A stretch of DNA of 64,000 bases. It comes from a virus. This document shows, piece after piece, positions 1-64,000 of this stretch. The notes under the pieces were generated by a model. The model was not told the DNA's origin and did no database searches. It saw only the letters and a program-made list of their open reading frames with translations. The DNA is taken from IMG/VR virus record IMGVR_UViG_3300024999_000072, positions 1-64,000 of that record; one strand, written 5' to 3'. Numbering within the stretch: the first letter of the stretch is position 1; the number at the start of each line of letters is the position of its first letter. Position numbers and translations under genes: made by a program.

Positions 1-54
1 CCACATTTGCATACATACCAAGAATTTTGAAAACCTCAGGAGGTATTCCGTTTC

Positions 55-381
55 ATGCCGAAAAGCCAAGAGTACCAAAAAGAACTGGCGAAATTGACCG
101 AGGTATTCAAGGATGTCGAAGAATCCCGAAGGAAACTCGTCGAGGGGCTTATCGAGGATGCTGCATTCCTGAAGGCTGAAAACTTCATCCTGAAACAACA
201 GATTTCCGAGACCGGTATGGTCAAGATCCATCCTCAGCATCCAGGGATCCAGAAGCCGATCGAGACGGCTAAGCAGTATCTCAAGAATATAAACAGCTAT
301 GCCGTGGTCATAAAAACACTGAACGGTGTGCTGATGAAGAATATTATCGAGGAAGATGATGGGCTAGATGAGTTTGAGTAG
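55..381 (+). CDS. Putative phage terminase small subunit (P27-like)
   Basis: This 108-residue protein lies directly upstream of the large terminase, where a DNA-recognition small subunit is expected. The sequence is charged and helical at the N-terminus (residues 5-55, likely coiled coil). The C-terminal segment ends in an acidic tail and resembles the C-terminal part of P27-type small terminases. It is shorter than most family members and no helix-turn-helix is obvious, so the call rests largely on position. The ATG follows an AGGAGG ribosome binding site at good spacing. A non-terminase scaffold-like protein is possible. Confidence 0.55.
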   Translation: MPKSQEYQKELAKLTEVFKDVEESRRKLVEGLIEDAAFLKAENFILKQQISETGMVKIHPQHPGIQKPIETAKQYLKNINSYAVVIKTLNGVLMKNIIEEDDGLDEFE

Positions 382-396
382 AGAGGAGAGTATAAA

Positions 397-558
397 TTGA
401 ATTACAAAGAAGTTTTAGAAAAACAAATAGAGCGACTTGAAGAAGCTCAGGAGGACATAAGACCAAGTAATCCGGACGGACAGGTTGCCTTATCTAAACA
501 AATACAATCGTTAATTGAGTTATTAATCGATAAAGCGTTAGTCTTAAAAAGTAGTTAA
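397..558 (+). CDS. Small acidic helical protein, unknown function
   Basis: A 53-residue protein starting at TTG behind a GAGGAGAG ribosome binding site, ending 2 bases before the large terminase. It begins MNYKEVLEKQIERLEEAQ and is predicted to be two amphipathic helices. Its N-terminus and overall pattern resemble the early protein at 45770-46060 (MNYKVVIEEQIVELQDRQ), so the two look like paralogues at opposite ends of the genome. No function can be assigned. Confidence 0.6.
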   Translation: MNYKEVLEKQIERLEEAQEDIRPSNPDGQVALSKQIQSLIELLIDKALVLKSS

Positions 559-560
559 GT

Positions 561-2300
561 ATGTTCAATGCACTCAGCGACACCGTAAATGGCACCCACT
601 CGTCTCTCCTAGAATACATTGGCAAATGCAAAAGCGGGGAAATAGTAATCGGCCACGAGCTAATGCAGATGCTGGATATACTGCTCAGTCACTTCGAAGA
701 TCCGGGTATCAAAGTGGAATTCGAGGACGCACACAAGCGGATCAAGTTCATCGAAACGAAATGCAAGCACTTCGAGGCCCCTTTTGCAGGGAAACCTTTC
801 ATACTTATGCTCTTCCAAAAGGCATTTATTGAGGCGATATACGCCTTTAAAATTTTCGATGAAGAGATAGGTAGATTCATCCGCCTATACCAAGATGTAT
901 TATTCCTTGTGGCCAGAAAAAATGGGAAAACACCGCTAATCTCAGCACTTTGTCTTGCTGAGTTTTTTTGTGGGGAAATGGGTACGAGAATATTATGCTC
1001 AAGCAATGATTATGAGCAAGCAGATTTGATGTTCCAGGCAATTAATTCGATGAGAGAAGAAAGCAAATCTCTCTCGAATGTTACCAGGAGTAATGTTAAA
1101 GGGATCTTCTTTGGAAATCCAAAAAAACCAAAGAAAACAGGTAAGTTCAGCTACAAAAACAAGGGGCAGATTAAAAAGATATCTGCTAAGACAGGAGCTA
1201 AAGAGGGTAAAAATATTAAAGTAGGTGCTGTCGATGAGGTCCATGAGTTAAAAGATAATACATCGACAATGCCAATTAGGCAAGCGGTATCCACCCAAGA
1301 TGATCCGCTGTATTACGAGCTTACAACGGAAGGCGTTGTTAACGATGGGTATCTTGACGAACGACTAAAGGAAGCCCGTCAAGTCCTTGCTGGTGAACTC
1401 GAAAGACCACGATGGCTGATATGGCTTTACACCCAGGATAGCGAAACAGAAGTTTGGCAGGGAGAAGAGTCTTGGCCAAAGAGTAACCCTGGGGGTGGGG
1501 TGATCAAAAAGTGGAGTTTTCTCCGCAAGATGATTGCTGAAGCTCAGACCAGCAAGAAGATGCGCGTCTTTGTTTTATCAAAAGATTTCAATCTAAAGCA
1601 GAATAACGCGCAAGCGTGGCTTACCCCTGATGACATTAGTAATCTTGAAACATTCGACATCGAAGATTTTAGAAACTGTTTCGCTATTGGAGCGGTAGAC
1701 TTATCCAAGACCGGTGACTTAGCTAGTGCAAGGGCATTGCTAATGAAACCGGGTAGTAGTAAAAAATACATGCTACAGAAATACTTTATTCCGCAGTCGA
1801 AATTGGAAAATATGTCAGAAGAAGATCGCAAAAAATATGAGCAATGGGTAAGGGAAGATCGAGTTGTCATATCAGATGGAAATGAAAATGATTTTAGGCA
1901 TGTTACAGCATGGTTCGTAAAACTCTACAAGGAATATGGAGTGAAATTTTTTAAGATCGGCTATGACAAATGGTCAGCAATTTATTGGGTCAAGGAAATG
2001 GAGGGTTATGGTTTCGATTGTCAGCGCGTGCCTCAAGAATTTGGGAGCATGTCGCAACCAATGACTCTTGTCGAGGCTGATTTAAAAAGCAACCTGATAA
2101 ATTACAACGATGACCCAATAGATAAAATGTGCCTTGAGAACACAGGCATGAATATGAATTCAAAAGCAGAGATCATGCCAATAAAAGTTCAGGGCAAGGA
2201 CGAAAGCAAGATTGACGGAGCAGTGACCATGATAATTGCCTATAAGGTTTACATTGACAACAGAACTGAGTTTCTTGAGCTTGTAAAGAGATCTGCATAA
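561..2300 (+). CDS. Phage terminase large subunit
   Basis: The packaging motor ATPase and nuclease (579 residues, usual length for the HK97-like Terminase_1 group). The ATPase domain shows a Walker A-like VARKNGKTP at residues 117-125 and a Walker B VDEVHEL near 224-230. The RNase H-like nuclease domain has acidic residues in GAVDLSKTGD (D380), IGYDKW (D469) and KIDGAV (D552). It docks on the portal and cuts and pumps concatemeric DNA into proheads. It starts 3 bases after the small helical protein, so the two are probably translated together. Confidence 0.93.
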   Translation: MFNALSDTVNGTHSSLLEYIGKCKSGEIVIGHELMQMLDILLSHFEDPGIKVEFEDAHKRIKFIETKCKHFEAPFAGKPFILMLFQKAFIEAIYAFKIFDEEIGRFIRLYQDVLFLVARKNGKTPLISALCLAEFFCGEMGTRILCSSNDYEQADLMFQAINSMREESKSLSNVTRSNVKGIFFGNPKKPKKTGKFSYKNKGQIKKISAKTGAKEGKNIKVGAVDEVHELKDNTSTMPIRQAVSTQDDPLYYELTTEGVVNDGYLDERLKEARQVLAGELERPRWLIWLYTQDSETEVWQGEESWPKSNPGGGVIKKWSFLRKMIAEAQTSKKMRVFVLSKDFNLKQNNAQAWLTPDDISNLETFDIEDFRNCFAIGAVDLSKTGDLASARALLMKPGSSKKYMLQKYFIPQSKLENMSEEDRKKYEQWVREDRVVISDGNENDFRHVTAWFVKLYKEYGVKFFKIGYDKWSAIYWVKEMEGYGFDCQRVPQEFGSMSQPMTLVEADLKSNLINYNDDPIDKMCLENTGMNMNSKAEIMPIKVQGKDESKIDGAVTMIIAYKVYIDNRTEFLELVKRSA

Positions 2301-2329
2301 ATCAAAAGCCGAACGGTGGTGGTAATTAA

Positions 2330-3586
2330 TTGGGATTCTCAGACTTCGTAAAAGGTATGTTCGCATCAAAGGAAAAAAGAAGACAAATGCAATACGCTAA
2401 ATTCCTTGACGGTAACCTAGCAATCTTCTCGCAGTTTGGCCAAAACATTTACGCCTCAGATGTTGTCCAAAACTGCGTTGATGTGATCGCAACCGAGATA
2501 AGTAAACTCATGCCTCGACACATCCGAACCGACAAAAACGGAATGCAAACAACGGTCAATAGCAGCCTAAATAGGCTGTTTAAATTTGCCCCAAACGAAC
2601 TCATGACAACCAAGGATTTCCTCGAAAAGATAATCTGGCTACTAGAGCTTAACTGCAACGCCTTCATCTACCCCGTCTATGAAACGAAATACGATGAGCA
2701 GGGTAATCCCTATATAATTTACACCGCGTTCTACCCTCTAGATCCGAAGCGAGTCGACTTTCTCCAAGACTCAACCGGAAAGCTATTCGTGGGTCTGCAT
2801 TTCGAAAGCGGTGATAACTTTACACTGGCCTACTCAGATGTGATCCACCTTCGGAAAAAATTCTCCGTTAACTCGATCATGGGTGGCGGAAGAAATGGGC
2901 AACCGGATAACGCAGCGCTGCTCAAGGTGTTGGAGATCAACGACACGGTACTACAAGGCTTAGGTAAGGCGGTTAAAACGAGTCTATCAGTCCGCGGTAT
3001 CCTTAAAATTGCCACCATGCTTGATGATGATAAGCAGAAAGCAGAACGAACAAGATTTGAAAGTGCAATTTCTAGTGGGACAACCGGTATTTTACCCTTG
3101 GACTTAAAGGGCGATTACATCCCTATTGCTGTTGACCCTAAGCTTATCGACAAGGATACGATGGAGTTCATGAAGAGTAAGGTCCTCGATCACTTTGGTG
3201 TATCATTGCCGATCTTAAGTGGGGATTTTAAGGATGAGCAGTACTCTGCATTTTACGAAAAGACGTTGGAGCCTATCCTTATTGGCCTAAGTCAAGCTTT
3301 TTCTAAAACCTTATTTACTGAAAGGGAATTACAGACTGGGAATGAGATCGTTTTTTACCAAAGAGACATGATGTATCTAAGCACGAAGTCGAAGCTAGAA
3401 CTATTAAAGACTGCAGGCGAACAAGGGTTGCTATCAGATAATCAGAAATTACAAATCTTAGGCTATAGTCCAATTGAAGGTGGAGAGCGCATCACACAGT
3501 CTCTGAACTACGTGGATAAGTCGCTCATTAACGAGTATCAAATGAAGAAAGCCGGTGCTCCGCAAGGGGGCACAGGTAATCAGTAG
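2330..3586 (+). CDS. Phage portal protein, HK97 family
   Basis: A 418-residue portal, the dodecameric ring through which DNA enters the head and on which terminase and connectors dock. The N-terminal part (from ASDVVQNCVDVIATEISKLM) and the order terminase, portal, protease, capsid are typical of HK97-type heads. The start is TTG at 2330; the ribosome binding site is weak (GGTGGTGG). The C-terminus is rich in Gly and Gln, as is common in portals. Confidence 0.92.
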   Translation: MGFSDFVKGMFASKEKRRQMQYAKFLDGNLAIFSQFGQNIYASDVVQNCVDVIATEISKLMPRHIRTDKNGMQTTVNSSLNRLFKFAPNELMTTKDFLEKIIWLLELNCNAFIYPVYETKYDEQGNPYIIYTAFYPLDPKRVDFLQDSTGKLFVGLHFESGDNFTLAYSDVIHLRKKFSVNSIMGGGRNGQPDNAALLKVLEINDTVLQGLGKAVKTSLSVRGILKIATMLDDDKQKAERTRFESAISSGTTGILPLDLKGDYIPIAVDPKLIDKDTMEFMKSKVLDHFGVSLPILSGDFKDEQYSAFYEKTLEPILIGLSQAFSKTLFTERELQTGNEIVFYQRDMMYLSTKSKLELLKTAGEQGLLSDNQKLQILGYSPIEGGERITQSLNYVDKSLINEYQMKKAGAPQGGTGNQ

Positions 3587-3641
3587 AGGCATCCGTAGAA
3601 GGGGCGTTTTTTAATTCAAACAAAGGAGGACTAGGGAAAAA

Positions 3642-4301
3642 ATGAGCAAAGAAAAACCAGAACAAAGGGACGACAAACTCAACAGATATTTTGAGGTGCA
3701 GGAATTAAGGGCAGTAGACCCGACACCGGAAGAGCCGGGAGCAATTATCGAAGGATTTGCGATACCTTACGAAGTTGAAACCAACGTAGGGAACTGGTTT
3801 ATTGAAGTTATTAAACGTGGGGCCCTTGACGGTGCGGACTTAAAGGACGTACCTTTCTTTATTCACCATAATGGCAGAGCTATTCCACTGGCAAGGAGCA
3901 GGAACAACAACTTAAACTCAACAATGCAACTCATTGTAGACGATAAGGGCTTAAGTTTCAGAGCCAAGCTAGATATAGAGAACAACGCCGAAGCCAAAGC
4001 TTTGTATTCTGCTACAAAAAGGCAGGACGTAACAGGGATGAGCTTTTCCTTCTCAGTTAAAGAGGAGAATTGGCTCAATCTCGACACCAATCTACCGACA
4101 AGGGAGATTAAAAGGTTTAAAAAGATCTACGAGGTATCAGCGTTATGGTGTCCACAATACGAGGACACTAACATAATGGCCCGTGACGAAGCACTGGATA
4201 GTGTGGATAAAGCGGCATTGGAGAATGCCCGGTCAAAAAAGTTGGATAACTCAAGCGGGCATGAAATGGAACTCCTTAAATTTAAACTTGAAAAATTTTA
4301 A
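3642..4301 (+). CDS. Prohead maturation protease, HK97 family
   Basis: A 219-residue serine protease that removes the scaffold domain of the capsid protein during head maturation. Candidate catalytic residues are His in PFFIHHNGRAIPLAR (H75 or H76) and Ser134 in DVTGMSFSF, the usual spacing for the herpesvirus-assemblin-like fold. The ATG at 3642 follows an AAGGAGG site. It lies between portal and major capsid, as expected. Confidence 0.92.
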   Translation: MSKEKPEQRDDKLNRYFEVQELRAVDPTPEEPGAIIEGFAIPYEVETNVGNWFIEVIKRGALDGADLKDVPFFIHHNGRAIPLARSRNNNLNSTMQLIVDDKGLSFRAKLDIENNAEAKALYSATKRQDVTGMSFSFSVKEENWLNLDTNLPTREIKRFKKIYEVSALWCPQYEDTNIMARDEALDSVDKAALENARSKKLDNSSGHEMELLKFKLEKF

Positions 4302-4326
4302 GAAACGAAAGGGCATGGTGAAATAA

Positions 4327-5664
4327 ATGAACAAGAAACAACTGCTAGCGTTAATCGCAAAGAAGTCAGAGGAGAGAGCCGCCTTAAAGGCAAAGGGATT
4401 AGCAAGTGAAGATATTACTGAAGTAAGAAGCATCAGCTCTATGGTCGAAATGCTAGACGTAAATATTGCCGAGCTCCGCAGTATGGCCGACGCAATGCCT
4501 GACGATACTGCACCTAGCACCGGAGCACCACCCGAAGGCGAATTCAGAGGCGAGCCCAAACCTGGAACAGCTGGCGTGCTGGGTGCACCTGCACCAGGCG
4601 GCGAACAACGCAGCACACCAGTCGGATCTACAAGAATTATCGACACATACGGAGTTGGTGGCGGCCAACCGGAGCAACGCGGGGGTGATGCAGGAGAACT
4701 AGAAGACAAATATGATACCATGGAATACCGAAAAGCTTTCATGAATCACTTTTTACGTGGCACACCTATTGCGCAGGAGTATAGGGATGACGCATTTACC
4801 ACTGTAGCAGATGCCGCGGCAGTTATTCCCACAACCATCATGAACAACGTCATTAAACAGATGAAGGTTCGTGGTCAAATTTATTCTCGTTGCCGTCCAA
4901 CTAATATTCCAGGTGGTGTTCGTTATCCTATTTTGTCCCTAAAACCGATAGCGGTAAGAACTACCGAAGGTACAGTGTCTGCGCGTCAAAAGATTCAGAT
5001 GAACACCTATGTCAGCTTCGACTACCTCGTTTTGGAGTGCAGGGTAGCAACTTCCATGTTGACAACAGCCGTGACACTGCCGATGTTTGAGGATCAAATA
5101 ACGCCGCTTATTGTCGAAGCAATGACTATGACAAATGAATACGAAGTATTTAACGGAAACGGAACAACTGAAATGGTGGGCATTTTGGTCGATACTAGGG
5201 TATTGGCTGGACAAAAGATTACCCTGTCCTCTACGGAGTTTGGTGAATGGGATTCATGGAAAAAGAAAGTTTTTTCAAAAGTTCCCCTGGCATATCGTTC
5301 GTATGAGATTTTTATGGGTGCCGGCACCTTTGAAGGTTACATTGATAGCATGACTGATGCTAACGGTCAGCCGATTGGCCGCACAAACTACGGCATTTCT
5401 GATGGTCCAACATATCGCTTTGGCGGAAAGACTGTCATTGAGGTCGAAGAAGATGTTATTAAGAGCTACGACAATGCAGCCACTGGGGATGTCGTGGCAG
5501 TATTTGTGGACTTGGACGAGTACGCCATAAACAGTAATATGCAAATGGCTATGTATCGCTGGCTTGACCATGAAACCAACCAATGGGTTAATAAGGCTAT
5601 CCTAATCAACGACGGCAAGCTGCTTGACCCGGTCGGGGTTATCATCGTTATAAAAGGAGAGTAA
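4327..5664 (+). CDS. Major capsid protein, HK97 fold, with N-terminal scaffold domain
   Basis: A 445-residue capsid subunit. Residues 1-50 form a charged helical delta (scaffold) domain. Residues 55-120 are rich in Pro, Gly and Glu and probably contain the cleavage region. The HK97-like shell domain follows from about residue 140 (AAVIPTTIMNNVIKQMK onward). The neighbouring protease should remove the first 120-130 residues. A stem-loop with a short T-run follows the stop and may lower expression of downstream genes relative to capsid. Confidence 0.93.
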   Translation: MNKKQLLALIAKKSEERAALKAKGLASEDITEVRSISSMVEMLDVNIAELRSMADAMPDDTAPSTGAPPEGEFRGEPKPGTAGVLGAPAPGGEQRSTPVGSTRIIDTYGVGGGQPEQRGGDAGELEDKYDTMEYRKAFMNHFLRGTPIAQEYRDDAFTTVADAAAVIPTTIMNNVIKQMKVRGQIYSRCRPTNIPGGVRYPILSLKPIAVRTTEGTVSARQKIQMNTYVSFDYLVLECRVATSMLTTAVTLPMFEDQITPLIVEAMTMTNEYEVFNGNGTTEMVGILVDTRVLAGQKITLSSTEFGEWDSWKKKVFSKVPLAYRSYEIFMGAGTFEGYIDSMTDANGQPIGRTNYGISDGPTYRFGGKTVIEVEEDVIKSYDNAATGDVVAVFVDLDEYAINSNMQMAMYRWLDHETNQWVNKAILINDGKLLDPVGVIIVIKGE

Positions 5665-5681
5665 TTCCTAATAGTTATCAT

Positions 5682-5711
5682 GGGAGGGCTTCGGCTCTCC
5701 CGACATTTTTG
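5682..5711 (+). terminator. Stem-loop with T-run after the capsid gene
   Basis: An 8-bp stem GGGAGGGC/GCTCTCCC (one G-T pair) closes a TTCG loop and is followed by ATTTTT. It fits a partial intrinsic terminator or mRNA-stabilising structure between capsid and decoration genes. Confidence 0.6.
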
Positions 5712-5722
5712 GAGGTAATTAG

Positions 5723-7015
5723 ATGAATTCATATAACCACAAGTTTGGACAAAGGATTAAGACTGATGTCGTTGGCGTATCATGCGACCGCGCCTTCCAT
5801 GCACAGTTCCAAGTCGCTGCAACCGACGCAGTCGCCGCAAGCGCAGCTGGCGTTATGGCGACCACTAATCTCGGAGTTGCCACGCAGTTAAAAACGACCG
5901 GCCTCACCGATCCGGCGGTACCTCGGGCATTGAGTATTGTTGGTAACGTCGCTGGCATTACGGGAAATGTGGTTATCACCGGGAAGAACTTTGCTGCCGA
6001 AACTATAACTGAGACTTTTGCCCTAAATGGCACTAATACCATACAAGGCGCAAAGGCCTTCAAAGACATAACAAGCGTTGCGCTCCCTGTCCAAGTCCAT
6101 ACCCCTGTTGCCCAAGTTGAAACAGCCACTGTAGCCGGTACAATCACTGTCGCTGGCAACGCATCCGTAGTGGTAACCGCAGTCGGCATGACCGGAAGCC
6201 CCAAAACTATACTGGTACCCGTTGTCGGAACCCTCCAAGTTGAAACTGCAACCGTGGCCGGAACAATTGATGTAGCGGGCGCCGGTAACGCGACGGTCGT
6301 TGTCACTGCTGCAGGTATGACCGGATCTCCTGTTACCTTAGCTGTGGCAGTAGCTAATAACGATACAGCAGCACAGGTGGCAGGTAAGATAAAAACAGCT
6401 ATGGGCCTTGACGCAGGTATAGCCGCCTGGTTCACCATTGGCGGTGCAGATGCAGTCATCATATTGACCAGGAAAGCTGCAACCGCTAACGATGCAACTA
6501 TGAACGTATCGATTGACAACGGCACATGTACAGGCTTGACTACAGCGGCTACCTCAGATGATACTACCGCGGGTGTAGTAGGTGACGATGCCTCTGCTAT
6601 TGCAGGTAAGATTAGAGTGGCATTGGCTGCCGATGCCGCAGTGATCGCGCTGTTTGCCGTTTCTGGAGCGACGGATAAAATTATTCTGACTGCGCTAACC
6701 CCACTCGCGAATGATGGCACGCTAAATATTGCGCTCGCAGACGGAACAAGCGTAGGTGTAACAACTGCGGCCGCCTCAGCTAACACTACCACAGGAGTCG
6801 CGATTGATGCCGTATCGGTAGGCTGGAATGACAAGCTTGGCCTGCCGTATAAGTTGGCGCATAACACCGTAATACCGGGAATGACGTTTTTAAATAATGT
6901 TAGAGAAGCCACCGAGCCGACTGTAACAGTCAGTGCGACTGCAATCGAGAGTAATACCATCGACCTGAACAGTAGTTTATCTGGTAATGTAGTGGACATT
7001 TATTTGATTGTGTAA
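5723..7015 (+). CDS. Repeat-containing capsid decoration / head fibre-like protein
   Basis: A 430-residue protein rich in Ala, Thr, Val and Gly directly after the capsid gene, where decoration or head-fibre proteins sit. Residues 1-125 resemble capsid-bound decoration domains. The middle holds two kinds of internal duplication: a beta-rich unit starting VETATVAGTI at 132-162 and 173-205, and a longer unit (AAQVAGKIK... and SAIAGKIRV...) at about 213-285 and 288-358. The C-terminus returns to a non-repeated domain. An external, possibly carbohydrate- or cell-binding, beta-sandwich stack is likely. The start is ATG after TGGAGG. Confidence 0.65.
   Translation: MNSYNHKFGQRIKTDVVGVSCDRAFHAQFQVAATDAVAASAAGVMATTNLGVATQLKTTGLTDPAVPRALSIVGNVAGITGNVVITGKNFAAETITETFALNGTNTIQGAKAFKDITSVALPVQVHTPVAQVETATVAGTITVAGNASVVVTAVGMTGSPKTILVPVVGTLQVETATVAGTIDVAGAGNATVVVTAAGMTGSPVTLAVAVANNDTAAQVAGKIKTAMGLDAGIAAWFTIGGADAVIILTRKAATANDATMNVSIDNGTCTGLTTAATSDDTTAGVVGDDASAIAGKIRVALAADAAVIALFAVSGATDKIILTALTPLANDGTLNIALADGTSVGVTTAAASANTTTGVAIDAVSVGWNDKLGLPYKLAHNTVIPGMTFLNNVREATEPTVTVSATAIESNTIDLNSSLSGNVVDIYLIV
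6116..6337 (+). repeat. Imperfect tandem repeat within the decoration gene
   Basis: Two copies of a roughly 95-base unit (6116-6208 and 6239-6337) encode the VETATVAGT...GMTGSP segments. The protein match is much closer than the DNA match, since many third positions differ, so the duplication is old or under protein-level selection. Confidence 0.75.
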
Positions 7016-7028
7016 GGAAGGATAAGTA

Positions 7029-7796
7029 TTGTTTGGTATTTATGTAATTGAAAATACTTTTAATGGAAAGGTATATATTGGGGCTGTTGGAAAAGGGAGA
7101 AGCAAAACGCATAAAGGCAAAAGGAAAACCTTCCACGAAAGACTTAGCGAGCACGTCAAAGGCTTAAATAACAAAAAGCATCATAATCGCTACCTTCAAG
7201 CTTCTTGGAATAAGTATAGACAAGAAGCATTTTTATTTGACATCTTAGAAATAATTGACGATGTTAGCCTTTTGGACACTCGTGAAAAGTTTTGGATTGA
7301 GTATTACAGCAGCGCAGAAAAAGATTACGGATACAATCTAACATTGGGTGGCGAGGGGCAAAGTCCCAATGAAGAGACCATGGCAAAGTTAAGAAAAAAC
7401 AATGCCATGAAGAGACCTGAGATTGCCAACAAGGTACGATTAATGATTACAGGAAGAACAATTTCCAATGAAACTAGGAAAAGGCAATCGGAAGCCAAGG
7501 CGGGTAGATATTTAGGTGAAAATCACCCATTCTACGGGAAGCATCATAGTGATGAAACTAAGGCAAAACTATCTGCGTCACACATGGGCAAACCCTCGCA
7601 TAGAAGGGGTAAGTTAAGTATTACTACGCGCGGAGAAAATAACCCGAACGTAAAATTAACCAAATACCAAGTTCGTGAAATAAGGGCCCTATTAACGGAA
7701 GGTTTTGCACTGACACTAATTGCTAAAACGTTTAACGTTAGTGATACATCTATAGCCAATATCAGAAACGGCAGGACATGGACGCACGTTGTATAA
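7029..7796 (+). CDS. GIY-YIG homing endonuclease with NUMOD and HTH regions
   Basis: A 255-residue free-standing homing endonuclease. The catalytic domain shows GIY at residues 3-5 and YIG at 16-18, with the expected Arg (R38, HERLSEH) and Glu (E86, TREKFWIEYY). NUMOD3-like motifs (GENHPFYGKHHSDETKAKLS) and a C-terminal helix-turn-helix (LIAKTFNVSDTSIANI) provide DNA binding. It starts at TTG and sits between decoration and connector genes, interrupting the morphogenesis operon. It is probably a selfish insertion and is dispensable for virion assembly. Confidence 0.88.
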   Translation: MFGIYVIENTFNGKVYIGAVGKGRSKTHKGKRKTFHERLSEHVKGLNNKKHHNRYLQASWNKYRQEAFLFDILEIIDDVSLLDTREKFWIEYYSSAEKDYGYNLTLGGEGQSPNEETMAKLRKNNAMKRPEIANKVRLMITGRTISNETRKRQSEAKAGRYLGENHPFYGKHHSDETKAKLSASHMGKPSHRRGKLSITTRGENNPNVKLTKYQVREIRALLTEGFALTLIAKTFNVSDTSIANIRNGRTWTHVV

Positions 7797-7885
7797 TGAT
7801 GGATCAGTCGTCGATAGCTTTAAAATCGTATAATTCACCAGATTTTAAAAGTTATAAGTAGTAAATATTTTGGATGGTGATTTAA

Positions 7886-8194
7886 GTGGGCATTCTCACA
7901 TTACAAGAGGCGGCGGATATACTAAAGCTTGAAGTCGTCTCCGACTACCCTCAATTACCTATACTACTTCCTAGTGTAGATGAATACATCAAAGATTCAA
8001 CAGGCAAGGATTGGGGGGTGGATGATCCGATTGATCCAACGGCAAAGATGGCGGCAGTCGTCTTGTTGGTGAATTGGTTTGATAATCCTGGTGCGATCGG
8101 AAGCATTGATGGATTCAGAAAAACGATGATAGATCTTACGGGGAAACTTCAGGCAAAAGCTCTGGTATTGGCCGCAAGTGAAGTGATCATATGA
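7886..8194 (+). CDS. Head-tail connector protein, gp6-like
   Basis: A 102-residue protein starting at GTG and overlapping the next gene by 4 bases. Composition and length (an all-helical, LTLQEAADILKLE start) match the gp6/YqbG-like connectors that form a ring under the portal. Position at the start of the neck genes supports this. Confidence 0.75.
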   Translation: MGILTLQEAADILKLEVVSDYPQLPILLPSVDEYIKDSTGKDWGVDDPIDPTAKMAAVVLLVNWFDNPGAIGSIDGFRKTMIDLTGKLQAKALVLAASEVII

Positions 8195-8541
8195 ATCCTG
8201 GAGAATTACGCAACAGAATTGAGATCCAAAAGTATACTAGAGACGGAGATAACGTAAACGAAGCGGGCGAAGAAATCAAGACATGGCAACTCTACAAGAG
8301 GCCGTGGGCAAAGTTCTGCAATAGCAGCGTAAAAGACCAAGTGAAAGCTGGGAAAGACGCGTCGAGTATCGTTTATAAAATTGTGATATGGTACTCCAAA
8401 AACATTAACATCAATACAACTATGCGTGTAGTTTACAAGGGAAAAATCTACAGCATTGATCACGTTGTAAACTACAAAGAACAAAACATCGAAACCCACC
8501 TATACTGCACTCTCATTGAGGAAGGCGTTTATAATGAGTAG
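8191..8541 (+). CDS. Head closure protein, SPP1 gp16-like
   Basis: A 116-residue protein starting MNPGELRNRIEIQKYTRDGD, a characteristic N-terminus of head-tail joining/closure proteins. A small beta-barrel is expected. It overlaps its upstream neighbour by 4 bases (ATGA) and the next gene by 8 bases, as in a packed morphogenesis operon. Confidence 0.82.
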   Translation: MNPGELRNRIEIQKYTRDGDNVNEAGEEIKTWQLYKRPWAKFCNSSVKDQVKAGKDASSIVYKIVIWYSKNININTTMRVVYKGKIYSIDHVVNYKEQNIETHLYCTLIEEGVYNE

Positions 8542-8956
8542 CAATGGTAGTTTCGAAATCACTGGATTAACAGAATTCGAAAACGACCTTTTGAGGGTTA
8601 TTGGTAAGAAGTTTCCTTCCGAGGCAAAGAAGTTTATCCGCAGACAAGCTAACGATGTTAGAAATTTAGCAAGAAAGTGGACACCTAAGAAATCGGGATA
8701 CACTAGGGGACACTGGAAAGTGTCTGTAAAAGGGAAGAGGACGGTAACCGCTAGTTTTGCTGAGGCGAAGGTAACCAATAATGCCGAGCTATCCCATCTA
8801 CTTGAAAACGGGCACGTGATAAAGAATCAATATGGAGAATATGGATTCCAGCCTGGTTATCACATGCTTGAGTATGCGGTAATACAAAAAGAAGCTGAGT
8901 TTGACAACAAACTCCAAGACTTTATAAGGCATACCTTGGAGGAGATAGCGATATGA
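8534..8956 (+). CDS. HK97 gp10-like neck/tail protein
   Basis: A 140-residue protein of the HK97 gp10 type. It has basic residues in the first half, an RQANDVRNLARKWTPKKSG segment, and the typical HLLENGHVIKNQYGE ending domain. The ATG at 8534 is preferred over an in-frame TTG at 8516 because GAGGAAGG lies 8 bases upstream of it. It overlaps its neighbours by 8 and 4 bases. Confidence 0.8.
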   Translation: MSSNGSFEITGLTEFENDLLRVIGKKFPSEAKKFIRRQANDVRNLARKWTPKKSGYTRGHWKVSVKGKRTVTASFAEAKVTNNAELSHLLENGHVIKNQYGEYGFQPGYHMLEYAVIQKEAEFDNKLQDFIRHTLEEIAI

Positions 8957-9432
8957 TTGGCTATGTTGATATCAAAAAGGCTGTATCCGATGTCTTGAAA
9001 GCTAAAGCAAGTTCCGTAAGGGTAACCCCTACCGAGGAATTAAGTGGATTCAGTAAACCTGCTTTCTTTGTGCAGTTAATACCTGTTGGTGATACGGCCT
9101 TTATTGATTACGAAGAAAAGCTTCTAACTATCAATGTCCACTACTTTTCGGCAGAAAAAACCGACACCGCTAACCTAATAATGCTTGACCAACTAAACAA
9201 AGTTTTCTTCAACACTGTGAAAATCGGTGATCGCGTAATCACCCTGAAATCAAAGCGTCACGTAATCGCCGACAACGTCTTGCAGTTTAAATTTGAGCTT
9301 GAATTCTCTAACGACGTTGACGTTGTGGAAGTAAACGGCGAGTGGGTAATGACAACCAAGCTCGATGAAACCTTAGGCTACACAGAAGAATCCGTTGAGC
9401 TCATGCAAGAATTAGAACTCGAGGGGGAATAA
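8953..9432 (+). CDS. Tail terminator-like protein (DUF6838 type)
   Basis: A 159-residue protein between gp10-like and sheath genes, the place of the tail terminator/completion protein in PBSX-like myophages. It has a mixed alpha/beta pattern with KSKRHVIADNVLQFKFELEF and an acidic C-terminus. The family assignment is from recall and position, not a search. Confidence 0.65.
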   Translation: MIGYVDIKKAVSDVLKAKASSVRVTPTEELSGFSKPAFFVQLIPVGDTAFIDYEEKLLTINVHYFSAEKTDTANLIMLDQLNKVFFNTVKIGDRVITLKSKRHVIADNVLQFKFELEFSNDVDVVEVNGEWVMTTKLDETLGYTEESVELMQELELEGE

Positions 9433-9437
9433 ACATT

Positions 9438-10502
9438 ATGGGATTGCCTGAAATAAATATCGCGTTCCAAACCTTAGCTGTAACAGCAATCGCTCGAAGT
9501 GCGAGGGGAATTGTCTCCTTAATCTTAAAGGACTCAACAGTTATCACATTCGATACTAAAATCTATACGGACGTGTCGCAGGTTGATCCAGACGATTGGA
9601 CAGCAGCAAATCTAGACTACATCCAAAAGACGTTTCTCGGCCTTCCGGTAATGGTCATTGTCGAAAGGGTTGCATCGGACGCAGTGAATTACACCGCGGC
9701 CTTAGCAAGACTGATCAATAAGAAGTGGAATTACATGGCCGTACCAGCTATCGAAACTGCAGACGTAGCCACGATATCCACATGGATCAAGGCGCGCCGT
9801 GACACGGACAAGAAAACATTTAAAGCTGTATTGCCTAACAGCATCTCAGACCACGAAGGCATTATTAACTTCGCCACGGATGATTTAGTTGTTGGCGCTA
9901 AAACCTACACGACTGAAGAGTATTGTTGCAGGATAGCAGGGATCGAGGCGGGCCTTCCATTCTCCCGAAGCTCAACCTATTACATCCTATCTGAAGTAGA
10001 CAGTATCACCGAAACAGCCACGCCGGATGTTGACATTGATGCCGGAAAACTCATCTTAGTCAATGATGGCGAGAATATCAAGATTGGTCGAGGCGTAAAC
10101 AGCCTAACCACCACAACTGTAACCAAAGGTGCCAAGTTTAAGAAGATCAAGATCATGGAAGCAATCGATCTTATGCGCGATGACATTCGGAACACCTTTG
10201 CATCGGAGTATGTTGGAAAGATTAACAACTTTTATGACAACAAGGTTCTGTTTTTAACGGCGGTCAACGCTTATCTTAAGGGACTCCAAGGGGACGAAGT
10301 CTTAGACCCGAACTTCACGGCGCTGGCCGAGATCGACGTTGACGCGCAAGAGTTATACCTCCAGTCGCTCGGAACAGATACTAGCAAGCTAACCACGGCG
10401 CAGATCAAAGAATACAACACCGGGAGCAAGGTCTTTCTCAAGGCGAGCGGAAGTCCCCTTGACGCCATGGAAGACCTCGACTTCTCGATGTTAATCGTAT
10501 AG
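9438..10502 (+). CDS. Contractile tail sheath protein, XkdK-like
   Basis: A 354-residue sheath subunit, typical size for PBSX/XkdK-type sheaths. N-terminal strands (GLPEINIAFQTLAVTAIARS) and the C-terminal FLKASGSPLDAMEDLDFSMLIV match the conserved sheath ends. It marks the phage as a myovirus-like particle. The sheath surrounds the tube encoded just downstream. Confidence 0.9.
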   Translation: MGLPEINIAFQTLAVTAIARSARGIVSLILKDSTVITFDTKIYTDVSQVDPDDWTAANLDYIQKTFLGLPVMVIVERVASDAVNYTAALARLINKKWNYMAVPAIETADVATISTWIKARRDTDKKTFKAVLPNSISDHEGIINFATDDLVVGAKTYTTEEYCCRIAGIEAGLPFSRSSTYYILSEVDSITETATPDVDIDAGKLILVNDGENIKIGRGVNSLTTTTVTKGAKFKKIKIMEAIDLMRDDIRNTFASEYVGKINNFYDNKVLFLTAVNAYLKGLQGDEVLDPNFTALAEIDVDAQELYLQSLGTDTSKLTTAQIKEYNTGSKVFLKASGSPLDAMEDLDFSMLIV

Positions 10503-10514
10503 GGGGTGTGAAGC

Positions 10515-10958
10515 GTGGCAAATATCAGAGGGAATAGACAGATAAACGGTTCGTGGGGACAGTTGTGGTGGGATGGCGAATTAGTTTTCGAGGTAGAGTC
10601 TTTTGAGGCAAAGGTAACTGCTAACAGGGAAACTGTGACTATTGGCATGGACGAGGACTCTAAGTTAGTTGGGCTAAAGGGCGAAGGGTCATTCAAAATC
10701 AAAAAGATATTCGGCAGGGGAAAGAAAAAGTTACTCGAAGCGTGGAAAAAGGGCGAAGATCCACGTAGTACGCTAGTTAGCAAAATTAAAGATCCCGATA
10801 CTGTCGGAAATCAATCCGAGCGTGTTTCAATCGATAATGTTTGGTTTGATGAATTGACCTTAACGCAATTCGAACAGGCTAAGAAGTTGGAAGAGGAATA
10901 TAAATTTGGGTTTACTCCGAGCGATGCATCCTTTATGGATACCATTGACGTTCAGTAA
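10515..10958 (+). CDS. Tail tube protein, XkdM-like
   Basis: A 147-residue inner tube protein starting at GTG, with the conserved N-terminal GNRQINGSWGQLWWDGE, including the WDGE motif typical of XkdM/DUF2001 proteins. It lies 12 bases after the sheath gene, the standard order. Confidence 0.9.
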   Translation: MANIRGNRQINGSWGQLWWDGELVFEVESFEAKVTANRETVTIGMDEDSKLVGLKGEGSFKIKKIFGRGKKKLLEAWKKGEDPRSTLVSKIKDPDTVGNQSERVSIDNVWFDELTLTQFEQAKKLEEEYKFGFTPSDASFMDTIDVQ

Positions 10959-10982
10959 ATAGGAGAAGGGAATGGGATTACA

Positions 10983-11548
10983 ATGGAAACTAAGGAAATT
11001 AAGAAAAAGCTAACCATCGGCGACCTAATAGCCAATGCCGACAAGATCAAGGGCCTGAAAAACGAAACCAAAGAATTGTACATCAAGTCATTAGATGCCA
11101 CAATAACCATCATGAAGCCAAGTAGACCTACCATCCTGGACAGCAACTGCTTAAGTAAAGAAGATGCAAATCTTTTCTTGGTCTACGAATGTGTTACTGA
11201 ACCAAACTTGAAGGATGCCGCGTTGCAGGCCGCATACGGCGTAACCGGGTATGAGATTGCGGTGGAAATCATGGACCCTGGGGAAATGGATAATGTCGCA
11301 AAGGAAATGATTAAATTCTCCGGCTATGATGCAGGGAGCGTAAGCGTTGTTGAAGACATAAAAAACTAATAAAAGGTAATTCGGAGTTGCGCCTTGTGCA
11401 TTACTACTTGCAAAAAGGTTTCACTCTGGATTACCTTTTGAATTTGTCTGAAAAAGAAAAGATTTACCTTTCAGCTAGTATGAGTCTGGCGTATGAGGAA
11501 AAAGCAGAAGAATGGAATCGTGGTCACTTGGTTTATTTCGGCAAGTGA
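10983..11548 (+). CDS. Tail assembly chaperone, XkdN-like, with programmed -1 frameshift product
   Basis: The zero-frame product (10983-11369) is a 128-residue XkdN-like chaperone ending EDIKN. Its last codons form the slippery heptamer A AAA AAC at 11360-11366, immediately before TAA. A -1 slip there opens a 60-codon extension (ELRLVHYYLQKGFTLDYLLN..., stop TGA at 11546-11548) with no start of its own. This is the two-product arrangement of G/GT-type chaperones, where a minority fusion recruits the tape measure. The extension sequence is typical of the second domain. Two products from one start are therefore expected. Confidence 0.88.
11360..11366 (+). other. Ribosomal -1 frameshift slippery heptamer
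   Basis: A AAA AAC in the correct phase (last base of ATA, then AAA AAC) directly before the TAA stop of the short chaperone. It matches the classical X XXY YYZ consensus. No strong hairpin is seen right after it, but a 17-bp stem lies about 150 bases downstream. Confidence 0.85.
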
Positions 11549-11558
11549 CCACGATTCC
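11514..11558 (+). repeat. Perfect 17-bp inverted repeat (RNA hairpin) at the chaperone/tape-measure junction
   Basis: Left arm GGAATCGTGGTCACTTG (11514-11530) and its exact complement (11542-11558) flank an 11-base loop. The hairpin spans the end of the frameshifted chaperone and lies just ahead of the tape measure start. There is only a short T-run, so it may be an mRNA processing or translation-control element as well as an attenuator. Confidence 0.85.
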
Positions 11559-11575
11559 TTTGAGGCGGTGGTGAT

Positions 11576-13978
11576 GTGGCAGACCATGAAATAGGCGCTA
11601 TCCTGACGCTGCGCGATAACATGAGCGCTACACTCAGAGGGGTGCGCGGGGAACAGGCAGCCTTTAGGCGGGACGCTCAAGAGACTCAGGAAACCATGGG
11701 TAGGCCAATGGAATTCAAGGTACACGCGGCTGAAGCAGCTAGAATGATTGCAGGGATAGGATTAGCTGCAGGGGCGGCGGCATTGGCAGTCGGAGGACTA
11801 GCGCTTAACTTCGGTGATGATCTTAAAAAGTCACTGAACGGGGCTCAGGCGGCAACCGGAGCAACAGATGAAGCTATTGCGGGTATGAAAGATACCATGT
11901 TGGCTATATACAACAACAATTTTGGAGAAAATTTCGCAGAAATAGGTAATGTGATGGGCCTAGTTACCCAGCAAACTGATTTAACTGGTGAAGCATTACA
12001 GAAGATGACCGAGGGCGCGTTTGTTATGCGAGATGCGTTCGAAATGGATGTAGCTGGTTCTGTAGAAACCGCCGGGGTAATGATGAAGAACTTCGGCATT
12101 GACTCAGATCAGGCGTACAATCTTATCGCGCAAGGTGCTCAAAAAGGCCTTAACAAACAAGGTGACCTGCTTGACGTGCTGAAGGAATACGGTCCACATT
12201 TTGCCAAATTAGGGTTTAGCGCAGAAGAATCTATGAATATGTTGGCAAACGGAGCTGCTGGCGGAGTCTTTTCGGTTGACCAACTCGGGGATGTAGTTCA
12301 TGAATTTGGGCGAAAAATGCGTGAGGAAGATCTATCAAAACCACTGCAAGAGCTTGGCTTGAATAGCGAAAAGTATACTGGCATGGTCGCAAAAGGTGGA
12401 GAAACAGCCAAGCAAGCTTTTCAAGAAATTGCAGGAAAAGTAGCGGCAATAGAAGATCCTGTCAAGCGAAATCAAGTAGGTATAGGTATCTTTGGCGACA
12501 TGATGGGTGAGGTAGGCATTGAAGGTGTACTAGCCATGGCTAACACCAAGGGAGCAATAAGCAAAACAACCGATGCCCTCGGAAAAATAAACGCAGTCAA
12601 ATACAATACCTTTGGCGAGGCCATGACGGGCATAAAACGGAATCTTGAAACAGGCATACTGCTCCCGTTAAGCGATAAGGTAATGCCTAAGGTTAATGCG
12701 TTCGCTGGATGGATCACATCGAACATGCCGGTAATAAAAAACGAGATCAGCTACGCAATGGATGTGGCCAGCGAAGCATTCGGTGCAGTTTCCGACACTG
12801 CAAACGCAACCATTATACCTGCATTTAACTTCATATACCAAACAGTATCTGATCATATGCCACAAATCAGGGCAACAACTGAAGTTGCGTTCGACGCTAT
12901 ATCCTCAGCTGGCACGAAGGTTTCCGACACAGTGAAGACGATTGGCAAAGAGTTTTCTGATCACAAAACAGCCATCGAGGTAACAGCTGGCGTTATAACA
13001 GTTTTATTTATTCCTGCTTTGATTGCATCGGGAGTTGAGGCGGTGTTGAGCGGCGCCAAAATAGCTGGCTCATTCGTTGCGTCAATTATAAGCACGGGCG
13101 TAGAATCTGTCATTGCTGGCGTAAGAATGGCAACGGGAGTTATTGCGTCGACCATATCCTACGCAGCCACCGGAATTAAGGCAACGGCATCCATAGCTGG
13201 GATGATCCTAAAGATTGGAATCGCTACAATTAGTTTTGTTGCCCACGGAATTGCAGTGGGAGCAATAAGTGCAGCAACAGGTATAGCCACAGCAGCACAA
13301 TGGGCACTTAACGCAGCCATGAGCGCCAATCCAATCGGTGCAGTAATTTTGCTGATAGTCGGACTGGTGGCCGCAGGAGTTCTGTTGTATAAAAATTGGG
13401 ACACAATAAAAGAAAAGGTTGCCGATGTAGGGACAGCAATCGAAAATGGATTTAAGACTGGCGTCAACGGAGCCATTGGCGTAATTAATGGTTTAATCGA
13501 AGCAATAAGGCATATCCCAGGATTCGGGGACACACCTCTAATCGCCAAGATTGCTATCGAGCAAACAACAACTGAAAAACGTAGTAGCTTTGATGCTATG
13601 AGGGGTATTGATAACAATGCCGGTGGAACGGATAACTTTCGCGGAGGTCTTACATGGGTCGGCGAAGAGGGGCCCGAGATACTCAATCTACCGGGAGGTA
13701 GCCAGATAATACCTAACAATGAGGTATCAAGCTACGTGTCATCACCTCCCCCTTTCGACGGATATATCGAAAAAATTAGTAGAGGTAGTAATCGAATACA
13801 ACCCGCCAGCGATAATCCTTATAATGGCGGTGGCGGCAGTGGATCAACTCCAAGAAGTAGTAAAACAGGCGGTGTAGTTGTCAATATGTACGGTACCACC
13901 ATAAGGGAAGAGGCAGATATAGGAAAGGTCGCAGATGCAATCCTTTTAAAGATCGATGACGCAGCCTCAAATAGTTAA
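11576..13978 (+). CDS. Tail tape measure protein
   Basis: An 800-residue protein that sets tail length and is threaded through the tube. It starts at GTG behind GGCGGTGGTG. Residues 1-45 are charged and helical; a hydrophobic helix lies at about 55-80. Residues 90-400 resemble the TP901-type minor tail protein core. A long hydrophobic stretch (about 470-610) offers several membrane-insertion helices. The C-terminus has a GGLTWVGEEGPEILNLPGG motif common in tape measures, then a Gly/Ser-rich tail. Confidence 0.92.
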   Translation: MADHEIGAILTLRDNMSATLRGVRGEQAAFRRDAQETQETMGRPMEFKVHAAEAARMIAGIGLAAGAAALAVGGLALNFGDDLKKSLNGAQAATGATDEAIAGMKDTMLAIYNNNFGENFAEIGNVMGLVTQQTDLTGEALQKMTEGAFVMRDAFEMDVAGSVETAGVMMKNFGIDSDQAYNLIAQGAQKGLNKQGDLLDVLKEYGPHFAKLGFSAEESMNMLANGAAGGVFSVDQLGDVVHEFGRKMREEDLSKPLQELGLNSEKYTGMVAKGGETAKQAFQEIAGKVAAIEDPVKRNQVGIGIFGDMMGEVGIEGVLAMANTKGAISKTTDALGKINAVKYNTFGEAMTGIKRNLETGILLPLSDKVMPKVNAFAGWITSNMPVIKNEISYAMDVASEAFGAVSDTANATIIPAFNFIYQTVSDHMPQIRATTEVAFDAISSAGTKVSDTVKTIGKEFSDHKTAIEVTAGVITVLFIPALIASGVEAVLSGAKIAGSFVASIISTGVESVIAGVRMATGVIASTISYAATGIKATASIAGMILKIGIATISFVAHGIAVGAISAATGIATAAQWALNAAMSANPIGAVILLIVGLVAAGVLLYKNWDTIKEKVADVGTAIENGFKTGVNGAIGVINGLIEAIRHIPGFGDTPLIAKIAIEQTTTEKRSSFDAMRGIDNNAGGTDNFRGGLTWVGEEGPEILNLPGGSQIIPNNEVSSYVSSPPPFDGYIEKISRGSNRIQPASDNPYNGGGGSGSTPRSSKTGGVVVNMYGTTIREEADIGKVADAILLKIDDAASNS

Positions 13979-13996
13979 AAAGAGGGGGGAACACCA

Positions 13997-14395
13997 ATGG
14001 AATTTTGGCTAATCCAAGGCACTGAAAAATTACAACTCCCCGTTCCTCCTCCCAAATACGGCATTAAGCGCTCGCAGAATAACAGCACCGTTATCGTCGA
14101 AGGAATCGGAGAAGTAAGTTTCATAGGCAAGCCCAAACTGGCAGAGATACCAACAATCGAATCATTCTTCCCCAAACAAGCCTACAGTTTTTGCCAATAC
14201 AAAACCTTTCCGACACCCAAAGAGTGTACGGGCCTAATTGAAAAATGGATAACAAGCGGGAAACCGATCAGATATTTAGTTACAGATGCCATAAACACTG
14301 AATGCACTATAGAGAGTTTTGAGTATGGCGAGCGCGATGGAACTGGGGACGTGTATTTTAGTCTAACCCTTAAAGAGTACAAGGCGATCACATGA
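13997..14395 (+). CDS. Baseplate hub-adaptor protein, XkdP-like without LysM
   Basis: A 132-residue protein between tape measure and XkdQ-like hub. Residues 10-60 (LQLPVPPPKYGIKRSQNNST) and the overall pattern match the N-terminal domain of XkdP/YqbP-type tail proteins. Those usually carry a LysM domain, which is absent here. It overlaps the next gene by 4 bases. Confidence 0.75.
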   Translation: MEFWLIQGTEKLQLPVPPPKYGIKRSQNNSTVIVEGIGEVSFIGKPKLAEIPTIESFFPKQAYSFCQYKTFPTPKECTGLIEKWITSGKPIRYLVTDAINTECTIESFEYGERDGTGDVYFSLTLKEYKAIT

Positions 14396-15378
14396 TTAAG
14401 CTCTACAGCCTCTACAACGGGGTCACATACGACATAACCAATTTTATTAAGAGCATAAGCAACTCGGGTGATAAAGCACAAGCGGCTCGTAAACTGGACA
14501 TCACGCTTGCCTATCCAATATGGGATCGTAACCAGCCAAGGGCACAAATCGGACCAGGCACAAAGGTCTGGCTACTGTTGGATGGCAAGGAAATATTTCG
14601 AGGGGTAGTTTGGAATAGAGATATTAACTCCTCCAGTGAAGATTTACCATTTGTCGTCTACGACTATTTAATTTATCTCACGAAATCCAAGGTGACCTAC
14701 AATTTTATAAATATCACTCCGGAAGATGCTACCCAAAAGATATGCGCCGAACTCGGAATAGAAACCGGAGACCTTGCCAGCACAGGAATCTCCGTTAATA
14801 GGCTAATCGCTCAGAAAACAGGTTATGAAGCCATCATGGAGATGTACACACAGGCAAGCAAAACGACCGGAAAAAAGTATATCCAGGTCATGGACGGAGT
14901 AAAACTTAGCGTCATTGAAAAGGGTAACGTCGTTGCAGATTATACCTTGAGGTCTCGACTTGATGGCGTAGGAAATAACATGGTAAGCACCAGTTACCGC
15001 GACACAATGGACGGTATGATCAACAAAGTCAAAATCTATGACGACAAGAATAATTACGTCAGTGAAGTTAGTAATGGTTCGATCGATGAGTTTGGTTTAA
15101 TCCAAGACAATTACGTCCAAGAAAAGGACAAGGACAGTAATGTTGTAGCTAATGGGATGTTAACTGGCATACAGCAAGACGTAACAATCCAATCCGTTGG
15201 TAATTGGGCTTGTCGAACTGGATGCGCGGTGAATACCGAAATATTCTACATCGACATTCTGCAAAATGCGGTGATGTTTATTGAGGGAGACGCTCATACA
15301 TGGGAAGTAGGTACCGGGAAATATACGATGTCACTAAACTTAAGCTTTAAAAATGCCATGGACAGCAAGGGGGAATAG
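14392..15378 (+). CDS. Baseplate hub protein, XkdQ/YqbQ-like
   Basis: A 328-residue hub component of the gpD/gp27 type, forming the central base of the contractile tail. It is placed exactly as XkdQ in PBSX-like clusters, after the XkdP-like gene and before the DUF2577 gene. The beta-rich N-terminus and GVKLSVIEKGNVVADYTL region fit the family. Confidence 0.85.
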   Translation: MIKLYSLYNGVTYDITNFIKSISNSGDKAQAARKLDITLAYPIWDRNQPRAQIGPGTKVWLLLDGKEIFRGVVWNRDINSSSEDLPFVVYDYLIYLTKSKVTYNFINITPEDATQKICAELGIETGDLASTGISVNRLIAQKTGYEAIMEMYTQASKTTGKKYIQVMDGVKLSVIEKGNVVADYTLRSRLDGVGNNMVSTSYRDTMDGMINKVKIYDDKNNYVSEVSNGSIDEFGLIQDNYVQEKDKDSNVVANGMLTGIQQDVTIQSVGNWACRTGCAVNTEIFYIDILQNAVMFIEGDAHTWEVGTGKYTMSLNLSFKNAMDSKGE

Positions 15379-15381
15379 CAA

Positions 15382-15750
15382 GTGCCAAGGGACCCATACG
15401 TCAGACTCCTAGAACACATGAAAGTGCAAGGGGCAAAGCTTAACACCCCTTATGTCCAAATCGGTATAGTCGTGTCCCCTGATCCGTTAACCATTAAGTT
15501 GGGAGACTTGCAGATCGGCAAGGAAAATCTCTTGGTTGCTGATGACCTGTTGCCGGGCTATGCGCGAAAGATCACTATACCGACAACCCCTGCCACTGGT
15601 GGGACAACAACGGGAAGTATCACGAGCATCGGCATACCGGAGGCTGATCTTACTTTAACAGATGGACTCAAGGCAGATGATATTGTTGCGCTAATACCAA
15701 CATTGGACGGTCAGATTTATATCGTACTAGCAAGGTTGGTTAGACCATGA
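15382..15750 (+). CDS. Baseplate spike-associated protein, DUF2577/XkdR-like
   Basis: A 122-residue protein starting at GTG and beginning PRDPYVRLLEHMKVQG. The PYVQIGIVVSPDPLTIKLG and VALIPTLDGQIYIVLARL segments are characteristic of DUF2577 (OB-fold-like). It overlaps the next gene by 4 bases. Confidence 0.85.
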   Translation: MPRDPYVRLLEHMKVQGAKLNTPYVQIGIVVSPDPLTIKLGDLQIGKENLLVADDLLPGYARKITIPTTPATGGTTTGSITSIGIPEADLTLTDGLKADDIVALIPTLDGQIYIVLARLVRP

Positions 15751-16184
15751 GTATATTCCCGTCGGAGAACGTAACCATAAGCACTCTTATCCAGGCCACA
15801 GTGACCGCGTCGACAGAATTACCTTTAGCAAAGGAGTATGCATGGGATTACGACCTTAATGACTTCCTGCTTGTTGACGGTAAAAACGTCATCGTAACGG
15901 GCAAGGAAGCGGTCAAGGTATGGATTTGGAAAGCCCTTCATACCCCGAAAAACAGGTACAGGGCCTATACCAAAACGTACGGTAATGAACTAGAAACATT
16001 AGTCAACTCGGGACTTTCAACCGGGGCCTTGAGATCTGAGCTTGAGCGCTATCTGAAAGAATCTCTTCTAATTAATGCGTATATTACAGGCATCAAAAGC
16101 ATCGAGATAAGTATTGACGGCAGCAAGACTGACGTTAGCTTCACCGCGACAACTGTTTACGGGGATGTGATTATTAGTGTTTAG
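15747..16184 (+). CDS. Baseplate wedge protein, DUF2634/XkdS-like (gp25-type)
   Basis: A 145-residue protein with the gp25-like lysozyme-fold signature WIWKALHTPKNRYRAY and GNELETLV. These proteins join sheath to wedge in contractile tails. It overlaps the following baseplate J gene by 8 bases. Confidence 0.88.
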   Translation: MSIFPSENVTISTLIQATVTASTELPLAKEYAWDYDLNDFLLVDGKNVIVTGKEAVKVWIWKALHTPKNRYRAYTKTYGNELETLVNSGLSTGALRSELERYLKESLLINAYITGIKSIEISIDGSKTDVSFTATTVYGDVIISV

Positions 16185-17256
16185 TGAGGGTAGTTTAACA
16201 ATCTTAAACAGAATGCTGGGCAACGTGTCCTCTGACCTAAATAAGTCGGAGGGCAATTTTGTTTATGATTCCCTTTCCCCGGCGAGCATTGAGATTGCCC
16301 AGCAGGGGACAAGCTTAGATGCGGTAGTGAGTAAATTCGACATTGAAAATCTCTCGGGAGATGAACTAGCACTTAGGATCTACCAACGCACGGGCAAGAC
16401 GAGAAATGAAGCAACGTTCGCAACTGCAACCGTTACCATAACTGGAACAGGAACTATTAGTATTGGTGATTTAGTACAAACGCCAGGGGGCATCCGGTTT
16501 AAGTCTTTAGAGCAGAAAGTGATAATTACCACTGCTGACGTTGATGTACAGGCGGTCGTTGCAGGAGCTAGTGGTATGGTCCCGGCAAATCAGATAACTC
16601 AATTTCCTGTCGCAATCGCAGGGTTAATAAGTGTAACCAATGCGGATCTAACGCAAGACGGCTTCGATGCCGAGAGTGACGCATCTCTCTTGCAGAGGTA
16701 CTATGATTATGTTAAAAGTCCTGCAACTGGGGGAAACATAGCTCAATTTGTCAACCTAATAAAGGATTACGATGGCGTGGGCGATGTCAAGGTTTACCCG
16801 ACTTGGGACGGTAATAACACGGTTAAACTTGTGATCATAGACGCTAATAAATTACCTCCTAGCACTGAAGTTGTAGATGGGGCACAGGCATATATGGACC
16901 CATTGGGTGATGGGTGGGGGCAGGGATATGGAGCAGCGCCATATGGGGCGTTTACCACAGTAGAGGGTGCAGCAGAAAAAATTATTACTGTTGGTTTTAC
17001 GGCAACGAAAGACACCAATTATACTGATGAGCAACGGCAAACTAACGTCGAAGCTAGCTTAGTAGCCTATTTTAAGTCTATTGCATTCGTGGAAAGTGCT
17101 GTAAGTTATGCCAAGATCGGAGCCGCAGTGTTGTCCAGCGCTGGAGTATTGGACTATACAGACTTAACGGTAAATACGGGTACCGCAAATATTGCGCTAA
17201 GTTATACGTCAACCTTAACTGAAGCCCCTGTTTTGGGGGTGGTAACCATTGCGTAG
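16177..17256 (+). CDS. Baseplate wedge protein J (XkdT-like)
   Basis: A 359-residue baseplate J/gp47-like wedge subunit starting at GTG. The central segment DGFDAESDASLLQRYYDYVKSPATGGN is the family hallmark. It overlaps both neighbours by 8 bases, showing tight coupling in the baseplate operon. Confidence 0.92.
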   Translation: MFSEGSLTILNRMLGNVSSDLNKSEGNFVYDSLSPASIEIAQQGTSLDAVVSKFDIENLSGDELALRIYQRTGKTRNEATFATATVTITGTGTISIGDLVQTPGGIRFKSLEQKVIITTADVDVQAVVAGASGMVPANQITQFPVAIAGLISVTNADLTQDGFDAESDASLLQRYYDYVKSPATGGNIAQFVNLIKDYDGVGDVKVYPTWDGNNTVKLVIIDANKLPPSTEVVDGAQAYMDPLGDGWGQGYGAAPYGAFTTVEGAAEKIITVGFTATKDTNYTDEQRQTNVEASLVAYFKSIAFVESAVSYAKIGAAVLSSAGVLDYTDLTVNTGTANIALSYTSTLTEAPVLGVVTIA

Positions 17257-17782
17257 CGATAACCTAAAGAGCTACCTTCCTTCGTTTCTAAGCGCTACTC
17301 AGCTTTTTACAGAGATATTTAATGCCGGAGGTCAAGAGTTAGACGGCATAGATGTTAATATTGCGGATCTAAATGCTCAATTCAACGTCGATACAGCTAC
17401 CTGGGCCTTGGATAAATACGAGAAAGAATTAGGAATAGCAACGGATTACACCAAGGCTCTGGATTACCGGCGGAGTGTCATAAAATCAAAGTGGCGAGGA
17501 ACAGGTAAGTTAGATGCTGCCTTGATAAAAACGGTCTGTGATGCCTTTACCAATGGCGATGTTTCGGTAACATTCGACGGAACAATCCATGTAAAATTCA
17601 ACAGCGTCTTAGGTATTCCGCCGAACATTGATGACCTAGGAGTTGCGGTCGAGCAAATCAAACCAGCATATTTATTGCTGGATTATTTATTTTCATTCCT
17701 TTTGATTAGCGATATTGACCAGATAATGACCATAGATGATCTGCAATTAACTACATTAGATAAGTTCGCTGGAGGTGCATAA
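17249..17782 (+). CDS. Tail protein, DUF2313/YmfQ (XkdU-like)
   Basis: A 177-residue protein starting at TTG. It begins RSDNLKSYLPSFLSATQLF and has the ALDYRRSVIKSKWRGTGKLD motif of DUF2313, linking baseplate and fibres. It ends directly before the fibre gene. Confidence 0.88.
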   Translation: MRSDNLKSYLPSFLSATQLFTEIFNAGGQELDGIDVNIADLNAQFNVDTATWALDKYEKELGIATDYTKALDYRRSVIKSKWRGTGKLDAALIKTVCDAFTNGDVSVTFDGTIHVKFNSVLGIPPNIDDLGVAVEQIKPAYLLLDYLFSFLLISDIDQIMTIDDLQLTTLDKFAGGA

Positions 17783-19039
17783 ATGTCAAGCGAAACAACA
17801 AATCTTGGTCTACTGAAAAAGGATCCCGCAACGGATGGGGCAGACACCTTTAACATTGAAACGATGTTGAATGAAAACTGGGATAAGATCGATGCAGTAA
17901 CCGGACCGGCAAGCGCCAGTAGTCCAGGGGTAGTAACGATTGGCTCAGGGATTGATGTTGATATAAACGGGGTCATAAGTGTCCCGGGGGTAGATGTGCC
18001 AGTAACCAGTGTCAACGGAGAGACCGGGGCCGTAACTTTAAGCCCTGCTGATGTAGGAGCCGCGACCGTTGCCCAAGGTACCACGGCAGACAACACAGCC
18101 GCCGCCCTTGCTATACATCAGGCGGATTATGCGCAGGATACAGGTGCAGCAAATGCTTATGCGATAACACTTAGCCCTGCTCCTGAAGCCTATTCCATAG
18201 GCAAGATTTATAAGTTCAAGGCCGCAAATGTGAATACAGGAGCATCAACTTTTGCGATAGGTGCGCTGACAGCAACAGCAATAAAAAAGAATGTATCTGT
18301 AGCTTTAGCGGCGGGCGATATTCCCGCAGGTGTAATAATACCTGTAATGTATGATGGGACATACTTCCAGTTGATACCGATGAACCCTATACTACCGTCT
18401 ATCTTTACTGCTCAAGCCGATATTATGTATGCAACTGGGGCAAATGTCCCTGCAAGATTAGCAAAGGGGACAGCAAGTCAACTACTCGCTATGAACGCAG
18501 GTGCTACCGCACCAGAATGGAAAACAGTTAGCTTATCAGATGGTGCATGGGAAAAAATTACGGAAATAACTTTAGTGAGTACAGTAACGCAGGTTGATTT
18601 TGCTAGTTTGGGGCTAGAAAATTATAAGGACTTAAAGATATTATTTAATGCCCAAACATCAAATGTAGTGGTAGCTGATATATCCCTAAAGCTAAACAAC
18701 CAAACAACAGGCTATAACTACTCAATTATTCAATCAAATACTGGCATTACTTGTTGGGGGCAAGAAGCATTTTCAAAGTACCCCCTAACAAAAGCCTCTG
18801 GGAGTAATGATAGTAACTATGGACCTTCCTATGGGGAAATCAATATTTCAAATTACCCAACAACAAGACGTAAATATTTAATGAGTAATCATGTTGGGCG
18901 AGACGGTAATGGGGTGCTTACTCAGTTTAGGGTAAGTGGATCTGTCAGTTTATTGACTGCTATCGATACTATATCACTAGTAATAGATAGTTATGCCTTT
19001 GATATAGGTAGTAGATTCGTTTTATGGGGGGTTAAGTAG
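17783..19039 (+). CDS. Tail fibre protein
   Basis: A 418-residue receptor-binding fibre. The N-terminus (TTNLGLLKKDPATDGADTFN...NENWDKID) is the conserved baseplate-attachment module. The shaft (residues 60-250) is Ala/Thr/Gly rich. The C-terminal domain ends SRFVLWGVK, like globular tips of many fibres. The ATG follows GGAGGTG with 5-base spacing. Host range should map to the last 150 residues. Confidence 0.85.
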   Translation: MSSETTNLGLLKKDPATDGADTFNIETMLNENWDKIDAVTGPASASSPGVVTIGSGIDVDINGVISVPGVDVPVTSVNGETGAVTLSPADVGAATVAQGTTADNTAAALAIHQADYAQDTGAANAYAITLSPAPEAYSIGKIYKFKAANVNTGASTFAIGALTATAIKKNVSVALAAGDIPAGVIIPVMYDGTYFQLIPMNPILPSIFTAQADIMYATGANVPARLAKGTASQLLAMNAGATAPEWKTVSLSDGAWEKITEITLVSTVTQVDFASLGLENYKDLKILFNAQTSNVVVADISLKLNNQTTGYNYSIIQSNTGITCWGQEAFSKYPLTKASGSNDSNYGPSYGEINISNYPTTRRKYLMSNHVGRDGNGVLTQFRVSGSVSLLTAIDTISLVIDSYAFDIGSRFVLWGVK

Positions 19040-19041
19040 TT

Positions 19042-19497
19042 ATGGCAGATAAGTTAATTATCACTAAGTACGGAGTAATGGAAGTTGACTTTACTCCAGA
19101 AGAAATTGCACAAAGGGAACTAGAAAGAATTAATTCCCTGCCCTCTCTATCAGAAGCCCAACAACAAAAAATCCTAGAATTAAATACAGCTTGCAATCAA
19201 GATATTCTGAATGGATTCTCTTCTTCTTGCGCTGGTGTAGAGCACCAATACAAATTTGACCTAGAGTATCAAGCGAATATGAATCAAAAGGCTACAATGT
19301 TTTTACTGACAAATGCCACAGAAACAAAGTGGCCTACTAAGGATGCAGGTGTGGTCATCCATGGTCGCGAACAGTTCATCCAGCTTTGCGTCGATGCTGA
19401 GACAATCAAAGAGGATAAGATTTATAGGTATTTTGTAATGAAGGCACAAGTGGAGGCGTGTGCAGAGATTGAAGATGTCGAAGCGTTTGTGTGGTGA
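19042..19497 (+). CDS. Tail fibre-associated protein, DUF4376-like
   Basis: A 151-residue protein right after the fibre. The C-terminal half (YKFDLEYQANMNQKATMF ... HGREQFIQLCVDAETIK ... EIEDVEAFVW) matches the DUF4376 pattern found in phage tail proteins. A role in fibre assembly or as a small fibre subunit is inferred from position. Confidence 0.7.
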   Translation: MADKLIITKYGVMEVDFTPEEIAQRELERINSLPSLSEAQQQKILELNTACNQDILNGFSSSCAGVEHQYKFDLEYQANMNQKATMFLLTNATETKWPTKDAGVVIHGREQFIQLCVDAETIKEDKIYRYFVMKAQVEACAEIEDVEAFVW

Positions 19498-19502
19498 GAT
19501 GA

Positions 19503-19718
19503 GTGAAAAAATATATTTGGAATTTACTTATCGCAATCGATCAACTTGTTAACACCATTCTAGGTGGTGATCCAGATGAAACAATGAGCTCAAGAATGGG
19601 TAAGCATCTAGTCAAGAAAGATAGTTTTTTATGTAAGATTATCTGTAAGTTATTAAATTTGATCGACAAGAATCACTGCGTTGATGCAATCGAAAAGGAC
19701 GAGGGATTACCAATGTAG
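19503..19718 (+). CDS. Small conserved phage protein with GGDPDET motif
   Basis: A 71-residue protein starting at GTG. The IDQLVNTILGGDPDETMSSR segment is a motif recalled from small proteins near tail/lysis genes of many phages, including Gram-negative ones. Function unknown. It has several Cys and His near the C-terminus. Confidence 0.65.
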   Translation: MKKYIWNLLIAIDQLVNTILGGDPDETMSSRMGKHLVKKDSFLCKIICKLLNLIDKNHCVDAIEKDEGLPM

Positions 19719-19743
19719 TTATTACGCAGTAGGTGGATTATGC

Positions 19744-20226
19744 ATGTTGATTGTCGATAGAATTTCTTATTCTATAGGATTATCAAAACGACTCTACGCC
19801 GAAACGGCTTCAGGGGTTTGGGTTGGTAGTAGGCGTCAAGCAAAATCATTTAGTGGGCATATTTTAGGTACAATAATGACACTGGCATTAGGTATGATGG
19901 GTGGAGCTGTAAAAGTTGGTATACTTAGTAAATCTGGACGAGACAAGATAATCCCAAAAGGGTTAATATTCGGTATATCGTTTGGAGCTATAATAACAGG
20001 TTTAACAAGCGGATTCGCTATGAATAAGGTTAAACCTAAAGACGCAAACAGTAATCTTTCTTATGTTGCTGCTAGTGGTATATATGGAATAGTAACAGCT
20101 TTACTAATTTCTAAACTTGGGGATGATTCTTTATTTGACGCCAAGCCTCAAAACGATTACATTAAACCAACTATACCAACAGGCGAAGAAAAGAAGCAAA
20201 ATGTTATTGGAGTAGTTGCTAAATAA
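19744..20226 (+). CDS. Integral membrane protein, unknown function
   Basis: A 160-residue protein with two or three hydrophobic segments (about residues 38-60, 72-92 and 108-123) and a polar C-terminus. The ATG at 19744 has TAGGTGG upstream and is preferred; the reading frame also extends back to 19681, overlapping the previous gene. It is the last gene before a terminator, so it closes the late operon. It could be a membrane or exclusion (moron) protein. No family was recognised with confidence. Confidence 0.6.
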   Translation: MLIVDRISYSIGLSKRLYAETASGVWVGSRRQAKSFSGHILGTIMTLALGMMGGAVKVGILSKSGRDKIIPKGLIFGISFGAIITGLTSGFAMNKVKPKDANSNLSYVAASGIYGIVTALLISKLGDDSLFDAKPQNDYIKPTIPTGEEKKQNVIGVVAK

Positions 20227-20252
20227 TCAGATACTAAGAGTCAAAAAATAAA

Positions 20253-20274
20253 GGCACCCTTCGGGGTGTTTTTC
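20253..20274 (+). terminator. Intrinsic terminator of the late operon
   Basis: GGCACCC-TTCG-GGGTGTT stem followed by a T-run, 25 bases after the membrane protein stop. Confidence 0.85.
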
Positions 20275-20404
20275 CTTTGCCTAAAGCTTGTTTTTATGGC
20301 GCAGTATCAAATACTAAGCCTCGAAAATGCACTTTAACCCTTGGTATCACTGGTTTGTAGATATACAGTAGGTTTGACGCATTATGTTTAGTAGCATATG
20401 CAAG

Positions 20405-20440
20405 AAATCGACCCCCTGATTAAGCCAGGGGGTCGATTTA
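20405..20440. terminator. Bidirectional intrinsic terminator between convergent operons
   Basis: A perfect 14-bp stem AAATCGACCCCCTG / CAGGGGGTCGATTT with a 7-base loop and T-tracts on both strands. It separates the plus-strand late genes from the minus-strand genes ending at 20464. The 130 bases between the two terminators hold no gene. Confidence 0.85.
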
Positions 20441-20463
20441 ATAATGAGAGGTGAAGGAAAATT

Positions 20464-20811
20464 TCAATTCGCTTTATTATTGGTTTCTTGATTGGCGTTG
20501 CTATTGGTAAGCTCTTTGATTACCTCTATGGCACATATAAAGGCAGATAGAGATAGGGCGAAGAGAATGGTTGTTGCAATAATTACCGACATATATAAAA
20601 ACGATTCGGGAGAAACATAGCCGTTAATTATCAATAGCGTCAACAACAGAGCTGTTGGAAAGCTAAAATAAAACTCTCTCTTGACTCTATCTATGTATTC
20701 CTTTGATGTATTCCCACTGGTACTCTCATCACCTTTAAAGATATACTGTAACCATTTTGCAAGATATGTAGCAATAATTCCGGAAACAATGCCGACGGTT
20801 AAATCATTCAA
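20464..20811 (-). CDS. Small three-helix membrane protein, unknown (moron candidate)
   Basis: A 115-residue protein with hydrophobic helices at about residues 4-18, 50-65 and 70-95, a charged cytoplasmic loop (KGDESTSGNTSKEYIDRVKREF) and an Asn-rich C-terminus. It has its own GGGGGAAA ribosome binding site and a terminator at its 3' end. Position between fibre and recombinase suggests a lysogenic-conversion, superinfection-exclusion or defence-type cargo gene, but nothing in the sequence proves this. Confidence 0.6.
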   Translation of the reverse strand: MNDLTVGIVSGIIATYLAKWLQYIFKGDESTSGNTSKEYIDRVKREFYFSFPTALLLTLLIINGYVSPESFLYMSVIIATTILFALSLSAFICAIEVIKELTNSNANQETNNKAN

Positions 20812-20911
20812 AATATTTCCCCCTACTTTCGTTAAGGATAGTCAGAGATAAATTCTAATTCGACACAAAGGAGGAAAACCCTGTAAATAAAAAGAAACGC
20901 CCCAAAAGGCG

Positions 20912-21916
20912 TTATTGAACCAAGTATTGCTTATGCGACTGTTTTCTTTTTTCGTCGGACAGGACAGAGTAAATTAGCGTTGTAGCCGGATCCACGTGCC
21001 CGAGTAATCCCTGGACCGCGACTAGATCCGCTCCGTTGTTTAACATGAGCGTCGCGAAAGTATGGCGAAATATATGCGGATGCACGTTTTTCTTGACCTC
21101 TGAGCGGCCGGCAATGATTTTGACCTCGCGTTGGATGCCCTTGGTCGATAGTCTCCTGTATGGTTTGCGCACGGTTACGAATAGCGCGTCCACAGTGTCG
21201 GAACGCTTCTTTAAGTATTTCTGCAAGTGGTACATGGCCTTGAATGAGAAGTAGACTGTTCGTTCTTTATTGCCCTTACCGACCACTTGAACTGACATTG
21301 CCTGATAGTCAATATCTTGGCGATTTAGTTGTTGTACTTCAGTGAGACGGGCGCCTGTCGCGTAATAGACTTCAATCATTGCGCGTTCGCGCGGGGTTAC
21401 GCAAGCCTCGCGGATCATCTCCAGTTCCTCGATAGTCAAGGCCTTCGGGGTTCTTTGCTCCTTTTTTGGTGGTTTGATCTGCTTGGTTACGTCGTTGGGA
21501 ATTATTTTCTCTGCTGCCAACCATCCGAACATTGATTTCAGAACAGACAATTTCTTGGATATTGACGAGGTTTTAAGGTAGTCAAATTCTCCGAGATAAA
21601 GACGGATATCAGATGTGGTTACTTCATCAGTGGCCTTCGAGACGTGTTCGGAGAATATCCGGAGTTCCAATGTGTAGCTATCTAGGGTTAAAGGGCTTAG
21701 ACCTTCGAGACGTTTCCCAGCCAAGAACAGCTTTATCTTAGCCGCTAGATCGGGATGGCCGTTAGGAATCAAGGCAGGTTTGATGTCGTACTGGGACAGG
21801 ATCATGATTATAGTCTGCTGGAGTTGAAGCTTGTCCACTTTTGGGCAAAGTGAGTTAATGGCGCACATTATCTGCTCCAGCAGGATCTCGGCGGTCGAGC
21901 TAAGTATTTGAGCCAT
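20912..21916 (-). CDS. Tyrosine recombinase, XerC/XerD-like
   Basis: A 334-residue site-specific recombinase. The N-terminal SAM-like DNA-binding domain spans about residues 55-145. The catalytic domain shows R190 (YYATGARLTEV), K214 (VVGKGNKER), H281 and R284 (HIFRHTF), H307 (LLGHVD) and Y316 (TTLIYS). The first 50 residues are an extra helical extension. It is more Xer-like than phage-integrase-like and is distinct from the integrase at 41233-42273. A role in dimer resolution of a plasmid-like prophage or in a second integration event is plausible. Confidence 0.88.
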   Translation of the reverse strand: MAQILSSTAEILLEQIMCAINSLCPKVDKLQLQQTIIMILSQYDIKPALIPNGHPDLAAKIKLFLAGKRLEGLSPLTLDSYTLELRIFSEHVSKATDEVTTSDIRLYLGEFDYLKTSSISKKLSVLKSMFGWLAAEKIIPNDVTKQIKPPKKEQRTPKALTIEELEMIREACVTPRERAMIEVYYATGARLTEVQQLNRQDIDYQAMSVQVVGKGNKERTVYFSFKAMYHLQKYLKKRSDTVDALFVTVRKPYRRLSTKGIQREVKIIAGRSEVKKNVHPHIFRHTFATLMLNNGADLVAVQGLLGHVDPATTLIYSVLSDEKRKQSHKQYLVQ

Positions 21917-21938
21917 ATCTTCTACTCCTCTTGTCTAA

Positions 21939-21980
21939 CCCGGAGCGATCACTTACAATAATAAACGTAAGGCGCTCCGG
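21939..21980 (-). terminator. Nested inverted repeat between the small minus gene and the recombinase
   Basis: CCGGAGCG and CGCTCCGG form an 8-bp outer stem and CTTAC/GTAAG an inner stem within it. It lies 20 bases after the stop of the 71-residue gene and upstream of the recombinase. A terminator/attenuator or recombinase binding site is possible. Confidence 0.5.
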
Positions 21981-22013
21981 TGTCCTTCTATGAGCACTCG
22001 TTCGGCTGCCAGG

Positions 22014-22229
22014 CTATGGACGGGTGCTTACCTTTGCGTATTTGTCAAATTTCTCGTTGATCCATTTGGCCGACTGCTCATACGCGGAAGCTCGGCCTTG
22101 TCGCCATTCATCCCCGGTCCTTTCGTAGTCGCTCTTGGTTTCAACTGCGCATTCTTCAATAAATTCAACATCGCTCTTGATAGAGATTAGTAATTCGATT
22201 AGCTGCTTTTTAGTTAGGTTTGCAAACAT
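22014..22229 (-). CDS. Small helical protein, unknown function
   Basis: A 71-residue acidic, helical protein (MFANLTKKQLIELLISIKSD...). The ATG at 22229 has GGAAAGGAGT upstream and is preferred over one 9 bases earlier. A GC-rich hairpin leader (22245-22270) similar to that before the 32490-32711 gene precedes it. Co-transcribed with the DUF2786 gene. Confidence 0.65.
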   Translation of the reverse strand: MFANLTKKQLIELLISIKSDVEFIEECAVETKSDYERTGDEWRQGRASAYEQSAKWINEKFDKYAKVSTRP

Positions 22230-22244
22230 GGTTATCACTCCTTT

Positions 22245-22270
22245 CCGCCGGTATTGGCCCCGGCTGGCGG
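22245..22270 (-). promoter_or_regulatory. GC-rich hairpin leader element, copy 1
   Basis: On the minus strand GCCGG and CCGGC pair around a GGCCAATA loop, directly before the ribosome binding site of the 22014-22229 gene. A near-copy with a different loop length lies at 32727-32748 in the same position relative to another small gene. Confidence 0.5.
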
Positions 22271-22274
22271 TTTA

Positions 22275-22949
22275 TTAAGAACTAATTCTTCCATTTGGAG
22301 AACTGAAGCTTTTTCCGTCCTTGTAACCAGTCGAACGAGCGGAAGAACTTCCGGAACTAGCTATGCTTGAATGGCTACCTTTTTTTAGTTTCATATTTTC
22401 GTATTCTTGTATTACTAGGGCATCCTTAACTAGGACTAAGCCCCAATTACTCTCAACTATTTGTTGCTTAAACCTATCGCGTAAACCTTGAATCCAACCA
22501 CCCATATAGTCGTTTCGTAATCCTGCATCGGTGCTCATACCCTTAGATTTTCTTTCCTTAGAAAATTGCTTCACACCATATTTAATAGAATCGCATGCGA
22601 ACTCGAATGTTATTTTTGCCAAATCGACATCTTGATCTAGCCCGAGGAAAACAATGCATGAATTTCCATTTCGCGTGTTGGTATAATTGTGGCATCTAAA
22701 ATTCTCTGCAATTACTCGGGCAATTCCTTTCTTCCACCAAGCTAGTCGCTCGTAGTCCGTCTTCATTCTGACAACGTTTTTAACGCGAATATTATCTCCT
22801 TGTGCATCAACCTCAGATTGAGAAATTCCATTTTCAATCATAAGTTTTTGGGCCATGAGGATGCAGGATTGAGCCTCTTCTTCACTTGGGTTATTAGCGG
22901 CTTTATTTAAGAGTAAGTGAACCTTGTGGACTATTTTTTCGTTGGTCAT
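22275..22949 (-). CDS. DUF2786-family protein
   Basis: A 224-residue protein. Residues 1-45 (KVHLLLNKAANNPSEEEAQ ... ILMAQKLMIENGIS) are the DUF2786 signature found in many phage and plasmid proteins. The middle (VRMKTDYERLAWWKKGIARVIAENF) is the associated second domain. The C-terminus is Ser/Gly rich. Biochemical role unknown. It is the first gene of a minus-strand operon with a good promoter and an AAGGAGGG site. Confidence 0.85.
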   Translation of the reverse strand: MTNEKIVHKVHLLLNKAANNPSEEEAQSCILMAQKLMIENGISQSEVDAQGDNIRVKNVVRMKTDYERLAWWKKGIARVIAENFRCHNYTNTRNGNSCIVFLGLDQDVDLAKITFEFACDSIKYGVKQFSKERKSKGMSTDAGLRNDYMGGWIQGLRDRFKQQIVESNWGLVLVKDALVIQEYENMKLKKGSHSSIASSGSSSARSTGYKDGKSFSSPNGRISS

Positions 22950-22982
22950 GCTTGTTTCCCTCCTTAAATTTGATCTTAAGTT

Positions 22983-23011
22983 ATTATAACATAGTTACGT
23001 AACCATTGCAA
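22983..23011 (-). promoter_or_regulatory. Promoter for the DUF2786/recombinase operon
   Basis: On the minus strand TTGCAA (23011-23006), 17 bases, TATAAT (22988-22983). The -35 hexamer is palindromic and shared with the divergent promoter. A GTTACGTAAC palindrome (22995-23004) lies in the spacer and is a likely operator. Confidence 0.75.
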
Positions 23012-23033
23012 TACTTTTGAGCTATGGTATAAT
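23006..23033 (+). promoter_or_regulatory. Promoter for the RHH regulator and lysis genes
   Basis: TTGCAA (23006-23011), 16 bases, TATAAT (23028-23033), 19 bases before the TTG start of the RHH gene. Face-away partner of the DUF2786 promoter using the same -35 sequence. Confidence 0.72.
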
Positions 23034-23051
23034 AACTTTGAGGTGATTATT

Positions 23052-23207
23052 TTGAGTATAGGGAAAGATAAGGTTAGGTCAAACCTGATCATAGAAAAGG
23101 ATATGAAGAAGGAATTGGAAGAAATAGCGAAGAGGCAGAACAGAAGTTTTAACAATCTTGTGATAACTATTCTTAAGGAGTACGTGGAAAAGAACGCCGA
23201 GGCTTGA
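23052..23207 (+). CDS. Arc/CopG-type ribbon-helix-helix regulator
   Basis: A 51-residue DNA-binding protein starting at TTG behind GAGGTGAT. The pattern VRSNLIIEKDMKKELEEIAKRQNRSFNNLVITILKEYVEK is a typical RHH: one beta strand, then two helices with the NRSFNNLV turn. It lies just downstream of the divergent promoter pair with a palindrome, so it probably represses its own promoter and the DUF2786 operon. Confidence 0.82.
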   Translation: MSIGKDKVRSNLIIEKDMKKELEEIAKRQNRSFNNLVITILKEYVEKNAEA

Positions 23208-23257
23208 GCCCTGGCGTTCTTCATTTTTTATGGGTAGCAACGAAAGGATGGCGAAAG

Positions 23258-23668
23258 ATGAACGCAAAAGAGTTAACTCTAAACACCTTTATCGCGGCAG
23301 TGGGAACAATTATAAGTGCATGTCTTGGAGGATGGGATGCCGCACTGAGGGTTTTAATTGGCCTCATGATCGTCGACTATGCAACTGGATTCTTGGGCGC
23401 AGTCAAGGATCACAAAGTAAACAGCGAGGTAATGTACTGGGGAGGACTTCGAAAGGCCGGAATCCTTGTTGTGTTAGGCATTGCCGTTCAACTTGATCAG
23501 ATGGTCGGCAACTCTGCACCGATTCTCCGGACGCTGGCAATTTACTTTTATGTGTCTAGGGAAGGCATTTCGGTGACGGAGAACTTGGGTATTCTCGGGG
23601 TGCCGCTACCGCCCGGTATTACCAAGGTGTTGACTCAATTACAAGAGAAAGGGGATGAAACGAAATGA
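23258..23668 (+). CDS. Phage holin, toxin-secretion/lysis type
   Basis: A 136-residue membrane protein with hydrophobic helices at about 10-28, 33-52, 66-82 and 88-105. The DYATGFLGAVKDHKVNS...GGLRKAGILVVLGIAVQLDQ pattern is that of Cph1/TcdE-type holins. It permeabilises the membrane so the amidase downstream (4-base overlap) reaches the wall. The ATG at 23258 has GGATGG upstream. Confidence 0.9.
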   Translation: MNAKELTLNTFIAAVGTIISACLGGWDAALRVLIGLMIVDYATGFLGAVKDHKVNSEVMYWGGLRKAGILVVLGIAVQLDQMVGNSAPILRTLAIYFYVSREGISVTENLGILGVPLPPGITKVLTQLQEKGDETK

Positions 23669-24480
23669 AAGCGGTAATTAATTACGGTCATGGGCGAAAA
23701 GACGTTGGGTATGATCCGGGAGCGGTCGGACCAACGGGATACCAAGAGGCTACCGAGAACCGTGAGGTTGGCGAGAAGGTAGTTGCAAAGCTGAAATCCA
23801 ACGGCTGGGATATACTCGCCATTCAAGATGGTGACCTAGACGATGTCACCGACCAATCGAACACTTACAAACCAAATGCCTTCCTCTCGATCCACGCCAA
23901 CTCCTTCGCTGATCCGGGTGCGCATGGGGTTGAAACCATAGCGCTCGGGCCTGGTGGGATGGGCGAGAAGATAGCCCGGGAGATCCAAAAGGAGTTAGTG
24001 GCAGCCACCGGACTCGCTGATCGAGGGGTGAAGTTTTCCAACCTGCACGTACTTAGGGAGACAAAGGGTTATCCTGCGGTTTTGGTGGAGATCGGCTTTA
24101 TTTCCAATCCGGAGGAAGAAGCGCTGATGAAGCAGGATACTTGGGATGAGATTGTAGCTTCGGCGTTATGCAGGGGGTTTAGCCGGGGTTCAGGAGTGCC
24201 TTATGTAGAGCGGATAGAGGGGGTAATAGGCGTGGGATTAGATGTAGCGGTTTTACTAAACACCAAGGAGGATTTCTGGGCGGGGGCTGACGTAGCTGCC
24301 AAGAATGGCAACTGTGCGGTGTTTGTGCGTGGTGAGGGTCGATCTGTTCCTGCCGAGGCTATGAGGGCCAAGCAGCTAATCATAGTTGGCGGGGCCACGA
24401 CCAAGCACCCGAACGAAGTGCTTCTCTCTGGGGAGACGAAGTTCGACACGGCTGAGGCGGTTGGGAAGTATTTGAGGTAG
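23665..24480 (+). CDS. Endolysin: N-acetylmuramoyl-L-alanine amidase with cell-wall-binding domain
   Basis: A 271-residue lysin. The Amidase_3 domain (residues 1-175) has zinc ligands H9 (NYGHG), Glu near 28-31 (ATENRE), H77 (SIHANSF) and catalytic E142 (VEIGFISNPEE). The C-terminal 85 residues (VGLDVAVLLNTKEDFWAGADVA ... VGGATTKHPN ... FDTAEAVGKYL) resemble type 2 cell-wall-binding repeats. No signal peptide, so export depends on the holin. Confidence 0.92.
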   Translation: MKAVINYGHGRKDVGYDPGAVGPTGYQEATENREVGEKVVAKLKSNGWDILAIQDGDLDDVTDQSNTYKPNAFLSIHANSFADPGAHGVETIALGPGGMGEKIAREIQKELVAATGLADRGVKFSNLHVLRETKGYPAVLVEIGFISNPEEEALMKQDTWDEIVASALCRGFSRGSGVPYVERIEGVIGVGLDVAVLLNTKEDFWAGADVAAKNGNCAVFVRGEGRSVPAEAMRAKQLIIVGGATTKHPNEVLLSGETKFDTAEAVGKYLR

Positions 24481-24494
24481 GAAGGAGGTCTAAC

Positions 24495-24839
24495 ATGCCT
24501 AAAGCAAAACTTAGGCCATGCAAAGACGGTGCTCAAGAATACAATCTGCTATGGATTTGGTGCCCAGGATGTAACGAGTACCACGCTGTTAAAGTAAATA
24601 TTCCTAGTGGCTGGGGATGGAACGGAAACCAAGAAGCGCCAACTATTACACCTTCAATATTAGTGCGGGGCACAAAGCCGATCAGCGACGAAGAGGCCGA
24701 AAGAATCCTGCGAGGAGAGCACATCGAACCAATACGGACGGTTTGCCATAGTTTTGTCACAGACGGAAAGATTCAATTCCTCGGAGATTGCACCCATGTA
24801 CTTGCAGGTCAGACGGTGGAATTGCCAGAGGTAGATTAA
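24495..24839 (+). CDS. DUF6527-type small phage protein
   Basis: A 114-residue protein with WIWCPGCNEYHAV, GWGWNGNQEAPTITPSIL and CHSFVTDGKIQFLGDCTHVL, the conserved Cys/His and Trp pattern I recognise from DUF6527. Probably zinc-binding. Often found near lysis genes; function unknown. Confidence 0.75.
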   Translation: MPKAKLRPCKDGAQEYNLLWIWCPGCNEYHAVKVNIPSGWGWNGNQEAPTITPSILVRGTKPISDEEAERILRGEHIEPIRTVCHSFVTDGKIQFLGDCTHVLAGQTVELPEVD

Positions 24840-25157
24840 ATTAGCTACGCAGTCGGTAAATATTTAGGGTAATGCCCATACTTGATGATTTGGGGATAAA
24901 AAGCAAAGATACTTGATGCCCCGCAACTCAAGCACCACAAGGGACAGGGTGGTTGTCAGAATTCATGCTAAATATGCCGAATAATATGCCAAAAATGAAG
25001 AGTCTATCTGTTCAAGCGAAGTGGTTGATTTGGCTTTTTAAATCAAGTGAATGCATTTCGGAATATTTTTAACCGAAAAAAGGGAATATTTTTTGGAATA
25101 TTTTACGTTTAAATAGTAAATCGGCAAGCGCTTGTCAATATGAAAGGAATGATTTAA
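24840..25157. other. 318-base non-coding stretch
   Basis: No convincing gene. It contains a TTGATTT/AAATCAA stem-loop (25025-25046) and three copies of GGAATATTTT at 25060-25069, 25083-25092 and 25095-25104 in a very AT-rich part ahead of the small holin-like gene. This could be a regulatory region or protein-binding array. Confidence 0.6.
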
Positions 25158-25376
25158 ATGCAGGAAGAAAAAGTATGGTATAAATCCCTCACCCTATGGG
25201 GTGCAATTGTTACGGTCCTAGCCGCACTAGCTGGGATATTTGGCATTGACATTGACTCGAACACACAGAAAGAAGTCGTTGAATATCTTGTCGTTGGAGC
25301 AAGTGCTATCGGCGGATTAGTAGCGGCCTATGGGCGTATTAGGGCGAAGGCCAGGATAGTTAAAGTTATTAAATAG
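25158..25376 (+). CDS. Small holin-like membrane protein
   Basis: A 72-residue protein with two hydrophobic helices (about residues 13-30 and 43-60), the second ending in a basic tail. KVWYKSLTLWGAIVTVLAAL is a common start of small phage holins. It could be a second holin, a pinholin or an antiholin acting with the 23258 gene. Confidence 0.7.
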   Translation: MQEEKVWYKSLTLWGAIVTVLAALAGIFGIDIDSNTQKEVVEYLVVGASAIGGLVAAYGRIRAKARIVKVIK

Positions 25377-25384
25377 ACATGATA

Positions 25385-25417
25385 AAGCCCCGGGTCGTAA
25401 TGACTCGGGGCTTTTTT
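25385..25417. terminator. Bidirectional terminator between lysis genes and the minus-strand operon
   Basis: Stem AGCCCCGGGTC/GACTCGGGGCT with a GTAAT-like loop and six T on the plus strand, three on the minus. It separates the convergent lysis genes and the eleven-gene operon. Confidence 0.85.
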
Positions 25418-25425
25418 GCGTTTTA

Positions 25426-25587
25426 TCAGTTACTTTCCTTAAATAAATCAGGTTTGGCTTCAGCAAGTGCCTTAGCTCTCCTTAAGAACTCAATCTTAGT
25501 AATTCCGAGTTCCTTGCATACTTTTTCAAAGGATTCTTTTTCTTCCGGGAATACATCGAATCTAAGTACTACTTTGCCTTGTGCCAT
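25426..25587 (-). CDS. Small RHH-like protein
   Basis: A 53-residue protein, MAQGKVVLRFDVFPEEKESF... then EKVCKELGITKIEFLRRAKA, a strand-helix-helix pattern of ribbon-helix-helix or antitoxin-like proteins. Its ATG overlaps the previous stop by 1 base (TAATG), so it is translationally coupled. It is the last gene of the eleven-gene operon. Autoregulation is possible. Confidence 0.65.
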   Translation of the reverse strand: MAQGKVVLRFDVFPEEKESFEKVCKELGITKIEFLRRAKALAEAKPDLFKESN

Positions 25588-26087
25588 TATAGATTATTCT
25601 CCTTCATGAATATTATTTTTGCACGTTCGAAATCGGAATCAACCTTATCTTTAGCCATCGGAGCTGCCTTAACCAGCATATTGACCACGTCTTTCTGTAG
25701 ATACCATGTAATTGGCTTGCTATGCGAATATTCCAGATTATCCCCGAACAGGTGCAGGTTTATGGTTTCCTGAGACGCAAGAGAAGAAATACACTTAACA
25801 TGGTCCTCGCGAGTGAGATTAAAAAACACTTCCATCTTGCATGGATCTCCTGGATAGTCATGGATCGTGATCGGCATCCGGATGAGGGGGAATCCGTTGA
25901 TTGAGTGTAATTCGACGCTTATTTCGATCTTGGCCGTTTTCATTTCTCGGGATTTGATCTCCTTGGTGGATAGGCGGACCAGAAGGTCTGTTTGCCAGTT
26001 TACGCCGTCCGCAGATGCGAAAGTAGGGAGACAACCGTAGCCGATTTTTCGGAAGGCTTGGATTTCGATGTAATTTAGCTCAATCAT
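25587..26087 (-). CDS. Unknown protein of the IbrAB/methyltransferase operon
   Basis: A 166-residue protein of mixed alpha/beta pattern with no motif I recognise. The C-terminal third is helical and basic (KDVVNMLVKAAPMAKDKVDSDF). The ATG has AGGAGGTAA upstream. Being last but one in a tightly packed operon, it is likely an accessory of the system. Confidence 0.65.
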   Translation of the reverse strand: MIELNYIEIQAFRKIGYGCLPTFASADGVNWQTDLLVRLSTKEIKSREMKTAKIEISVELHSINGFPLIRMPITIHDYPGDPCKMEVFFNLTREDHVKCISSLASQETINLHLFGDNLEYSHSKPITWYLQKDVVNMLVKAAPMAKDKVDSDFERAKIIFMKENNL

Positions 26088-26094
26088 ATATATA

Positions 26095-26754
26095 TTACCT
26101 CCTAAAAACTCTATAACTCAAACCGTTCTTTGATATTTTTTCAAGCATTACGGATAGCCTTTTGTGATTCAACTCAGTTCCAACAAACTTCTTACCATTC
26201 TTTTGGGCGTTTATTCCAACTAATCCGCGCCCCATACAAAGGTCACCAATACAGATATAATCCTCATTCTTGCAAACCCACTCGATAATGTCCTCCTCGT
26301 CCATATAGTCAAGCGGGAGCTTTTTACGCTTTGCGCTGCCTCTAATAACGTAGCATAGATTTTCCTTTTTATGATAATAAGTGCTGTTATAAAATGTAAC
26401 GTGCTTATAAATAGTCTTCATTTCCTGTATAAACTCGCTTAAATACTCTTTCCCAACTTCAACATAACAGACTACCGGGTTTATTTCAGCGATGCACTCA
26501 AAGAGTCTTTTATAAAACGTTGTAAAGCTGTCTTGATAATCCTGTCGTTCCGCTTTTGTGTAGAATGTATTCAGGTTACCAAGGTTCCACGGTGGGTCTA
26601 CGAAAATTAAATCAGCAGGCCACATAATGCCCGGGAGGGGATCGAATATATTGTGAACCTTAACGGTGCTTCCGTCGTCGAAAATAGCGAATTGACCATC
26701 ACTAATGGGGTGACGAAGGTAAGCATCTCCATAGTTCCACTTAACCAACTTCAT
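26095..26754 (-). CDS. DNA methyltransferase, DPPW type (N6-adenine or N4-cytosine)
   Basis: A 219-residue SAM-dependent methyltransferase. The catalytic motif IV is DPPW at residues 53-56 (LIFVDPPWNLG). The SAM-binding motif lies near the C-terminus (GDLCMGRGLVG at 170-180, then KKFVGTELN), so the order is permuted (motif IV before motif I). There is no obvious separate target-recognition domain; DNA specificity may come from partner proteins. It overlaps the ParB gene by 14 bases. No restriction enzyme is next to it, so it may modify phage DNA. Confidence 0.85.
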   Translation of the reverse strand: MKLVKWNYGDAYLRHPISDGQFAIFDDGSTVKVHNIFDPLPGIMWPADLIFVDPPWNLGNLNTFYTKAERQDYQDSFTTFYKRLFECIAEINPVVCYVEVGKEYLSEFIQEMKTIYKHVTFYNSTYYHKKENLCYVIRGSAKRKKLPLDYMDEEDIIEWVCKNEDYICIGDLCMGRGLVGINAQKNGKKFVGTELNHKRLSVMLEKISKNGLSYRVFRR

Positions 26755-27325
26755 CCACCTCAGTCATTTCCCAAGACTTTGAGTAGATCTGTTTTTTGAA
26801 TAGCTCAGCAATGCCTGTAATCTGCTTGAGCCTGAATACTTCCTCGATTTCCATGCCTAGCTTTTGTGCTACCTCTTCGTCAGGAACACCTTGCTCAATT
26901 AAGGCCTGCACTAGATCACCCATGAGTTCCACCTGATGCACTCCCCGGGCTCGGTTAAATTGGACGGTGGCCTCCATGCGTTGTGCTGGGGTAAGGTCTA
27001 GGACAATGATTGGAATTTCTTCTGCATCTAACCATATTTCCAGAATGCTGTCTCTATGGAAACCGTCTATAATAACGAACTTTTCCAAATCATCATCCCA
27101 TGCTGTAACGATCCCGAAACAAACTCCATTACTCAAGATGGATGTTTCTAAAAGTTCCATGTTGTTTCTTGGCACGCTGTTTGGATTGTAGTTATTAGCC
27201 TGAACGAGATCTCTCGGCACGATGATAGGGCACATAACAGGGAATGATATATCGCCTTTCTTTGTTTTTATTTTCGGAAAGTCTGGTATTTCGTAGACTC
27301 CGTATTTAGTAGCTATTCTTCTCAC
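26741..27325 (-). CDS. ParB/Srx-fold nuclease-domain protein, IbrB-like
   Basis: A 194-residue ParB-domain protein. The fold shows NYNPNSVPRNNMELLETSIL, the loop FGIVTAWDDDLEKFVIIDG and the hallmark DGFHR at about 87-91, then a helical domain. GTG at 27325 is chosen because GGAGGG precedes it at 7 bases and it overlaps the upstream stop by 4 bases. It is directly coupled to a PAPS-reductase-family gene, the IbrB-IbrA arrangement known from enterobacterial prophages. ParB-fold proteins of this type can bind nucleotides; the activity here is unknown. Confidence 0.82.
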   Translation of the reverse strand: MRRIATKYGVYEIPDFPKIKTKKGDISFPVMCPIIVPRDLVQANNYNPNSVPRNNMELLETSILSNGVCFGIVTAWDDDLEKFVIIDGFHRDSILEIWLDAEEIPIIVLDLTPAQRMEATVQFNRARGVHQVELMGDLVQALIEQGVPDEEVAQKLGMEIEEVFRLKQITGIAELFKKQIYSKSWEMTEVDEVG

Positions 27326-28440
27326 AGTAATTCCCTCCATTTCTTAATAGTGGCCTCCCTGGGATCTGGCTTGTTATCGATAGGGAGATTGTTCTCGTAG
27401 TCGTTCAGAACTAACTGACGGCACTGCTGGCGAGCAACATGGGGATTCGTGAGGTGTTTTCCGAAACGCTTTACGAAGATATCTTTCTTGGTTTCGTCCG
27501 GGTAGGTTTCAAGCAGGAAGTCTCTGTATTCTATCCACGTCTTGTAATTCTTCGGCAGTTTTTGAACTCTTAGCATCTTAGAATCTTTGCCGTACAGATT
27601 GCCAATACTGATACCCTTAACCCTTTTGAGCAACCGATTATAAGTACTAGGTTCAAACTCCGGCAACTCAACCAGCGCCTTGAAGGACTTCTCGTGGATT
27701 AAACTAGATACGCGGATTTCCTGTATCCCCATGCCCTTTTTGTACATATAGTCATAGATTTTCGAATACTTCAATTTTGTATCATAGATATATTTCCATA
27801 TATCATGGAAATTCCAATCATAGAGAGGATAGAAGGCAACGCTTCCGCGTTTCATCTTAGTGCACCAGAAAGTATTTTGGTACCCGGGATTCTTAGCGAC
27901 AGCTCGCCACCGGTTGGGGCTTTCCGTGGCGCGTAGGCCAACGAGAAAGGCTGTATTTTCGCGGGAGTTCTGAAAGTTTTCTAACGCATCATAAAACCCA
28001 AATCCTTTGTTTTTATCCCTGACGGTTTCCGTTTCTATGGGCCATGGTTTGTGCTGAATGGAACCGGTTTTCTTACTACGCATCCACAATTTGTGTTTGC
28101 CAGCTTCCCAGCATATGAGTTGGCCTTCCGTTAGACTCGTGGCGTTGGTGAGCTTAAATTCGATCTGTAGCCATAGCGGGATAGTGTTCTCAGGATACAG
28201 TTTCATGAGGTACTCAATCTGCTTAATTGTGCTGTCGTATACCACCTCTTCATCCAGAAAGAATATGCCGATCTTTCTTCCGCGTTTATTAGCCTCCAAG
28301 AGCGCTAAATGAACCAAGACCGTGCTATCCTTGCCGCCACTTATCGATACAACAATGTTCTCGAACTCGTCAAAAATGTACGACATCCTCTCCTTTGCCG
28401 AGACCAGTACCGACTTATTTATATAAACTTGCTTGAGCAT
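27322..28440 (-). CDS. PAPS-reductase-family PP-loop protein, IbrA-like
   Basis: A 372-residue PP-loop ATP pyrophosphatase. The motif SGGKDS lies at 34-39; LVGLRATESPNRWRAVAKN and WCTKMKRGSVAFYPLYDWN are typical of IbrA/DUF3440-type proteins. It probably adenylates a substrate and may transfer sulfur or act on a nucleotide, but no reaction is established for phage members. It is coupled to the IbrB-like ParB gene and overlaps its upstream neighbour by 26 bases. A second, different PP-loop gene lies at 59853-61100. Confidence 0.85.
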   Translation of the reverse strand: MLKQVYINKSVLVSAKERMSYIFDEFENIVVSISGGKDSTVLVHLALLEANKRGRKIGIFFLDEEVVYDSTIKQIEYLMKLYPENTIPLWLQIEFKLTNATSLTEGQLICWEAGKHKLWMRSKKTGSIQHKPWPIETETVRDKNKGFGFYDALENFQNSRENTAFLVGLRATESPNRWRAVAKNPGYQNTFWCTKMKRGSVAFYPLYDWNFHDIWKYIYDTKLKYSKIYDYMYKKGMGIQEIRVSSLIHEKSFKALVELPEFEPSTYNRLLKRVKGISIGNLYGKDSKMLRVQKLPKNYKTWIEYRDFLLETYPDETKKDIFVKRFGKHLTNPHVARQQCRQLVLNDYENNLPIDNKPDPREATIKKWRELL

Positions 28441-29290
28441 AGATTGAATCCAACCTCGCTTTCCACGTTACAAACTCGTTAACAATCACGGTGTCGATAG
28501 GTAGGGTGGTGCTTAGATATTTGATCTTGGCCATGCCAGTCGTTTTAATAAAATCGTTAAAACTTAGTCGCCGATAGTGAGTGTCAATAACAATGTATTT
28601 TCCTTGTTTATCTATTTCGTCATAGGTTTTGACGTTATCTAGCTTGAATCGCTTGTTTCTTGCGACGTATAACTCCTCAGGGATAATTGCACATTTCTTA
28701 AGATCACCAGCGAATAGTTGCAGGGACCTCGGTATAGTATCTGGGTCCTTATTACCCAAATTATCGAAGAGTTGGTCCCGTTTTTTCGCGTATTGCTCCT
28801 TATTTTTGTCAGTGATCTCAACGTTGATTGTTTCGATCTTGACGCGGAAGGGCTTAATCTTAATATCCTCAGCTTGCAAAAATACATAATCAAAGGACTT
28901 CCCTTTGTATTTGCCTTTATTATCAAAGTCCAATAAGATCATGAAATCGTTCTTATCGGAGATGATCGGGAAGAACTCAAAGATAATCTTATGTGGAGTC
29001 TGGTTAAGATAGTGGTGAGCACAGTTGTAGATCAACTCACTTCGGTTCGCGGTCCGCATGCAGCCATCCATAATGATAAGGCATGTATTATCTATCTCTT
29101 CAAGAAGTCGGTAGAAGAACTTATACATTTCGATGTCTGCGTACTCGATGTACTCGATGTCGATTGGTACGCTGTACTTGACCGGAAACTTCTTGAAGTA
29201 GAAACAATAGACTTTTTTGATGTCGGTTGCTTGCAGATATGCGTCGATTTCCTTTTGTTTCTCACGGCTGTTTAGGCCTATTCTGATCAT
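28415..29290 (-). CDS. Unknown 291-residue protein between IbrA-like enzyme and helicase
   Basis: No known family was recognised. The first half looks like a Rossmann-like alpha/beta domain (KKVYCFYFKKFPV, CLIIMDGCMRTANRSELIYN, KIIFEFFPIISDKNDFMILLDFDN). The second half has charged helices and strands ending SLYK. It overlaps the helicase gene by 4 bases and the IbrA-like gene by 26 bases, so equal production and complex formation are likely. This is the core gene of the operon most worth structure prediction. Confidence 0.7.
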   Translation of the reverse strand: MIRIGLNSREKQKEIDAYLQATDIKKVYCFYFKKFPVKYSVPIDIEYIEYADIEMYKFFYRLLEEIDNTCLIIMDGCMRTANRSELIYNCAHHYLNQTPHKIIFEFFPIISDKNDFMILLDFDNKGKYKGKSFDYVFLQAEDIKIKPFRVKIETINVEITDKNKEQYAKKRDQLFDNLGNKDPDTIPRSLQLFAGDLKKCAIIPEELYVARNKRFKLDNVKTYDEIDKQGKYIVIDTHYRRLSFNDFIKTTGMAKIKYLSTTLPIDTVIVNEFVTWKARLDSIYAQASLYK

Positions 29291-30699
29291 AAACCCTTAA
29301 TCAACTCCCTAAGTTTGTTTTTATCACCTTGAGACTTCTCCACCTCCTGGCGAAACGATGCGGCGGCATTCTCCTTGTTAGACAACGCTTTATTGATCCT
29401 ATCGTCAATACTTCCGGAACAATAAATATCGATGTAAGTTACGTCATGCTCCTGGCCTATGCGGTGGTCCCGGTCCTCGGCCTGTAAACGTTCAGAGTAC
29501 TTAAACCCGTTGTTGTAAAATATGACAAAGTGCGACTCATTCAAGGTTAGGCCGTGGCCGCCACAGCTCGGGGTTGACACAAAGAACCGCGCTGGTCCTC
29601 GGAATAGTCCAACTTGTGCGGGACGGTCCTTTTCCTTGATCCCTCCATGGAATTGTGAAACAGAATCCTCGCCGTACTTATCAGACAGAGCTTTTACTAT
29701 CCCGCGTATATCATACATAAACTTGGCCCAGACAATGATCTTCTTGCCCTCAGGGATATCCGCAACCGCATCCATAAATGTCTCCATCCGGTAATGTCGG
29801 AACTCGAATAACTTCATTTTGCCCTTAACGCGGTAATTCCAGAATCCACATACGATCTCCTGCAGGGCCGTAAACATGCGGAAGATAGAAGTCGAGTTAA
29901 AATCTTCGCGGTCCAATTCGGCTAGGAATTTCTCTTTGGCTAAGTGGTATTCGTGAGCTTGTTTATCAGTCATATGGAAATATCGTGTTTCGTAGAGTTT
30001 TTTAGGGAGATCAAGACATTCCTCTTTTGTAATTTGGTAGACATACGGCTTAGTTTTAGCGGCTAGGTATGCGGTGTTGTGGCTCCTCACAATCCGACCC
30101 GGGAACTTCTCGGAATACTCAAGGTGGTTGGCAGCAAAACTGTAGAAGGAGTTATACCCGAGGATCTTGGGCGAGAGAAAACGCATCTGTGCGTAAAGGT
30201 CTACAACACCTTGGGAGAGGGGAGTGCCGGTTAGAATTAGGCGATACCTTGAGCGCGCGCTCATGGCCGTGATCCGTGTCGTGCGCTTTGAGTCGTGGCC
30301 CTTAATATAGCTCGATTCGTCCAAGATAACGAACGTTTTAGCCGTGATTAGCTTATTCGCAGCCAAGACCATGCGTGTACTACTACTCATCGACTCGATG
30401 CCGATAATATACCACAACGCCTTCGGTATTGATCGCTCCCGCGTCTTGCTCCCAAAAACGTAGATATCGGCATCGGTGCAGTCGGTGTGCTTGAGTATCT
30501 CTTGCCGCACGGTTTCTTTGAGTGATACTGGACAAAAGTAAACAACCTTGTCTATCTTATGTTGGCGACGGTAAACAATTTCGAAGGTTGTTCTCGTTTT
30601 CCCTGTCCCCATGTCCATGAAGAGTCCGCCTATGGTAGTGGGAACCATTTTTTCTACAGCCGGTACTTGGTGGGGGAGAAGGTTAGTCTTTAAATTCAT
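29287..30699 (-). CDS. SNF2-type DEAD/DEAH-box helicase or translocase
   Basis: A 470-residue superfamily 2 ATPase. Motif I MGTGKT at 30-35, motif II DESS at 127-130 in place of DEAH, motif III LTGTP at 156-160, and motif VI QAEDRDHRIGQ near 415, the last typical of SNF2/phage translocases. It has only the two RecA-like lobes and a short tail, so it probably works with neighbouring proteins. It may remodel DNA for the methyltransferase or PP-loop enzyme. Confidence 0.9.
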   Translation of the reverse strand: MNLKTNLLPHQVPAVEKMVPTTIGGLFMDMGTGKTRTTFEIVYRRQHKIDKVVYFCPVSLKETVRQEILKHTDCTDADIYVFGSKTRERSIPKALWYIIGIESMSSSTRMVLAANKLITAKTFVILDESSYIKGHDSKRTTRITAMSARSRYRLILTGTPLSQGVVDLYAQMRFLSPKILGYNSFYSFAANHLEYSEKFPGRIVRSHNTAYLAAKTKPYVYQITKEECLDLPKKLYETRYFHMTDKQAHEYHLAKEKFLAELDREDFNSTSIFRMFTALQEIVCGFWNYRVKGKMKLFEFRHYRMETFMDAVADIPEGKKIIVWAKFMYDIRGIVKALSDKYGEDSVSQFHGGIKEKDRPAQVGLFRGPARFFVSTPSCGGHGLTLNESHFVIFYNNGFKYSERLQAEDRDHRIGQEHDVTYIDIYCSGSIDDRINKALSNKENAAASFRQEVEKSQGDKNKLRELIKGL

Positions 30700-31843
30700 C
30701 CAACACCTCCGTATCGTCAGGTATTTCTAGCACTGGAGCCCTGCTTGTTACAACGGCATAATCCTTTTCTTTCGGCTCCATGGCGATGCCGATAATCGAG
30801 TTATTACGCACCTCCTCTGCTCTTGTGATAACATCCCTAGCTCCGCTCGAAATCTCAAACTTATACATCTCCGCAAAGTCTAGCACCTCCGCGAAGTGCT
30901 CAGGCGAAACGACTACATTCGGCTTATCGTATTTTGCACCAGTGATGGATTTAGCTCGTCGATACAGATTTTCGTCTCGCGACCACGAAATAACGAACCA
31001 TCCGAAGTATTTACCCTCTACTACACGAGATATCCACCGTGTACATTCTGGTTTGTAGTCGGCGTTAATTGCTCTCTCGCGGATCTCAGCGTCGAAGATC
31101 CGGATGGAGAACCCTGCGTATAGGAGTTTGTTTCCGGCTTCAGCAGCGCGGTCCTCAATGGTGCCATTCTTCATCCTTATTCTTCGTTTCCATGATCCTT
31201 CGGACCATACCATGTTTAGTTCTTTTTTCACAAGTTCGCGGAAACTATCTCGTTTCTCGGGGAATCTTATTTCTAGCAGATCGTCAAGGATGCGTATTTC
31301 TGCGACAGTCTCAGTTTTCGGATTCTCCGGCCGGACGGTGGCTTCCGCAAGAATATCCTTGACAACTTCCTTAGGCGGCATAATCTCTTCATGCTTGATC
31401 GTTTCTAATTCTGCGTTTAAAAGCTTCATGACCCCTAGTGAGTCCCTAACTAAAAACCGTCGATCTATCCACCAGTGGGCTCTTGTTTTTCCCGCCTTGA
31501 TGTGTTCGATCGCATCCCGCATATTGGCTTGGGTATCAATGTGCCCTAATCGCTTATCTGCCGCAACCGAATCCATGTATGAAAGCAGTTCTATCCTGAT
31601 TGATTCGGCCCACGGAATCTGCTTCTCTGTGCCGGTTAGTGCAGGGAGATTGTTATCCTTCGCGGCTTCGGCAGCTTCTCGGTTCGCCTCTTTGCGACGG
31701 CGTTGCAGATCGACTTGGTAGCATTCGGAGCAGAGCTTGTCGGCTTCGATGTGTTCTAATTTCCATTCGCAGTCCTTAGTTTTCCCGATCAGGGCCACGG
31801 TTTCCTCGTGGCCGCAGGAGCGGGTGACGGTGTAGTTAGCCAC
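30683..31843 (-). CDS. Zinc-finger-containing protein, unknown function
   Basis: A 386-residue protein. The N-terminus carries a putative zinc finger (RSCGH...KDCEW...LCSECY, residues 7-46). A helical basic middle and an alpha/beta C-terminal half (NVVVSPEHFAEVLDFAEMYKFEISS) follow. GTG at 31843 is chosen since GGATGTGGGG lies just upstream; an in-frame TTG at 31864 is an alternative. It overlaps the helicase by 17 bases. Possibly a DNA-binding partner of the helicase. Confidence 0.7.
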   Translation of the reverse strand: MANYTVTRSCGHEETVALIGKTKDCEWKLEHIEADKLCSECYQVDLQRRRKEANREAAEAAKDNNLPALTGTEKQIPWAESIRIELLSYMDSVAADKRLGHIDTQANMRDAIEHIKAGKTRAHWWIDRRFLVRDSLGVMKLLNAELETIKHEEIMPPKEVVKDILAEATVRPENPKTETVAEIRILDDLLEIRFPEKRDSFRELVKKELNMVWSEGSWKRRIRMKNGTIEDRAAEAGNKLLYAGFSIRIFDAEIRERAINADYKPECTRWISRVVEGKYFGWFVISWSRDENLYRRAKSITGAKYDKPNVVVSPEHFAEVLDFAEMYKFEISSGARDVITRAEEVRNNSIIGIAMEPKEKDYAVVTSRAPVLEIPDDTEVLDEFKD

Positions 31844-32399
31844 TGCCCCACATCCAAGCCACAAACTTGTCAGCGTCCCATCCTAGCTCATCGCACGCGT
31901 CGAAGATGGAATCCATCCAGTCGGGATGATATTCATTACCTTCGCCAACGATCTTGTCAACTGACTTGAGATACTGAGCAAATGCTTCGCGTCCTTCTTT
32001 GCCTAACTCTACGAGCTCAGGGATCGACTTGAATTTTAGTATTTCGGACATCCAAAACTTTTTACGATAGATCTCTTCCATATCGCTTGGCTTTGCATAT
32101 ACCTCGACGTGATCATAATTTCCCTCGTTCACGATCTGGTTAAAAAATACGTCAACTTGCAACATCTGATCGCTAATCGTCATGTGAGGCGCAGGTGTAA
32201 CCTTAAAGCTAGAACCATGATCAGGCGCTACTCGCTTACTTGCCCACACTTGACTAATCTCATTATCCTTAATACGGATCTCAATAGAGAATTCACCGAA
32301 AGGATATTCTCCGGTTACGACAACTGCGTAACGACCGTGGCCGAACTTAAAGTTTTTTACTGCTTCAAACGCTTCGCTGGTTAGTTCTATTAGGTTCAT
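31836..32399 (-). CDS. Unknown protein of the minus-strand operon
   Basis: A 187-residue acidic protein with an N-terminal beta-rich half (KFGHGRYAVVVTGEYPFGEF) and a helical C-terminal half. ATG at 32399 has AAGGAGGATG upstream; the frame extends further back, but that region forms three hairpins. No family recognised. Confidence 0.68.
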   Translation of the reverse strand: MNLIELTSEAFEAVKNFKFGHGRYAVVVTGEYPFGEFSIEIRIKDNEISQVWASKRVAPDHGSSFKVTPAPHMTISDQMLQVDVFFNQIVNEGNYDHVEVYAKPSDMEEIYRKKFWMSEILKFKSIPELVELGKEGREAFAQYLKSVDKIVGEGNEYHPDWMDSIFDACDELGWDADKFVAWMWGSG

Positions 32400-32492
32400 G
32401 GCTTCATCCTCCTTATTTCTGGGCCTATAACCCTTGAGCGCCGCACCCTTTCGGGTGGTCCTGGCTTGCACAGGACTGGGCCTAGCGGGCTA
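32400..32492 (-). promoter_or_regulatory. Structured leader RNA candidate upstream of the 31836-32399 gene
   Basis: On the minus strand three consecutive hairpins are visible: CCTAG-CCCG-CTAGG, GTCCTG-TGCAAGC-CAGGAC, and CACCC-GAAA-GGGTG (a GNRA-type loop), followed by AAGGAGGATG and the ATG. AGGCCCAG occurs twice in the leader. Confidence 0.5.
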
Positions 32493-32711
32493 GGAAATTT
32501 CAGGATACAATGTCTCGTTAATCATCTCCTGAAGCTTCTTCGCTTCAGGAATCATCCATTTCGGCGAATTTTTAGCCTGTTCTGAATCAGGCTCACATAT
32601 CGAATAGTGCTCCCCATCCCAATTCCGAATATAGACAGTAGGTGATCCCATAGATGTCCTGACCACTATTTCTGGCCCTAGCTCCCATTTACCGATTTCA
32701 ATTTTTTCCAT
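32490..32711 (-). CDS. Small protein, unknown function
   Basis: A 73-residue protein (MEKIEIGKWELGPEIVVRT...) with a beta-rich N-terminus and a helical C-terminus. The ATG follows a hairpin leader and AAAGGGCG. Second gene of the operon driven from 33000-33028. Confidence 0.6.
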   Translation of the reverse strand: MEKIEIGKWELGPEIVVRTSMGSPTVYIRNWDGEHYSICEPDSEQAKNSPKWMIPEAKKLQEMINETLYPEIS

Positions 32712-32726
32712 TTCGTAACGCCCTTT

Positions 32727-32748
32727 CGCCGGATTGGCCCGGCTGGCC
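32727..32748 (-). promoter_or_regulatory. GC-rich hairpin leader element, copy 2
   Basis: Minus-strand GCCGG-GCCAAT-CCGGC hairpin followed by GAAAGGG, immediately before the 32490-32711 gene. It matches the element at 22245-22270 (GCCAGCCGGG, CCAAT, CCGGCG, AAAGG shared). Confidence 0.5.
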
Positions 32749-32754
32749 TAATTC

Positions 32755-32964
32755 CTAAACTCCAAACATCGACCATTCTTCCTCGATTGCTACTGGCTGT
32801 AATCCACTCAGTACCTTTTCTCTAAGTATGCTTAATTTACTTTTCTCCATCAGCATGCTGTCAAATTTTTCGCGTCCCATTAATGCAACCTCATTGTTGA
32901 TTGTATCAAGTTTATCATTCAGTAGGTCCAGGACTGTTTTTAGATCATTTTTATTTAGTTCCAT
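32755..32964 (-). CDS. Small coiled-coil protein, first gene of the minus-strand operon
   Basis: A 69-residue protein with a heptad-like helix (LKTVLDLLNDKLDTINNEVA ... KSKLSILREKVLSGL). GAGGGAATG provides the ribosome binding site. It lies 36 bases after a near-consensus promoter. Function unknown; a small regulator or phage host-interaction protein is possible. Confidence 0.65.
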   Translation of the reverse strand: MELNKNDLKTVLDLLNDKLDTINNEVALMGREKFDSMLMEKSKLSILREKVLSGLQPVAIEEEWSMFGV

Positions 32965-32999
32965 TTCATTCCCTCGCTCTCAACTCTTGATCTTAATTA

Positions 33000-33028
33000 A
33001 TTATACAGCACGTTACGTTATGCGTCAA
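33000..33028 (-). promoter_or_regulatory. Near-consensus promoter of the eleven-gene operon
   Basis: On the minus strand TTGACG (33028-33023), 17 bases, TATAAT (33005-33000). The spacer contains GTTACGTTA-like sequence related to the GTTACGTAAC palindrome in the 23-kb divergent promoter, so both may share a repressor. A TTCGTAA/TTACGAA inverted repeat lies just upstream (33047-33064). Confidence 0.85.
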
Positions 33029-33064
33029 GGGATAAACAGGGGTATTTTCGTAATAATTTACGAA

Positions 33065-33094
33065 TAAAAAAAGCCCCCACTTTCGTCAGGGACC
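33065..33094 (-). terminator. Intrinsic terminator after the KfrA-like gene
   Basis: On the minus strand GTCCC...GGGGGC around GACGAAAG, followed by seven T, just past the stop of the coiled-coil gene. Confidence 0.75.
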
Positions 33095-33101
33095 AATAAT
33101 T

Positions 33102-33971
33102 TCACACCTTCGTCCGTGTTTTACCAAGTTCGAACTCGTGAATCCTTGCGGTCAAAGTCTGAATCCGATCTTGGAGAGTATCGATTTTGACCGTATATTC
33201 GTCTTTAAGTTTAGCTGTTGATTCGAGCACACGATTATTGGCATCGATCCCTGCCGCATGAATCTGCAGGTCAGCCATTTTTTGCATAGAGGCCAATTCG
33301 CCGGCATGAGTCTTTTCTCTGGTTGTAATAGCTTGCTCTTTGATTTCGATCACATGGAGATGTTGAGATGATTCTGTAATGAGTTTTTCGATTTGGCGCC
33401 GAGACTCTTTGCGCTGCGCCCTAAGCTCTTGTACTTCAGCTTCCATTTCAGCCACGGTCCCGATCCGCGCCTCCAAGGTTTCGTTTTGATTTGTTAGTAG
33501 CTCGATAGTTATACGATTAGATTTATTAACGGCTTCAAGCTCGCTATTTCTCTCAGAAAGCTCTTTGAGCTGATCCTGAATTTCGGCCAAATCCAACCGA
33601 GCTTTGTCGCGCTCAACTTCAGCATGAAGACGACTCTTATCTACCTGGTCGACAATTCCTTGATGCACTCGTTTTTCTTGATCGATGCTTTCTGTGAAGT
33701 TTTCCTTCAGGTCATGAAGTTTCTGGACCATGTTTGTAAAGATTGATTCGGCATGGGATAGGTGGTAACGAAGCTGCTGCATATCCTCGGTTTGCTCAGT
33801 GTCGCTACTGGCTAATAAATTCGTTTTGAATTGTGTAACCATGGCCGCGAATAGTTCTTTTTGGCTAAGGCCAGTTACTTTTAATAGCTCGCCCACAGAT
33901 TCAGTAATGTCACTTGTGGTTTTTACCGAGTATGTAGGCGGGACTGCCTTAATTTCCTTTTCATCCGACAT
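33102..33971 (-). CDS. KfrA-like DNA-binding coiled-coil protein (plasmid partition candidate)
   Basis: A 289-residue protein. Residues 12-50 (TYSVKTTSDITESVGELLKV...) look like a DNA-binding head. Residues 65-280 form a near-continuous coiled coil (ELRAQRKESRRQIEKLITES and similar). This head-plus-long-coil design is that of plasmid KfrA-type proteins that coat and position DNA. It is transcribed alone from a promoter overlapped by GTTTAC/GTAAAC repeats, which suggests autoregulation and a nearby centromere-like site. Confidence 0.68.
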   Translation of the reverse strand: MSDEKEIKAVPPTYSVKTTSDITESVGELLKVTGLSQKELFAAMVTQFKTNLLASSDTEQTEDMQQLRYHLSHAESIFTNMVQKLHDLKENFTESIDQEKRVHQGIVDQVDKSRLHAEVERDKARLDLAEIQDQLKELSERNSELEAVNKSNRITIELLTNQNETLEARIGTVAEMEAEVQELRAQRKESRRQIEKLITESSQHLHVIEIKEQAITTREKTHAGELASMQKMADLQIHAAGIDANNRVLESTAKLKDEYTVKIDTLQDRIQTLTARIHEFELGKTRTKV

Positions 33972-34024
33972 GATTTAAAACCTCCTCCAAGATAGGTATA
34001 CTTTTTACCCTTGATATAAGCGGT

Positions 34025-34092
34025 GTTTACTTAGGTAAACTTGTAAACTTTTTGTATACTATTATTATAGCGCCAATATTTGTTAGTTGCAA
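34025..34092 (-). promoter_or_regulatory. Promoter and repeat operators of the KfrA-like gene
   Basis: On the minus strand TTGCAA (34092-34087), 17 bases, TATAAT (34069-34064). Downstream lie GTTTAC-TTAG-GTAAAC (34025-34040) and a further GTAAAC (34043-34048), suitable for self-repression. Confidence 0.72.
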
Positions 34093-34097
34093 GAGCA

Positions 34098-34137
34098 TAA
34101 AAAGACACCGGGGATTAAACCCAGTGCGATAAGGTGT
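34098..34137 (-). terminator. Terminator of the transfer-like operon
   Basis: On the minus strand ACACC ... GGTGT followed by CTTTTTA. A second hairpin, GGAGAGC/GCTCTCC (34145-34164), overlaps the stop codon of the 34152-34355 gene and may assist. Confidence 0.7.
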
Positions 34138-34151
34138 TGTAAAAGGAGAGC

Positions 34152-34355
34152 TTAGCCGCTCTCCTTTTTGTTTATCCCGATCTTTATTTCGTAGACCGAC
34201 TTTTCAATCTCCCTCACCGACTCGATCAACTCCGAATTTGCCTGTCGTACACCATTCCTGACAGCCATCTTGATTAGGTAGTAGAGGAGAATGAGGGACA
34301 GGAACCATAGGCAGAGGAAGAGAAGAGTGTTAGGGAGAAGGAATGCGTCGTGCAT
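34152..34355 (-). CDS. Small single-pass membrane protein with coiled tail
   Basis: A 67-residue protein with one strong membrane helix (residues 8-30, LLFLCLWFLSLILLYYLI) and a charged helical tail (ELIESVREIEKSVYEIKIG). A GGAATG-like ribosome binding site is present. Last gene of the 39.6-34.1 kb minus operon; size and topology suit a subunit of a membrane complex. Confidence 0.65.
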   Translation of the reverse strand: MHDAFLLPNTLLFLCLWFLSLILLYYLIKMAVRNGVRQANSELIESVREIEKSVYEIKIGINKKESG

Positions 34356-34378
34356 GGGATCATTCCTTTCAATAGTGG

Positions 34379-35353
34379 TTAATCATTTTGCGATATTACG
34401 CTAATCGTATCGGTCTTATAATCTGATTTAGCCGTAACGTTTTGAAGGATTAATGCCCCGAAGGCATTTTTAGCCCTGTATGTCATCTTAACGATTAAGT
34501 GGTCGCCTTTATCCGAGTATGTCGTTTTTTCGTGATCGAAGCTCTTTGGGTCGTTCAGGTTCTTTTTGAGTAAATCTACCAGATGGGTATGCGATCCATC
34601 CCAAACGCTAAATTGCCCCTTAACCCATGTCTGGTATTGCTTTTGGGTATATAGTCTTTCAAAATCCTCCTTTACCTCAGCTTTCTCGGAATCTTTTAGA
34701 TGGTTGAAATATTTGTCTTCAATTTCGGCGAAATGCTTTAATTCATCTTCAGTAAATAATTTGTATTGGCTCATAATCAATAACGCCTTATCTGAGTCTG
34801 TAATCTTAGCTGCCTCAGCTTTTTCGCGAGCTATCTGCTCAGCGGTCTTCCCTGGTTGTGAAGCTGTCTTTGGCGATGTGGCATCTTCTCCTCCGACGAT
34901 ATTTCCGATCGCGCCAAATATAACTAGATAGCCCACGATAGCTACAGCCATTTTCCACTTAGTCTTCGACCGAAAACCTAAGATTTTATTCCACCATTTT
35001 CGAGGAATTTCCTCTAAGCGTATATTGGTATTTGCTGTAATTAAAGAAGCAACTTCTTTGCCTTTTTGGTTTACCTTTAATTCATAAGTCCTGGTATCGC
35101 TTTTTAGCATAAATACTGACTGAGTAAACAAATGGTCAACGGTTGCACTTGTCCAGTTCTCCCACTTATCTTCGGACAACTTACTGGCAGACCCGTTCTT
35201 AAAATCGTACTGCTCAAATCCCGTAGCCGAAAAGACTAAATATGAATTTGACTTACCTTGAACATTCGTGACAAGCGCCGGAAAGATTCCTAACTGATTT
35301 AAATAAATCTTAAATGCGTCTATCGGTTTTTGTTGCTTCTCTTTCTTTGCCAT
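34379..35353 (-). CDS. Single-pass membrane protein with extracytoplasmic domain
   Basis: A 324-residue protein. Residues 1-125 are a cytoplasmic beta-rich domain (SYLVFSATGFEQYDF, SVFMLKSDTRTYEL). A membrane helix lies at about 134-152 (MAVAIVGYLVIFGAIGNIV). A helical linker and a C-terminal domain (VDLLKKNLNDPKSFDHEKT ... MTYRAKNAFGALILQ) follow. Role unknown; may sit in the transfer-like complex. Confidence 0.65.
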   Translation of the reverse strand: MAKKEKQQKPIDAFKIYLNQLGIFPALVTNVQGKSNSYLVFSATGFEQYDFKNGSASKLSEDKWENWTSATVDHLFTQSVFMLKSDTRTYELKVNQKGKEVASLITANTNIRLEEIPRKWWNKILGFRSKTKWKMAVAIVGYLVIFGAIGNIVGGEDATSPKTASQPGKTAEQIAREKAEAAKITDSDKALLIMSQYKLFTEDELKHFAEIEDKYFNHLKDSEKAEVKEDFERLYTQKQYQTWVKGQFSVWDGSHTHLVDLLKKNLNDPKSFDHEKTTYSDKGDHLIVKMTYRAKNAFGALILQNVTAKSDYKTDTISVISQND

Positions 35354-35460
35354 TTAACACACTCTCCTAATCTTCGCATACAATTATATCTCTTCCTTAT
35401 AAGCCGGGCTATTCCTGCAACTCGACAGGATTAATTGTTTTACGCTAAGTTTTGCAACGG

Positions 35461-36138
35461 TCACAACGCCAGCAACGGCAAGAGCTTCAACAACATCAGC
35501 GCAACTCCTCCGAGTATGAGTGTGTTCCCAACTGCCTTTGCGGCTTCCGGAGTGGGGGCAGGTGCAGGGACCTCATCCCTCGGATTAACAACCGATTCGA
35601 TATCAACGTCCGTGACCAAATGATTCTTCACAGTCCCGGCAAAGTCCTCAAAGTTGCGGTTATCCCTAAAATGTCTCCCGATCTCAACTGTGATTTCATC
35701 CGTCACCCCGTGATCCGGGTCAATCGTCCGTTTGTATTTAAAAACATCTTTGTCGTATCTACCGTTATTGAGTTGGCCTTTGATCTTATTCTTCAAGTAG
35801 TTACCTATCTTATTACCAACGTTATCCAACCTACTTGCATCCATTGTTCGTGGTATACCGATGGCTATTTGTTTTCCTTTGGCTATCCTTTCCCATGTTG
35901 ATAATGGTGCGTAACCCAGTGCTGGATGATCCTCTGACCAGAACATTCCGTTGAGGGAGATGGGGTTATTTTGTGGCATTGGATAGAGATAAAACGCGAA
36001 TGGGGAAGTGTTCAGATAGGCGCTAGGGGTTGTTGCTTGTGCCATGAAGGGGTTTGATAGGGAGATGCCAACTAGAATCATCAGCGTGGCAATGGCGAGT
36101 GTACGACGAACAGTAGACTTGCGCAGGACTAAGATCAT
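35461..36138 (-). CDS. Exported, C-terminally anchored protein, unknown function
   Basis: A 225-residue protein with a signal sequence (basic start, hydrophobic core LAIATLMILVGISLSNPF, possible cleavage after AQA) and a C-terminal hydrophobic anchor (LILGGVALMLLKLLPLLAL) after a Pro-rich linker. The ATG at 36138 has GGAGG 9 bases upstream and starts 1 base after the previous stop. The middle may form a surface or periplasm-like-space domain. No family recognised. Confidence 0.65.
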   Translation of the reverse strand: MILVLRKSTVRRTLAIATLMILVGISLSNPFMAQATTPSAYLNTSPFAFYLYPMPQNNPISLNGMFWSEDHPALGYAPLSTWERIAKGKQIAIGIPRTMDASRLDNVGNKIGNYLKNKIKGQLNNGRYDKDVFKYKRTIDPDHGVTDEITVEIGRHFRDNRNFEDFAGTVKNHLVTDVDIESVVNPRDEVPAPAPTPEAAKAVGNTLILGGVALMLLKLLPLLAL

Positions 36139-36139
36139 A

Positions 36140-36322
36140 TTAATCAACCTCCAATTTTGCCTTTAATTCTTCTAGGGATTTCAGAAGTTTCTCTATAGTT
36201 TCCCTATCTGGTGGGGAAATCCTCAAAAGAGTATTCAACTTGGCAAACATTACAATCATCTTCCAATACCATATTTCGGCAGTAATCCTACTCTTAATCA
36301 CCCCGACAATTGGTTTTTTCAC
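36140..36322 (-). CDS. Small basic helical protein
   Basis: A 60-residue protein from GTG at 36322 (AAGTGAGGTG upstream). The N-terminus is basic and hydrophobic, the C-terminus a charged helix (ETIEKLLKSLEELKAKLEVD). Fits tightly between the M23 peptidase and the exported protein, so it is probably real. Function unknown. Confidence 0.5.
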   Translation of the reverse strand: MKKPIVGVIKSRITAEIWYWKMIVMFAKLNTLLRISPPDRETIEKLLKSLEELKAKLEVD

Positions 36323-36332
36323 GCGAAACACC

Positions 36333-37010
36333 TCACTTCATAAAATCTTTGGGGTCAACAGCCTTCCCTCCAATCCTAATCTCAAAATGCAGGTGAGGAC
36401 CTGTTGAATTCCCGGTAGTCCCGATCTCAGCAATCTTGTCACCGCCTAGAATCATCTTTCCCTCCGGTACTAATACCTTTGAGCAGTGGGCGTAAAGCGT
36501 TCCGTAATTATTGCCATGATCGATGATGATGTACAGCCCATAAGTACTATCTTCAGCAACTTTCTCCACCGTTCCGGGACGACTAACCCTAATCGGATCG
36601 CCTATCTTCCCAGCAATGTCCAGTCCGTGATTGTTCTCGTTGTAGCCTTGGGTAACTTTTCCCTTCACCGGCCAATCAAACTTCGCATTGCCGGTTAATC
36701 TCTCCCAAATCCCCTGATATCCTACGCTCCCGGCCGGGGAAACGGCATCTCCGATTTGCTTCTGGACCCCTTTGCTTTCGCCGAGTAAATCATTAACCTT
36801 ATCCCGTCCTTGGCTATAGGTCTGAGCGGCTACATGAATATCGTTACTGAGTTGTTTAAATGGTGCGGCTACCCCAGACAGGACCATCAACCCAAGACTA
36901 ACGACACCTAACCACTTAACGAGCATCGCCATATCTTTGCCGGCAGAATGACGAACGTATAAATAAACAACCAGATACAAGGCACTTAGCCTAACAAAAT
37001 CAGCGATCAT
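36333..37010 (-). CDS. Membrane-anchored M23 metallopeptidase
   Basis: A 225-residue cell-wall peptidase. Two hydrophobic helices at about 5-20 and 30-48 anchor it. The M23 (lysostaphin-like) domain occupies about 112-225, with zinc ligands in NNHGLDIAG (H and D) and catalytic HLHFE near the end (TGPHLHFEIR), so it appears active. It would open peptidoglycan locally. It overlaps the SpoIIIAC-like gene by 4 bases, an arrangement reminiscent of the SpoIIQ-SpoIIIA channel or of wall-cutting proteins of conjugation systems. Confidence 0.88.
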   Translation of the reverse strand: MIADFVRLSALYLVVYLYVRHSAGKDMAMLVKWLGVVSLGLMVLSGVAAPFKQLSNDIHVAAQTYSQGRDKVNDLLGESKGVQKQIGDAVSPAGSVGYQGIWERLTGNAKFDWPVKGKVTQGYNENNHGLDIAGKIGDPIRVSRPGTVEKVAEDSTYGLYIIIDHGNNYGTLYAHCSKVLVPEGKMILGGDKIAEIGTTGNSTGPHLHFEIRIGGKAVDPKDFMK

Positions 37011-37213
37011 TTGAACACATCGCCAATCTGCTTAAGAAAACCGATAGAAGCGGCAAGGACCATTCCAGAAACAGAAATTAGCGCAAGGGTTTCAGCGTAA
37101 TAAATCCACTCAGACTTCCCGAAAACTTTAAGACCCAGCTTTATAACTTGGAGACCAACCGCAATCCCGAGTATTGAGAGGATTGGGGCTGCCGCTGAGA
37201 TTCCTGGGAACAT
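37007..37213 (-). CDS. Small two-helix membrane protein, SpoIIIAC-like
   Basis: A 68-residue protein with two membrane helices (residues 8-27 and 40-60) separated by FGKSEWIYYAE, ending FLKQIGDVFK. Length, topology, the GK-x-E-aromatic loop and the ending resemble sporulation channel protein SpoIIIAC. The ATG at 37213 follows AAAAAGGGGG. A multimeric membrane ring subunit is inferred; a generic small conjugation membrane protein is the alternative. Confidence 0.55.
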   Translation of the reverse strand: MFPGISAAAPILSILGIAVGLQVIKLGLKVFGKSEWIYYAETLALISVSGMVLAASIGFLKQIGDVFK

Positions 37214-37923
37214 TGCGATTCCCCCTTTTTCGCGTTGTGTACGTTGAAACAAAACTTCTTGACTTCATCTAGGGTTAGGACTTCGACGAGGTACGAATAG
37301 GCCCGATCATTCTTAACGATTTTCTGAATGATGTCAGTTGGTCCATCTGTCACAATGAGGATGGTAAAATTCTGCTCCTTATTCAAGTCAATCCACCAAT
37401 GAGGACGGGCCCCTTGGGATTTCTCCTGAATAAGTTTTTTTGCCAGATCATTGTATTGCTTAATCTTCTTGAACTCATTACCGGATTCGTGCCGATTAAA
37501 TTCACAAAAGAAAGGTTTTAGTTCGGGAGTTTTGAACGTGATAAATTGATCCGGTTGGACGATGGGGAGAAATTCCTTTGGTTCGTTCTGGAAGGTTAGA
37601 TGGAACTTGCTCTCCCTGGCCCTAATGGTCATAAAGGTATAGATCCAACTCTTCCCAATGGTGTGCTCGACGTTTCTTGGGGCCTTCTCGTCAACTAACC
37701 AAAAGTAATCCTTCTCGGAAAACGATATACGATTTCCGCGCTTAATACGTTTTTTCTTAACTAGCCTCCTAGTGCAACGATGGACCATTTCCACAGATAA
37801 TCCAGCGAACTCAAGCAAATGGATTTGATCCGTGTTCAAGCAGTTGCAGCGCTCTAGGTGAGCTAGAACCCGTAAATCTCGGGAGTAGCCCTTTACGTGA
37901 CTTGCTTGACTTGTGTTGCTCAT
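37141..37923 (-). CDS. Replication-relaxation family protein
   Basis: A 260-residue protein with an N-terminal winged helix (SRDLRVLAHLERCNCLNTDQ) and the following alpha/beta domain (PHWWIDLNKEQNFTILIVTDG) of the replication-relaxation family (PF13814) found on plasmids and integrative elements. The C-terminus is Gln/Ser rich. ATG at 37923 has GGCGAGGTG upstream. It overlaps the FtsK-like gene by 113 bases and the SpoIIIAC-like gene by 73 bases. Likely DNA-binding; a relaxase role is not proven. Confidence 0.75.
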   Translation of the reverse strand: MSNTSQASHVKGYSRDLRVLAHLERCNCLNTDQIHLLEFAGLSVEMVHRCTRRLVKKKRIKRGNRISFSEKDYFWLVDEKAPRNVEHTIGKSWIYTFMTIRARESKFHLTFQNEPKEFLPIVQPDQFITFKTPELKPFFCEFNRHESGNEFKKIKQYNDLAKKLIQEKSQGARPHWWIDLNKEQNFTILIVTDGPTDIIQKIVKNDRAYSYLVEVLTLDEVKKFCFNVHNAKKGESQCSQESQRQPQSSQYSGLRLVSKL

Positions 37924-39175
37924 AGTCATGCACCTCGCCTTGAATATCTTCGTATGGCATAGCGAACTGGGGGAGTCTGGAAAGGAGTTCGTGGTAACGG
38001 TCGGGATCGGAAACAACAGAAGGGAAATACATAGACTGAACCTCTATCTCTTCATCCCAGTCGAATATTGCTCGGCCCTTAGCCTTCTTTGGTATGAAGG
38101 CTGCTTTGCTATTGCCTAAAATCATGTTGGAGTTCACGGTATCCTTAACCCGGTAAACGAGATTAGCGTCAAACATAGCTTTCAACTCAGGGAATGAACC
38201 GATCTTACCGAGCGCACCGGAACTAGGGCGTTGGATTGCTCCGACAGTAAATATTCCCTGAGATCTGCCAACATGGAGAAGCCGATGATAGGAGTTATAG
38301 GCATCCTTTGTTAACTCTCCCATCTCATCGCAACACAGAACGATTGCCGGCATCTTGTGCCCGATCTGAAGGAACTCCGGAAAGTTTCTTGCGCCGGTTG
38401 AATTAACAATCGGAGCCCTACGGTCGTTCTCGTCGTTAACCCACTGCAGGAGTTTTTCGATGTGATGGGGTTTTTTTGCCCACAAAAGTCCATGCTTTTC
38501 GAGATACTGAAACTCACCTAGTTTAGGATCCAGCATAACGGGTATTACACGAGGCTGTTGGTCAATGCGGTTCATACTCAGAAGGGTATAGAGGATTACG
38601 TGTTCGATGTTTGACTTCCCGCTGCCCATCATGCCAACGATGAGGAGTGTGAGCATTTCGGCAAGATCCTTGACGACAAGTCCGTTAATGGAGTAGCCCA
38701 CAGGGAAGGGGAGTAGCATACCTTTCTTGATATAGGGGGAGGGGTCGAACTCGTAGGGATAGGACTTCTTGCGGTCCACGTTACTAACTGTCATATGCAC
38801 CGCCATTCCGTGGGCTTCGATCTGACAGGTGCCATCCTCACCTAAAGCATCAGCAAAGGTCTGCTCTAAGGACTTGAACTTCTCGAAGTTGTGTCCAGGC
38901 GGGAGGTTGATCACAAAGAACCATGTTTCGTCAGAGTGGTCATCCATGGACTTGATTCGGCTTATGATCTCCTTCAGGCTCTTAGGGGCCTCCGATTTAG
39001 ATTTAGGCTCCTTGGGTTCGTCGAGTCTCTTCTCGATGATGAGGGGACGGTAATCCTCTCCGTAGACGTGGACTATGACATCGTAGATCTTGGCGGGGAT
39101 ACCGCCGCCTCGTTCTCTGCCGCGCCGCCACTGCCTCATGGCGTGGTCGTAAAGATCATGTCGTTCTGTTGTCAC
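37811..39175 (-). CDS. FtsK/SpoIIIE/TraB-like DNA translocase
   Basis: A 454-residue P-loop pump. Walker A GMMGSGKS at 181-188, Walker B IVLCCDEMGEL at 278-288, and RSQGIFTVGAIQRPSS at 304-319, a typical FtsK/TraB sensor region. It lacks the multi-pass N-terminus of FtsK; the first 160 residues are a soluble domain. GTG at 39175 has GGGAGGAA upstream. In streptomycete plasmids similar pumps move double-stranded DNA between cells. Here it lies with a replication-relaxation protein, wall peptidase and small membrane proteins. Confidence 0.88.
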   Translation of the reverse strand: MTTERHDLYDHAMRQWRRGRERGGGIPAKIYDVIVHVYGEDYRPLIIEKRLDEPKEPKSKSEAPKSLKEIISRIKSMDDHSDETWFFVINLPPGHNFEKFKSLEQTFADALGEDGTCQIEAHGMAVHMTVSNVDRKKSYPYEFDPSPYIKKGMLLPFPVGYSINGLVVKDLAEMLTLLIVGMMGSGKSNIEHVILYTLLSMNRIDQQPRVIPVMLDPKLGEFQYLEKHGLLWAKKPHHIEKLLQWVNDENDRRAPIVNSTGARNFPEFLQIGHKMPAIVLCCDEMGELTKDAYNSYHRLLHVGRSQGIFTVGAIQRPSSGALGKIGSFPELKAMFDANLVYRVKDTVNSNMILGNSKAAFIPKKAKGRAIFDWDEEIEVQSMYFPSVVSDPDRYHELLSRLPQFAMPYEDIQGEVHDYEQHKSSKSRKGLLPRFTGSSSPRALQLLEHGSNPFA

Positions 39176-39241
39176 TTCGTTCCTCCCTTCTCTTCTTCGC
39201 GGGGTTTTGGCTAGTGTTTATGCGGTTTTTAGCTTGTTCAC

Positions 39242-39349
39242 CGTTTGATAGGGCAAACGGGCTGGAATACGGGGTGTTAAACGTTTGTGCACTCGTTTTG
39301 TATTTTGAGATGGAAAACGTTTGAAGCAGAGGGATATCAAACGTTTGGG
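39242..39349. repeat. CAAACGTTTG palindrome array upstream of the DNA pump
   Basis: AAACGTTT occurs at 39279-39286, 39315-39322 and 39340-39347, each flanked by G or C to give CAAACGTTTG-like palindromes; half sites CGTTTG (39242) and CAAACG (39254) lie beside them. The stretch 39176-39336 has no supported gene. Candidate recognition site for the translocase, a partition protein or a replication initiator. Confidence 0.7.
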
Positions 39350-39579
39350 GCAGGATGGGTTTTGCATCGGATGAGTTCATGAGCTATGAGACGTGCATCG
39401 GCTGGGGTGATGGGGTCTGCTAGCTTACCTAACGCTCCCATCTCAGCCAACTTCAGCCGAACTCCATCCCTGACCATATCAGCCATTTCTCCTTCCTCAA
39501 GATTCAGTCTCTTTACAGCTTGTTGAATGTCTTTGTCTCGCTTACGGAGTCTTGCCTTAAGAATTGTTATGTCGCTCAT
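39337..39579 (-). CDS. Small helical protein, first gene of the transfer-like operon
   Basis: An 80-residue protein, charged and helical (KARLRKRDKDIQQAVKRLN...), with a conserved-looking ITPADARLIAHELIR end. ATG has ACAGGAGGTA upstream. It may bind the nearby palindromes or nick-site region, but no domain is recognised. Confidence 0.65.
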   Translation of the reverse strand: MSDITILKARLRKRDKDIQQAVKRLNLEEGEMADMVRDGVRLKLAEMGALGKLADPITPADARLIAHELIRCKTHPAPNV

Positions 39580-39667
39580 GTGTGTACCTCCTGTGCTACG
39601 TGTGTGCTTTAGCTGTGACTCAAGGGTGTTCCGTCTGTGTCACAAATTACCTGTTGTAATATTATTA

Positions 39668-39676
39668 GTAATTACC
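39668..39676. promoter_or_regulatory. GGTAATTACC-like operator, site 1
   Basis: GTAATTACC (9 of 10 bases of the palindrome GGTAATTACC) about 90 bases upstream of the 39337-39579 gene and between it and the XRE pair. Confidence 0.55.
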
Positions 39677-39726
39677 GATAATTATTCGTAAACGCTAAAA
39701 AAATAAAATAAAAAAATTGGCCCAAT

Positions 39727-39927
39727 TTAATCGAGCCAATCATACCAAATATATTCGACTTTAGTGTTTAATGCTTTAGCGATTTTTAACGCTATACGAA
39801 GGGATAGATTTGGCTTTTTGTCATTAACTATTTGACTTATTTCTGATTGCCTAATACCTGTTATTTCTGAAAGCTTAGTTTGACTAACACCTTGTTTTCG
39901 TAGGATTTCCCACAACCTACTATTCAT
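39727..39927 (-). CDS. XRE-family regulator
   Basis: A 66-residue helix-turn-helix protein (QTKLSEITGIRQSEISQIVN is the HTH). ATG at 39927 (GGTGATG upstream) is chosen; longer starts lack a ribosome binding site. About half of its residues match its upstream neighbour at 39983-40213, including the KVEYIW/KVDYIW ending, so the two are tandem paralogues. Confidence 0.75.
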   Translation of the reverse strand: MNSRLWEILRKQGVSQTKLSEITGIRQSEISQIVNDKKPNLSLRIALKIAKALNTKVEYIWYDWLD

Positions 39928-39982
39928 ATCATCACCACAGGTAAAATATTCCATATAAATAACAGAAATCCTTCTTTTTATT

Positions 39983-40213
39983 TTAATAATAAGGCCATAT
40001 GTAATCAACCTTACTTCCGAGGGCTCTGGCTATCTTTTGAGCGGTAGTAAGGTAAATGGCTTTCCGGTCATTAATTATTTTGCTTATGTCACTCTGGGGG
40101 ATGCCTGTTAATCTAGAAAGCTCTCTTTGTGTTATTTTATTTCTGTGCATTATTTCTTCAAGTCTATTTTTGGGTTGATACACTCTCTCATCACCGAAGT
40201 CTACTTTCGGCAA
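39983..40213 (-). CDS. XRE-family regulator, tandem paralogue
   Basis: A 76-residue protein from TTG at 40213 (AGAGGA upstream), with HTH QRELSRLTGIPQSDISKIIN. It is divergent from the XRE gene at 40401 and lies next to GGTAATTACC sites, which it may bind. Confidence 0.75.
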   Translation of the reverse strand: MPKVDFGDERVYQPKNRLEEIMHRNKITQRELSRLTGIPQSDISKIINDRKAIYLTTAQKIARALGSKVDYIWPYY

Positions 40214-40242
40214 TCAAGGAACATTTCCTCTGAAAAATAGAC

Positions 40243-40251
40243 GGTAATTAC
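40243..40251. promoter_or_regulatory. GGTAATTACC-like operator, site 2
   Basis: GGTAATTAC followed by TAATATATG in the divergent region between the XRE genes at 40213 and 40401. Confidence 0.55.
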
Positions 40252-40331
40252 TAATATATGTGATAACATATCAATTGTAGTGTCGATTAATTAGCAAATT
40301 TAGCGTAAACTATGCACTTGTTTCGGGAGTC

Positions 40332-40340
40332 GTAATTACC
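40332..40340. promoter_or_regulatory. GGTAATTACC-like operator, site 3
   Basis: GTAATTACC in the same divergent region, 80 bases from site 2. Confidence 0.55.
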
Positions 40341-40400
40341 AAATTCGACACGACTCAAGATGTAAGCTTATAGGTAGCATCAAGGGAATGGCATACACGA

Positions 40401-40592
40401 ATGGTCGGCAAAAGAATCGCTGAATTCCGTAAGGATAGAGGATGGACTCAAAAGGAATTAGCTAAAGTCACGAAGTTAAGCAAGGGGCACATAGCGGCTA
40501 TCGAGGAGGGAAGGGAGATCCCGAAAATAAAAACAATAGCCATAATAGCGGAATGTCTAGACGTAGATCTGCAATCACTCTTAAGGAAGTAG
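40401..40592 (+). CDS. XRE-family regulator
   Basis: A 63-residue helix-turn-helix protein (QKELAKVTKLSKGHIAAIEEG). The ribosome binding site is weak (AAGGGAATGG). Divergent from the tandem XRE pair; probably part of a switch acting on the minus-strand block. Confidence 0.75.
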   Translation: MVGKRIAEFRKDRGWTQKELAKVTKLSKGHIAAIEEGREIPKIKTIAIIAECLDVDLQSLLRK

Positions 40593-40709
40593 CAGTAAAT
40601 TATTTATTTAGTATTCGACAAGATACCCCTTGAAGTAAATCTAGAACATGTGTTCTAATATAGAAAAGATGTTCTAATTGCGGCAGAGAGTTAGGAGTTG
40701 AGCATAAAA

Positions 40710-41000
40710 ATGAGTACAGAAGAATACATTCGTCCCAAAAGGTTATTGAATGCAATTGTGGATAACTTAATAGAAGAAAGGGTTTTTGCTGGTACGAAGT
40801 GTGACAATGATAGCAAGATCGAGAGAGAGTTGATATCCTTAAGTAATACCATCAGAGAAAGAATGACTTCAGATCAGGACCTATTTGTAAGGTATGAAGA
40901 ACTGTCTACAATGATTGAAAATTCCTCATTAAGCGCTGCCTATAGGCAAGGATTTCATGATGGTATTAAGTTGTTTAGGGAGATGTTTTTCGAAGTCTGA
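40710..41000 (+). CDS. DUF6809-like small protein
   Basis: A 96-residue protein. The helical pattern with RPKRLLNAI, a central acidic helix and YRQGFHDGIKLFREMFFEV resembles small clostridial/phage proteins grouped as DUF6809. ATG at 40710 has TTAGGAG 12 bases upstream. Function unknown. Confidence 0.6.
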   Translation: MSTEEYIRPKRLLNAIVDNLIEERVFAGTKCDNDSKIERELISLSNTIRERMTSDQDLFVRYEELSTMIENSSLSAAYRQGFHDGIKLFREMFFEV

Positions 41001-41121
41001 AGAAGCTTAGAGACCTTACGTGGTGTTGTATGTAATACACCAGCAGGACACAAACTGGACGAAAATCCGCTTTACATGCTAGTGTCAAATTCTCCAAACG
41101 TTAATTGTGAAGAAATTACAG

Positions 41122-41158
41122 ATCCCCCAACCATGCATGGTTGGGGGATTCCTTATTT
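41122..41158. terminator. Strong terminator between DUF6809-like gene and integrase
   Basis: A perfect 14-bp palindrome (arms ATCCCCCAACCATG and its complement, no loop bases in DNA) followed by TTCCTTATTTTTT. Confidence 0.82.
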
Positions 41159-41195
41159 TTTATGAACCTATAAAACCCTATAAAATTTTAGTTGC

Positions 41196-41226
41196 ATGAC
41201 ACAAGTATGACACACTGTATGACACA
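41196..41226. repeat. Three ATGACACA direct repeats beside the integrase gene
   Basis: ATGACACA at 41196-41203, 41207-41214 and 41219-41226, spaced 11 and 12 bases, next to CCTATAAAA repeated at 41167 and 41177. Located just past the 3' end of the integrase gene, the usual attP place; candidate arm-type sites. Confidence 0.5.
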
Positions 41227-41232
41227 AAAAAA

Positions 41233-42273
41233 TTAAATCAAATCTACTGCTTTTTTTAATTCCTCAATATCTTTATGGGTGTAAACCTTGTCGGTGATAT
41301 CATTACTGGCGTGTCCCATAATTCTTTTAATACTCACCTTATTCGCGCCGGCATTATCCATTAGAGTGGCGAAGGTGTGCCTACAATCATGCGGACGATG
41401 ATCTGGCATTTCCAATTGCTCCATAATAATCTTCCATTTCTCTTCGTAGTAATTCCAATACTTCATTTGTTTGTTTTCGTGATTTACGATTAAAAACTCG
41501 TGCCCCTTATCCTTCCTCTCAGCTATATATGGGAGGATTTTTTTATTAATAGGTATGATTCGATTTTTCCCTGCTGCTGTTTTGAGGCCGCCTTTCATGG
41601 TCCTATTCTCAATGTCGATATCTGCTGTTTTTATCAAAAGTAATTCGCCAACACGTAGACCGGTATAAATCATAATCAAAGTGGTGTCTATAAAATCCAT
41701 CCTATCAACGTTATTAGTTAATAACGCAATCTCATCTTGTGTAAATGGCCTCCGGGTGCTTTCTGATTCGTTCTCTCCTATCTCGACAAATTTCGAATAG
41801 TCCTTATCTACAATATCATTTTCAAGTGCGTACTTGAAAAGCTGATTAAATAAAACTTTGATCTTTTTTAAAGTCCCGTGACCTTTCTCGCATTGGTCAA
41901 TTACGCTTTGCATGTGTGGTTTTTTGATCTCGGTGAATTTCGTATCATATAGGTCTGTAGAGTGATTATAGGCGGCATTATATCCATTTATGGTTGATTT
42001 TGAGTTTGTTTTCTTGAATTTTTCCTCCGACCATTTTCCGTAAAGCTCAGAGAAGGTAATTGCTTGATCTATAGAATATGGATTTTTATGGTATTCAGCT
42101 AAAGCAAGAAGGGCTTCTTGGCGCGTTTTAAAGTATCCGATAGGCTTGTAAAGCTGTTTAAGCTTACCTTTATCTTCGTCAAGTTCCCACCCTGTAGTGA
42201 CCCTTGCGCGGAATGGTCGTCTTCGTTTTCCTGATAACTTACTAATATTTCCGAAGCCATTGGGGTTTCTCAC
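41233..42273 (-). CDS. Phage tyrosine integrase
   Basis: A 346-residue integrase. Residues 1-60 are an AP2-like arm-binding domain, about 70-165 the core-binding domain, and the rest the catalytic domain, with R207 (YTGLRVGEL), K231, H295 and R298 (HDCRHTF), H321 (IMGHAS) and Y331 (DKVYTHK). It lies next to the CI-like repressor and excisionase-like genes, so it is the main integrase of the phage. Confidence 0.93.
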   Translation of the reverse strand: MRNPNGFGNISKLSGKRRRPFRARVTTGWELDEDKGKLKQLYKPIGYFKTRQEALLALAEYHKNPYSIDQAITFSELYGKWSEEKFKKTNSKSTINGYNAAYNHSTDLYDTKFTEIKKPHMQSVIDQCEKGHGTLKKIKVLFNQLFKYALENDIVDKDYSKFVEIGENESESTRRPFTQDEIALLTNNVDRMDFIDTTLIMIYTGLRVGELLLIKTADIDIENRTMKGGLKTAAGKNRIIPINKKILPYIAERKDKGHEFLIVNHENKQMKYWNYYEEKWKIIMEQLEMPDHRPHDCRHTFATLMDNAGANKVSIKRIMGHASNDITDKVYTHKDIEELKKAVDLI

Positions 42274-42279
42274 CGTCTA

Positions 42280-42624
42280 TCACCCTTCTGTCATTACCTC
42301 GAGTCTACCAATAATTTTTAATTGATCTTCGTCTGGCAACTTTCTAAATAATGAAACAGCATACTGCTCTCCTTCAGATAGCCCATTGATTGGGCTATCT
42401 CTTTTTTCGCCCCTATACATTTCATCAAGAGTAATTCCTAGTAAGTCGCAAATCTCCATTAGTACTGCAGCGTCAATGGAATTTGTCCCATTCTCCCACG
42501 AAGAAATTGTATTGTGCTTAATTCCTAACTCTGCAGCCAACTGTCGCTGCGTAAGACCTTTTAAATCACGATAATACTTAAGATTTCTGGCAATGTTCTC
42601 CTTGATTTCCTTGATATCATCCAC
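42280..42624 (-). CDS. CI-like repressor (XRE family)
   Basis: A 114-residue protein with an N-terminal HTH (QRQLAAELGIKHNTISSWENG) and a short C-terminal helical domain (GEQYAVSLFRKLPDEDQLKIIGRLEVM). AAAGGAGG precedes it. Divergent from the Cro-like gene over a region with three 17-bp operators. No self-cleavage domain, so induction probably needs an antirepressor. Confidence 0.85.
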   Translation of the reverse strand: MDDIKEIKENIARNLKYYRDLKGLTQRQLAAELGIKHNTISSWENGTNSIDAAVLMEICDLLGITLDEMYRGEKRDSPINGLSEGEQYAVSLFRKLPDEDQLKIIGRLEVMTEG

Positions 42625-42658
42625 CGCTATACCTCCTTTGCTCTGAATTTAATAACTC

Positions 42659-42688
42659 ATTATACTTCATAGCTTTACTTATATTCAA
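42659..42688 (-). promoter_or_regulatory. Repressor promoter
   Basis: On the minus strand TTGAAT (42688-42683), 18 bases, TATAAT (42664-42659), 35 bases before the repressor start. Confidence 0.6.
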
Positions 42689-42695
42689 TACAAAT

Positions 42696-42773
42696 ATTCA
42701 CGTAATATGAATATGTATGTTGACAGTTCATAAATTATGAACTAGTATAGTAATAAATTCATAATTCATGAAC
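42696..42773. promoter_or_regulatory. Three 17-bp repressor operators
   Basis: ATTCACGTAATATGAAT (42696-42712), GTTCATAAATTATGAAC (42726-42742) and ATTCATAATTCATGAAC (42757-42773) share an inverted-repeat pattern with 30-31-base spacing, as expected for CI/Cro control. Confidence 0.8.
42720..42748 (+). promoter_or_regulatory. Early lytic promoter overlapped by operator
   Basis: TTGACA (42720-42725), exactly 17 bases, TAGTAT (42743-42748). The middle operator fills the whole spacer, so repressor binding would block the polymerase. Confidence 0.78.
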
Positions 42774-42791
42774 AAGGGAGGTTGATTAACT

Positions 42792-43010
42792 GTGGCAGAT
42801 AGAACGATAGGCACTAGCATAAAGCAATACATGGCGAATAAGGGGATAAGCCAAGCTTTCATTTCGTCCAAAACAAAAATTCCTACAAATATCCTTAACC
42901 CTATCTTGAATGGAAAAAGAAATCTGCTTGCAGAAGAATACTTTATTATCTGCGAGGCTTTGGACGTACCCCTGCAAACATTCAAGGAATCAGAAAATCA
43001 AGCAAGTTAG
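42792..43010 (+). CDS. Cro-like XRE regulator
   Basis: A 72-residue helix-turn-helix protein (QAFISSKTKIPTNILNPILNG) from GTG with GGGAGG upstream. First gene of the early transcript; probably represses the CI promoter through the shared operators. Confidence 0.8.
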   Translation: MADRTIGTSIKQYMANKGISQAFISSKTKIPTNILNPILNGKRNLLAEEYFIICEALDVPLQTFKESENQAS

Positions 43011-43020
43011 GTTGGTGTGT

Positions 43021-43227
43021 ATGATGGGGACAAAAAGTCTCTCAGTTCATGAAGCGGCCGAGATTATGGGGAAGTCAGATCAATTCGTAAGAATTGGACT
43101 GCAGAGAGAAATCCTACCATTCGGATCTGCAGTTAAGTTAAGCACCAGGTGGACTTACTACATTTCTCCAACTAGGTTTTATGAATACGTGGGCAGGGAT
43201 GATGTCCGTTGTGAAAAAGTTGGTTAA
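43021..43227 (+). CDS. Excisionase-like MerR/HTH_17 protein
   Basis: A 68-residue protein (SLSVHEAAEIMGKSDQFVRIGL...) with a winged-helix pattern, QREILPFGSAVKLSTRWTYYISPTRF, typical of small phage excisionase/regulator proteins. Start at ATG ATG (43021/43024). Confidence 0.75.
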   Translation: MMGTKSLSVHEAAEIMGKSDQFVRIGLQREILPFGSAVKLSTRWTYYISPTRFYEYVGRDDVRCEKVG

Positions 43228-43413
43228 CGAGACACCCAACACCCAGAAAATGGCGGCGAGCCTAAAGATGTGGTAGGAGGCTAAAAACCACACCCAAGAC
43301 AATGGGTCCATATTTCTAACCTCGGATTCAAGTCTTTGCGTTGACTACAGGACACAACTTACTCTTCGCCACTTCCCTTATTAAAAGTATCTCACAAAAG
43401 GAAGGTGCAATAA

Positions 43414-43893
43414 ATGTCAAGAATCGCAACTAAATGCGCAGGTAATGCGTTCCATATTGCTCGAATAAGCGCGATTACGAGCAATGAAATGTTTAGCAGT
43501 CGCGAAGGCGTAGCGGAGATCACCGGTATAGAGCGAACACGACTTGGCCGAATTGAGGCCGGAACCTTGACTCCATATCCAGAAGAAGTGTTGTTACTGG
43601 CTCACGTTTATAATGCTCCAGAGCTTTCGAATCATTATTGCTCCAAGGAGTGTCCTCTTGGAAAGCAAACAATACGTCCGGTTGAAACTGGTGATTTGGA
43701 CCGCTTGACCTTAAAAGCATTATCGGCTTTACAGGATATAGTTCCGATCAAAGATATGCTTATCAACGTTGCTGCTGACGGAGTGATAAGCGATGCAGAA
43801 AGACCAAAGTTCAAACAAATTTTAGATGCCTTATACATGATTGCGGATAATGCTGAATCATTAAGGTTGTGGGCTGAGAAGAATCTGAAATAG
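43414..43893 (+). CDS. HTH DNA-binding early protein
   Basis: A 159-residue protein with an XRE-like N-terminal HTH (REGVAEITGIERTRLGRIEAG), a Cys motif (HYCSKECPLGK) and a helical C-terminal domain. AAAGGAAGG precedes the ATG. The 186 bases before it (43228-43413) hold no supported gene. Confidence 0.75.
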   Translation: MSRIATKCAGNAFHIARISAITSNEMFSSREGVAEITGIERTRLGRIEAGTLTPYPEEVLLLAHVYNAPELSNHYCSKECPLGKQTIRPVETGDLDRLTLKALSALQDIVPIKDMLINVAADGVISDAERPKFKQILDALYMIADNAESLRLWAEKNLK

Positions 43894-43907
43894 ACGGGCG
43901 TCCGCAC

Positions 43908-43930
43908 CGAAACTTAACTCGGTCACGAAA
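43908..43930 (+). repeat. Repeated leader element A, copy 1
   Basis: A 23-base sequence starting CGAAACTTAACTCGG just before the 43946 gene; 20 of 23 bases match copy 2 at 44575-44597 before the 44611 gene. Confidence 0.6.
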
Positions 43931-43945
43931 AAGGAGGGAATGTAA

Positions 43946-44140
43946 ATGGCAAGCCTTGCAGCTAATATACGTATTTGTGATTTGGATCAATTCAAGTCCT
44001 TGCTTCATCATTTCAGTAATCTAGTAAAGCACATCGAAAAAGGAGATTACAAAGATAGTTCCGGTAATGACTTGAAAAAATGTGATGCTTATTTGGAACT
44101 CGAATCATCACTCGCGAAAAAAGCTGCTCACGAAGTGTAA
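43946..44140 (+). CDS. Small helical protein, unknown
   Basis: A 64-residue protein (MASLAANIRICDLDQFKSLL...) with AAGGAGGG upstream. No family recognised. Confidence 0.6.
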   Translation: MASLAANIRICDLDQFKSLLHHFSNLVKHIEKGDYKDSSGNDLKKCDAYLELESSLAKKAAHEV

Positions 44141-44163
44141 GTTCGCAAGCAGCCAAGGAGTTT

Positions 44164-44487
44164 CTAGAATTCAATTTTCCGTTCGAAGTATTTAATTTCC
44201 GCTGTCTTTTGCATATCTTCCCATTTGTCGAAACTAGTAGTCCTTAAAATGTGTTCGTCGAATTCATCATCCGGAATAGCTGCGAAGTCCTCTACGGAAT
44301 TCACCTTAAATCCTCCGGATTCCAGAAGCTCTTTGAATGATTTGAATTCAGTGTACTCACTCATGAAATCTGGATTAAACAATTCTTCAAACGAAACCTC
44401 CCTTTCTTCGGATAGTTCTTTGGCTGCTGATTCCATTCGCCTTAGTTCCTTTTCGAGTTTATCAAAGCCCTCGAATTTCATCCCCAT
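44164..44487 (-). CDS. Acidic phage protein transcribed against the early operon
   Basis: A 107-residue protein, MGMKFEGFDKLEKELRRMES..., with FEELFNPDFMSEYTEFKSFKELLESGGF and a C-terminal DKWEDMQKTAEIKYF. Similar proteins are common in Firmicute phages and plasmids. ATG at 44487 has GGGAGGTGAG. One of three isolated minus-strand genes in the early region, possibly moron cargo. Confidence 0.72.
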   Translation of the reverse strand: MGMKFEGFDKLEKELRRMESAAKELSEEREVSFEELFNPDFMSEYTEFKSFKELLESGGFKVNSVEDFAAIPDDEFDEHILRTTSFDKWEDMQKTAEIKYFERKIEF

Positions 44488-44574
44488 ATTCTCACCTCCC
44501 TTTATTAATTTACCATTTCGATAAAAGGAAAAGAATTCCTGTAAATAATGGAAGTGAGCCAAGAACATTCGTAT

Positions 44575-44597
44575 CGAAACTTGGCTCGGGCACGAAA
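44575..44597 (+). repeat. Repeated leader element A, copy 2
   Basis: Second copy of the 23-base leader, here before the zinc-ribbon gene at 44611. Its left side can also pair as GAGCCAAG/CTTGGCTC. Confidence 0.6.
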
Positions 44598-44610
44598 TCA
44601 AGAAAGCGAG

Positions 44611-44802
44611 GTGAACAAACTGGAAAAGCAAACAGAAAAGGCCACTCCAAACGGCAATTCGGAGCAGCCAAAAAGATTATGGTGTGCATGCGGATCGGAA
44701 TTAATTAAAACTTGTCCTGAGTGCAATGGCCGTTTTTCAAGAGAGGCAAATTACTGCGGCCGTTGTGGAGCTAAGCTGATAGACGCTATTCAACGTTCTT
44801 AA
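44611..44802 (+). CDS. Zinc-ribbon protein
   Basis: A 63-residue protein with CACGS..CPECNGRF...YCGRCGAKL, likely one zinc ribbon. The start is uncertain: GTG at 44611 overlaps the ribosome binding site (GCGAGGTGA), while CTG at 44620 lies at ideal spacing; an ATG at 44548 precedes the leader and has poor spacing. The 3' end overlaps the convergent gene at 44786 by 17 bases. Confidence 0.6.
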   Translation: MNKLEKQTEKATPNGNSEQPKRLWCACGSELIKTCPECNGRFSREANYCGRCGAKLIDAIQRS

Positions 44803-44989
44803 TCTTCGTCCCACAACTCGGGCAATGTATTTCAGTTTTATTCGGAAAATCCTTAGTGCATTTCGGACATTTAACTATCATCGGTTCCCCACAACGTGTG
44901 CAGAAATCTTCGGGACCAGGAATTAATTTATAAGTAGTTTTGTAATTACACTTTGGGTTACTGCAGAATTCAGCAAATCCAACAATCAT
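44786..44989 (-). CDS. Double zinc-ribbon protein, convergent to the previous gene
   Basis: A 67-residue protein with FCSNPKCNY, FCTRCGE, KCPKC and HCPSCGTK, two probable zinc ribbons. ATG at 44989 has AAAGGAGGTAGG. Its end overlaps the 44611 gene on the other strand. Confidence 0.72.
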   Translation of the reverse strand: MIVGFAEFCSNPKCNYKTTYKLIPGPEDFCTRCGEPMIVKCPKCTKDFPNKTEIHCPSCGTKIKNVE

Positions 44990-45075
44990 ATCACCTACCT
45001 CCTTTCTTTGGCTGATAACCTTAGCAATTACCAATTCAACGGATGGGAGGAAGTTCCTGCAAGGAGAGGATTTCT

Positions 45076-45729
45076 ATGACCAACCCAACATTAGTTAAAT
45101 CGGAAACCTTCGGAACTATTCAATGCGACTTTTGGCAAGATGGAAATCAAAACATCTTAATGACAAGAGAGCAGATCGGGAGGGCATTGGAATATAAAGA
45201 CCCACAAAAAGCTATTGATAATTTGCACTCAAAGCATCGCGAGAGATTGGACAAACTTTCAGTTACCCTCAAACTGAGGGGTACTGACGGGAAGGAATAC
45301 GACACCTGCGTTTATTTCGCAAAAGGAGTTTACGAGATTTGTCGATGGAGTCGCCAACCAAAGGCTGATAGTTTTATGGATTGGGTATGGGATGTAGTTG
45401 AAGTGCTCCGCAAATCTCCTAACATCGAAGGATTTCAAATCTTCCGAACTCTCGACAAAGACCACCAACGCGAAACTATGGATCGCCTAAAATCCAACCT
45501 AGCACAACCCGTTCAGGTGGATTTCATTAAAGCCAACACAATCGCCAACAAGGCTGTATCTTCCCTGCACGGCTATCCCAAGATGGTCAAAAAAAGCGAA
45601 ATGACACCGGATATGCTCGTGCAACGTCAGGAAATCCTCGAAGAGATCGTAAGTCTAATGGCAGTCAAGGAAAAGTTTAATCTGGATCTGCAGGTTAGTA
45701 AAACGGTTTATGGCAAGTACTTGAATTAG
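45076..45729 (+). CDS. BRO-N antirepressor-like protein
   Basis: A 217-residue protein. The BRO-N domain spans about 5-110: FGTIQCDFWQDGNQNILMTREQIGRALEY, then DNLHSKHRERLDKLSV and WSRQPKADSFMDWVWDVVE. The C-terminal half is helical. ATG has AAGGAGAGG upstream. Such proteins inactivate phage repressors or control early genes. Confidence 0.85.
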   Translation: MTNPTLVKSETFGTIQCDFWQDGNQNILMTREQIGRALEYKDPQKAIDNLHSKHRERLDKLSVTLKLRGTDGKEYDTCVYFAKGVYEICRWSRQPKADSFMDWVWDVVEVLRKSPNIEGFQIFRTLDKDHQRETMDRLKSNLAQPVQVDFIKANTIANKAVSSLHGYPKMVKKSEMTPDMLVQRQEILEEIVSLMAVKEKFNLDLQVSKTVYGKYLN

Positions 45730-45732
45730 CAT

Positions 45733-45747
45733 TGTGAAAACATTGGT
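45733..45747 (+). repeat. Repeated leader element B, copy 1
   Basis: TGTGAAAACATTGGT followed by CAT-TGGAGGGA before the 45770 gene; identical 15 bases recur at 46297-46311 before the 46323 gene. Confidence 0.6.
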
Positions 45748-45769
45748 CATTGGAGGGAGGTGAAAAGGG

Positions 45770-46060
45770 ATGAACTATAAAGTTGTCATTGAAGAGCAAA
45801 TCGTTGAATTACAAGACAGACAAAAACAGCCAACAACACCGGATCAATCTTGTCTGATAGCCAGAACGATCATTGAGTTAGTAGAAATGGCAAAATGTCT
45901 TCCGGAAGAAAAAGAAATAGCCGAACCGAAAGTGCAAGTTTCAGAACGGCAAATAGTAGTCAACTTATTAGCCAATGTATCGAGCGATGTATCAGCGGAA
46001 GATATTGCTAAGGAAATCGTTAAGGGTCTTGAGTTCGCTTCAGCTTCTCATAATCTCTAA
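45770..46060 (+). CDS. Small acidic helical protein, paralogue of the 397-558 gene
   Basis: A 96-residue protein starting MNYKVVIEEQIVELQDRQ. Its first 45 residues resemble the small protein next to terminase; the C-terminal half is extra (VNLLANVSSDVSAEDIAKEIV). GGAGGGAGGTG precedes it. Its end overlaps the minus gene at 46020 by 41 bases. Function unknown. Confidence 0.62.
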   Translation: MNYKVVIEEQIVELQDRQKQPTTPDQSCLIARTIIELVEMAKCLPEEKEIAEPKVQVSERQIVVNLLANVSSDVSAEDIAKEIVKGLEFASASHNL

Positions 46061-46199
46061 GGATTGAGGCACAGACTTGCGCGGCAGTCTTGGCGGTTCT
46101 TGCATTCAGTGCAACAAAAGCGTTATTGTCTGGATTCGGGTTTTTCTCATTATATCTTTCTAGAAAATCATTGAGTAATTTATCGAAGTCAATTTCCAA
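46020..46199 (-). CDS. Small minus-strand protein, unknown
   Basis: A 59-residue protein from TTG at 46199 (GAGGTGAT at 7 bases), helical with DKLLNDFLERYNEKNPNPDNNA. An ATG at 46229 lacks a ribosome binding site. Its coding end overlaps the convergent 45770 gene. Confidence 0.5.
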   Translation of the reverse strand: MEIDFDKLLNDFLERYNEKNPNPDNNAFVALNARTAKTAAQVCASILRDYEKLKRTQDP

Positions 46200-46296
46200 A
46201 TTATTAATCACCTCGTTTCGTATCGACATGGATAGTCCGAACAGCTTACCATTTCGACACTAGAGAGGAAAAGCATGTATCAAGATGGAGTAATGC

Positions 46297-46311
46297 TGTG
46301 AAAACATTGGT
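46297..46311 (+). repeat. Repeated leader element B, copy 2
   Basis: Identical TGTGAAAACATTGGT, then GA-TGGAGGGA, directly before the 46323 gene. Confidence 0.6.
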
Positions 46312-46322
46312 GATGGAGGGAT

Positions 46323-46658
46323 GTGAACAAAACGGAAGCAAAAACCATCCAGCAGGATATAGAGAATGGAACGCTACCCATTGAGGCTGTCTGTGAAATG
46401 CTGGCAAATTCACTAGATGCTAATGCCTTATTTATATCACTGTTTCAACGCGAACAAGACACAGTTCTTAGTAATGGGGCAATGATCTTAGATGAATTTA
46501 TAGCCACAAGTAAAGGCATGTTGACTGGTAGCCTATTAATGGAACGACTTCTGAATAAATATGTAAGCCGCGAACAGGAACGGGCAGATACCCTTGCATT
46601 GGCCCTAGATGTATTAAAAGGGGCAAAAAATACCGAGAAATCACTCAGCAGTTTATAA
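46323..46658 (+). CDS. Small helical protein, unknown
   Basis: A 111-residue protein from GTG at 46323 (NKTEAKTIQQ...). GGAGGG lies only 2 bases before the GTG; a downstream ACG (46332) is better spaced. No family recognised. Confidence 0.58.
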   Translation: MNKTEAKTIQQDIENGTLPIEAVCEMLANSLDANALFISLFQREQDTVLSNGAMILDEFIATSKGMLTGSLLMERLLNKYVSREQERADTLALALDVLKGAKNTEKSLSSL

Positions 46659-46662
46659 GGAG

Positions 46663-47082
46663 GTGAAAACCACGAAAGAGCAGATCACCAACAAAGACCA
46701 GGCGTTTGAAACACTATTAGAGATCAACAGATCACCACGAATTGGATGGATCACCAAAGGCAGCCGCGCAAAATCAAATGAGAACATCGAGATATCTCGA
46801 GAGCTCGCGAAGGAGCTGGCTAATAAAACCGTCTACTTTTACCAAACGCTTGAGTTGCTCCCGTGCGATCCGTTTTGCAACTGCAGCGAAATAGAGGCCC
46901 TGCTACTAAAAACGGTCCAAGAACTGCCTAATGGTGACACGGTAGATGAGCTTGAGCAAATCATGTTTAGATTTTGCCCTTCATGCGGGAAAAAGTTCGA
47001 ACGAAAGCGAGGTGAAGGAAAGCATGGCAAAAGCATCCCTAACAGCGTGGATCAAGGGCCTAACGCTAACCCCGACATTTGA
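46663..47082 (+). CDS. Zinc-ribbon protein with helical N-terminus
   Basis: A 139-residue protein with CDPFCNC and FCPSCGKKF near the C-terminus. The GTG at 46663 is part of the AAGGAGGTGA ribosome binding site; an in-frame ACG at 46672 has ideal spacing (8 bases from GGAGG). Overlaps the next gene by 59 bases. Confidence 0.6.
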   Translation: MKTTKEQITNKDQAFETLLEINRSPRIGWITKGSRAKSNENIEISRELAKELANKTVYFYQTLELLPCDPFCNCSEIEALLLKTVQELPNGDTVDELEQIMFRFCPSCGKKFERKRGEGKHGKSIPNSVDQGPNANPDI

Positions 47083-47299
47083 AAACCTACCAGACCCTAA
47101 ACCAACAACTCCCGGCGGATATCTAAAAACCTTGACCATGCCAAAATGTAAGTCCTGCAATTGGATTCTGCACTCTGGACACAAAAGCTTCTGCAATCAT
47201 CCTAGATCGCCAGAGGCCACGAAGAGGAATAACGCGACCCGTATTCCTTCAATTAATACGAAGTTATCGCCAGAGTGGTGCCCGTTGAGGATTGTGTAG
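47024..47299 (+). CDS. Cys-rich small protein
   Basis: A 91-residue protein with CKSCNWILHSGHKSFCNHP and a C-terminal CPLRIV, a likely zinc site. ATG has GCGAGGTGA upstream. Overlaps the previous gene. Confidence 0.62.
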   Translation: MAKASLTAWIKGLTLTPTFENLPDPKPTTPGGYLKTLTMPKCKSCNWILHSGHKSFCNHPRSPEATKRNNATRIPSINTKLSPEWCPLRIV

Positions 47300-47315
47300 G
47301 GGAAAGGAGGAAGCA

Positions 47316-47834
47316 ATGGAGTTATGCCCCAAATGTGGTTGCCTATCGTACTTCGACTCATACTTTCGAAAAATGATGTGCAATACTTGCCAACATACAT
47401 GGAAGGAGGAAGGGAAAGTGGAGAACTTCCAAATAGAAGTAAAGGTAACGGATCTCGAAACATTTAAGCGAATCGTAGCGGAGAACGAAATATTAAAACT
47501 GCAGCTCGAGAAACTCAAGGCAGCAAGCAAGGAAGCTGCTGAAATCCTTAGAGATATGGTTGACGTAGCGAATGCAACAGGGAGCGCTTATTTGTATCGA
47601 AGAGATACCGAAAACGTTTTAAGGGTTATAAAAGCGTTGGCAGTTGGAGATAACGAACCCCACCCCGACGGCCCACCATCCTCGCCAGACGGTTCTGGAA
47701 TTAGCCAAGGGATCAAGAACATACTCCATGACATGCGCAATATGCCAGATGGCTCAACTTACTCAATTGCGCTGGTGCGTGAAATGCTCCATAGCCTCTT
47801 GGATGAGGAAGGGAGCGAAGACGATGCTCCGTAA
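47316..47834 (+). CDS. Zinc-ribbon/coiled-coil protein
   Basis: A 172-residue protein. CPKCGC...CNTCQH at residues 4-28 forms a zinc ribbon; residues 45-80 are a coiled coil (EILKLQLEKLKAASKEAAEI). ATG has GGAAAGGAGG. Overlaps the next gene by 11 bases. Confidence 0.7.
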   Translation: MELCPKCGCLSYFDSYFRKMMCNTCQHTWKEEGKVENFQIEVKVTDLETFKRIVAENEILKLQLEKLKAASKEAAEILRDMVDVANATGSAYLYRRDTENVLRVIKALAVGDNEPHPDGPPSSPDGSGISQGIKNILHDMRNMPDGSTYSIALVREMLHSLLDEEGSEDDAP

Positions 47835-48012
47835 GATCCTAGAATCATTCGTCGGTCCATTATCAAGCTCTGAATTCGCCACAGTCATGGACCTAGTCAG
47901 AACAGATGTGAAAGTTAACCGCGTCGCCTTTAAACGGAGGACAAGCACTAAGGAAGCGGTTGACATTGCGTTAGGTTGTTTCATGGCACTCCAGAGGGGA
48001 CGGGTAGCTTAA
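47824..48012 (+). CDS. Small basic protein, unknown
   Basis: A 62-residue protein (MLRKILESFVGPLSSSEFATVM...), helical. GGGAG upstream and operonic overlap support it. Confidence 0.58.
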   Translation: MLRKILESFVGPLSSSEFATVMDLVRTDVKVNRVAFKRRTSTKEAVDIALGCFMALQRGRVA

Positions 48013-48038
48013 GTATTCGAGAGGAGGTGAAAGAAATA

Positions 48039-48251
48039 ATGAAAACCCTTAATGATGCACTTGAATTAAGCGAGAAGGATGAGCTCATGAACGAGTTGAA
48101 GGAACATGTCGCGCTCCGGGACAACATGGGCGGATCTCTCTATTGGAACACCATGAACGATGAGTGTTGTGCCATAGCAACACGGTGCGCAAGACTAGGT
48201 TGCGACAGGGCGGAAATAGCTAAAACTCTCGGTCGGGGTAATTTTATGTAG
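48039..48251 (+). CDS. Small protein, unknown
   Basis: A 70-residue acidic protein with several Cys (DECCAIATRCARLGCDRAEI). ATG has AGGAGGTGA. No family recognised. Confidence 0.6.
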   Translation: MKTLNDALELSEKDELMNELKEHVALRDNMGGSLYWNTMNDECCAIATRCARLGCDRAEIAKTLGRGNFM

Positions 48252-48266
48252 AAGGAAGGTAAGCGG

Positions 48267-49019
48267 ATGGATATCAAGGAGCCCAATTTATCCATAGTTG
48301 TTTTAACACCTGACCAAAAGGTTGTAGCCATGAAAGCCGCCAAAGATTTAATGCATGGTGCTAGTTACATCCGTGAAATGGTTGAAGGTGATACCTTAAC
48401 GGCCGAGATGCGAGACAGTATGTGCAACCTCATGGATCATTACACGAAGGAAATTTGCGAACCACTAGGTTATGCTTCGGCAGCCGCGCAGAGAATTGAA
48501 GAGAAACACGCTGACATTCGCAGGCTTAACGGTCGCATCCACGAACTTGAACGTCAGTTAGGTGAAGCTGCCCCAATTGACACCGTTCCCAATCTGCTCC
48601 GTAATCTTAAAGATGTCGTGGATGAGTGGTGGAAAGGACAGGGATTCGGCTGGATTTTTGAACTTCAATACAGTCCATACGGTTCAGTTAATCTAAAGTT
48701 TAGCTTTTCGTTCGACCATGTTTTCTCAATGTCAAATACGCCGGTGAGTGACAAGAAGACTAAAACGGATAAACGAAACAACTTGGAAAAACAGGGTTAT
48801 ATCTTTCTCGTTGATGAGAGTGAACACCGTTTGATGGACTGTGATACTAATCGAATCTTGTCTCAATGTCTATTAACCAAGCGTTTCCCATCGATCACGA
48901 TTCGTTACTGGGAGAATCGACACGTTCACAAGAGCGACAAGTTTGCTCTCTGGGGAATCCACGCAGTTATTCAAGATATTAAGGACCTAGCGGTGCCAAG
49001 CGATATATTGCCGGGCTAA
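48267..49019 (+). CDS. Unknown early protein
   Basis: A 250-residue protein: helical first half (residues 1-110, with a coiled coil RRLNGRIHELERQLGE), then an alpha/beta half (GFGWIFELQYSPYGSVNLKF, YIFLVDESEHRLMDCDTNRI). No motif recognised. Confidence 0.65.
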   Translation: MDIKEPNLSIVVLTPDQKVVAMKAAKDLMHGASYIREMVEGDTLTAEMRDSMCNLMDHYTKEICEPLGYASAAAQRIEEKHADIRRLNGRIHELERQLGEAAPIDTVPNLLRNLKDVVDEWWKGQGFGWIFELQYSPYGSVNLKFSFSFDHVFSMSNTPVSDKKTKTDKRNNLEKQGYIFLVDESEHRLMDCDTNRILSQCLLTKRFPSITIRYWENRHVHKSDKFALWGIHAVIQDIKDLAVPSDILPG

Positions 49020-49043
49020 CCAAGGCGGAAGGAGGCGCACCCA

Positions 49044-49256
49044 ATGGTAAAACAAGCACTCCAAACATGCACATGCGGTCTAAATCTCAAGCTACCAGAA
49101 GGCGAAGTCCGAACAGTCTGCCGTAGATGCGGAGCCAAGTGGGAGATCGATTGCGGAGGGTTTTGGTTTAGCCAGACTGTGTTTGAGCCTTTTGTGGCAA
49201 GGGTGAAAAAGCAGACGAGAAAAAAGAGAAAGGCAGGAGCAAGGCGATGGCGTTAA
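49044..49256 (+). CDS. Zinc-ribbon protein with basic tail
   Basis: A 70-residue protein with CTCGLNL...CRRCGAKWEIDCGG and a very basic C-terminus (KKQTRKKRKAGARRWR), suited to nucleic-acid binding. GAAGGAGG precedes the ATG. Overlaps the next gene by 10 bases. Confidence 0.68.
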   Translation: MVKQALQTCTCGLNLKLPEGEVRTVCRRCGAKWEIDCGGFWFSQTVFEPFVARVKKQTRKKRKAGARRWR

Positions 49257-49603
49257 CCTCAAAACTGTTGCCCTATAAAGTAATAATTCCCTTCGTTGGT
49301 GAAGAGTTGAAAAGAATTTGGAACGTTGTTGGCGACCGGCTCATGAAAGTCGATTGGATCAAGCTTGAGGTAGAAGCTTATCAAAATTTGCAGAAAAAGA
49401 AACAACATCACAAACGTTGGGCGAAGCTTATGCAAAGTGGCGGCATGGTTCGGGATAGCGAAACCGATAAATCGAATCATAAAACGTTGGCCACGGTAAC
49501 CGACAGAGGGATTACCGTTGAGTACATGGATGGGCGAATGATCGGGCAGAGGCATGTCATCCCGTTGTTTATCGATTCGACTCAGTGGGGAGGGATGAAA
49601 TGA
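49247..49603 (+). CDS. Unknown small protein
   Basis: A 118-residue protein, helical and basic in the middle (QNLQKKKQHHKRWAKLMQSG). Overlaps the next gene by 4 bases (ATGA). Confidence 0.6.
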   Translation: MALTSKLLPYKVIIPFVGEELKRIWNVVGDRLMKVDWIKLEVEAYQNLQKKKQHHKRWAKLMQSGGMVRDSETDKSNHKTLATVTDRGITVEYMDGRMIGQRHVIPLFIDSTQWGGMK

Positions 49604-49854
49604 AAAACTCATTAGGTGATCTAAACAACCATTTGTTCGCGCAGTTAGAACGTTTAGGAGACGAAGAGACCAAGGAAGAAAAATTGGTAGAGGAAATCAA
49701 CAGGGCAAAAGCTATTACTCAGGTTGCTGTGCAAATTATCTCTAATGGAAAACTGGTGCTCGATGCCCTAAAGGTAAAGGATGAATACTTGGGTGGAGAA
49801 AGCAAGAAGATGCCAGCCATGCTTCGCGAAGCGTTTGTTCCATCAGGTGATTAG
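49600..49854 (+). CDS. Conserved phage protein (NHLF-QLERL type)
   Basis: An 84-residue helical protein beginning KNSLGDLNNHLFAQLERLGDE, with EEINRAKAITQVAVQIISNG, a pattern common in Firmicute phage early regions. ATG at 49600 has GGGGAGGG. Function unknown. Confidence 0.72.
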   Translation: MKNSLGDLNNHLFAQLERLGDEETKEEKLVEEINRAKAITQVAVQIISNGKLVLDALKVKDEYLGGESKKMPAMLREAFVPSGD

Positions 49855-49855
49855 C

Positions 49856-50500
49856 GTGAATCGAAAGTACAGCGACGAGCAGGTGGGGTATATACGAGAG
49901 AATATCACAGGACGGAGCTTCAAGGAATTAACAGCTATGTTTAACGCTCGATTTGGAATGGACTTAAAGGTTTCGGCAGTGATTTCGTTTGCTGATCGTA
50001 ATGGCCTTCACAACGGTCGCGATTCGCGCTTTAACAAAGGCTATGCCCCTACACAGTTTAAGAAAGGGCATGTTCCGTTCAATAAAGGAACGAAGGGAAT
50101 CAGTTATTCAGGGATGGAGACAACTCAATTTAAGAAAGGTAACAAGCCTGCCAATTGGGTGCCTCTAGGGTCAGAGAGAATCACCAAAGACGACTATATC
50201 CAAATCAAAGTGCAGGACGGTAAGCTGCAAAAGAACTGGCGAGGCAAACATATCCTAGTCTGGGAGGAGCATAACGGCCCCCTTCCTAAAGGACATGTTA
50301 TTGTTTTTGGCGACAAGGATAAGCGGAACTTTGATCTTGAAAATCTTATCCTCGTATCTCGAAAACAACTTGTAAGGCTTAATCAGCACAATCTAATTCA
50401 GGGTAACGCTAATCTTACTAGGACGGGGGTTATTATCGCAGATATTTGTAACACCATCGGCGAGAGGAAGAGAAGTAGAAAGGAGAGCCAAATTGGATAA
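49856..50500 (+). CDS. HNH endonuclease
   Basis: A 214-residue protein. An N-terminal HTH-like region (YSDEQVGYIRENITGRSFKEL) is followed by basic FNKG repeats and an HNH domain (HILVWEEHNGPLPKGHVIVF...NFDLENLILVSRKQ) of the phage HNH_3 type. Probably a homing-type endonuclease, but it fits the operon tightly and may serve replication or packaging. GTG start with AGGTGAT. Confidence 0.82.
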   Translation: MNRKYSDEQVGYIRENITGRSFKELTAMFNARFGMDLKVSAVISFADRNGLHNGRDSRFNKGYAPTQFKKGHVPFNKGTKGISYSGMETTQFKKGNKPANWVPLGSERITKDDYIQIKVQDGKLQKNWRGKHILVWEEHNGPLPKGHVIVFGDKDKRNFDLENLILVSRKQLVRLNQHNLIQGNANLTRTGVIIADICNTIGERKRSRKESQIG

Positions 50501-50891
50501 ATTCGAACTTGAAACAATCAACGTCCTACTAATCGACATCCTGCGCGAACTCGGAATATCTACACGCGTTAAGGGTTACCAACACATTATCACCGCCGTT
50601 AAAATCCTAAGGGAAAATCCGGATTCCATCAATGCTATGACTAAAGAGTTATACCCAGGGGTCAGCAAAATTCACGGCGAGGATATCAGAGGTAGTCGCA
50701 TTGAAAAGGGCATCAGGACTGCAGTGGGATCGAGCAAGGCCGATGACGTTACGTGGCACAGGATACTCGGAACAGCCGGACACCTGACAAACACAAAGTT
50801 TTTAGCAGCATTGGTCAGGGAGATTGAGGTCAGAGCTAAGCTATTTGAGATCAAAAAAGGGATTAAGGGGGTTGGTGAACAGGTTGGATAA
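50493..50891 (+). CDS. Stand-alone Spo0A C-terminal-like DNA-binding protein 1
   Basis: A 132-residue protein resembling the effector domain of the sporulation master regulator Spo0A: KGY at 27-29, TKELYP at 50-55, SRIEKGIRTA (recognition helix) at 68-77, NTKFLA at 100-105. There is no receiver domain. TTG start with AAAGGAGAG; overlaps its neighbours by 8 bases on both sides. It may bind 0A boxes of the host or phage sites. Constitutive activity is likely since the inhibitory receiver is missing. Confidence 0.78.
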   Translation: MDKFELETINVLLIDILRELGISTRVKGYQHIITAVKILRENPDSINAMTKELYPGVSKIHGEDIRGSRIEKGIRTAVGSSKADDVTWHRILGTAGHLTNTKFLAALVREIEVRAKLFEIKKGIKGVGEQVG

Positions 50892-51231
50892 ATACGAACT
50901 CCAGACAATTAGTATCCTCCGCGAACTCGAAATACCAGCACATATCAAAGGATACCAAAACATCGTGGCTGCAGTTAAATATCTCCACAAAAACCCAAAC
51001 GCAATTTATCACATGATGAAAGAACTTTATCCAGAGGCCGGAAAAATGTGTGGCGAGGAAAAGCCTGGTCGCGTCGAACGTGGCATACGACACGCGATAA
51101 GTCAATCAACTGTAAGGCAATCGACGTGGATCAAGTTGTTAGGCAGAACTGGTCCCATGCCAAACGGAGAGTTCTTGGCGGCGTTGGATGAGGCAGTACG
51201 AATTAGAATGGCGGGTGATAGCGTTGAGTGA
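50884..51231 (+). CDS. Stand-alone Spo0A C-terminal-like DNA-binding protein 2
   Basis: A 115-residue paralogue of the previous protein: same start (MDKYELQTI against MDKFELETI), KGY at 22-24, MKELYP at 45-50, GRVERGIRHA at 62-71, NGEFLAA at 94-100. The recognition helix is even closer to Spo0A (RVERAIRHA). TTG start; 8-base overlaps with both neighbours. The pair probably forms homo- or heterodimers on repeated sites. Confidence 0.78.
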   Translation: MDKYELQTISILRELEIPAHIKGYQNIVAAVKYLHKNPNAIYHMMKELYPEAGKMCGEEKPGRVERGIRHAISQSTVRQSTWIKLLGRTGPMPNGEFLAALDEAVRIRMAGDSVE

Positions 51232-51967
51232 AACGGAGATATTGACACCAGGACCGGAGATGGACGAGGCGGTCGGTAAGATCATGGATGCAACGCCTAA
51301 AATTGTCTGGTGGGCAATGGATCAGGAGGAAGATGGAATATTCCTAAGGTTTACCGATCTCAACATAGCCAATAACTGGCTGGATGATATCAAGTGCCAC
51401 ATGATGCCAAATAGTATCTACAACGGAGTTCACCTTGTTCGCAAGGAAATATACCCACGGTATTCAGAGGACATATCAGCAGCGTGGAAAGTCATTCAAT
51501 GGATCAAGCCAAATTACTGGGTGCAAGTGACCGAGAGCAGAAAATGCGCTGCGTGTGAAGTTGGGGAATACGGGAGTAATGGTGCCGTTGCCGTGGGAAG
51601 AGGAAAGGAAGCGCCAGAAGCAATCTGCAGACTTGCGTTGATTATGGACGCGAAAAAGCCTCTGCTGCAAACAGAGGCCCAAAGGGAAATCACTCATTTG
51701 AATTGTACCATAGATCCAGAAAAAGTTGAATCATTCAAAAGTCAATGGAACTCTATAGATCTATCAAAAATTGAATCGTTGGCGGATTTTCCGTTAGTTA
51801 AGAGGGGTCCTGATTGTGAGATATGCAAATGTTTTAATTGCGGTGAATTGATCGAGTGTCATCACACAAGACCATCCGCGTTGTACCATTGCGGGTCGCT
51901 TTGTAAGGGATTGCTCCCTATTAAGGAATGTAAGATTTTTGACAGGGAGGATGAAGTCGATGACTAA
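51224..51967 (+). CDS. Phage ABA-sandwich domain protein with Cys-rich tail
   Basis: A 247-residue protein. WVQVTESRKCAACEVGEYGSN followed by AVAVGRGKEAPEAICRLALI is the phage ABA-sandwich (BC1872-like) domain pattern, here at about 90-145. The C-terminus adds CEICKCFNCGELIECHHT and further Cys, a likely zinc site. TTG start at 51224 with GGTGAT. Confidence 0.68.
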   Translation: MSETEILTPGPEMDEAVGKIMDATPKIVWWAMDQEEDGIFLRFTDLNIANNWLDDIKCHMMPNSIYNGVHLVRKEIYPRYSEDISAAWKVIQWIKPNYWVQVTESRKCAACEVGEYGSNGAVAVGRGKEAPEAICRLALIMDAKKPLLQTEAQREITHLNCTIDPEKVESFKSQWNSIDLSKIESLADFPLVKRGPDCEICKCFNCGELIECHHTRPSALYHCGSLCKGLLPIKECKIFDREDEVDD

Positions 51968-52094
51968 TCTATGTGACACTTGCAAATTTGACCGCTTTAC
52001 TAATTGCAAAGCAACATCCATCGACTTTATGTACAGAATCGGTTGGGGAGGATCAATAATTAGTTGCAAATATTACGAGCAGAAAGAGGGTTAA
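51960..52094 (+). CDS. 44-residue Cys-rich protein
   Basis: MTNLCDTCKFDRFTNCKATS then ISCKYYEQKEG: four Cys in a zinc-knuckle-like spacing. GGGAGGATG precedes the ATG, which overlaps the previous gene by 8 bases. Probably a small zinc protein. Confidence 0.65.
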   Translation: MTNLCDTCKFDRFTNCKATSIDFMYRIGWGGSIISCKYYEQKEG

Positions 52095-52098
52095 TTAA

Positions 52099-52791
52099 TT
52101 GGTAATTTCAGAAGAACATCTCCGCGAAGTATGCAAGGCTGGACAGGGTGCTGAATGCTGCAGATATATTGTTTTGGGCGACGCTCTTGAATGTTCCAAA
52201 GGTACGCCCTTAGGTGTACTTCTTGATAGTAGGGCCAAGCGTGGCGAAATTTTAGCCCAAGGGGATAATTGTGACGGGCTTGCAGCCCCATCTAACGAAT
52301 CAGCAGCAGGGGGAGAAGTAAAAGTGAAGATTATCGATCAAGCGTCTAAGGATACAGGGATTTTCCCAGAGGACTTGAGAAAATACCATTGCGTTAACGA
52401 ATTCCGTAATAAATTTAATATGCTTTGTGACGGACCTTGCGAAGCTTGCTGGAATCAGGAGGAGCGCGAGGAAGGAACGAACGATTCCGATGTTTTGGCA
52501 ACAGTCACGGACGAAGAAGCTGAGCGCAGAGAAAAGTTTCATCTCAAAATGGTTGAGGCTATGAATTTGGTGAAAAAGGCCGAGGAGATTATGGAAGAGG
52601 CTCAAAAGGAAAAGAAAGCATGGTTCGTAGAGATGAGTGAAAAGTACAGAGTTACCGAGAATCCTATTTGCTTCGATCCTAAAACCAAGACTTTACGGAG
52701 GGTTGAAAGGTTCGGCGGAATAGAGACTCTATCGAAAGTGATCGAGATGTTGGCAGGAGGGCTAAGGAAGTCTTCTAAGTTAGGATTCTAA
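52099..52791 (+). CDS. Cys-rich/coiled-coil protein, unknown
   Basis: A 230-residue protein from TTG at 52099. The N-terminal part has many Cys (CKAGQGAECCRYIVLGDALEC; CDGPCEACW). The C-terminal half is a charged coiled coil (KKAEEIMEEAQKEKKAWF). No family recognised. Confidence 0.62.
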   Translation: MVISEEHLREVCKAGQGAECCRYIVLGDALECSKGTPLGVLLDSRAKRGEILAQGDNCDGLAAPSNESAAGGEVKVKIIDQASKDTGIFPEDLRKYHCVNEFRNKFNMLCDGPCEACWNQEEREEGTNDSDVLATVTDEEAERREKFHLKMVEAMNLVKKAEEIMEEAQKEKKAWFVEMSEKYRVTENPICFDPKTKTLRRVERFGGIETLSKVIEMLAGGLRKSSKLGF

Positions 52792-52815
52792 ATAAAAGAG
52801 AGCGAGGAAATATAA

Positions 52816-53733
52816 ATGTCAGTAAAGGAAACGAAAACCCAAGAACAGTCTCAGGAAATTGCGCTTTTAGGCGATGGAGCTGTATTTGTAAAACGTACTG
52901 CCTCTGGCCTTGTCAAGGCTGTCAAAGCACAAATTAAACTTGAGGAGAAGAAAGGCCATCTCGCGGAAATCCAAGGGAAGGTGATGGTCACCGGAGCCGG
53001 ATACAACGAAATGAATAAGGTTGCAGGGGTTTCTGTTATCACTCCCGAGAAATTAACCTTGCCGGATGGATCGGTGGTTGTTAATCCATACCCTATCATA
53101 GATCCTGTTTCGGGAAGTATCTCAAAAGTTTGGGTTAAAAAGATGGCAATCGGCTTAAGTCCAATTGGCAATCTAGTTATCACCACTTCCACCCTGCTTT
53201 ATGATATCCGAATGTATTTCATTCAGGACCTTATGAAAAAGATTAAAAAAAATTCTATTGCCGGTCGACTTTGTATGGAATCCATGCTGACAGATCAGGA
53301 CAGACTGAAAGGAATGTTTTGCCTAATTGAAGGTGAAATGGGAATTTGGGCGGACATTAATAACATAGATACAATGACCTGCATTGAGACATTCATACAA
53401 AACAAGCTCTTTGCTGAACGAAAAGCCCAAACCATTGCCGAACGCAACGCGATGAAAAAACACCCTGCGCTTGCAACGACCTTAGTTATTCCGACCGGAC
53501 CAGAAAAGGCCAGAACTGCAGTCGTCAATGTGGTTGGATTCTCCCATGATTTTTCCCAGCAGGAACTATTAGACATAGCTCAAAAAGCTGCTGACGGAGA
53601 ACCGATCACCGTGAATAACAAAAAGGTTGAGGTTGTCGATATCCCATCCAGTGAGCTCACTGAAGAAGATTTGGCAACCAGCGCCGACGAGGAAGAAAAT
53701 ACAGAAGGCTCGAACGGCGGTGATCTCCTTTGA
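52816..53733 (+). CDS. Unknown protein before the SMC-like ATPase (recombination-related candidate)
   Basis: A 305-residue protein, beta-rich in the first half (VFVKRTASGLVKAVKAQIKL, KVWVKKMAIGLSPIGNLVIT), helical in the middle and acidic at the end. It overlaps the ATPase gene by 4 bases. Single-strand annealing proteins often occupy this place in phage genomes, but I see no RecT or Erf motif, so this is position-based only. Confidence 0.6.
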   Translation: MSVKETKTQEQSQEIALLGDGAVFVKRTASGLVKAVKAQIKLEEKKGHLAEIQGKVMVTGAGYNEMNKVAGVSVITPEKLTLPDGSVVVNPYPIIDPVSGSISKVWVKKMAIGLSPIGNLVITTSTLLYDIRMYFIQDLMKKIKKNSIAGRLCMESMLTDQDRLKGMFCLIEGEMGIWADINNIDTMTCIETFIQNKLFAERKAQTIAERNAMKKHPALATTLVIPTGPEKARTAVVNVVGFSHDFSQQELLDIAQKAADGEPITVNNKKVEVVDIPSSELTEEDLATSADEEENTEGSNGGDLL

Positions 53734-55934
53734 TCAAAGAGATAACCATGCGCAACTTCAAAGGCCAAATGGAGTCACAAAAACTCACAGGTAGAGATAT
53801 CTTTGTCGGACCAAATGGCAAGGGCAAAACAACTCGATTACAGGCCGTGGGCATTGCTCTCCTTGGTTATGTGCCTGGCAAAGGCAAACTTCCAACAGAG
53901 ACGTTCAAATTAGCCAGCGCGGACAATATGTCAGTTGGGTTAGTAACGGATAATCTAACCTTTGCCCGTACCTTTACTAGGTCGGAGAAGGGTGGCAAGG
54001 ACGGCTCAAATAACGTTACAGTTTCCCAGGGGATTGATTTATCACCTAGTCGTGGCGAAAAGAAAGCGGCAGACAAAGAAGCGAGGATTGCTTTCGAGGT
54101 TGGAAGCTTTCCTGTGATGCTGGATTTTAACGAGTTTCTTTCTCTTTCGGACTCAAAGCGCCGTGATTTTATCTATGGATTATCGTCCATCAAAACAGAA
54201 TTATGGGACAGAACCAGAGTTGAAGCACACATAAGGACAAAGCTTCTCACGTTGGATCTCGAAGTAAATAATCCTGATCAATACCAAATTATGAGCGGAC
54301 TTATAGCGGACGCAATGAAAGAGTATCCCGAGAATGATGATATTCAGGCTGGATTACAGTCAATGATCGAATGGGCCAAAGCCAAGCAGACTCACTGGAA
54401 TGACGAAAAGAAGAACGCTGTAGGTGCGGTTAAGAAGCTAGCCGACATGAAAAATCAACTTGAGGAAACGGATCGGAATATTGTGCAGCACAAAGCTGAA
54501 TTAGAGCAGCTGCAGCAACAACTCACTGACAGCGAAAGTCAACTCGCCCGAGATCGAGAACGCAAACGAGCGATCGATCAACGTCTTGTTAGTATGACTG
54601 AACTTGGGATGATGATCGAAACATTAACCAAGAGTCAGGCCGAACCTGCAGTTAATTATGATTTGCTGATTGCTGACCTCCGGGGGCACATTAAGGAATT
54701 TGATTTCAAAGCGGAGTTCGTCAAGTTTGATCAGGAATTGCAAACATTAAGCAACAAGTTAAAAGAGGCAAGGGAACAAGACCGAGCCACGATCACTACC
54801 TTAGCCCAAATTCAGGCTGAAAAAACGGTTCTTAATTCGACCTTAAAACAAATAGATGAGCAGTCGAAGAAAAATGGCGCCAGCAGGGTCTGCGTTATTC
54901 ATTCTAAGATCGGATGCGACAAGGATTTTAGCAAGGCAGCCACGGTTTTTGGTCAGCAGTTAGTCGTGTTGGAACAAAGAGAAGCTGACCAGAAGGCTGT
55001 ACAGAAGGAAACTAGGATTAAGATCGAAGGCCTTGAAACCAGCAAAAGTGACATCGATGCACAACGTACTGAGACACATAAGAATCAAACGACTTTGAAT
55101 CAAGTGAACGAGGATACCAGAAAAGAAATTGCTGGACTAGAGAAGAAAAAGGCAGACGAGGTTAATGTCTCGGCGCGGATTAGTGACCAACTGAAGATGT
55201 ACCAAGAAGAATTGACCAGGCTTAGGAATCTACCGCCTGAGGCAATCGCCCCCTTGGATATCTTGGAGAAGCAGAGCGAAGGTCGTAGGTCGCAGATTAA
55301 GGAACTCAAGGTTAAGCTCGAGGGGCAAGAGAAGGCCAAAATTACGCTGAGTAGCTTGAAGTCGACGATGATAGACTCTAAGACCGCAACTTATAATGCG
55401 CAGTGCGTAAAGGATCTGTCCGAGTCTCTGGGTGCAAAAGGTCTGCAGGGTGAGTTGGTAAAAGGGATACTTGAACCCATACGCACTGATATTCAAATGA
55501 ATCTTGAACTGATGGGTATTGACAGTGAGTTTTACTTTTCAACTGAATCAGATACCGGCAAAGAAGTATTCCAATTTGGTTGGAGGAACGACCATGGAGA
55601 CGAACGCAACTTTGACGCTCTGAGCACCGGACAACAACTCCTATTGCTTATCGCGATGCTGGTCACCTTCTTAGAGCGTTCAAATCCACCATTGAAGGTG
55701 TTGGCGATCGATAACATAGAGAATCTTGACCGGGTGAACTTCCGCAAGGCCCTGATCGGCATGGACAAGCTCTCAGGAAAGATTGATAACATTATCCTCT
55801 CCGGAGTCGTTGATTTGTACGAAACGAAATGGATTGATGGTGGGGAAGTTAGAACATTGCTTCCTGAGCTCAATGACTGGGGGGTCACGGACCTTGGGGA
55901 GATTGCATCCGAGGGGGTGGAGCAAAATGCCTAA
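53730..55934 (+). CDS. SMC/RecF/SbcC-like ATPase
   Basis: A 734-residue P-loop ATPase. Walker A GPNGKGKT at 27-34; a long coiled coil about 220-560 (with a central VCVIHSKIGCDKDF Cys pair at the hinge-like region); ABC-type signature LSTGQQLLLLIAM and Walker B KVLAIDNIENLD near the C-terminus. It starts at TTG. Likely DNA end processing, replication or recombination with the helicase downstream. Confidence 0.88.
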   Translation: MIKEITMRNFKGQMESQKLTGRDIFVGPNGKGKTTRLQAVGIALLGYVPGKGKLPTETFKLASADNMSVGLVTDNLTFARTFTRSEKGGKDGSNNVTVSQGIDLSPSRGEKKAADKEARIAFEVGSFPVMLDFNEFLSLSDSKRRDFIYGLSSIKTELWDRTRVEAHIRTKLLTLDLEVNNPDQYQIMSGLIADAMKEYPENDDIQAGLQSMIEWAKAKQTHWNDEKKNAVGAVKKLADMKNQLEETDRNIVQHKAELEQLQQQLTDSESQLARDRERKRAIDQRLVSMTELGMMIETLTKSQAEPAVNYDLLIADLRGHIKEFDFKAEFVKFDQELQTLSNKLKEAREQDRATITTLAQIQAEKTVLNSTLKQIDEQSKKNGASRVCVIHSKIGCDKDFSKAATVFGQQLVVLEQREADQKAVQKETRIKIEGLETSKSDIDAQRTETHKNQTTLNQVNEDTRKEIAGLEKKKADEVNVSARISDQLKMYQEELTRLRNLPPEAIAPLDILEKQSEGRRSQIKELKVKLEGQEKAKITLSSLKSTMIDSKTATYNAQCVKDLSESLGAKGLQGELVKGILEPIRTDIQMNLELMGIDSEFYFSTESDTGKEVFQFGWRNDHGDERNFDALSTGQQLLLLIAMLVTFLERSNPPLKVLAIDNIENLDRVNFRKALIGMDKLSGKIDNIILSGVVDLYETKWIDGGEVRTLLPELNDWGVTDLGEIASEGVEQNA

Positions 55935-56556
55935 GTTATTGAAATCAACTGGCTATGAAAAATTAAAGACATCAGTTGAGAAAGATTGTGTCGGAGGTAA
56001 CGGTTGCTTTAATCCTAACGGATGCGATAAGGAGTTTACCGTAATGGTACCTTCCGAAGGAGCAATGAAAGAATATACCGACACTGTTTGCAAGATGAAT
56101 ACAAAATGTACCCACGAATACTGCGATAAATTTAAGTGGATTACTGACAGAGCAAAGCACTATGGGGAAAAACTCAGTCTTAATTGGGAGGATATTCTTA
56201 ATTCTTGGGAAGGTTCAAGGGGTTATTGGTACATGGATTATTACCAAGAAAGTAACCAACCAGAAATTAAGGGTGATAGAGTCAGGGTCTTTGAAACGGT
56301 TACGGAGATGCTTGAATCTATTGGTAAGAATGAATTTCGTTGTCCTTCTTGTAGTGGAATATCCACAAGTCCCTATAAGTGCAACACCGGTCTTGAAATG
56401 AGCAAAGGTAAAATATGTGACTGGAATGTTGGGGGGCTGTTTGGCGATTTAGGTAAGGGCGTATTCGTTTATTGTAAAGACAAGTTAGTAGGCGAAAAGA
56501 TTTTTATGCCAGTAGCATGGGAACATGTGACGGATGGGGTGGAGCAAAGTGCCTGA
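55927..56556 (+). CDS. Cys-rich protein, unknown
   Basis: A 209-residue protein with Cys in DCVGGNGCFNPNGCDKEF, CKMNTKCTHEYCDKF and FRCPSCSGI...CNTG, suggesting several zinc sites. The stretch around its start is nearly repeated at its end (55914-55941 and 56536-56563), so the gene may be an inserted or duplicated cassette. Confidence 0.68.
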   Translation: MPKLLKSTGYEKLKTSVEKDCVGGNGCFNPNGCDKEFTVMVPSEGAMKEYTDTVCKMNTKCTHEYCDKFKWITDRAKHYGEKLSLNWEDILNSWEGSRGYWYMDYYQESNQPEIKGDRVRVFETVTEMLESIGKNEFRCPSCSGISTSPYKCNTGLEMSKGKICDWNVGGLFGDLGKGVFVYCKDKLVGEKIFMPVAWEHVTDGVEQSA

Positions 56557-56749
56557 GTTGTTATTTGAAGGTCGCACGACATTATCACGCAGACCAGGCG
56601 TGAGCGTCGAAGATGCCATTGCCGTAGAGGGTTTGAAAATTGCTAAGATTCTAAGCGTTGTACAAACGACTATCATCTCAATGCCGTTAGGATCCTCGGT
56701 ATCCATAATGGTACAGGTTACTCCGCCTAAGGGAGGGCAAGGCGAATGA
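56549..56749 (+). CDS. Small protein, unknown
   Basis: A 66-residue protein from GTG (GGGGTGGAG upstream), MPELLFEGRTTLSRRPGVSV..., overlapping its neighbours by 8 and 4 bases. No family recognised. Confidence 0.58.
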   Translation: MPELLFEGRTTLSRRPGVSVEDAIAVEGLKIAKILSVVQTTIISMPLGSSVSIMVQVTPPKGGQGE

Positions 56750-58623
56750 GCCTCCTAGATGGCCTAAATGAGCAACAACTACAAGCGGTTACGTCTGATA
56801 GTTCAACTATTTTAAATTTGGCTGGGGCAGGATCTGGTAAAACCAGAGTCCTGACCCACAGAATAACCCATCTCCACCAAGAGAAGCGAGTGGGTACCAG
56901 CAACATACTCGCCATAACGTTTACTCGTCTCGCGGCCAAGGAAATGAAAGAGCGGACCATGAAGCTCGTTGGGAAGAGCGAGGGTTACAAGCTAACGATT
57001 GGGACATTCCATAGTTTCTGCGTGCGAGTCCTCAAGGAATGGGGCCACTTGGTTTCTTTGGAGAAAAACTTCACCATCTATACCGAAGACGATCGGAGGG
57101 CGATTATTCAGTCGTGTATTGATGAATTGGGTTATAAGGTCAAGTTGCAGGATGTTATGGATAATCTCTATGTTGTCTCGCCCGATGATTCGCAAGTGGC
57201 TAAAGTAGCAGCAGAATATCGTTATCGTTTGGTCAGAAATAACGCTTTGGATCTTGATGGGTTACTAGTTTACTTGAGGGTAGTCCTAACGTTTCCCCAA
57301 GCTCAAGCAGAATTGCAAAATCGATACCGTTACGTTTTTGTTGATGAGTTTCAGGACACCAACGACATTCAGCTTGAAATTATTAGTTTGCTTAATCCGG
57401 ATAACCTTTTTGTGGTGGGAGATGATTTCCAGTCAATTTATGGGTTCCGTGGCTCCAATGTTCGAAACATCATTGAGTTTCCGAACAAGTATCCTGGATG
57501 CGAAGTTGTCAAGCTCGAGCGCAATTATCGGTCGACAAAGCAGATTGTTTCAGCTGCCGATTCGCTCATTAAGCACAATCTTAGTCAAACTGAAAAGGCG
57601 CTAATTACCGATCGTGATGGTGCGGATATAAGATACACAGTCATGCCAGACGACGGCATTGAAGCGATGAATGTTGCTGACATGATAAGTGCGGAGTTCA
57701 AGCTGACGGAAACATGGTCAGGCATCGCAGTTTTGGCGCGAACGAATCGACAGCTACAGAAGGTTAAAGATGCCTTGGATCAAAGAGATATTCCATCCCT
57801 GATCGTTTCAAGTCAAGATGATGTTTTCAAGAAACATGATATCCGAATGATTATCGCGTTTATCGAAGCGGCAATTAACCCGTTAGATGATATGAACATC
57901 CGCAAGGTGATCAACTTCCCTGAAGCAAGGGTTACTGATCTCGATATTCAAAAACTTGAGCTTGTAGCGCTAGAGCTTGGACAAAGTCTCTCGGACGTTA
58001 TGTTCATCGGAACAGAAAAGGAAAGGGACTTTCTTAAACTTTTAAGATTAACCCGCGAATCTTCCGAGGAACACGAAACCGCCCTCGAGGTAATCGAAGA
58101 AGCAATACACCAACTTGACCTTAGGTTTTATTACTACAATGAGGGCTTAAATAATCGGGCGGAAGATCTTGCAACTATGTTTATTGAGGTAGAACGATGG
58201 CAAAACGTTCAAGAGTCACTCGGGGAGCCTAACGGAATCTATTCGTTCTTGAAATGGCTCAGAATGAAGGACATTCAAGAAAAGCTAGTCCAAGAGAAAG
58301 AAAAAGATGCAGTAAAGCTCATGACGGTTCACGCATCCAAGGGCCTAGAATTTCCGGTGGTCTTTGTGATTGGGATGAATCAAGGTGTATTCCCCAGTAA
58401 GAGAACTGAGGATATAGAGGAAGAACGTCGACTATTCTACGTTGCGATCACTAGGGCAAAGGATCGGCTATATCTCACACGCCCGGAGTATAGAACGGCT
58501 TATCAGGGAGGGCCAATGGTTCTGCAAGCTGAGAGCCAATTCATTCGCGAAATTAATATTGAGCAGTCGAGAGTATCCAGTAAGCCACAAGGAAAGGCGG
58601 CGAACTTCGAATGGTTGGAGTAG
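56746..58623 (+). CDS. UvrD/PcrA-like superfamily 1 helicase
   Basis: A 625-residue 3'-5' helicase. Motif I GAGSGKT at 27-33, motif II VDEFQDTND near 200, motif IV-V KLMTVHASKGLEFPVVFVIG, and motif VI EERRLFYVAITRAKDRLYL. It is slightly shorter than bacterial UvrD (about 720). Probably the replicative or recombinational helicase of the phage. Confidence 0.93.
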   Translation: MSLLDGLNEQQLQAVTSDSSTILNLAGAGSGKTRVLTHRITHLHQEKRVGTSNILAITFTRLAAKEMKERTMKLVGKSEGYKLTIGTFHSFCVRVLKEWGHLVSLEKNFTIYTEDDRRAIIQSCIDELGYKVKLQDVMDNLYVVSPDDSQVAKVAAEYRYRLVRNNALDLDGLLVYLRVVLTFPQAQAELQNRYRYVFVDEFQDTNDIQLEIISLLNPDNLFVVGDDFQSIYGFRGSNVRNIIEFPNKYPGCEVVKLERNYRSTKQIVSAADSLIKHNLSQTEKALITDRDGADIRYTVMPDDGIEAMNVADMISAEFKLTETWSGIAVLARTNRQLQKVKDALDQRDIPSLIVSSQDDVFKKHDIRMIIAFIEAAINPLDDMNIRKVINFPEARVTDLDIQKLELVALELGQSLSDVMFIGTEKERDFLKLLRLTRESSEEHETALEVIEEAIHQLDLRFYYYNEGLNNRAEDLATMFIEVERWQNVQESLGEPNGIYSFLKWLRMKDIQEKLVQEKEKDAVKLMTVHASKGLEFPVVFVIGMNQGVFPSKRTEDIEEERRLFYVAITRAKDRLYLTRPEYRTAYQGGPMVLQAESQFIREINIEQSRVSSKPQGKAANFEWLE

Positions 58624-58877
58624 ACTCAATCGAGGTAAAACTCAACTACTGCGCCGTGGCCGTGGCGATCCTCGCAAAATGCAACATCGAAACAGCTTTT
58701 GAAAAATTACAGCACCCTCATCCGGATAAAGTTAGAACGCATCTTACCACAGAGGATGTTGAAGATATACAAAGGTTTCGTGACGAAGGACTTTCCTACA
58801 ACGCGATAGCTAAGATTTATGACGTTTCTCGGTCTTCGATTATCTGGAGATTAGCCAGAGATGGCAAGGAGGACTAA
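58611..58877 (+). CDS. Small HTH protein
   Basis: An 88-residue protein whose C-terminus (IQRFRDEGLSYNAIAKIYDV then SRSSIIWRLA) is a resolvase-type helix-turn-helix. Overlaps the helicase end by 13 bases and the next start by 1 base. Confidence 0.68.
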   Translation: MVGVDSIEVKLNYCAVAVAILAKCNIETAFEKLQHPHPDKVRTHLTTEDVEDIQRFRDEGLSYNAIAKIYDVSRSSIIWRLARDGKED

Positions 58878-59860
58878 TGATGGGTGAAACAAAAATTGAG
58901 TGGTGCAGTCATACGTGGAATCCAATTTCTGGATGTACCAAAATATCTACCGGCTGTAAAAATTGTTTTGCAGAACGCATGAGTAAGCGCCTAGCCGGGC
59001 GTTGTGGGTACCCAAAAGATGATCCGTTCAAGGTGACATTGCATCCCGATAAACTTGAACAACCCTTACGATGGGCAAAGCCACGAAAGATATTCGTGAA
59101 CAGCATGAGCGATCTATTCCATGATGATGTGGATGAAAAGTTCATTGCTAAAGTGTTTGCTATCATGGATTTGGCTCGTCAGCATACCTATATGATTCTG
59201 ACAAAAAGACCGGAACGAGCAGCGAAATTGCTAAACGACGAAGATTTCCAGTTTCATATAGACTGGTTTCAGTCACAAGCAATACGAGAGTTTGGGCTAC
59301 CAGAGCCAAAAGAGATAGGACCATTCCCTTTTAAAAATGTTTGGATTGGCGTCTCTGTGGAGAATCAAGCTACAGCAGACGAGCGAATCCCGTTGCTATT
59401 ACAGATGCCGGCGGTAGTGAGGTTTATCAGTGCGGAACCACTTCTCGGAAAGTTGGATCTTTCTCGATGGCTAGGGATTTCTCGGTTTGAAGAAGGGGCG
59501 CAGTGGGTCAGAGATACAGGAGCAGATCTGGACTTGGTTATTACAGGTGGGGAGAGCGGCCCGGGCGCGCGTCCAATGCATCCGGATTGGGCACGAAGTT
59601 TGAGAGATCAATGCCAGGCGGCGGATGTACCTTATTTTTTTAAACAGTTCGGAGAATGGGCTCAGGTCGGAGAATGCGGCAATAGTTCTGACGATGCCGT
59701 GTTTTACCACAACAATAACTATCAACGTGTCAACCATAATGGGGGCATGGGATATCACGGATCCGGAGCGATTTACATGCAAAGAGTCGGCAAAGAGCAA
59801 GCTGGGCGCTTACTCGATGGTCGAACTTGGGATGAAACCCCAACGAGCAAGAATGAGTAA
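58877..59860 (+). CDS. DUF5131 (phage Gp37/Gp68) family protein
   Basis: A 327-residue protein. WCSHTWNPISGC then TKISTGCKNCFAERM places Cys at 20, 27 and 30, a radical-SAM-like CX6CX2C cluster; KIFVNSMSDLFHD, MILTKRPERAA, GVSVENQ and ITGGESGPGARPM are DUF5131 hallmarks. The reaction is unknown. It is directly coupled to the PP-loop gene, a pairing that suggests nucleic-acid modification. Confidence 0.88.
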   Translation: MMGETKIEWCSHTWNPISGCTKISTGCKNCFAERMSKRLAGRCGYPKDDPFKVTLHPDKLEQPLRWAKPRKIFVNSMSDLFHDDVDEKFIAKVFAIMDLARQHTYMILTKRPERAAKLLNDEDFQFHIDWFQSQAIREFGLPEPKEIGPFPFKNVWIGVSVENQATADERIPLLLQMPAVVRFISAEPLLGKLDLSRWLGISRFEEGAQWVRDTGADLDLVITGGESGPGARPMHPDWARSLRDQCQAADVPYFFKQFGEWAQVGECGNSSDDAVFYHNNNYQRVNHNGGMGYHGSGAIYMQRVGKEQAGRLLDGRTWDETPTSKNE

Positions 59861-61100
59861 GAAGAAACAAAGCGTATTCAAATATTCCGAGCTACAAGAA
59901 ATGCAATCGTGGGATCTCGATAAAAAGATTGAAAGCGCCAAAGAAGTAATTCTCGAAACATTTAAACAGGGTAAAAAAATTGCTCTTGCTTTTTCTGGAG
60001 GCAAAGATTCAACAGCTCTATGGCATTTAATCCTCACAACCTGTCCGGAGCAAGCTAAAAATATGGTTGTTATTTTCGGTAATACGGGTGTCGAGTACTC
60101 GGAAAGCCTCAATTTTGCCAGGAAGATCGGTAAGGATTGGGGCGGCGATAACTTCCATGAAACAAAATTAGATCGCCTAAAGGTCCCGCGTCTTAAGTAT
60201 GAAGCACAGAAAGAAACATGGGCGCTGATTGAGGAAAGCGGAGATGTCCAAAGATATCTGAATAAAAAGGGACGATTGCTTTCTAGTGACAAACTCAACG
60301 AAGCCGTTACGCCTGAAATGTGGGAAGATTTTCGCTTCCGTAAGCTTGTGTGGGAAGTAGGAACACTTGTAAGCTTTTGGTTTATTGCAGAACAATACGG
60401 ATTTCCGATCCTCGGTAAAGATGCTACGAAGCTTGATGCTCCCAGGATTAACATTAACGTGTTTCTGAAGTACAGCCCGGAACAGTCGAAGGGTAACGAC
60501 AGATATTACGAAATGCTGAGAAAGTTCCCGGATATGAGAATATCGCATAGTTGTTGTAACTTCATCAAGGAACGACCTTCGCAAAAGCTCCAAAAGAAAC
60601 TCGGATGTGACACGCTCTTTCGTGGCTTGTTAGCAAGTGAATCGAGGCGCAGGACTTTTACCTTTCTCGACTATGGATTTCTGTACAATACGGCTGACGA
60701 TTATTTGTATTCCAACCCTTTGTCGATTTGGACTGATGTTGATGTTTGGGACTATATACACAAATTCAACGTGCCCTATGCTCCGTTGTATGACCTAACG
60801 GATGATGAGGGAAATAAACTGTTTGAGCGTAATGGTTGCTATGTTTGCGGAACTGGCCTTGCTTACGAAAGAAATAACATTGAAATCCTACGCAAGTATT
60901 ACCTGCAAAAATGGACGGCTCTAATGAAATACGGCATGGCAAGGGAAATGAAAACGTTTGCCTGTGCTATCAGTGACGACATAAAGCTAAACGCCTTAGA
61001 GCATGATTGGCTATTAGATATGAGACCATGCGCATTCGATAGGTTGACACCGAGAAAGAATTTACTCGAAGACCTACAATACGGAACACTATTATTTTAA
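59853..61100 (+). CDS. Second PAPS-reductase-family PP-loop protein with Cys cluster
   Basis: A 415-residue PP-loop enzyme. SGGKDS lies at 48-53; later SHSCCNF and GCYVCGTG supply Cys that could hold an iron-sulfur cluster. ATG at 59853 overlaps the DUF5131 gene by 8 bases and lacks a clear ribosome binding site; earlier in-frame ATGs at 59832 and 59817 are possible. Distinct from the IbrA-like gene; closer to common phage PP-loop proteins. Sulfur transfer or nucleotide activation is inferred. Confidence 0.85.
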   Translation: MSKKKQSVFKYSELQEMQSWDLDKKIESAKEVILETFKQGKKIALAFSGGKDSTALWHLILTTCPEQAKNMVVIFGNTGVEYSESLNFARKIGKDWGGDNFHETKLDRLKVPRLKYEAQKETWALIEESGDVQRYLNKKGRLLSSDKLNEAVTPEMWEDFRFRKLVWEVGTLVSFWFIAEQYGFPILGKDATKLDAPRININVFLKYSPEQSKGNDRYYEMLRKFPDMRISHSCCNFIKERPSQKLQKKLGCDTLFRGLLASESRRRTFTFLDYGFLYNTADDYLYSNPLSIWTDVDVWDYIHKFNVPYAPLYDLTDDEGNKLFERNGCYVCGTGLAYERNNIEILRKYYLQKWTALMKYGMAREMKTFACAISDDIKLNALEHDWLLDMRPCAFDRLTPRKNLLEDLQYGTLLF

Positions 61101-61176
61101 GGGGTAGATCAGGTAGGGAGGCTGATCTGAGACAGATGGTAATATTTTGATTCAAGGAAGGGAAGGAGGTTAAGTC

Positions 61177-61986
61177 TTGACACTTGGCCCTGTCCTCAAA
61201 TACCCCGGCTCAAAATGGAGAATGGCTGATTGGATAGTCTCACATATGCCAAAGCATAGAACCTTCCTAGAACCCTTCTTCGGCAGTGGAGCTGTCTTAT
61301 TTAACAAAACACCAAGCCCTATTGAAACAGTTAACGATCTGGACGAAAACGTTACAAACCTTTTTAAATTAGTCCGCGACTTTCCCGAAGAATTAGCCAG
61401 AAGGATTTCCCTTACCCCTTATTCTAGGCATGAGTACGACATGACTTTTGACGGACTGGTACCTGTGGACGAATTTGAAAAGGCAAGAAGGTTTCTAGTC
61501 CGATGCTGGCAAGGCCATGGATTTAGGACAAACGGATACAAGGTTGGCTGGAAAAACGATGTTCAAGGCAGAGAGAAGGCCTACGCTTTATCAAACTGGT
61601 ACCGCCTTCCTGATTGGATCATGCAAGTAACCGAAAGACTTAAACAAGTGCAGATAGAGTGTCTACCAGCATTGGGAGTTATAAAACGCCATGCTTACGA
61701 TAACGTTTTAATCTATGCAGACCCACCATATGTTCTTAGCACCAGAACAGCCAAGCAATACAAGCACGAAATGACCGATCAGGATCACATTGAATTACTC
61801 GAGGCGCTAGACGATCACACAGGGCCAGTATTACTTAGCGGGTATGCATGTGATCTTTATGACTCAAGGTTGGAACATTGGACTCGTAAAACGTTTAAGG
61901 CCTTTGCTGAAGGAGGCAGAGAACGCGAGGAAGTACTTTGGATAAATCCAACTGCAGCTAAAATGATCGGGACAACACTGTTTTAA
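61177..61986 (+). CDS. DNA adenine methylase, Dam/D12 class
   Basis: A 269-residue N6-adenine methyltransferase. Motif X KYPGSK at 8-13, motif I FLEPFFGSGA at 30-39, motif IV DPPY near 178-181. TTG start with AAGGAGG. No restriction partner nearby, so it probably protects phage DNA or marks replication origins. Confidence 0.92.
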   Translation: MTLGPVLKYPGSKWRMADWIVSHMPKHRTFLEPFFGSGAVLFNKTPSPIETVNDLDENVTNLFKLVRDFPEELARRISLTPYSRHEYDMTFDGLVPVDEFEKARRFLVRCWQGHGFRTNGYKVGWKNDVQGREKAYALSNWYRLPDWIMQVTERLKQVQIECLPALGVIKRHAYDNVLIYADPPYVLSTRTAKQYKHEMTDQDHIELLEALDDHTGPVLLSGYACDLYDSRLEHWTRKTFKAFAEGGREREEVLWINPTAAKMIGTTLF

Positions 61987-62060
61987 CAGAAACATGAAGA
62001 AGTTTTGGCAAAAAGGTTATGACACCGCAAGGGAATATCCTTATTAAAGAGGGTGATTAG

Positions 62061-62834
62061 ATGGCAAGGCCACAAAAAGAGGGTATGGACTATTTTCCAC
62101 ATGATAACGATGCTGCCAATGACGAAAAAATTGAAGCGCTCAGAGTCCTGTATGGTAACGATGGCTATGCCTTTTATTTCATCCTTCTAGAAAGGATATA
62201 CAGAACTGCTGATTTTGAGTTAGACATTTCTGACGCAGAAACTATCCAGATACTCTGCAGAAAGGTATCAGTAACAGAGGAGTTATTCAACAGAATGCTC
62301 GAAACCGCATTTAAACGAAAATGTTTTGATCAAGAAGCATACGAGCAGAGAGGGGTTTTAACGAGTTCTGGAATCAAAAGAAGGGCATCAGTAGTCCTTG
62401 AAAAGCGAGAAACCATGCGGTCTAAGTACAAAAAAGTTTCTGACGCAGAAACTACCCAAGAAACTAAGGCAGAAACGCCACAAAGTAAAGTAAAGGAAAG
62501 TAAAGTAAAGGAAAGTAAAGTAAAGGATATTAAGTCCGAAATTATTAAAAATCTGTTTGGTGAAAAAGTTCTCTTATCGGATCAAGAATATCAAAAATTG
62601 GTCAGTCAGCATGGGGAACAAGAAACCAAGCAAATGATATCGATCCTTGATAGTTGGTATTTGACCAAGGGTAATAAGCCGAACAAGTCTGATTATCACA
62701 CGATGGTTGGATCGGGATGGGTTTTAAAGCGATTCATGGAGGATCGGAAAAGACAGCGCAATAAGGACCCAGGAGATAAGCCGCCTCCACCATCCAAGAC
62801 GCCTAAGAACAAGTACGATAAATTTTATCTGTGA
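62061..62834 (+). CDS. DUF4373 (Lin1244/Lin1753-like) replication protein
   Basis: A 257-residue protein. Residues 8-110 (DYFPHDNDAANDEKIEALRV, GNDGYAFYFILLERIY) are the DUF4373 winged-helix domain of phage replication initiators. A linker with three SKVKE-type repeats (about 141-155) precedes a C-terminal DnaD-like helical domain and basic tail. The DNA of the linker is a perfect 15-base tandem repeat. Confidence 0.85.
   Translation: MARPQKEGMDYFPHDNDAANDEKIEALRVLYGNDGYAFYFILLERIYRTADFELDISDAETIQILCRKVSVTEELFNRMLETAFKRKCFDQEAYEQRGVLTSSGIKRRASVVLEKRETMRSKYKKVSDAETTQETKAETPQSKVKESKVKESKVKDIKSEIIKNLFGEKVLLSDQEYQKLVSQHGEQETKQMISILDSWYLTKGNKPNKSDYHTMVGSGWVLKRFMEDRKRQRNKDPGDKPPPPSKTPKNKYDKFYL
62482..62526 (+). 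repeat. Perfect tandem repeat, 3 x 15 bases, inside the replication gene
   Basis: AAAGTAAAGTAAAGG three times without mismatch. It encodes Ser-Lys-Val-Lys-Glu repeats. Location inside an initiator gene recalls lambda-type origins, where iterons lie in the initiator coding sequence. Confidence 0.85.
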
Positions 62835-62846
62835 GGTGGATGAGCC

Positions 62847-63263
62847 ATGAACACTTACGCAATAGATTTCTCCGGTTACAGCGGAAACGAAGTAGCCAAA
62901 ACAGCAGGTAAAGCAAAATACAGTTACTTTTTAAATCGCGAACTATCTGATTGCGGATTTAGTTTTGGATATTTTGTATCAAGGGCTAAATGCAAATTGG
63001 TCCATAAATTCCACGTTCAAGATTTGTTTACGCAAGACATCAAAGGCTTTAATCGCATGAAAGAACACCGCGACATTGAATTTGCTCACCTTGGTATGAA
63101 GGTCGAGGTTAACGGAAAACCAGGCGTAATCGTTGGATCTAACAGAAGTCTAAACCTAGACGTTTGCCTTGAAGGAGAGCATTGGCGAAGTAACTGCCAT
63201 CCATGGTGGAGGGTAAAGTATTTCGACAACAAGGGAGATTTAATCAAGGAGTACGGAGATTAA
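62847..63263 (+). CDS. Conserved phage protein, unknown
   Basis: A 138-residue protein ending in a small beta domain (GMKVEVNGKPGVIVGSNRSL...HPWWRVKYFDNKGDLIKEY). Likely an SH3- or KOW-like fold. GAGGTGG precedes the ATG. Confidence 0.68.
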   Translation: MNTYAIDFSGYSGNEVAKTAGKAKYSYFLNRELSDCGFSFGYFVSRAKCKLVHKFHVQDLFTQDIKGFNRMKEHRDIEFAHLGMKVEVNGKPGVIVGSNRSLNLDVCLEGEHWRSNCHPWWRVKYFDNKGDLIKEYGD

Positions 63264-63286
63264 AAATCGTCTGGCGGTGATAATCA

Positions 63287-64000
63287 ATGCCAAGAATGGG
63301 ACACGCAAACCCTCGAACATACGGAACCAAACTACTTATGCCAAAATATGAGGATACAGAAACAGCGTCTCCCGTAACCACAAGGGTGTGTGATGTCGAG
63401 CATTATGAACTAACTGGAGAGCTTAAATATATTGACGAGGGGGAAGTGGTTATGCCAAGCGTTGATACGATTGAAAATGCTAAGCGCATGAGAGCGGAGT
63501 TGAAAACCCTCGAACGGTTTGAAGCCGTGGGATCCTATAGCGATGTCGCCAAGAAATACCTAACCAGCAAAACGACGTCTCATGCACACTTGATGCACCT
63601 CAGGCATTTGGCAACTGAGCAGGAGAAGAAGGTGAAGGAGGAAAGGCAAATGATAAATAAGGCTATTGGGGCATGCAAACCAGAGGTTGAGGAAACCGCA
63701 GATATCGCGCCAGAGGATAAAACAACAACTTCTGACGAGTCTAAGGGCACAGTTGCAGTAGATTGTCTGAAAGAGGGCAAGGAAGAGGCTGAAAATTCCA
63801 TCGTAACAGACTACAGGGAATCGTTTGGTGAGGATCTTAGGATCCCTGCGGATGAGCCAGAGGATAAGGAATTGTATGAGCATGTGGAACACGCGGATGA
63901 ACCTTTATCCGAGGAAACGCTCAAGAAAATCAACGACAGAGTTGAGGAGGTTCTGACCAAAAAGAACGAAGCGGATTTAGTCGGGCCTATTGAAGTCCAT
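63287..64000 (+). CDS. Partial unknown protein running off the window
   Basis: At least 238 residues from ATG at 63287 (GGCGGTGAT upstream), open to the window end. Beginning MPRMGHANPRTYGTKLLMPK, then a helical segment with YSDVAKKYLTSKTTSHAHLM that may be an HTH-like region, and a long acidic linker. No family recognised. Confidence 0.65.
   Translation, partial: MPRMGHANPRTYGTKLLMPKYEDTETASPVTTRVCDVEHYELTGELKYIDEGEVVMPSVDTIENAKRMRAELKTLERFEAVGSYSDVAKKYLTSKTTSHAHLMHLRHLATEQEKKVKEERQMINKAIGACKPEVEETADIAPEDKTTTSDESKGTVAVDCLKEGKEEAENSIVTDYRESFGEDLRIPADEPEDKELYEHVEHADEPLSEETLKKINDRVEEVLTKKNEADLVGPIEVH

What the first reader, a model, noticed from the sequence alone, without database searches (positions are those of the whole stretch)
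25426..32964. Eleven-gene IbrAB-like operon with methyltransferase, SNF2 helicase and unknown core genes
Directly seen: eleven minus-strand genes behind one near-consensus promoter (33000-33028) and a terminator (25385-25417), several overlapping by 1-29 bases. The order is three small proteins, zinc-finger protein, SNF2-type helicase, unknown 291-residue protein, PAPS-reductase-family PP-loop protein, ParB-domain protein, DPPW methyltransferase, unknown protein, RHH protein. ParB plus PP-loop is the IbrB-IbrA pair known from enterobacterial prophages; the helicase, methyltransferase and unknowns added to it suggest a DNA-modification, anti-restriction or defence system expressed from the lysogen.
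Basis: partly seen in the sequence, partly recalled or inferred. Interest (0 to 1): 0.87.

Follow-up and report, generated by a model that had tools for sequence, protein, structure and literature searches.

The report
Phage IbrAB cassette with swappable partner
A tightly conserved six-gene phage cassette, probably a DNA-modifying machine, pairs a fixed core (a dead SNF2-like protein, IbrA, a ParB-like protein and a methyltransferase) with either a zinc-finger/SNF2 motor, as here, or, in related phages, a type IV-B CRISPR complex whose job is unknown.

Summary
The operon is real: eleven minus-strand ORFs behind one near-consensus promoter. Only six genes travel together, in order: zinc-finger, SNF2, 291-aa protein, IbrA, ParB, methyltransferase. 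In 37 non-redundant phage, prophage or metagenome loci found through the 291-aa gene, IbrA and ParB follow in 34/34 with enough sequence and the methyltransferase is detected in 33/34; flanks differ.

The 291-aa 'unknown' gives a confident AlphaFold2 model (pLDDT 94) whose nearest folds are SWI2/SNF2 ATPases, but it lacks Walker A: a probable pseudo-SNF2.

Unexpectedly, 6/37 cassettes lack the zinc-finger/SNF2 pair and carry type IV-B CRISPR genes (csf1, csf2, csf3, cysH) in the same operon. 30 have SNF2, 6 type IV-B, 1 neither, 0 both (Fisher p=3e-6), with repeated swaps on the IbrA tree. A reverse search from csf2 found further type IV-B/IbrA-ParB operons lacking the pseudo-SNF2. I found no paper describing this link.

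IbrA keeps its PP-loop but has no invariant cysteine, which argues against PAPS reduction and Dnd-type phosphorothioation. Best reading: an ATP-dependent DNA-modification complex with interchangeable targeting modules (confidence 0.45; function untested). Lysogen-specific expression is not shown. The window's own 82.6-kb record carries no csf genes.

The parts
33000..33028 (-). sigma-70-type promoter of the operon, TTGACG-17-TATAAT
   Evidence: 11 of 12 consensus positions, read directly
32755..32964 (-). g1, 69 aa, unknown; not part of the conserved core
32490..32711 (-). g2, 73 aa, unknown; not part of the conserved core
31836..32471 (-). g3, 211 aa, unknown; only its C-terminal 60-75 aa recur in some relatives (L004, L021)
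30683..31864 (-). g4, zinc-finger protein (C10, C38, C41 conserved at 96%, numbering from V8), 393 aa from a TTG start; core gene, present in 23 of 25 SNF2-type cassettes with enough upstream sequence
   Evidence: PHROG 16123 6e-21
29287..30699 (-). g5, SNF2-type ATPase, 470 aa, with G31xGK34, D127E128S129, G158TP and Q406xxxRxxRxGQ invariant in 29 relatives: intact motor
   Evidence: PF00176 1.9e-22
28415..29290 (-). g6, 291 aa, pseudo-SNF2: SNF2-like fold, no GK[ST] in any of 36 homologues; hallmark gene of the cassette
   Evidence: AF2 pLDDT 93.9; Foldseek PDB top hit 1z63 E 3.4e-6; BFVD; hhalign to SNF2 E 1.3e-5, prob 81
27322..28440 (-). g7, IbrA: PP-loop/PAPS-reductase-type domain plus partial DUF3440, 372 aa; SGGKDS invariant apart from G35 (94%), no invariant cysteine
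26741..27340 (-). g8, ParB-like (IbrB-type) protein, 199 aa; PN, DGFHR, NxARGxH motifs
   Evidence: PHROG 2159 1.1e-45
26095..26754 (-). g9, beta-class-like amino-methyltransferase, 219 aa; DPPW (D53, P55, W56 invariant) ahead of the motif-I-like GDxCMGxGLV
   Evidence: PF01555 28.7 bits, cut-off 26.7
25587..26087 (-). g10, 166 aa, unknown; not part of the conserved core
25426..25587 (-). g11, 53 aa, possible ribbon-helix-helix; not part of the conserved core
   Evidence: NikA-like E 0.009, below cut-off
25384..25414 (.). 14-bp-stem hairpin between convergent genes; strong T-run only on the + strand

Best explanation
A phage-borne, ATP-dependent DNA-modification ('marking') complex. SHOWN: a fixed core of g6 (SNF2-like fold, no Walker A), IbrA (PP-loop), a ParB-like protein and a beta-class-like amino-methyltransferase, joined in one operon to one of two mutually exclusive modules: zinc-finger + active SNF2 (this window) or a type IV-B Csf set + CysH (relatives). 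INFERRED: the ParB-like protein is an NTP-gated DNA clamp; IbrA activates an oxygen in DNA by adenylation and exchanges it; the methyltransferase modifies an exocyclic amine at the same or neighbouring sites; g6 is a non-hydrolysing DNA- or partner-binding scaffold; and the SNF2/zinc-finger pair, or a Csf RNP, delivers or opens the DNA for the enzymes. The likely benefit is protection of phage DNA from host or rival nucleases.
For: Strict linkage of g6, IbrA, ParB and methyltransferase (34/34, 34/34, 33/34) with overlapping or near-abutting reading frames. The predicted activities are DNA-directed: SNF2 motor motifs intact, methyltransferase with DPPW and motif-I-like glycines, zinc-finger ligands conserved. 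IbrA keeps the ATP-pyrophosphatase motif but has no invariant cysteine, which fits substrate adenylation better than sulfonucleotide reduction; the same has been argued for CasCysH (PMC8175902). A working precedent for the architecture is Dpd, where a ParB-like ATPase (DpdB) drives insertion of a modified base made by DpdA (PMC12839542); g5 matches DpdE, the Dpd SNF2 protein, at 9e-25. A ParB-like gene also precedes a queuine tRNA-ribosyltransferase in Fusobacterium phage phiFN37, 3 kb from its own IbrA-ParB-helicase set. Inactive SNF2 domains acting as DNA-binding or sensing parts are described in PglZ and DndH (PMC12839542).
Against: No modified base has been measured and no substrate is known. 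IbrA/IbrB of E. coli were named as co-activators of prophage genes (Sandt 2002, cited in PMC10434257). IbrA matches DndC only at 22 bits against a cut-off of 290. Co-linearity shows functional linkage, not chemistry; the order of action of the parts is inference.
Confidence: 0.45

Rival explanations
1. A competition or superinfection-exclusion system: the Csf RNP or the SNF2/zinc-finger module recognises rival DNA, and the core silences, marks or damages it.
For: Type IV systems sit on mobile elements and IV-A suppresses rivals (PMC11656645; PMC12669027). The SNF2 protein is related to those of Zorya, Dpd and DISARM. The cassette sits in a temperate phage here, and IbrA-ParB-methyltransferase also occurs on a Fusobacterium plasmid.
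Against: No nuclease domain was recognised in g4-g9, and no CRISPR-like direct repeats lie beside the csf-bearing cassettes examined.
Confidence: 0.22
2. A transcription regulator: IbrA/IbrB act as co-activators of phage or host genes, with SNF2 or Csf RNP as chromatin- or transcript-directed helpers.
For: IbrAB of E. coli ECOR-9 activate prophage eib genes (Sandt 2002, cited in PMC10434257). In enterobacterial plasmids the pair occurs without any of the other genes. RapA-type SNF2 proteins act on RNA polymerase and appear among g6's fold neighbours.
Against: Two predicted catalytic enzymes (PP-loop, methyltransferase) with conserved motifs are hard to explain by regulation alone, and the original phenotype could be indirect through DNA marks.
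Confidence: 0.15
3. Sulfur metabolism: IbrA is a PAPS reductase serving as an auxiliary metabolic gene.
For: Pfam and PHROG names; annotated so in many phages.
Against: No invariant cysteine; best score to the cysH model 33.6 bits against a cut-off of 165; constant pairing with ParB and DNA-acting proteins.
Confidence: 0.03
4. The type IV-B link is a hot-spot accident: unrelated cargo genes land at the same site.
For: Cargo genes do cluster in phages, and most type IV-B loci found by csf2 have no IbrA in the sequence held.
Against: Several different gene orders keep csf, cysH and the core interleaved on one strand with overlapping or abutting frames (cysH>g6 -4, csf3>g6 +2, MTase>cysH -4, MTase>csf1 +1, ParB>cysH -11). 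SNF2 and csf exclude each other (p=3e-6), and a second IbrA lineage without g6 shows the same link. Both g6 and this csf2 are rare: 2 and 3 of 391 genomes of one bacterial class.
Confidence: 0.08

Closest known systems
IbrA/IbrB pair (PAPS-reductase/DUF3440 protein plus ParB-like protein) of enterobacterial and other phages and plasmids
   Same: Adjacent PP-loop/DUF3440 and ParB-like genes; 27-37% identity to IbrA of other phages and plasmids
   Different: Enterobacterial plasmids carry the bare pair; here it sits in a fixed operon with pseudo-SNF2, methyltransferase and SNF2/zinc-finger or type IV-B genes
SNF2-IbrA-ParB triads of Streptococcus, Lactobacillus, Fusobacterium and Flavobacterium phages
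   Same: Active SNF2 of the same subfamily (blastp 1e-29 to 4e-33 to g5) beside IbrA and ParB
   Different: No g6 and no g9-type methyltransferase detected there; single SNF2 instead of an active plus a dead one
Type IV-B CRISPR-Cas with CasCysH
   Same: Found in one operon with the same core in six non-redundant relatives; CasCysH shares IbrA's SGGKDS and RxxES-type motifs and is weakly similar to it
   Different: Window lacks csf1, csf2 and csf3; known IV-B loci are described without IbrA or ParB
Dpd (7-deazaguanine) DNA-modification systems
   Same: Logic of base-modifying enzyme + ParB-like NTPase + SNF2
   Different: No transglycosylase (DpdA) in the cassette; g8 did not match any PADLOC model
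Dnd/Ssp/BREX-4 phosphorothioation
   Same: A PP-loop/PAPS-reductase-type enzyme in a DNA-directed gene set
   Different: No DndA/D/E, PglZ or BrxL; IbrA scores far below the DndC cut-off and lacks an invariant cysteine

Membership tests
IbrA/IbrB-type pair | PAPS-reductase domain followed by DUF3440 | tested here: met
   PF01507 63.4 bits, PF11922 45.3 bits, both above cut-off, though DUF3440 is matched only over 88 of 182 positions
IbrA/IbrB-type pair | Adjacent ParB-like gene | tested here: met
   g8 overlaps g7 by 19 bases; PHROG 2159; 34 of 34 relatives
IbrA/IbrB-type pair | Activation of prophage genes | not testable with these tools
   Genetic phenotype only
PAPS reductase (CysH) | Catalytic cysteine | tested here: not met
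   No invariant Cys among 49 IbrA representatives (C340 86%, C110 67%); cysH model 33.6 bits, cut-off 165.1
Dnd phosphorothioation | DndC equivalog and DndDE partners | tested here: not met
   DndC 22.2 bits, cut-off 290.4; no other Dnd component among g4-g9
Type IV-B CRISPR-Cas | csf1, csf2, csf3 | tested here: not met
   None in the 82.6-kb record; met in relatives L025, L042/L043, L047/L049, L050, L062
Dpd | DpdA transglycosylase | tested here: not met
   No such match among g4-g9
Zorya / DISARM | ZorD / DrmD equivalogs | tested here: not met
   ZorD 47.7 bits, cut-off 1500; DrmD 32.6 bits, cut-off 950
SWI2/SNF2 ATPases (for g6) | SNF2-like two-lobe fold | tested here: met
   Foldseek PDB: 40 matches at E<=1e-3, the top ones SNF2 family; BFVD; hhalign E 1.3e-5 over lobe 1 only
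SWI2/SNF2 ATPases (for g6) | Walker A | tested here: not met
   No GK[ST] or GR[ST] in the first 40 residues of any of 36 homologues
Restriction-modification | Cognate restriction endonuclease | tested here: inconclusive
   None recognised in g4-g9; g1-g3 and g10 have no usable match, so an unknown nuclease cannot be excluded

The most novel reading that the evidence does not exclude
RNA-guided DNA modification: in the type IV-B form the Csf RNP with CasCysH replaces the zinc-finger/SNF2 pair as the targeting module of an IbrA-ParB-methyltransferase modification enzyme, which would give type IV-B CRISPR its long-missing function; the window shows the protein-guided form of the same machine.
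Probability: 0.2. Interest if true: 0.95.

Novelty: new variant of a known kind. Interest (0 to 1): 0.78.

Why it matters
The function of type IV-B CRISPR-Cas and of its CysH-like protein is described as unknown (PMC8175902, PMC11656645), and IbrA/IbrB is known only as a co-activator. Repeated exchange of SNF2/zinc-finger for Csf/CysH in front of one fixed core suggests that both do the same kind of job for it. That turns two open questions into one testable system, some members of which lie in sequenced isolates (Caldicoprobacter algeriensis for the type IV-B form; Pelotomaculum, Anaerobacterium and Clostridium luticellarii for the SNF2 form).

Tried and rejected
g6 by sequence alone: no Pfam, PHROG, NCBIfam or PADLOC match, no phage-collection match and no PDB sequence match. 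A first AF2 model from eight close homologues was poor (pLDDT 64); the 36-sequence alignment solved it. I first thought g6 might be a shortened relative of the Streptococcus-phage helicases next to IbrA; blastp and hmmsearch gave nothing significant, and only fold comparison with the hhalign test showed the link. Phosphorothioation was considered and set aside (no invariant Cys, DndC score). CRISPR-like direct repeats beside the csf-bearing cassettes: none; the only family found is a 12-nt tandem repeat in L050. csf or a second g6 elsewhere in the window's record: none. Type IV-B csf2 hits in two other genomes of the class showed no IbrA in the stretches held, so the link is recurrent, not universal. 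Literature searches for IbrA/ParB with type IV CRISPR gave no report; one glacial phage-plasmid scaffold is listed with IbrA/B and a CRISPR/Cas system, type not given (PMC4490671).
Full report
Setting. The window is the first 64 kb of an 82.6-kb IMG/VR virus record. It has a terminase, two integrases, a repressor and an antirepressor, so it is a temperate tailed phage. The finding lies on the minus strand between the amidase-like ORF at 23665-24480 and the integrase/repressor region.

Observation. The eleven ORFs, their overlaps and the promoter are as described. The terminator hairpin is real but its T-run favours the opposite strand. A terminator-like hairpin at 33094-33072 separates the operon from the gene upstream.

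What is conserved. The 291-aa g6 was used as bait. Relatives at 32-100% identity were found in IMG/VR and in genomes labelled Pelotomaculum, Clostridium, Anaerobacterium, Peptostreptococcus, Caldicoprobacter, a Synergistaceae MAG and a Bacteroidales MAG. All window proteins were then searched in these loci and with profile HMMs. After dereplication at 90% g6 identity, 37 loci remain. Of those with enough downstream sequence, IbrA is present in 34/34, ParB in 34/34 and the methyltransferase in 33/34; the exception, L093 (the same contig as L062), has a more divergent methyltransferase-like match just upstream of g6. The g6 presence is by construction; that of the others is not. Genes g1, g2, g10 and g11 are not conserved, and of g3 only a C-terminal part recurs. 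Flanking phage genes differ between loci.

What g6 is. With 36 homologues AlphaFold2 gives pLDDT 93.9 and pTM 0.89. Foldseek against PDB returns SWI2/SNF2 ATPase cores first (1z63, 3.4e-6; INO80, CSB, SNF2h), and against BFVD phage 'chromatin remodeling complex ATPases' plus one short 297-aa relative. The TM-scores to PDB entries are moderate (0.34-0.63 on the query), partly because the two lobes may be differently arranged; this last point is my inference. Profile comparison with the g5-type SNF2 alignment gives probability 81, E 1.3e-5, over lobe 1 including motif II. No homologue has a GK[ST] Walker A. I therefore read g6 as a pseudo-SNF2. Inactive SNF2 domains in PglZ and DndH are a described precedent (PMC12839542).

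The rest of the core. g5 keeps all SNF2 motor motifs. IbrA keeps SGGKDS and the RxxES...YP.YDW...D.W motifs but no invariant cysteine over 49 representatives. ParB keeps the PN, DGFHR and NxARGxH motifs. The methyltransferase has DPPW before a motif-I-like GDxCMGxGLV, the beta-class order (class assignment from general knowledge). g4 keeps its zinc-ligand cysteines.

The swap. In L025 (a Caldicoprobacter algeriensis isolate), L042-L044, L047/L049, L050/L051 and L062 the SNF2 and zinc-finger genes are missing, and csf1, csf2, csf3 and a CysH-like gene are present, with a cas11 confirmed in L025 and seen by homology in L042-L044. PADLOC matches reach 3e-93 for Cas7, 6e-60 for Cas5 and 5e-37 for Cas11. 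The NCBIfam csf scores are below their strict cut-offs, so these are divergent members. At least four gene orders occur: csf-cysH-core; csf-core-cysH; core-csf-cysH-csf3; csf-g6-IbrA-ParB-cysH. Junctions between csf/cysH and the core are -23 to +2 bases where the neighbours are directly joined (start codons there were chosen as nearest to the preceding stop, so these distances are lower bounds on tightness claims and not measured starts). Among the 37 loci, 30 have SNF2, 6 have csf, none both, 1 neither (Fisher p = 3.0e-6; this test ignores relatedness). On the IbrA tree the type IV-B-associated members with g6 need at least four changes of state on well-supported branches, so the exchange happened more than once.

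Reverse test. Searching IMG/VR with csf2 gave 30 loci, most of them type IV-B-type. Besides the known g6 cassettes, L066/L089, L078 and L083 carry IbrA and ParB of another lineage (31-34% identical IbrA; no g6) beside csf/cysH, and on a Rhodovastum plasmid a DUF3440 protein and a ParB protein lie about 2-4 kb from csf/cysH on the opposite strand. Most other type IV-B loci show no IbrA in the sequence held, so the link is recurrent but not universal; several of those loci are short contigs. Background: IbrA relatives occur in 215 of 50,697 phage records; in 391 genomes of one class, g6 occurs in 2 and this Cas7 in 3. No CRISPR-like direct repeats lie beside the eight csf-bearing loci examined.

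Wider frame. Streptococcus, Lactobacillus, Fusobacterium and Flavobacterium phages carry an active SNF2 of the g5 subfamily next to IbrA and ParB. Enterobacterial plasmids carry the bare pair. So IbrA-ParB is the minimal unit, often accompanied by an SNF2 motor or a type IV-B complex.

Interpretation. The fixed core looks like a DNA-acting enzyme set and the exchanged part like its targeting or DNA-opening module. The closest working analogy is Dpd, in which a ParB-like ATPase drives base insertion (PMC12839542). I prefer DNA modification (0.45) to competition (0.22) and transcription control (0.15). None of this has been measured. Membership of any known modification or defence system fails on tested features, except that the pair belongs to the IbrA/IbrB type.

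Limits. Most relatives are metagenomic contigs, though the type IV-B form is also in an isolate genome. Literature access was limited to open-licence papers; Pinilla-Redondo 2020 on type IV diversity was not held, so prior notice of the link cannot be excluded.

Noticed in passing
window 58877-61986, + strand: A second PP-loop/PAPS-reductase-family protein (59625-61100, PF01507 5.5e-21) overlaps a DUF5131 gene (58877-59860) and precedes a D12-class N6-adenine methyltransferase (61177-61986), beside a replication-initiation gene; it matches the CysH profile of type IV-B loci at 2.8e-17.
   Followed up: partly
window 20912-21916 and 41233-42273, - strand: Two tyrosine-type integrase genes about 20 kb apart in one phage record, with an FtsK/SpoIIIE-like gene at 37811-39175.
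   Followed up: no
L082 12163-12837: A distant g9-type methyltransferase lies between csf3 and cysH in a type IV-B locus that has no IbrA nearby.
   Followed up: no
L057 7384-8004; L062 7501-7968: Here the methyltransferase-like gene has moved directly upstream of g6; L057 has neither SNF2 nor csf nearby.
   Followed up: no
L098 (Fusobacterium varium plasmid pFV113-g1-2) 752-3037: IbrA (72% identical)-ParB-methyltransferase next to a resolvase on a mobilizable plasmid, without g6 in the stretches read.
   Followed up: partly
L038 (Fusobacterium phage phiFN37) 10745-12030: A second ParB-like gene directly precedes a queuine tRNA-ribosyltransferase gene, 3 kb from an IbrA-ParB-helicase set.
   Followed up: no
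L050 3808-3900: A 12-nt tandem repeat (ATCAGGTAAGTA), about six copies, about 4 kb upstream of a csf-bearing cassette.
   Followed up: no
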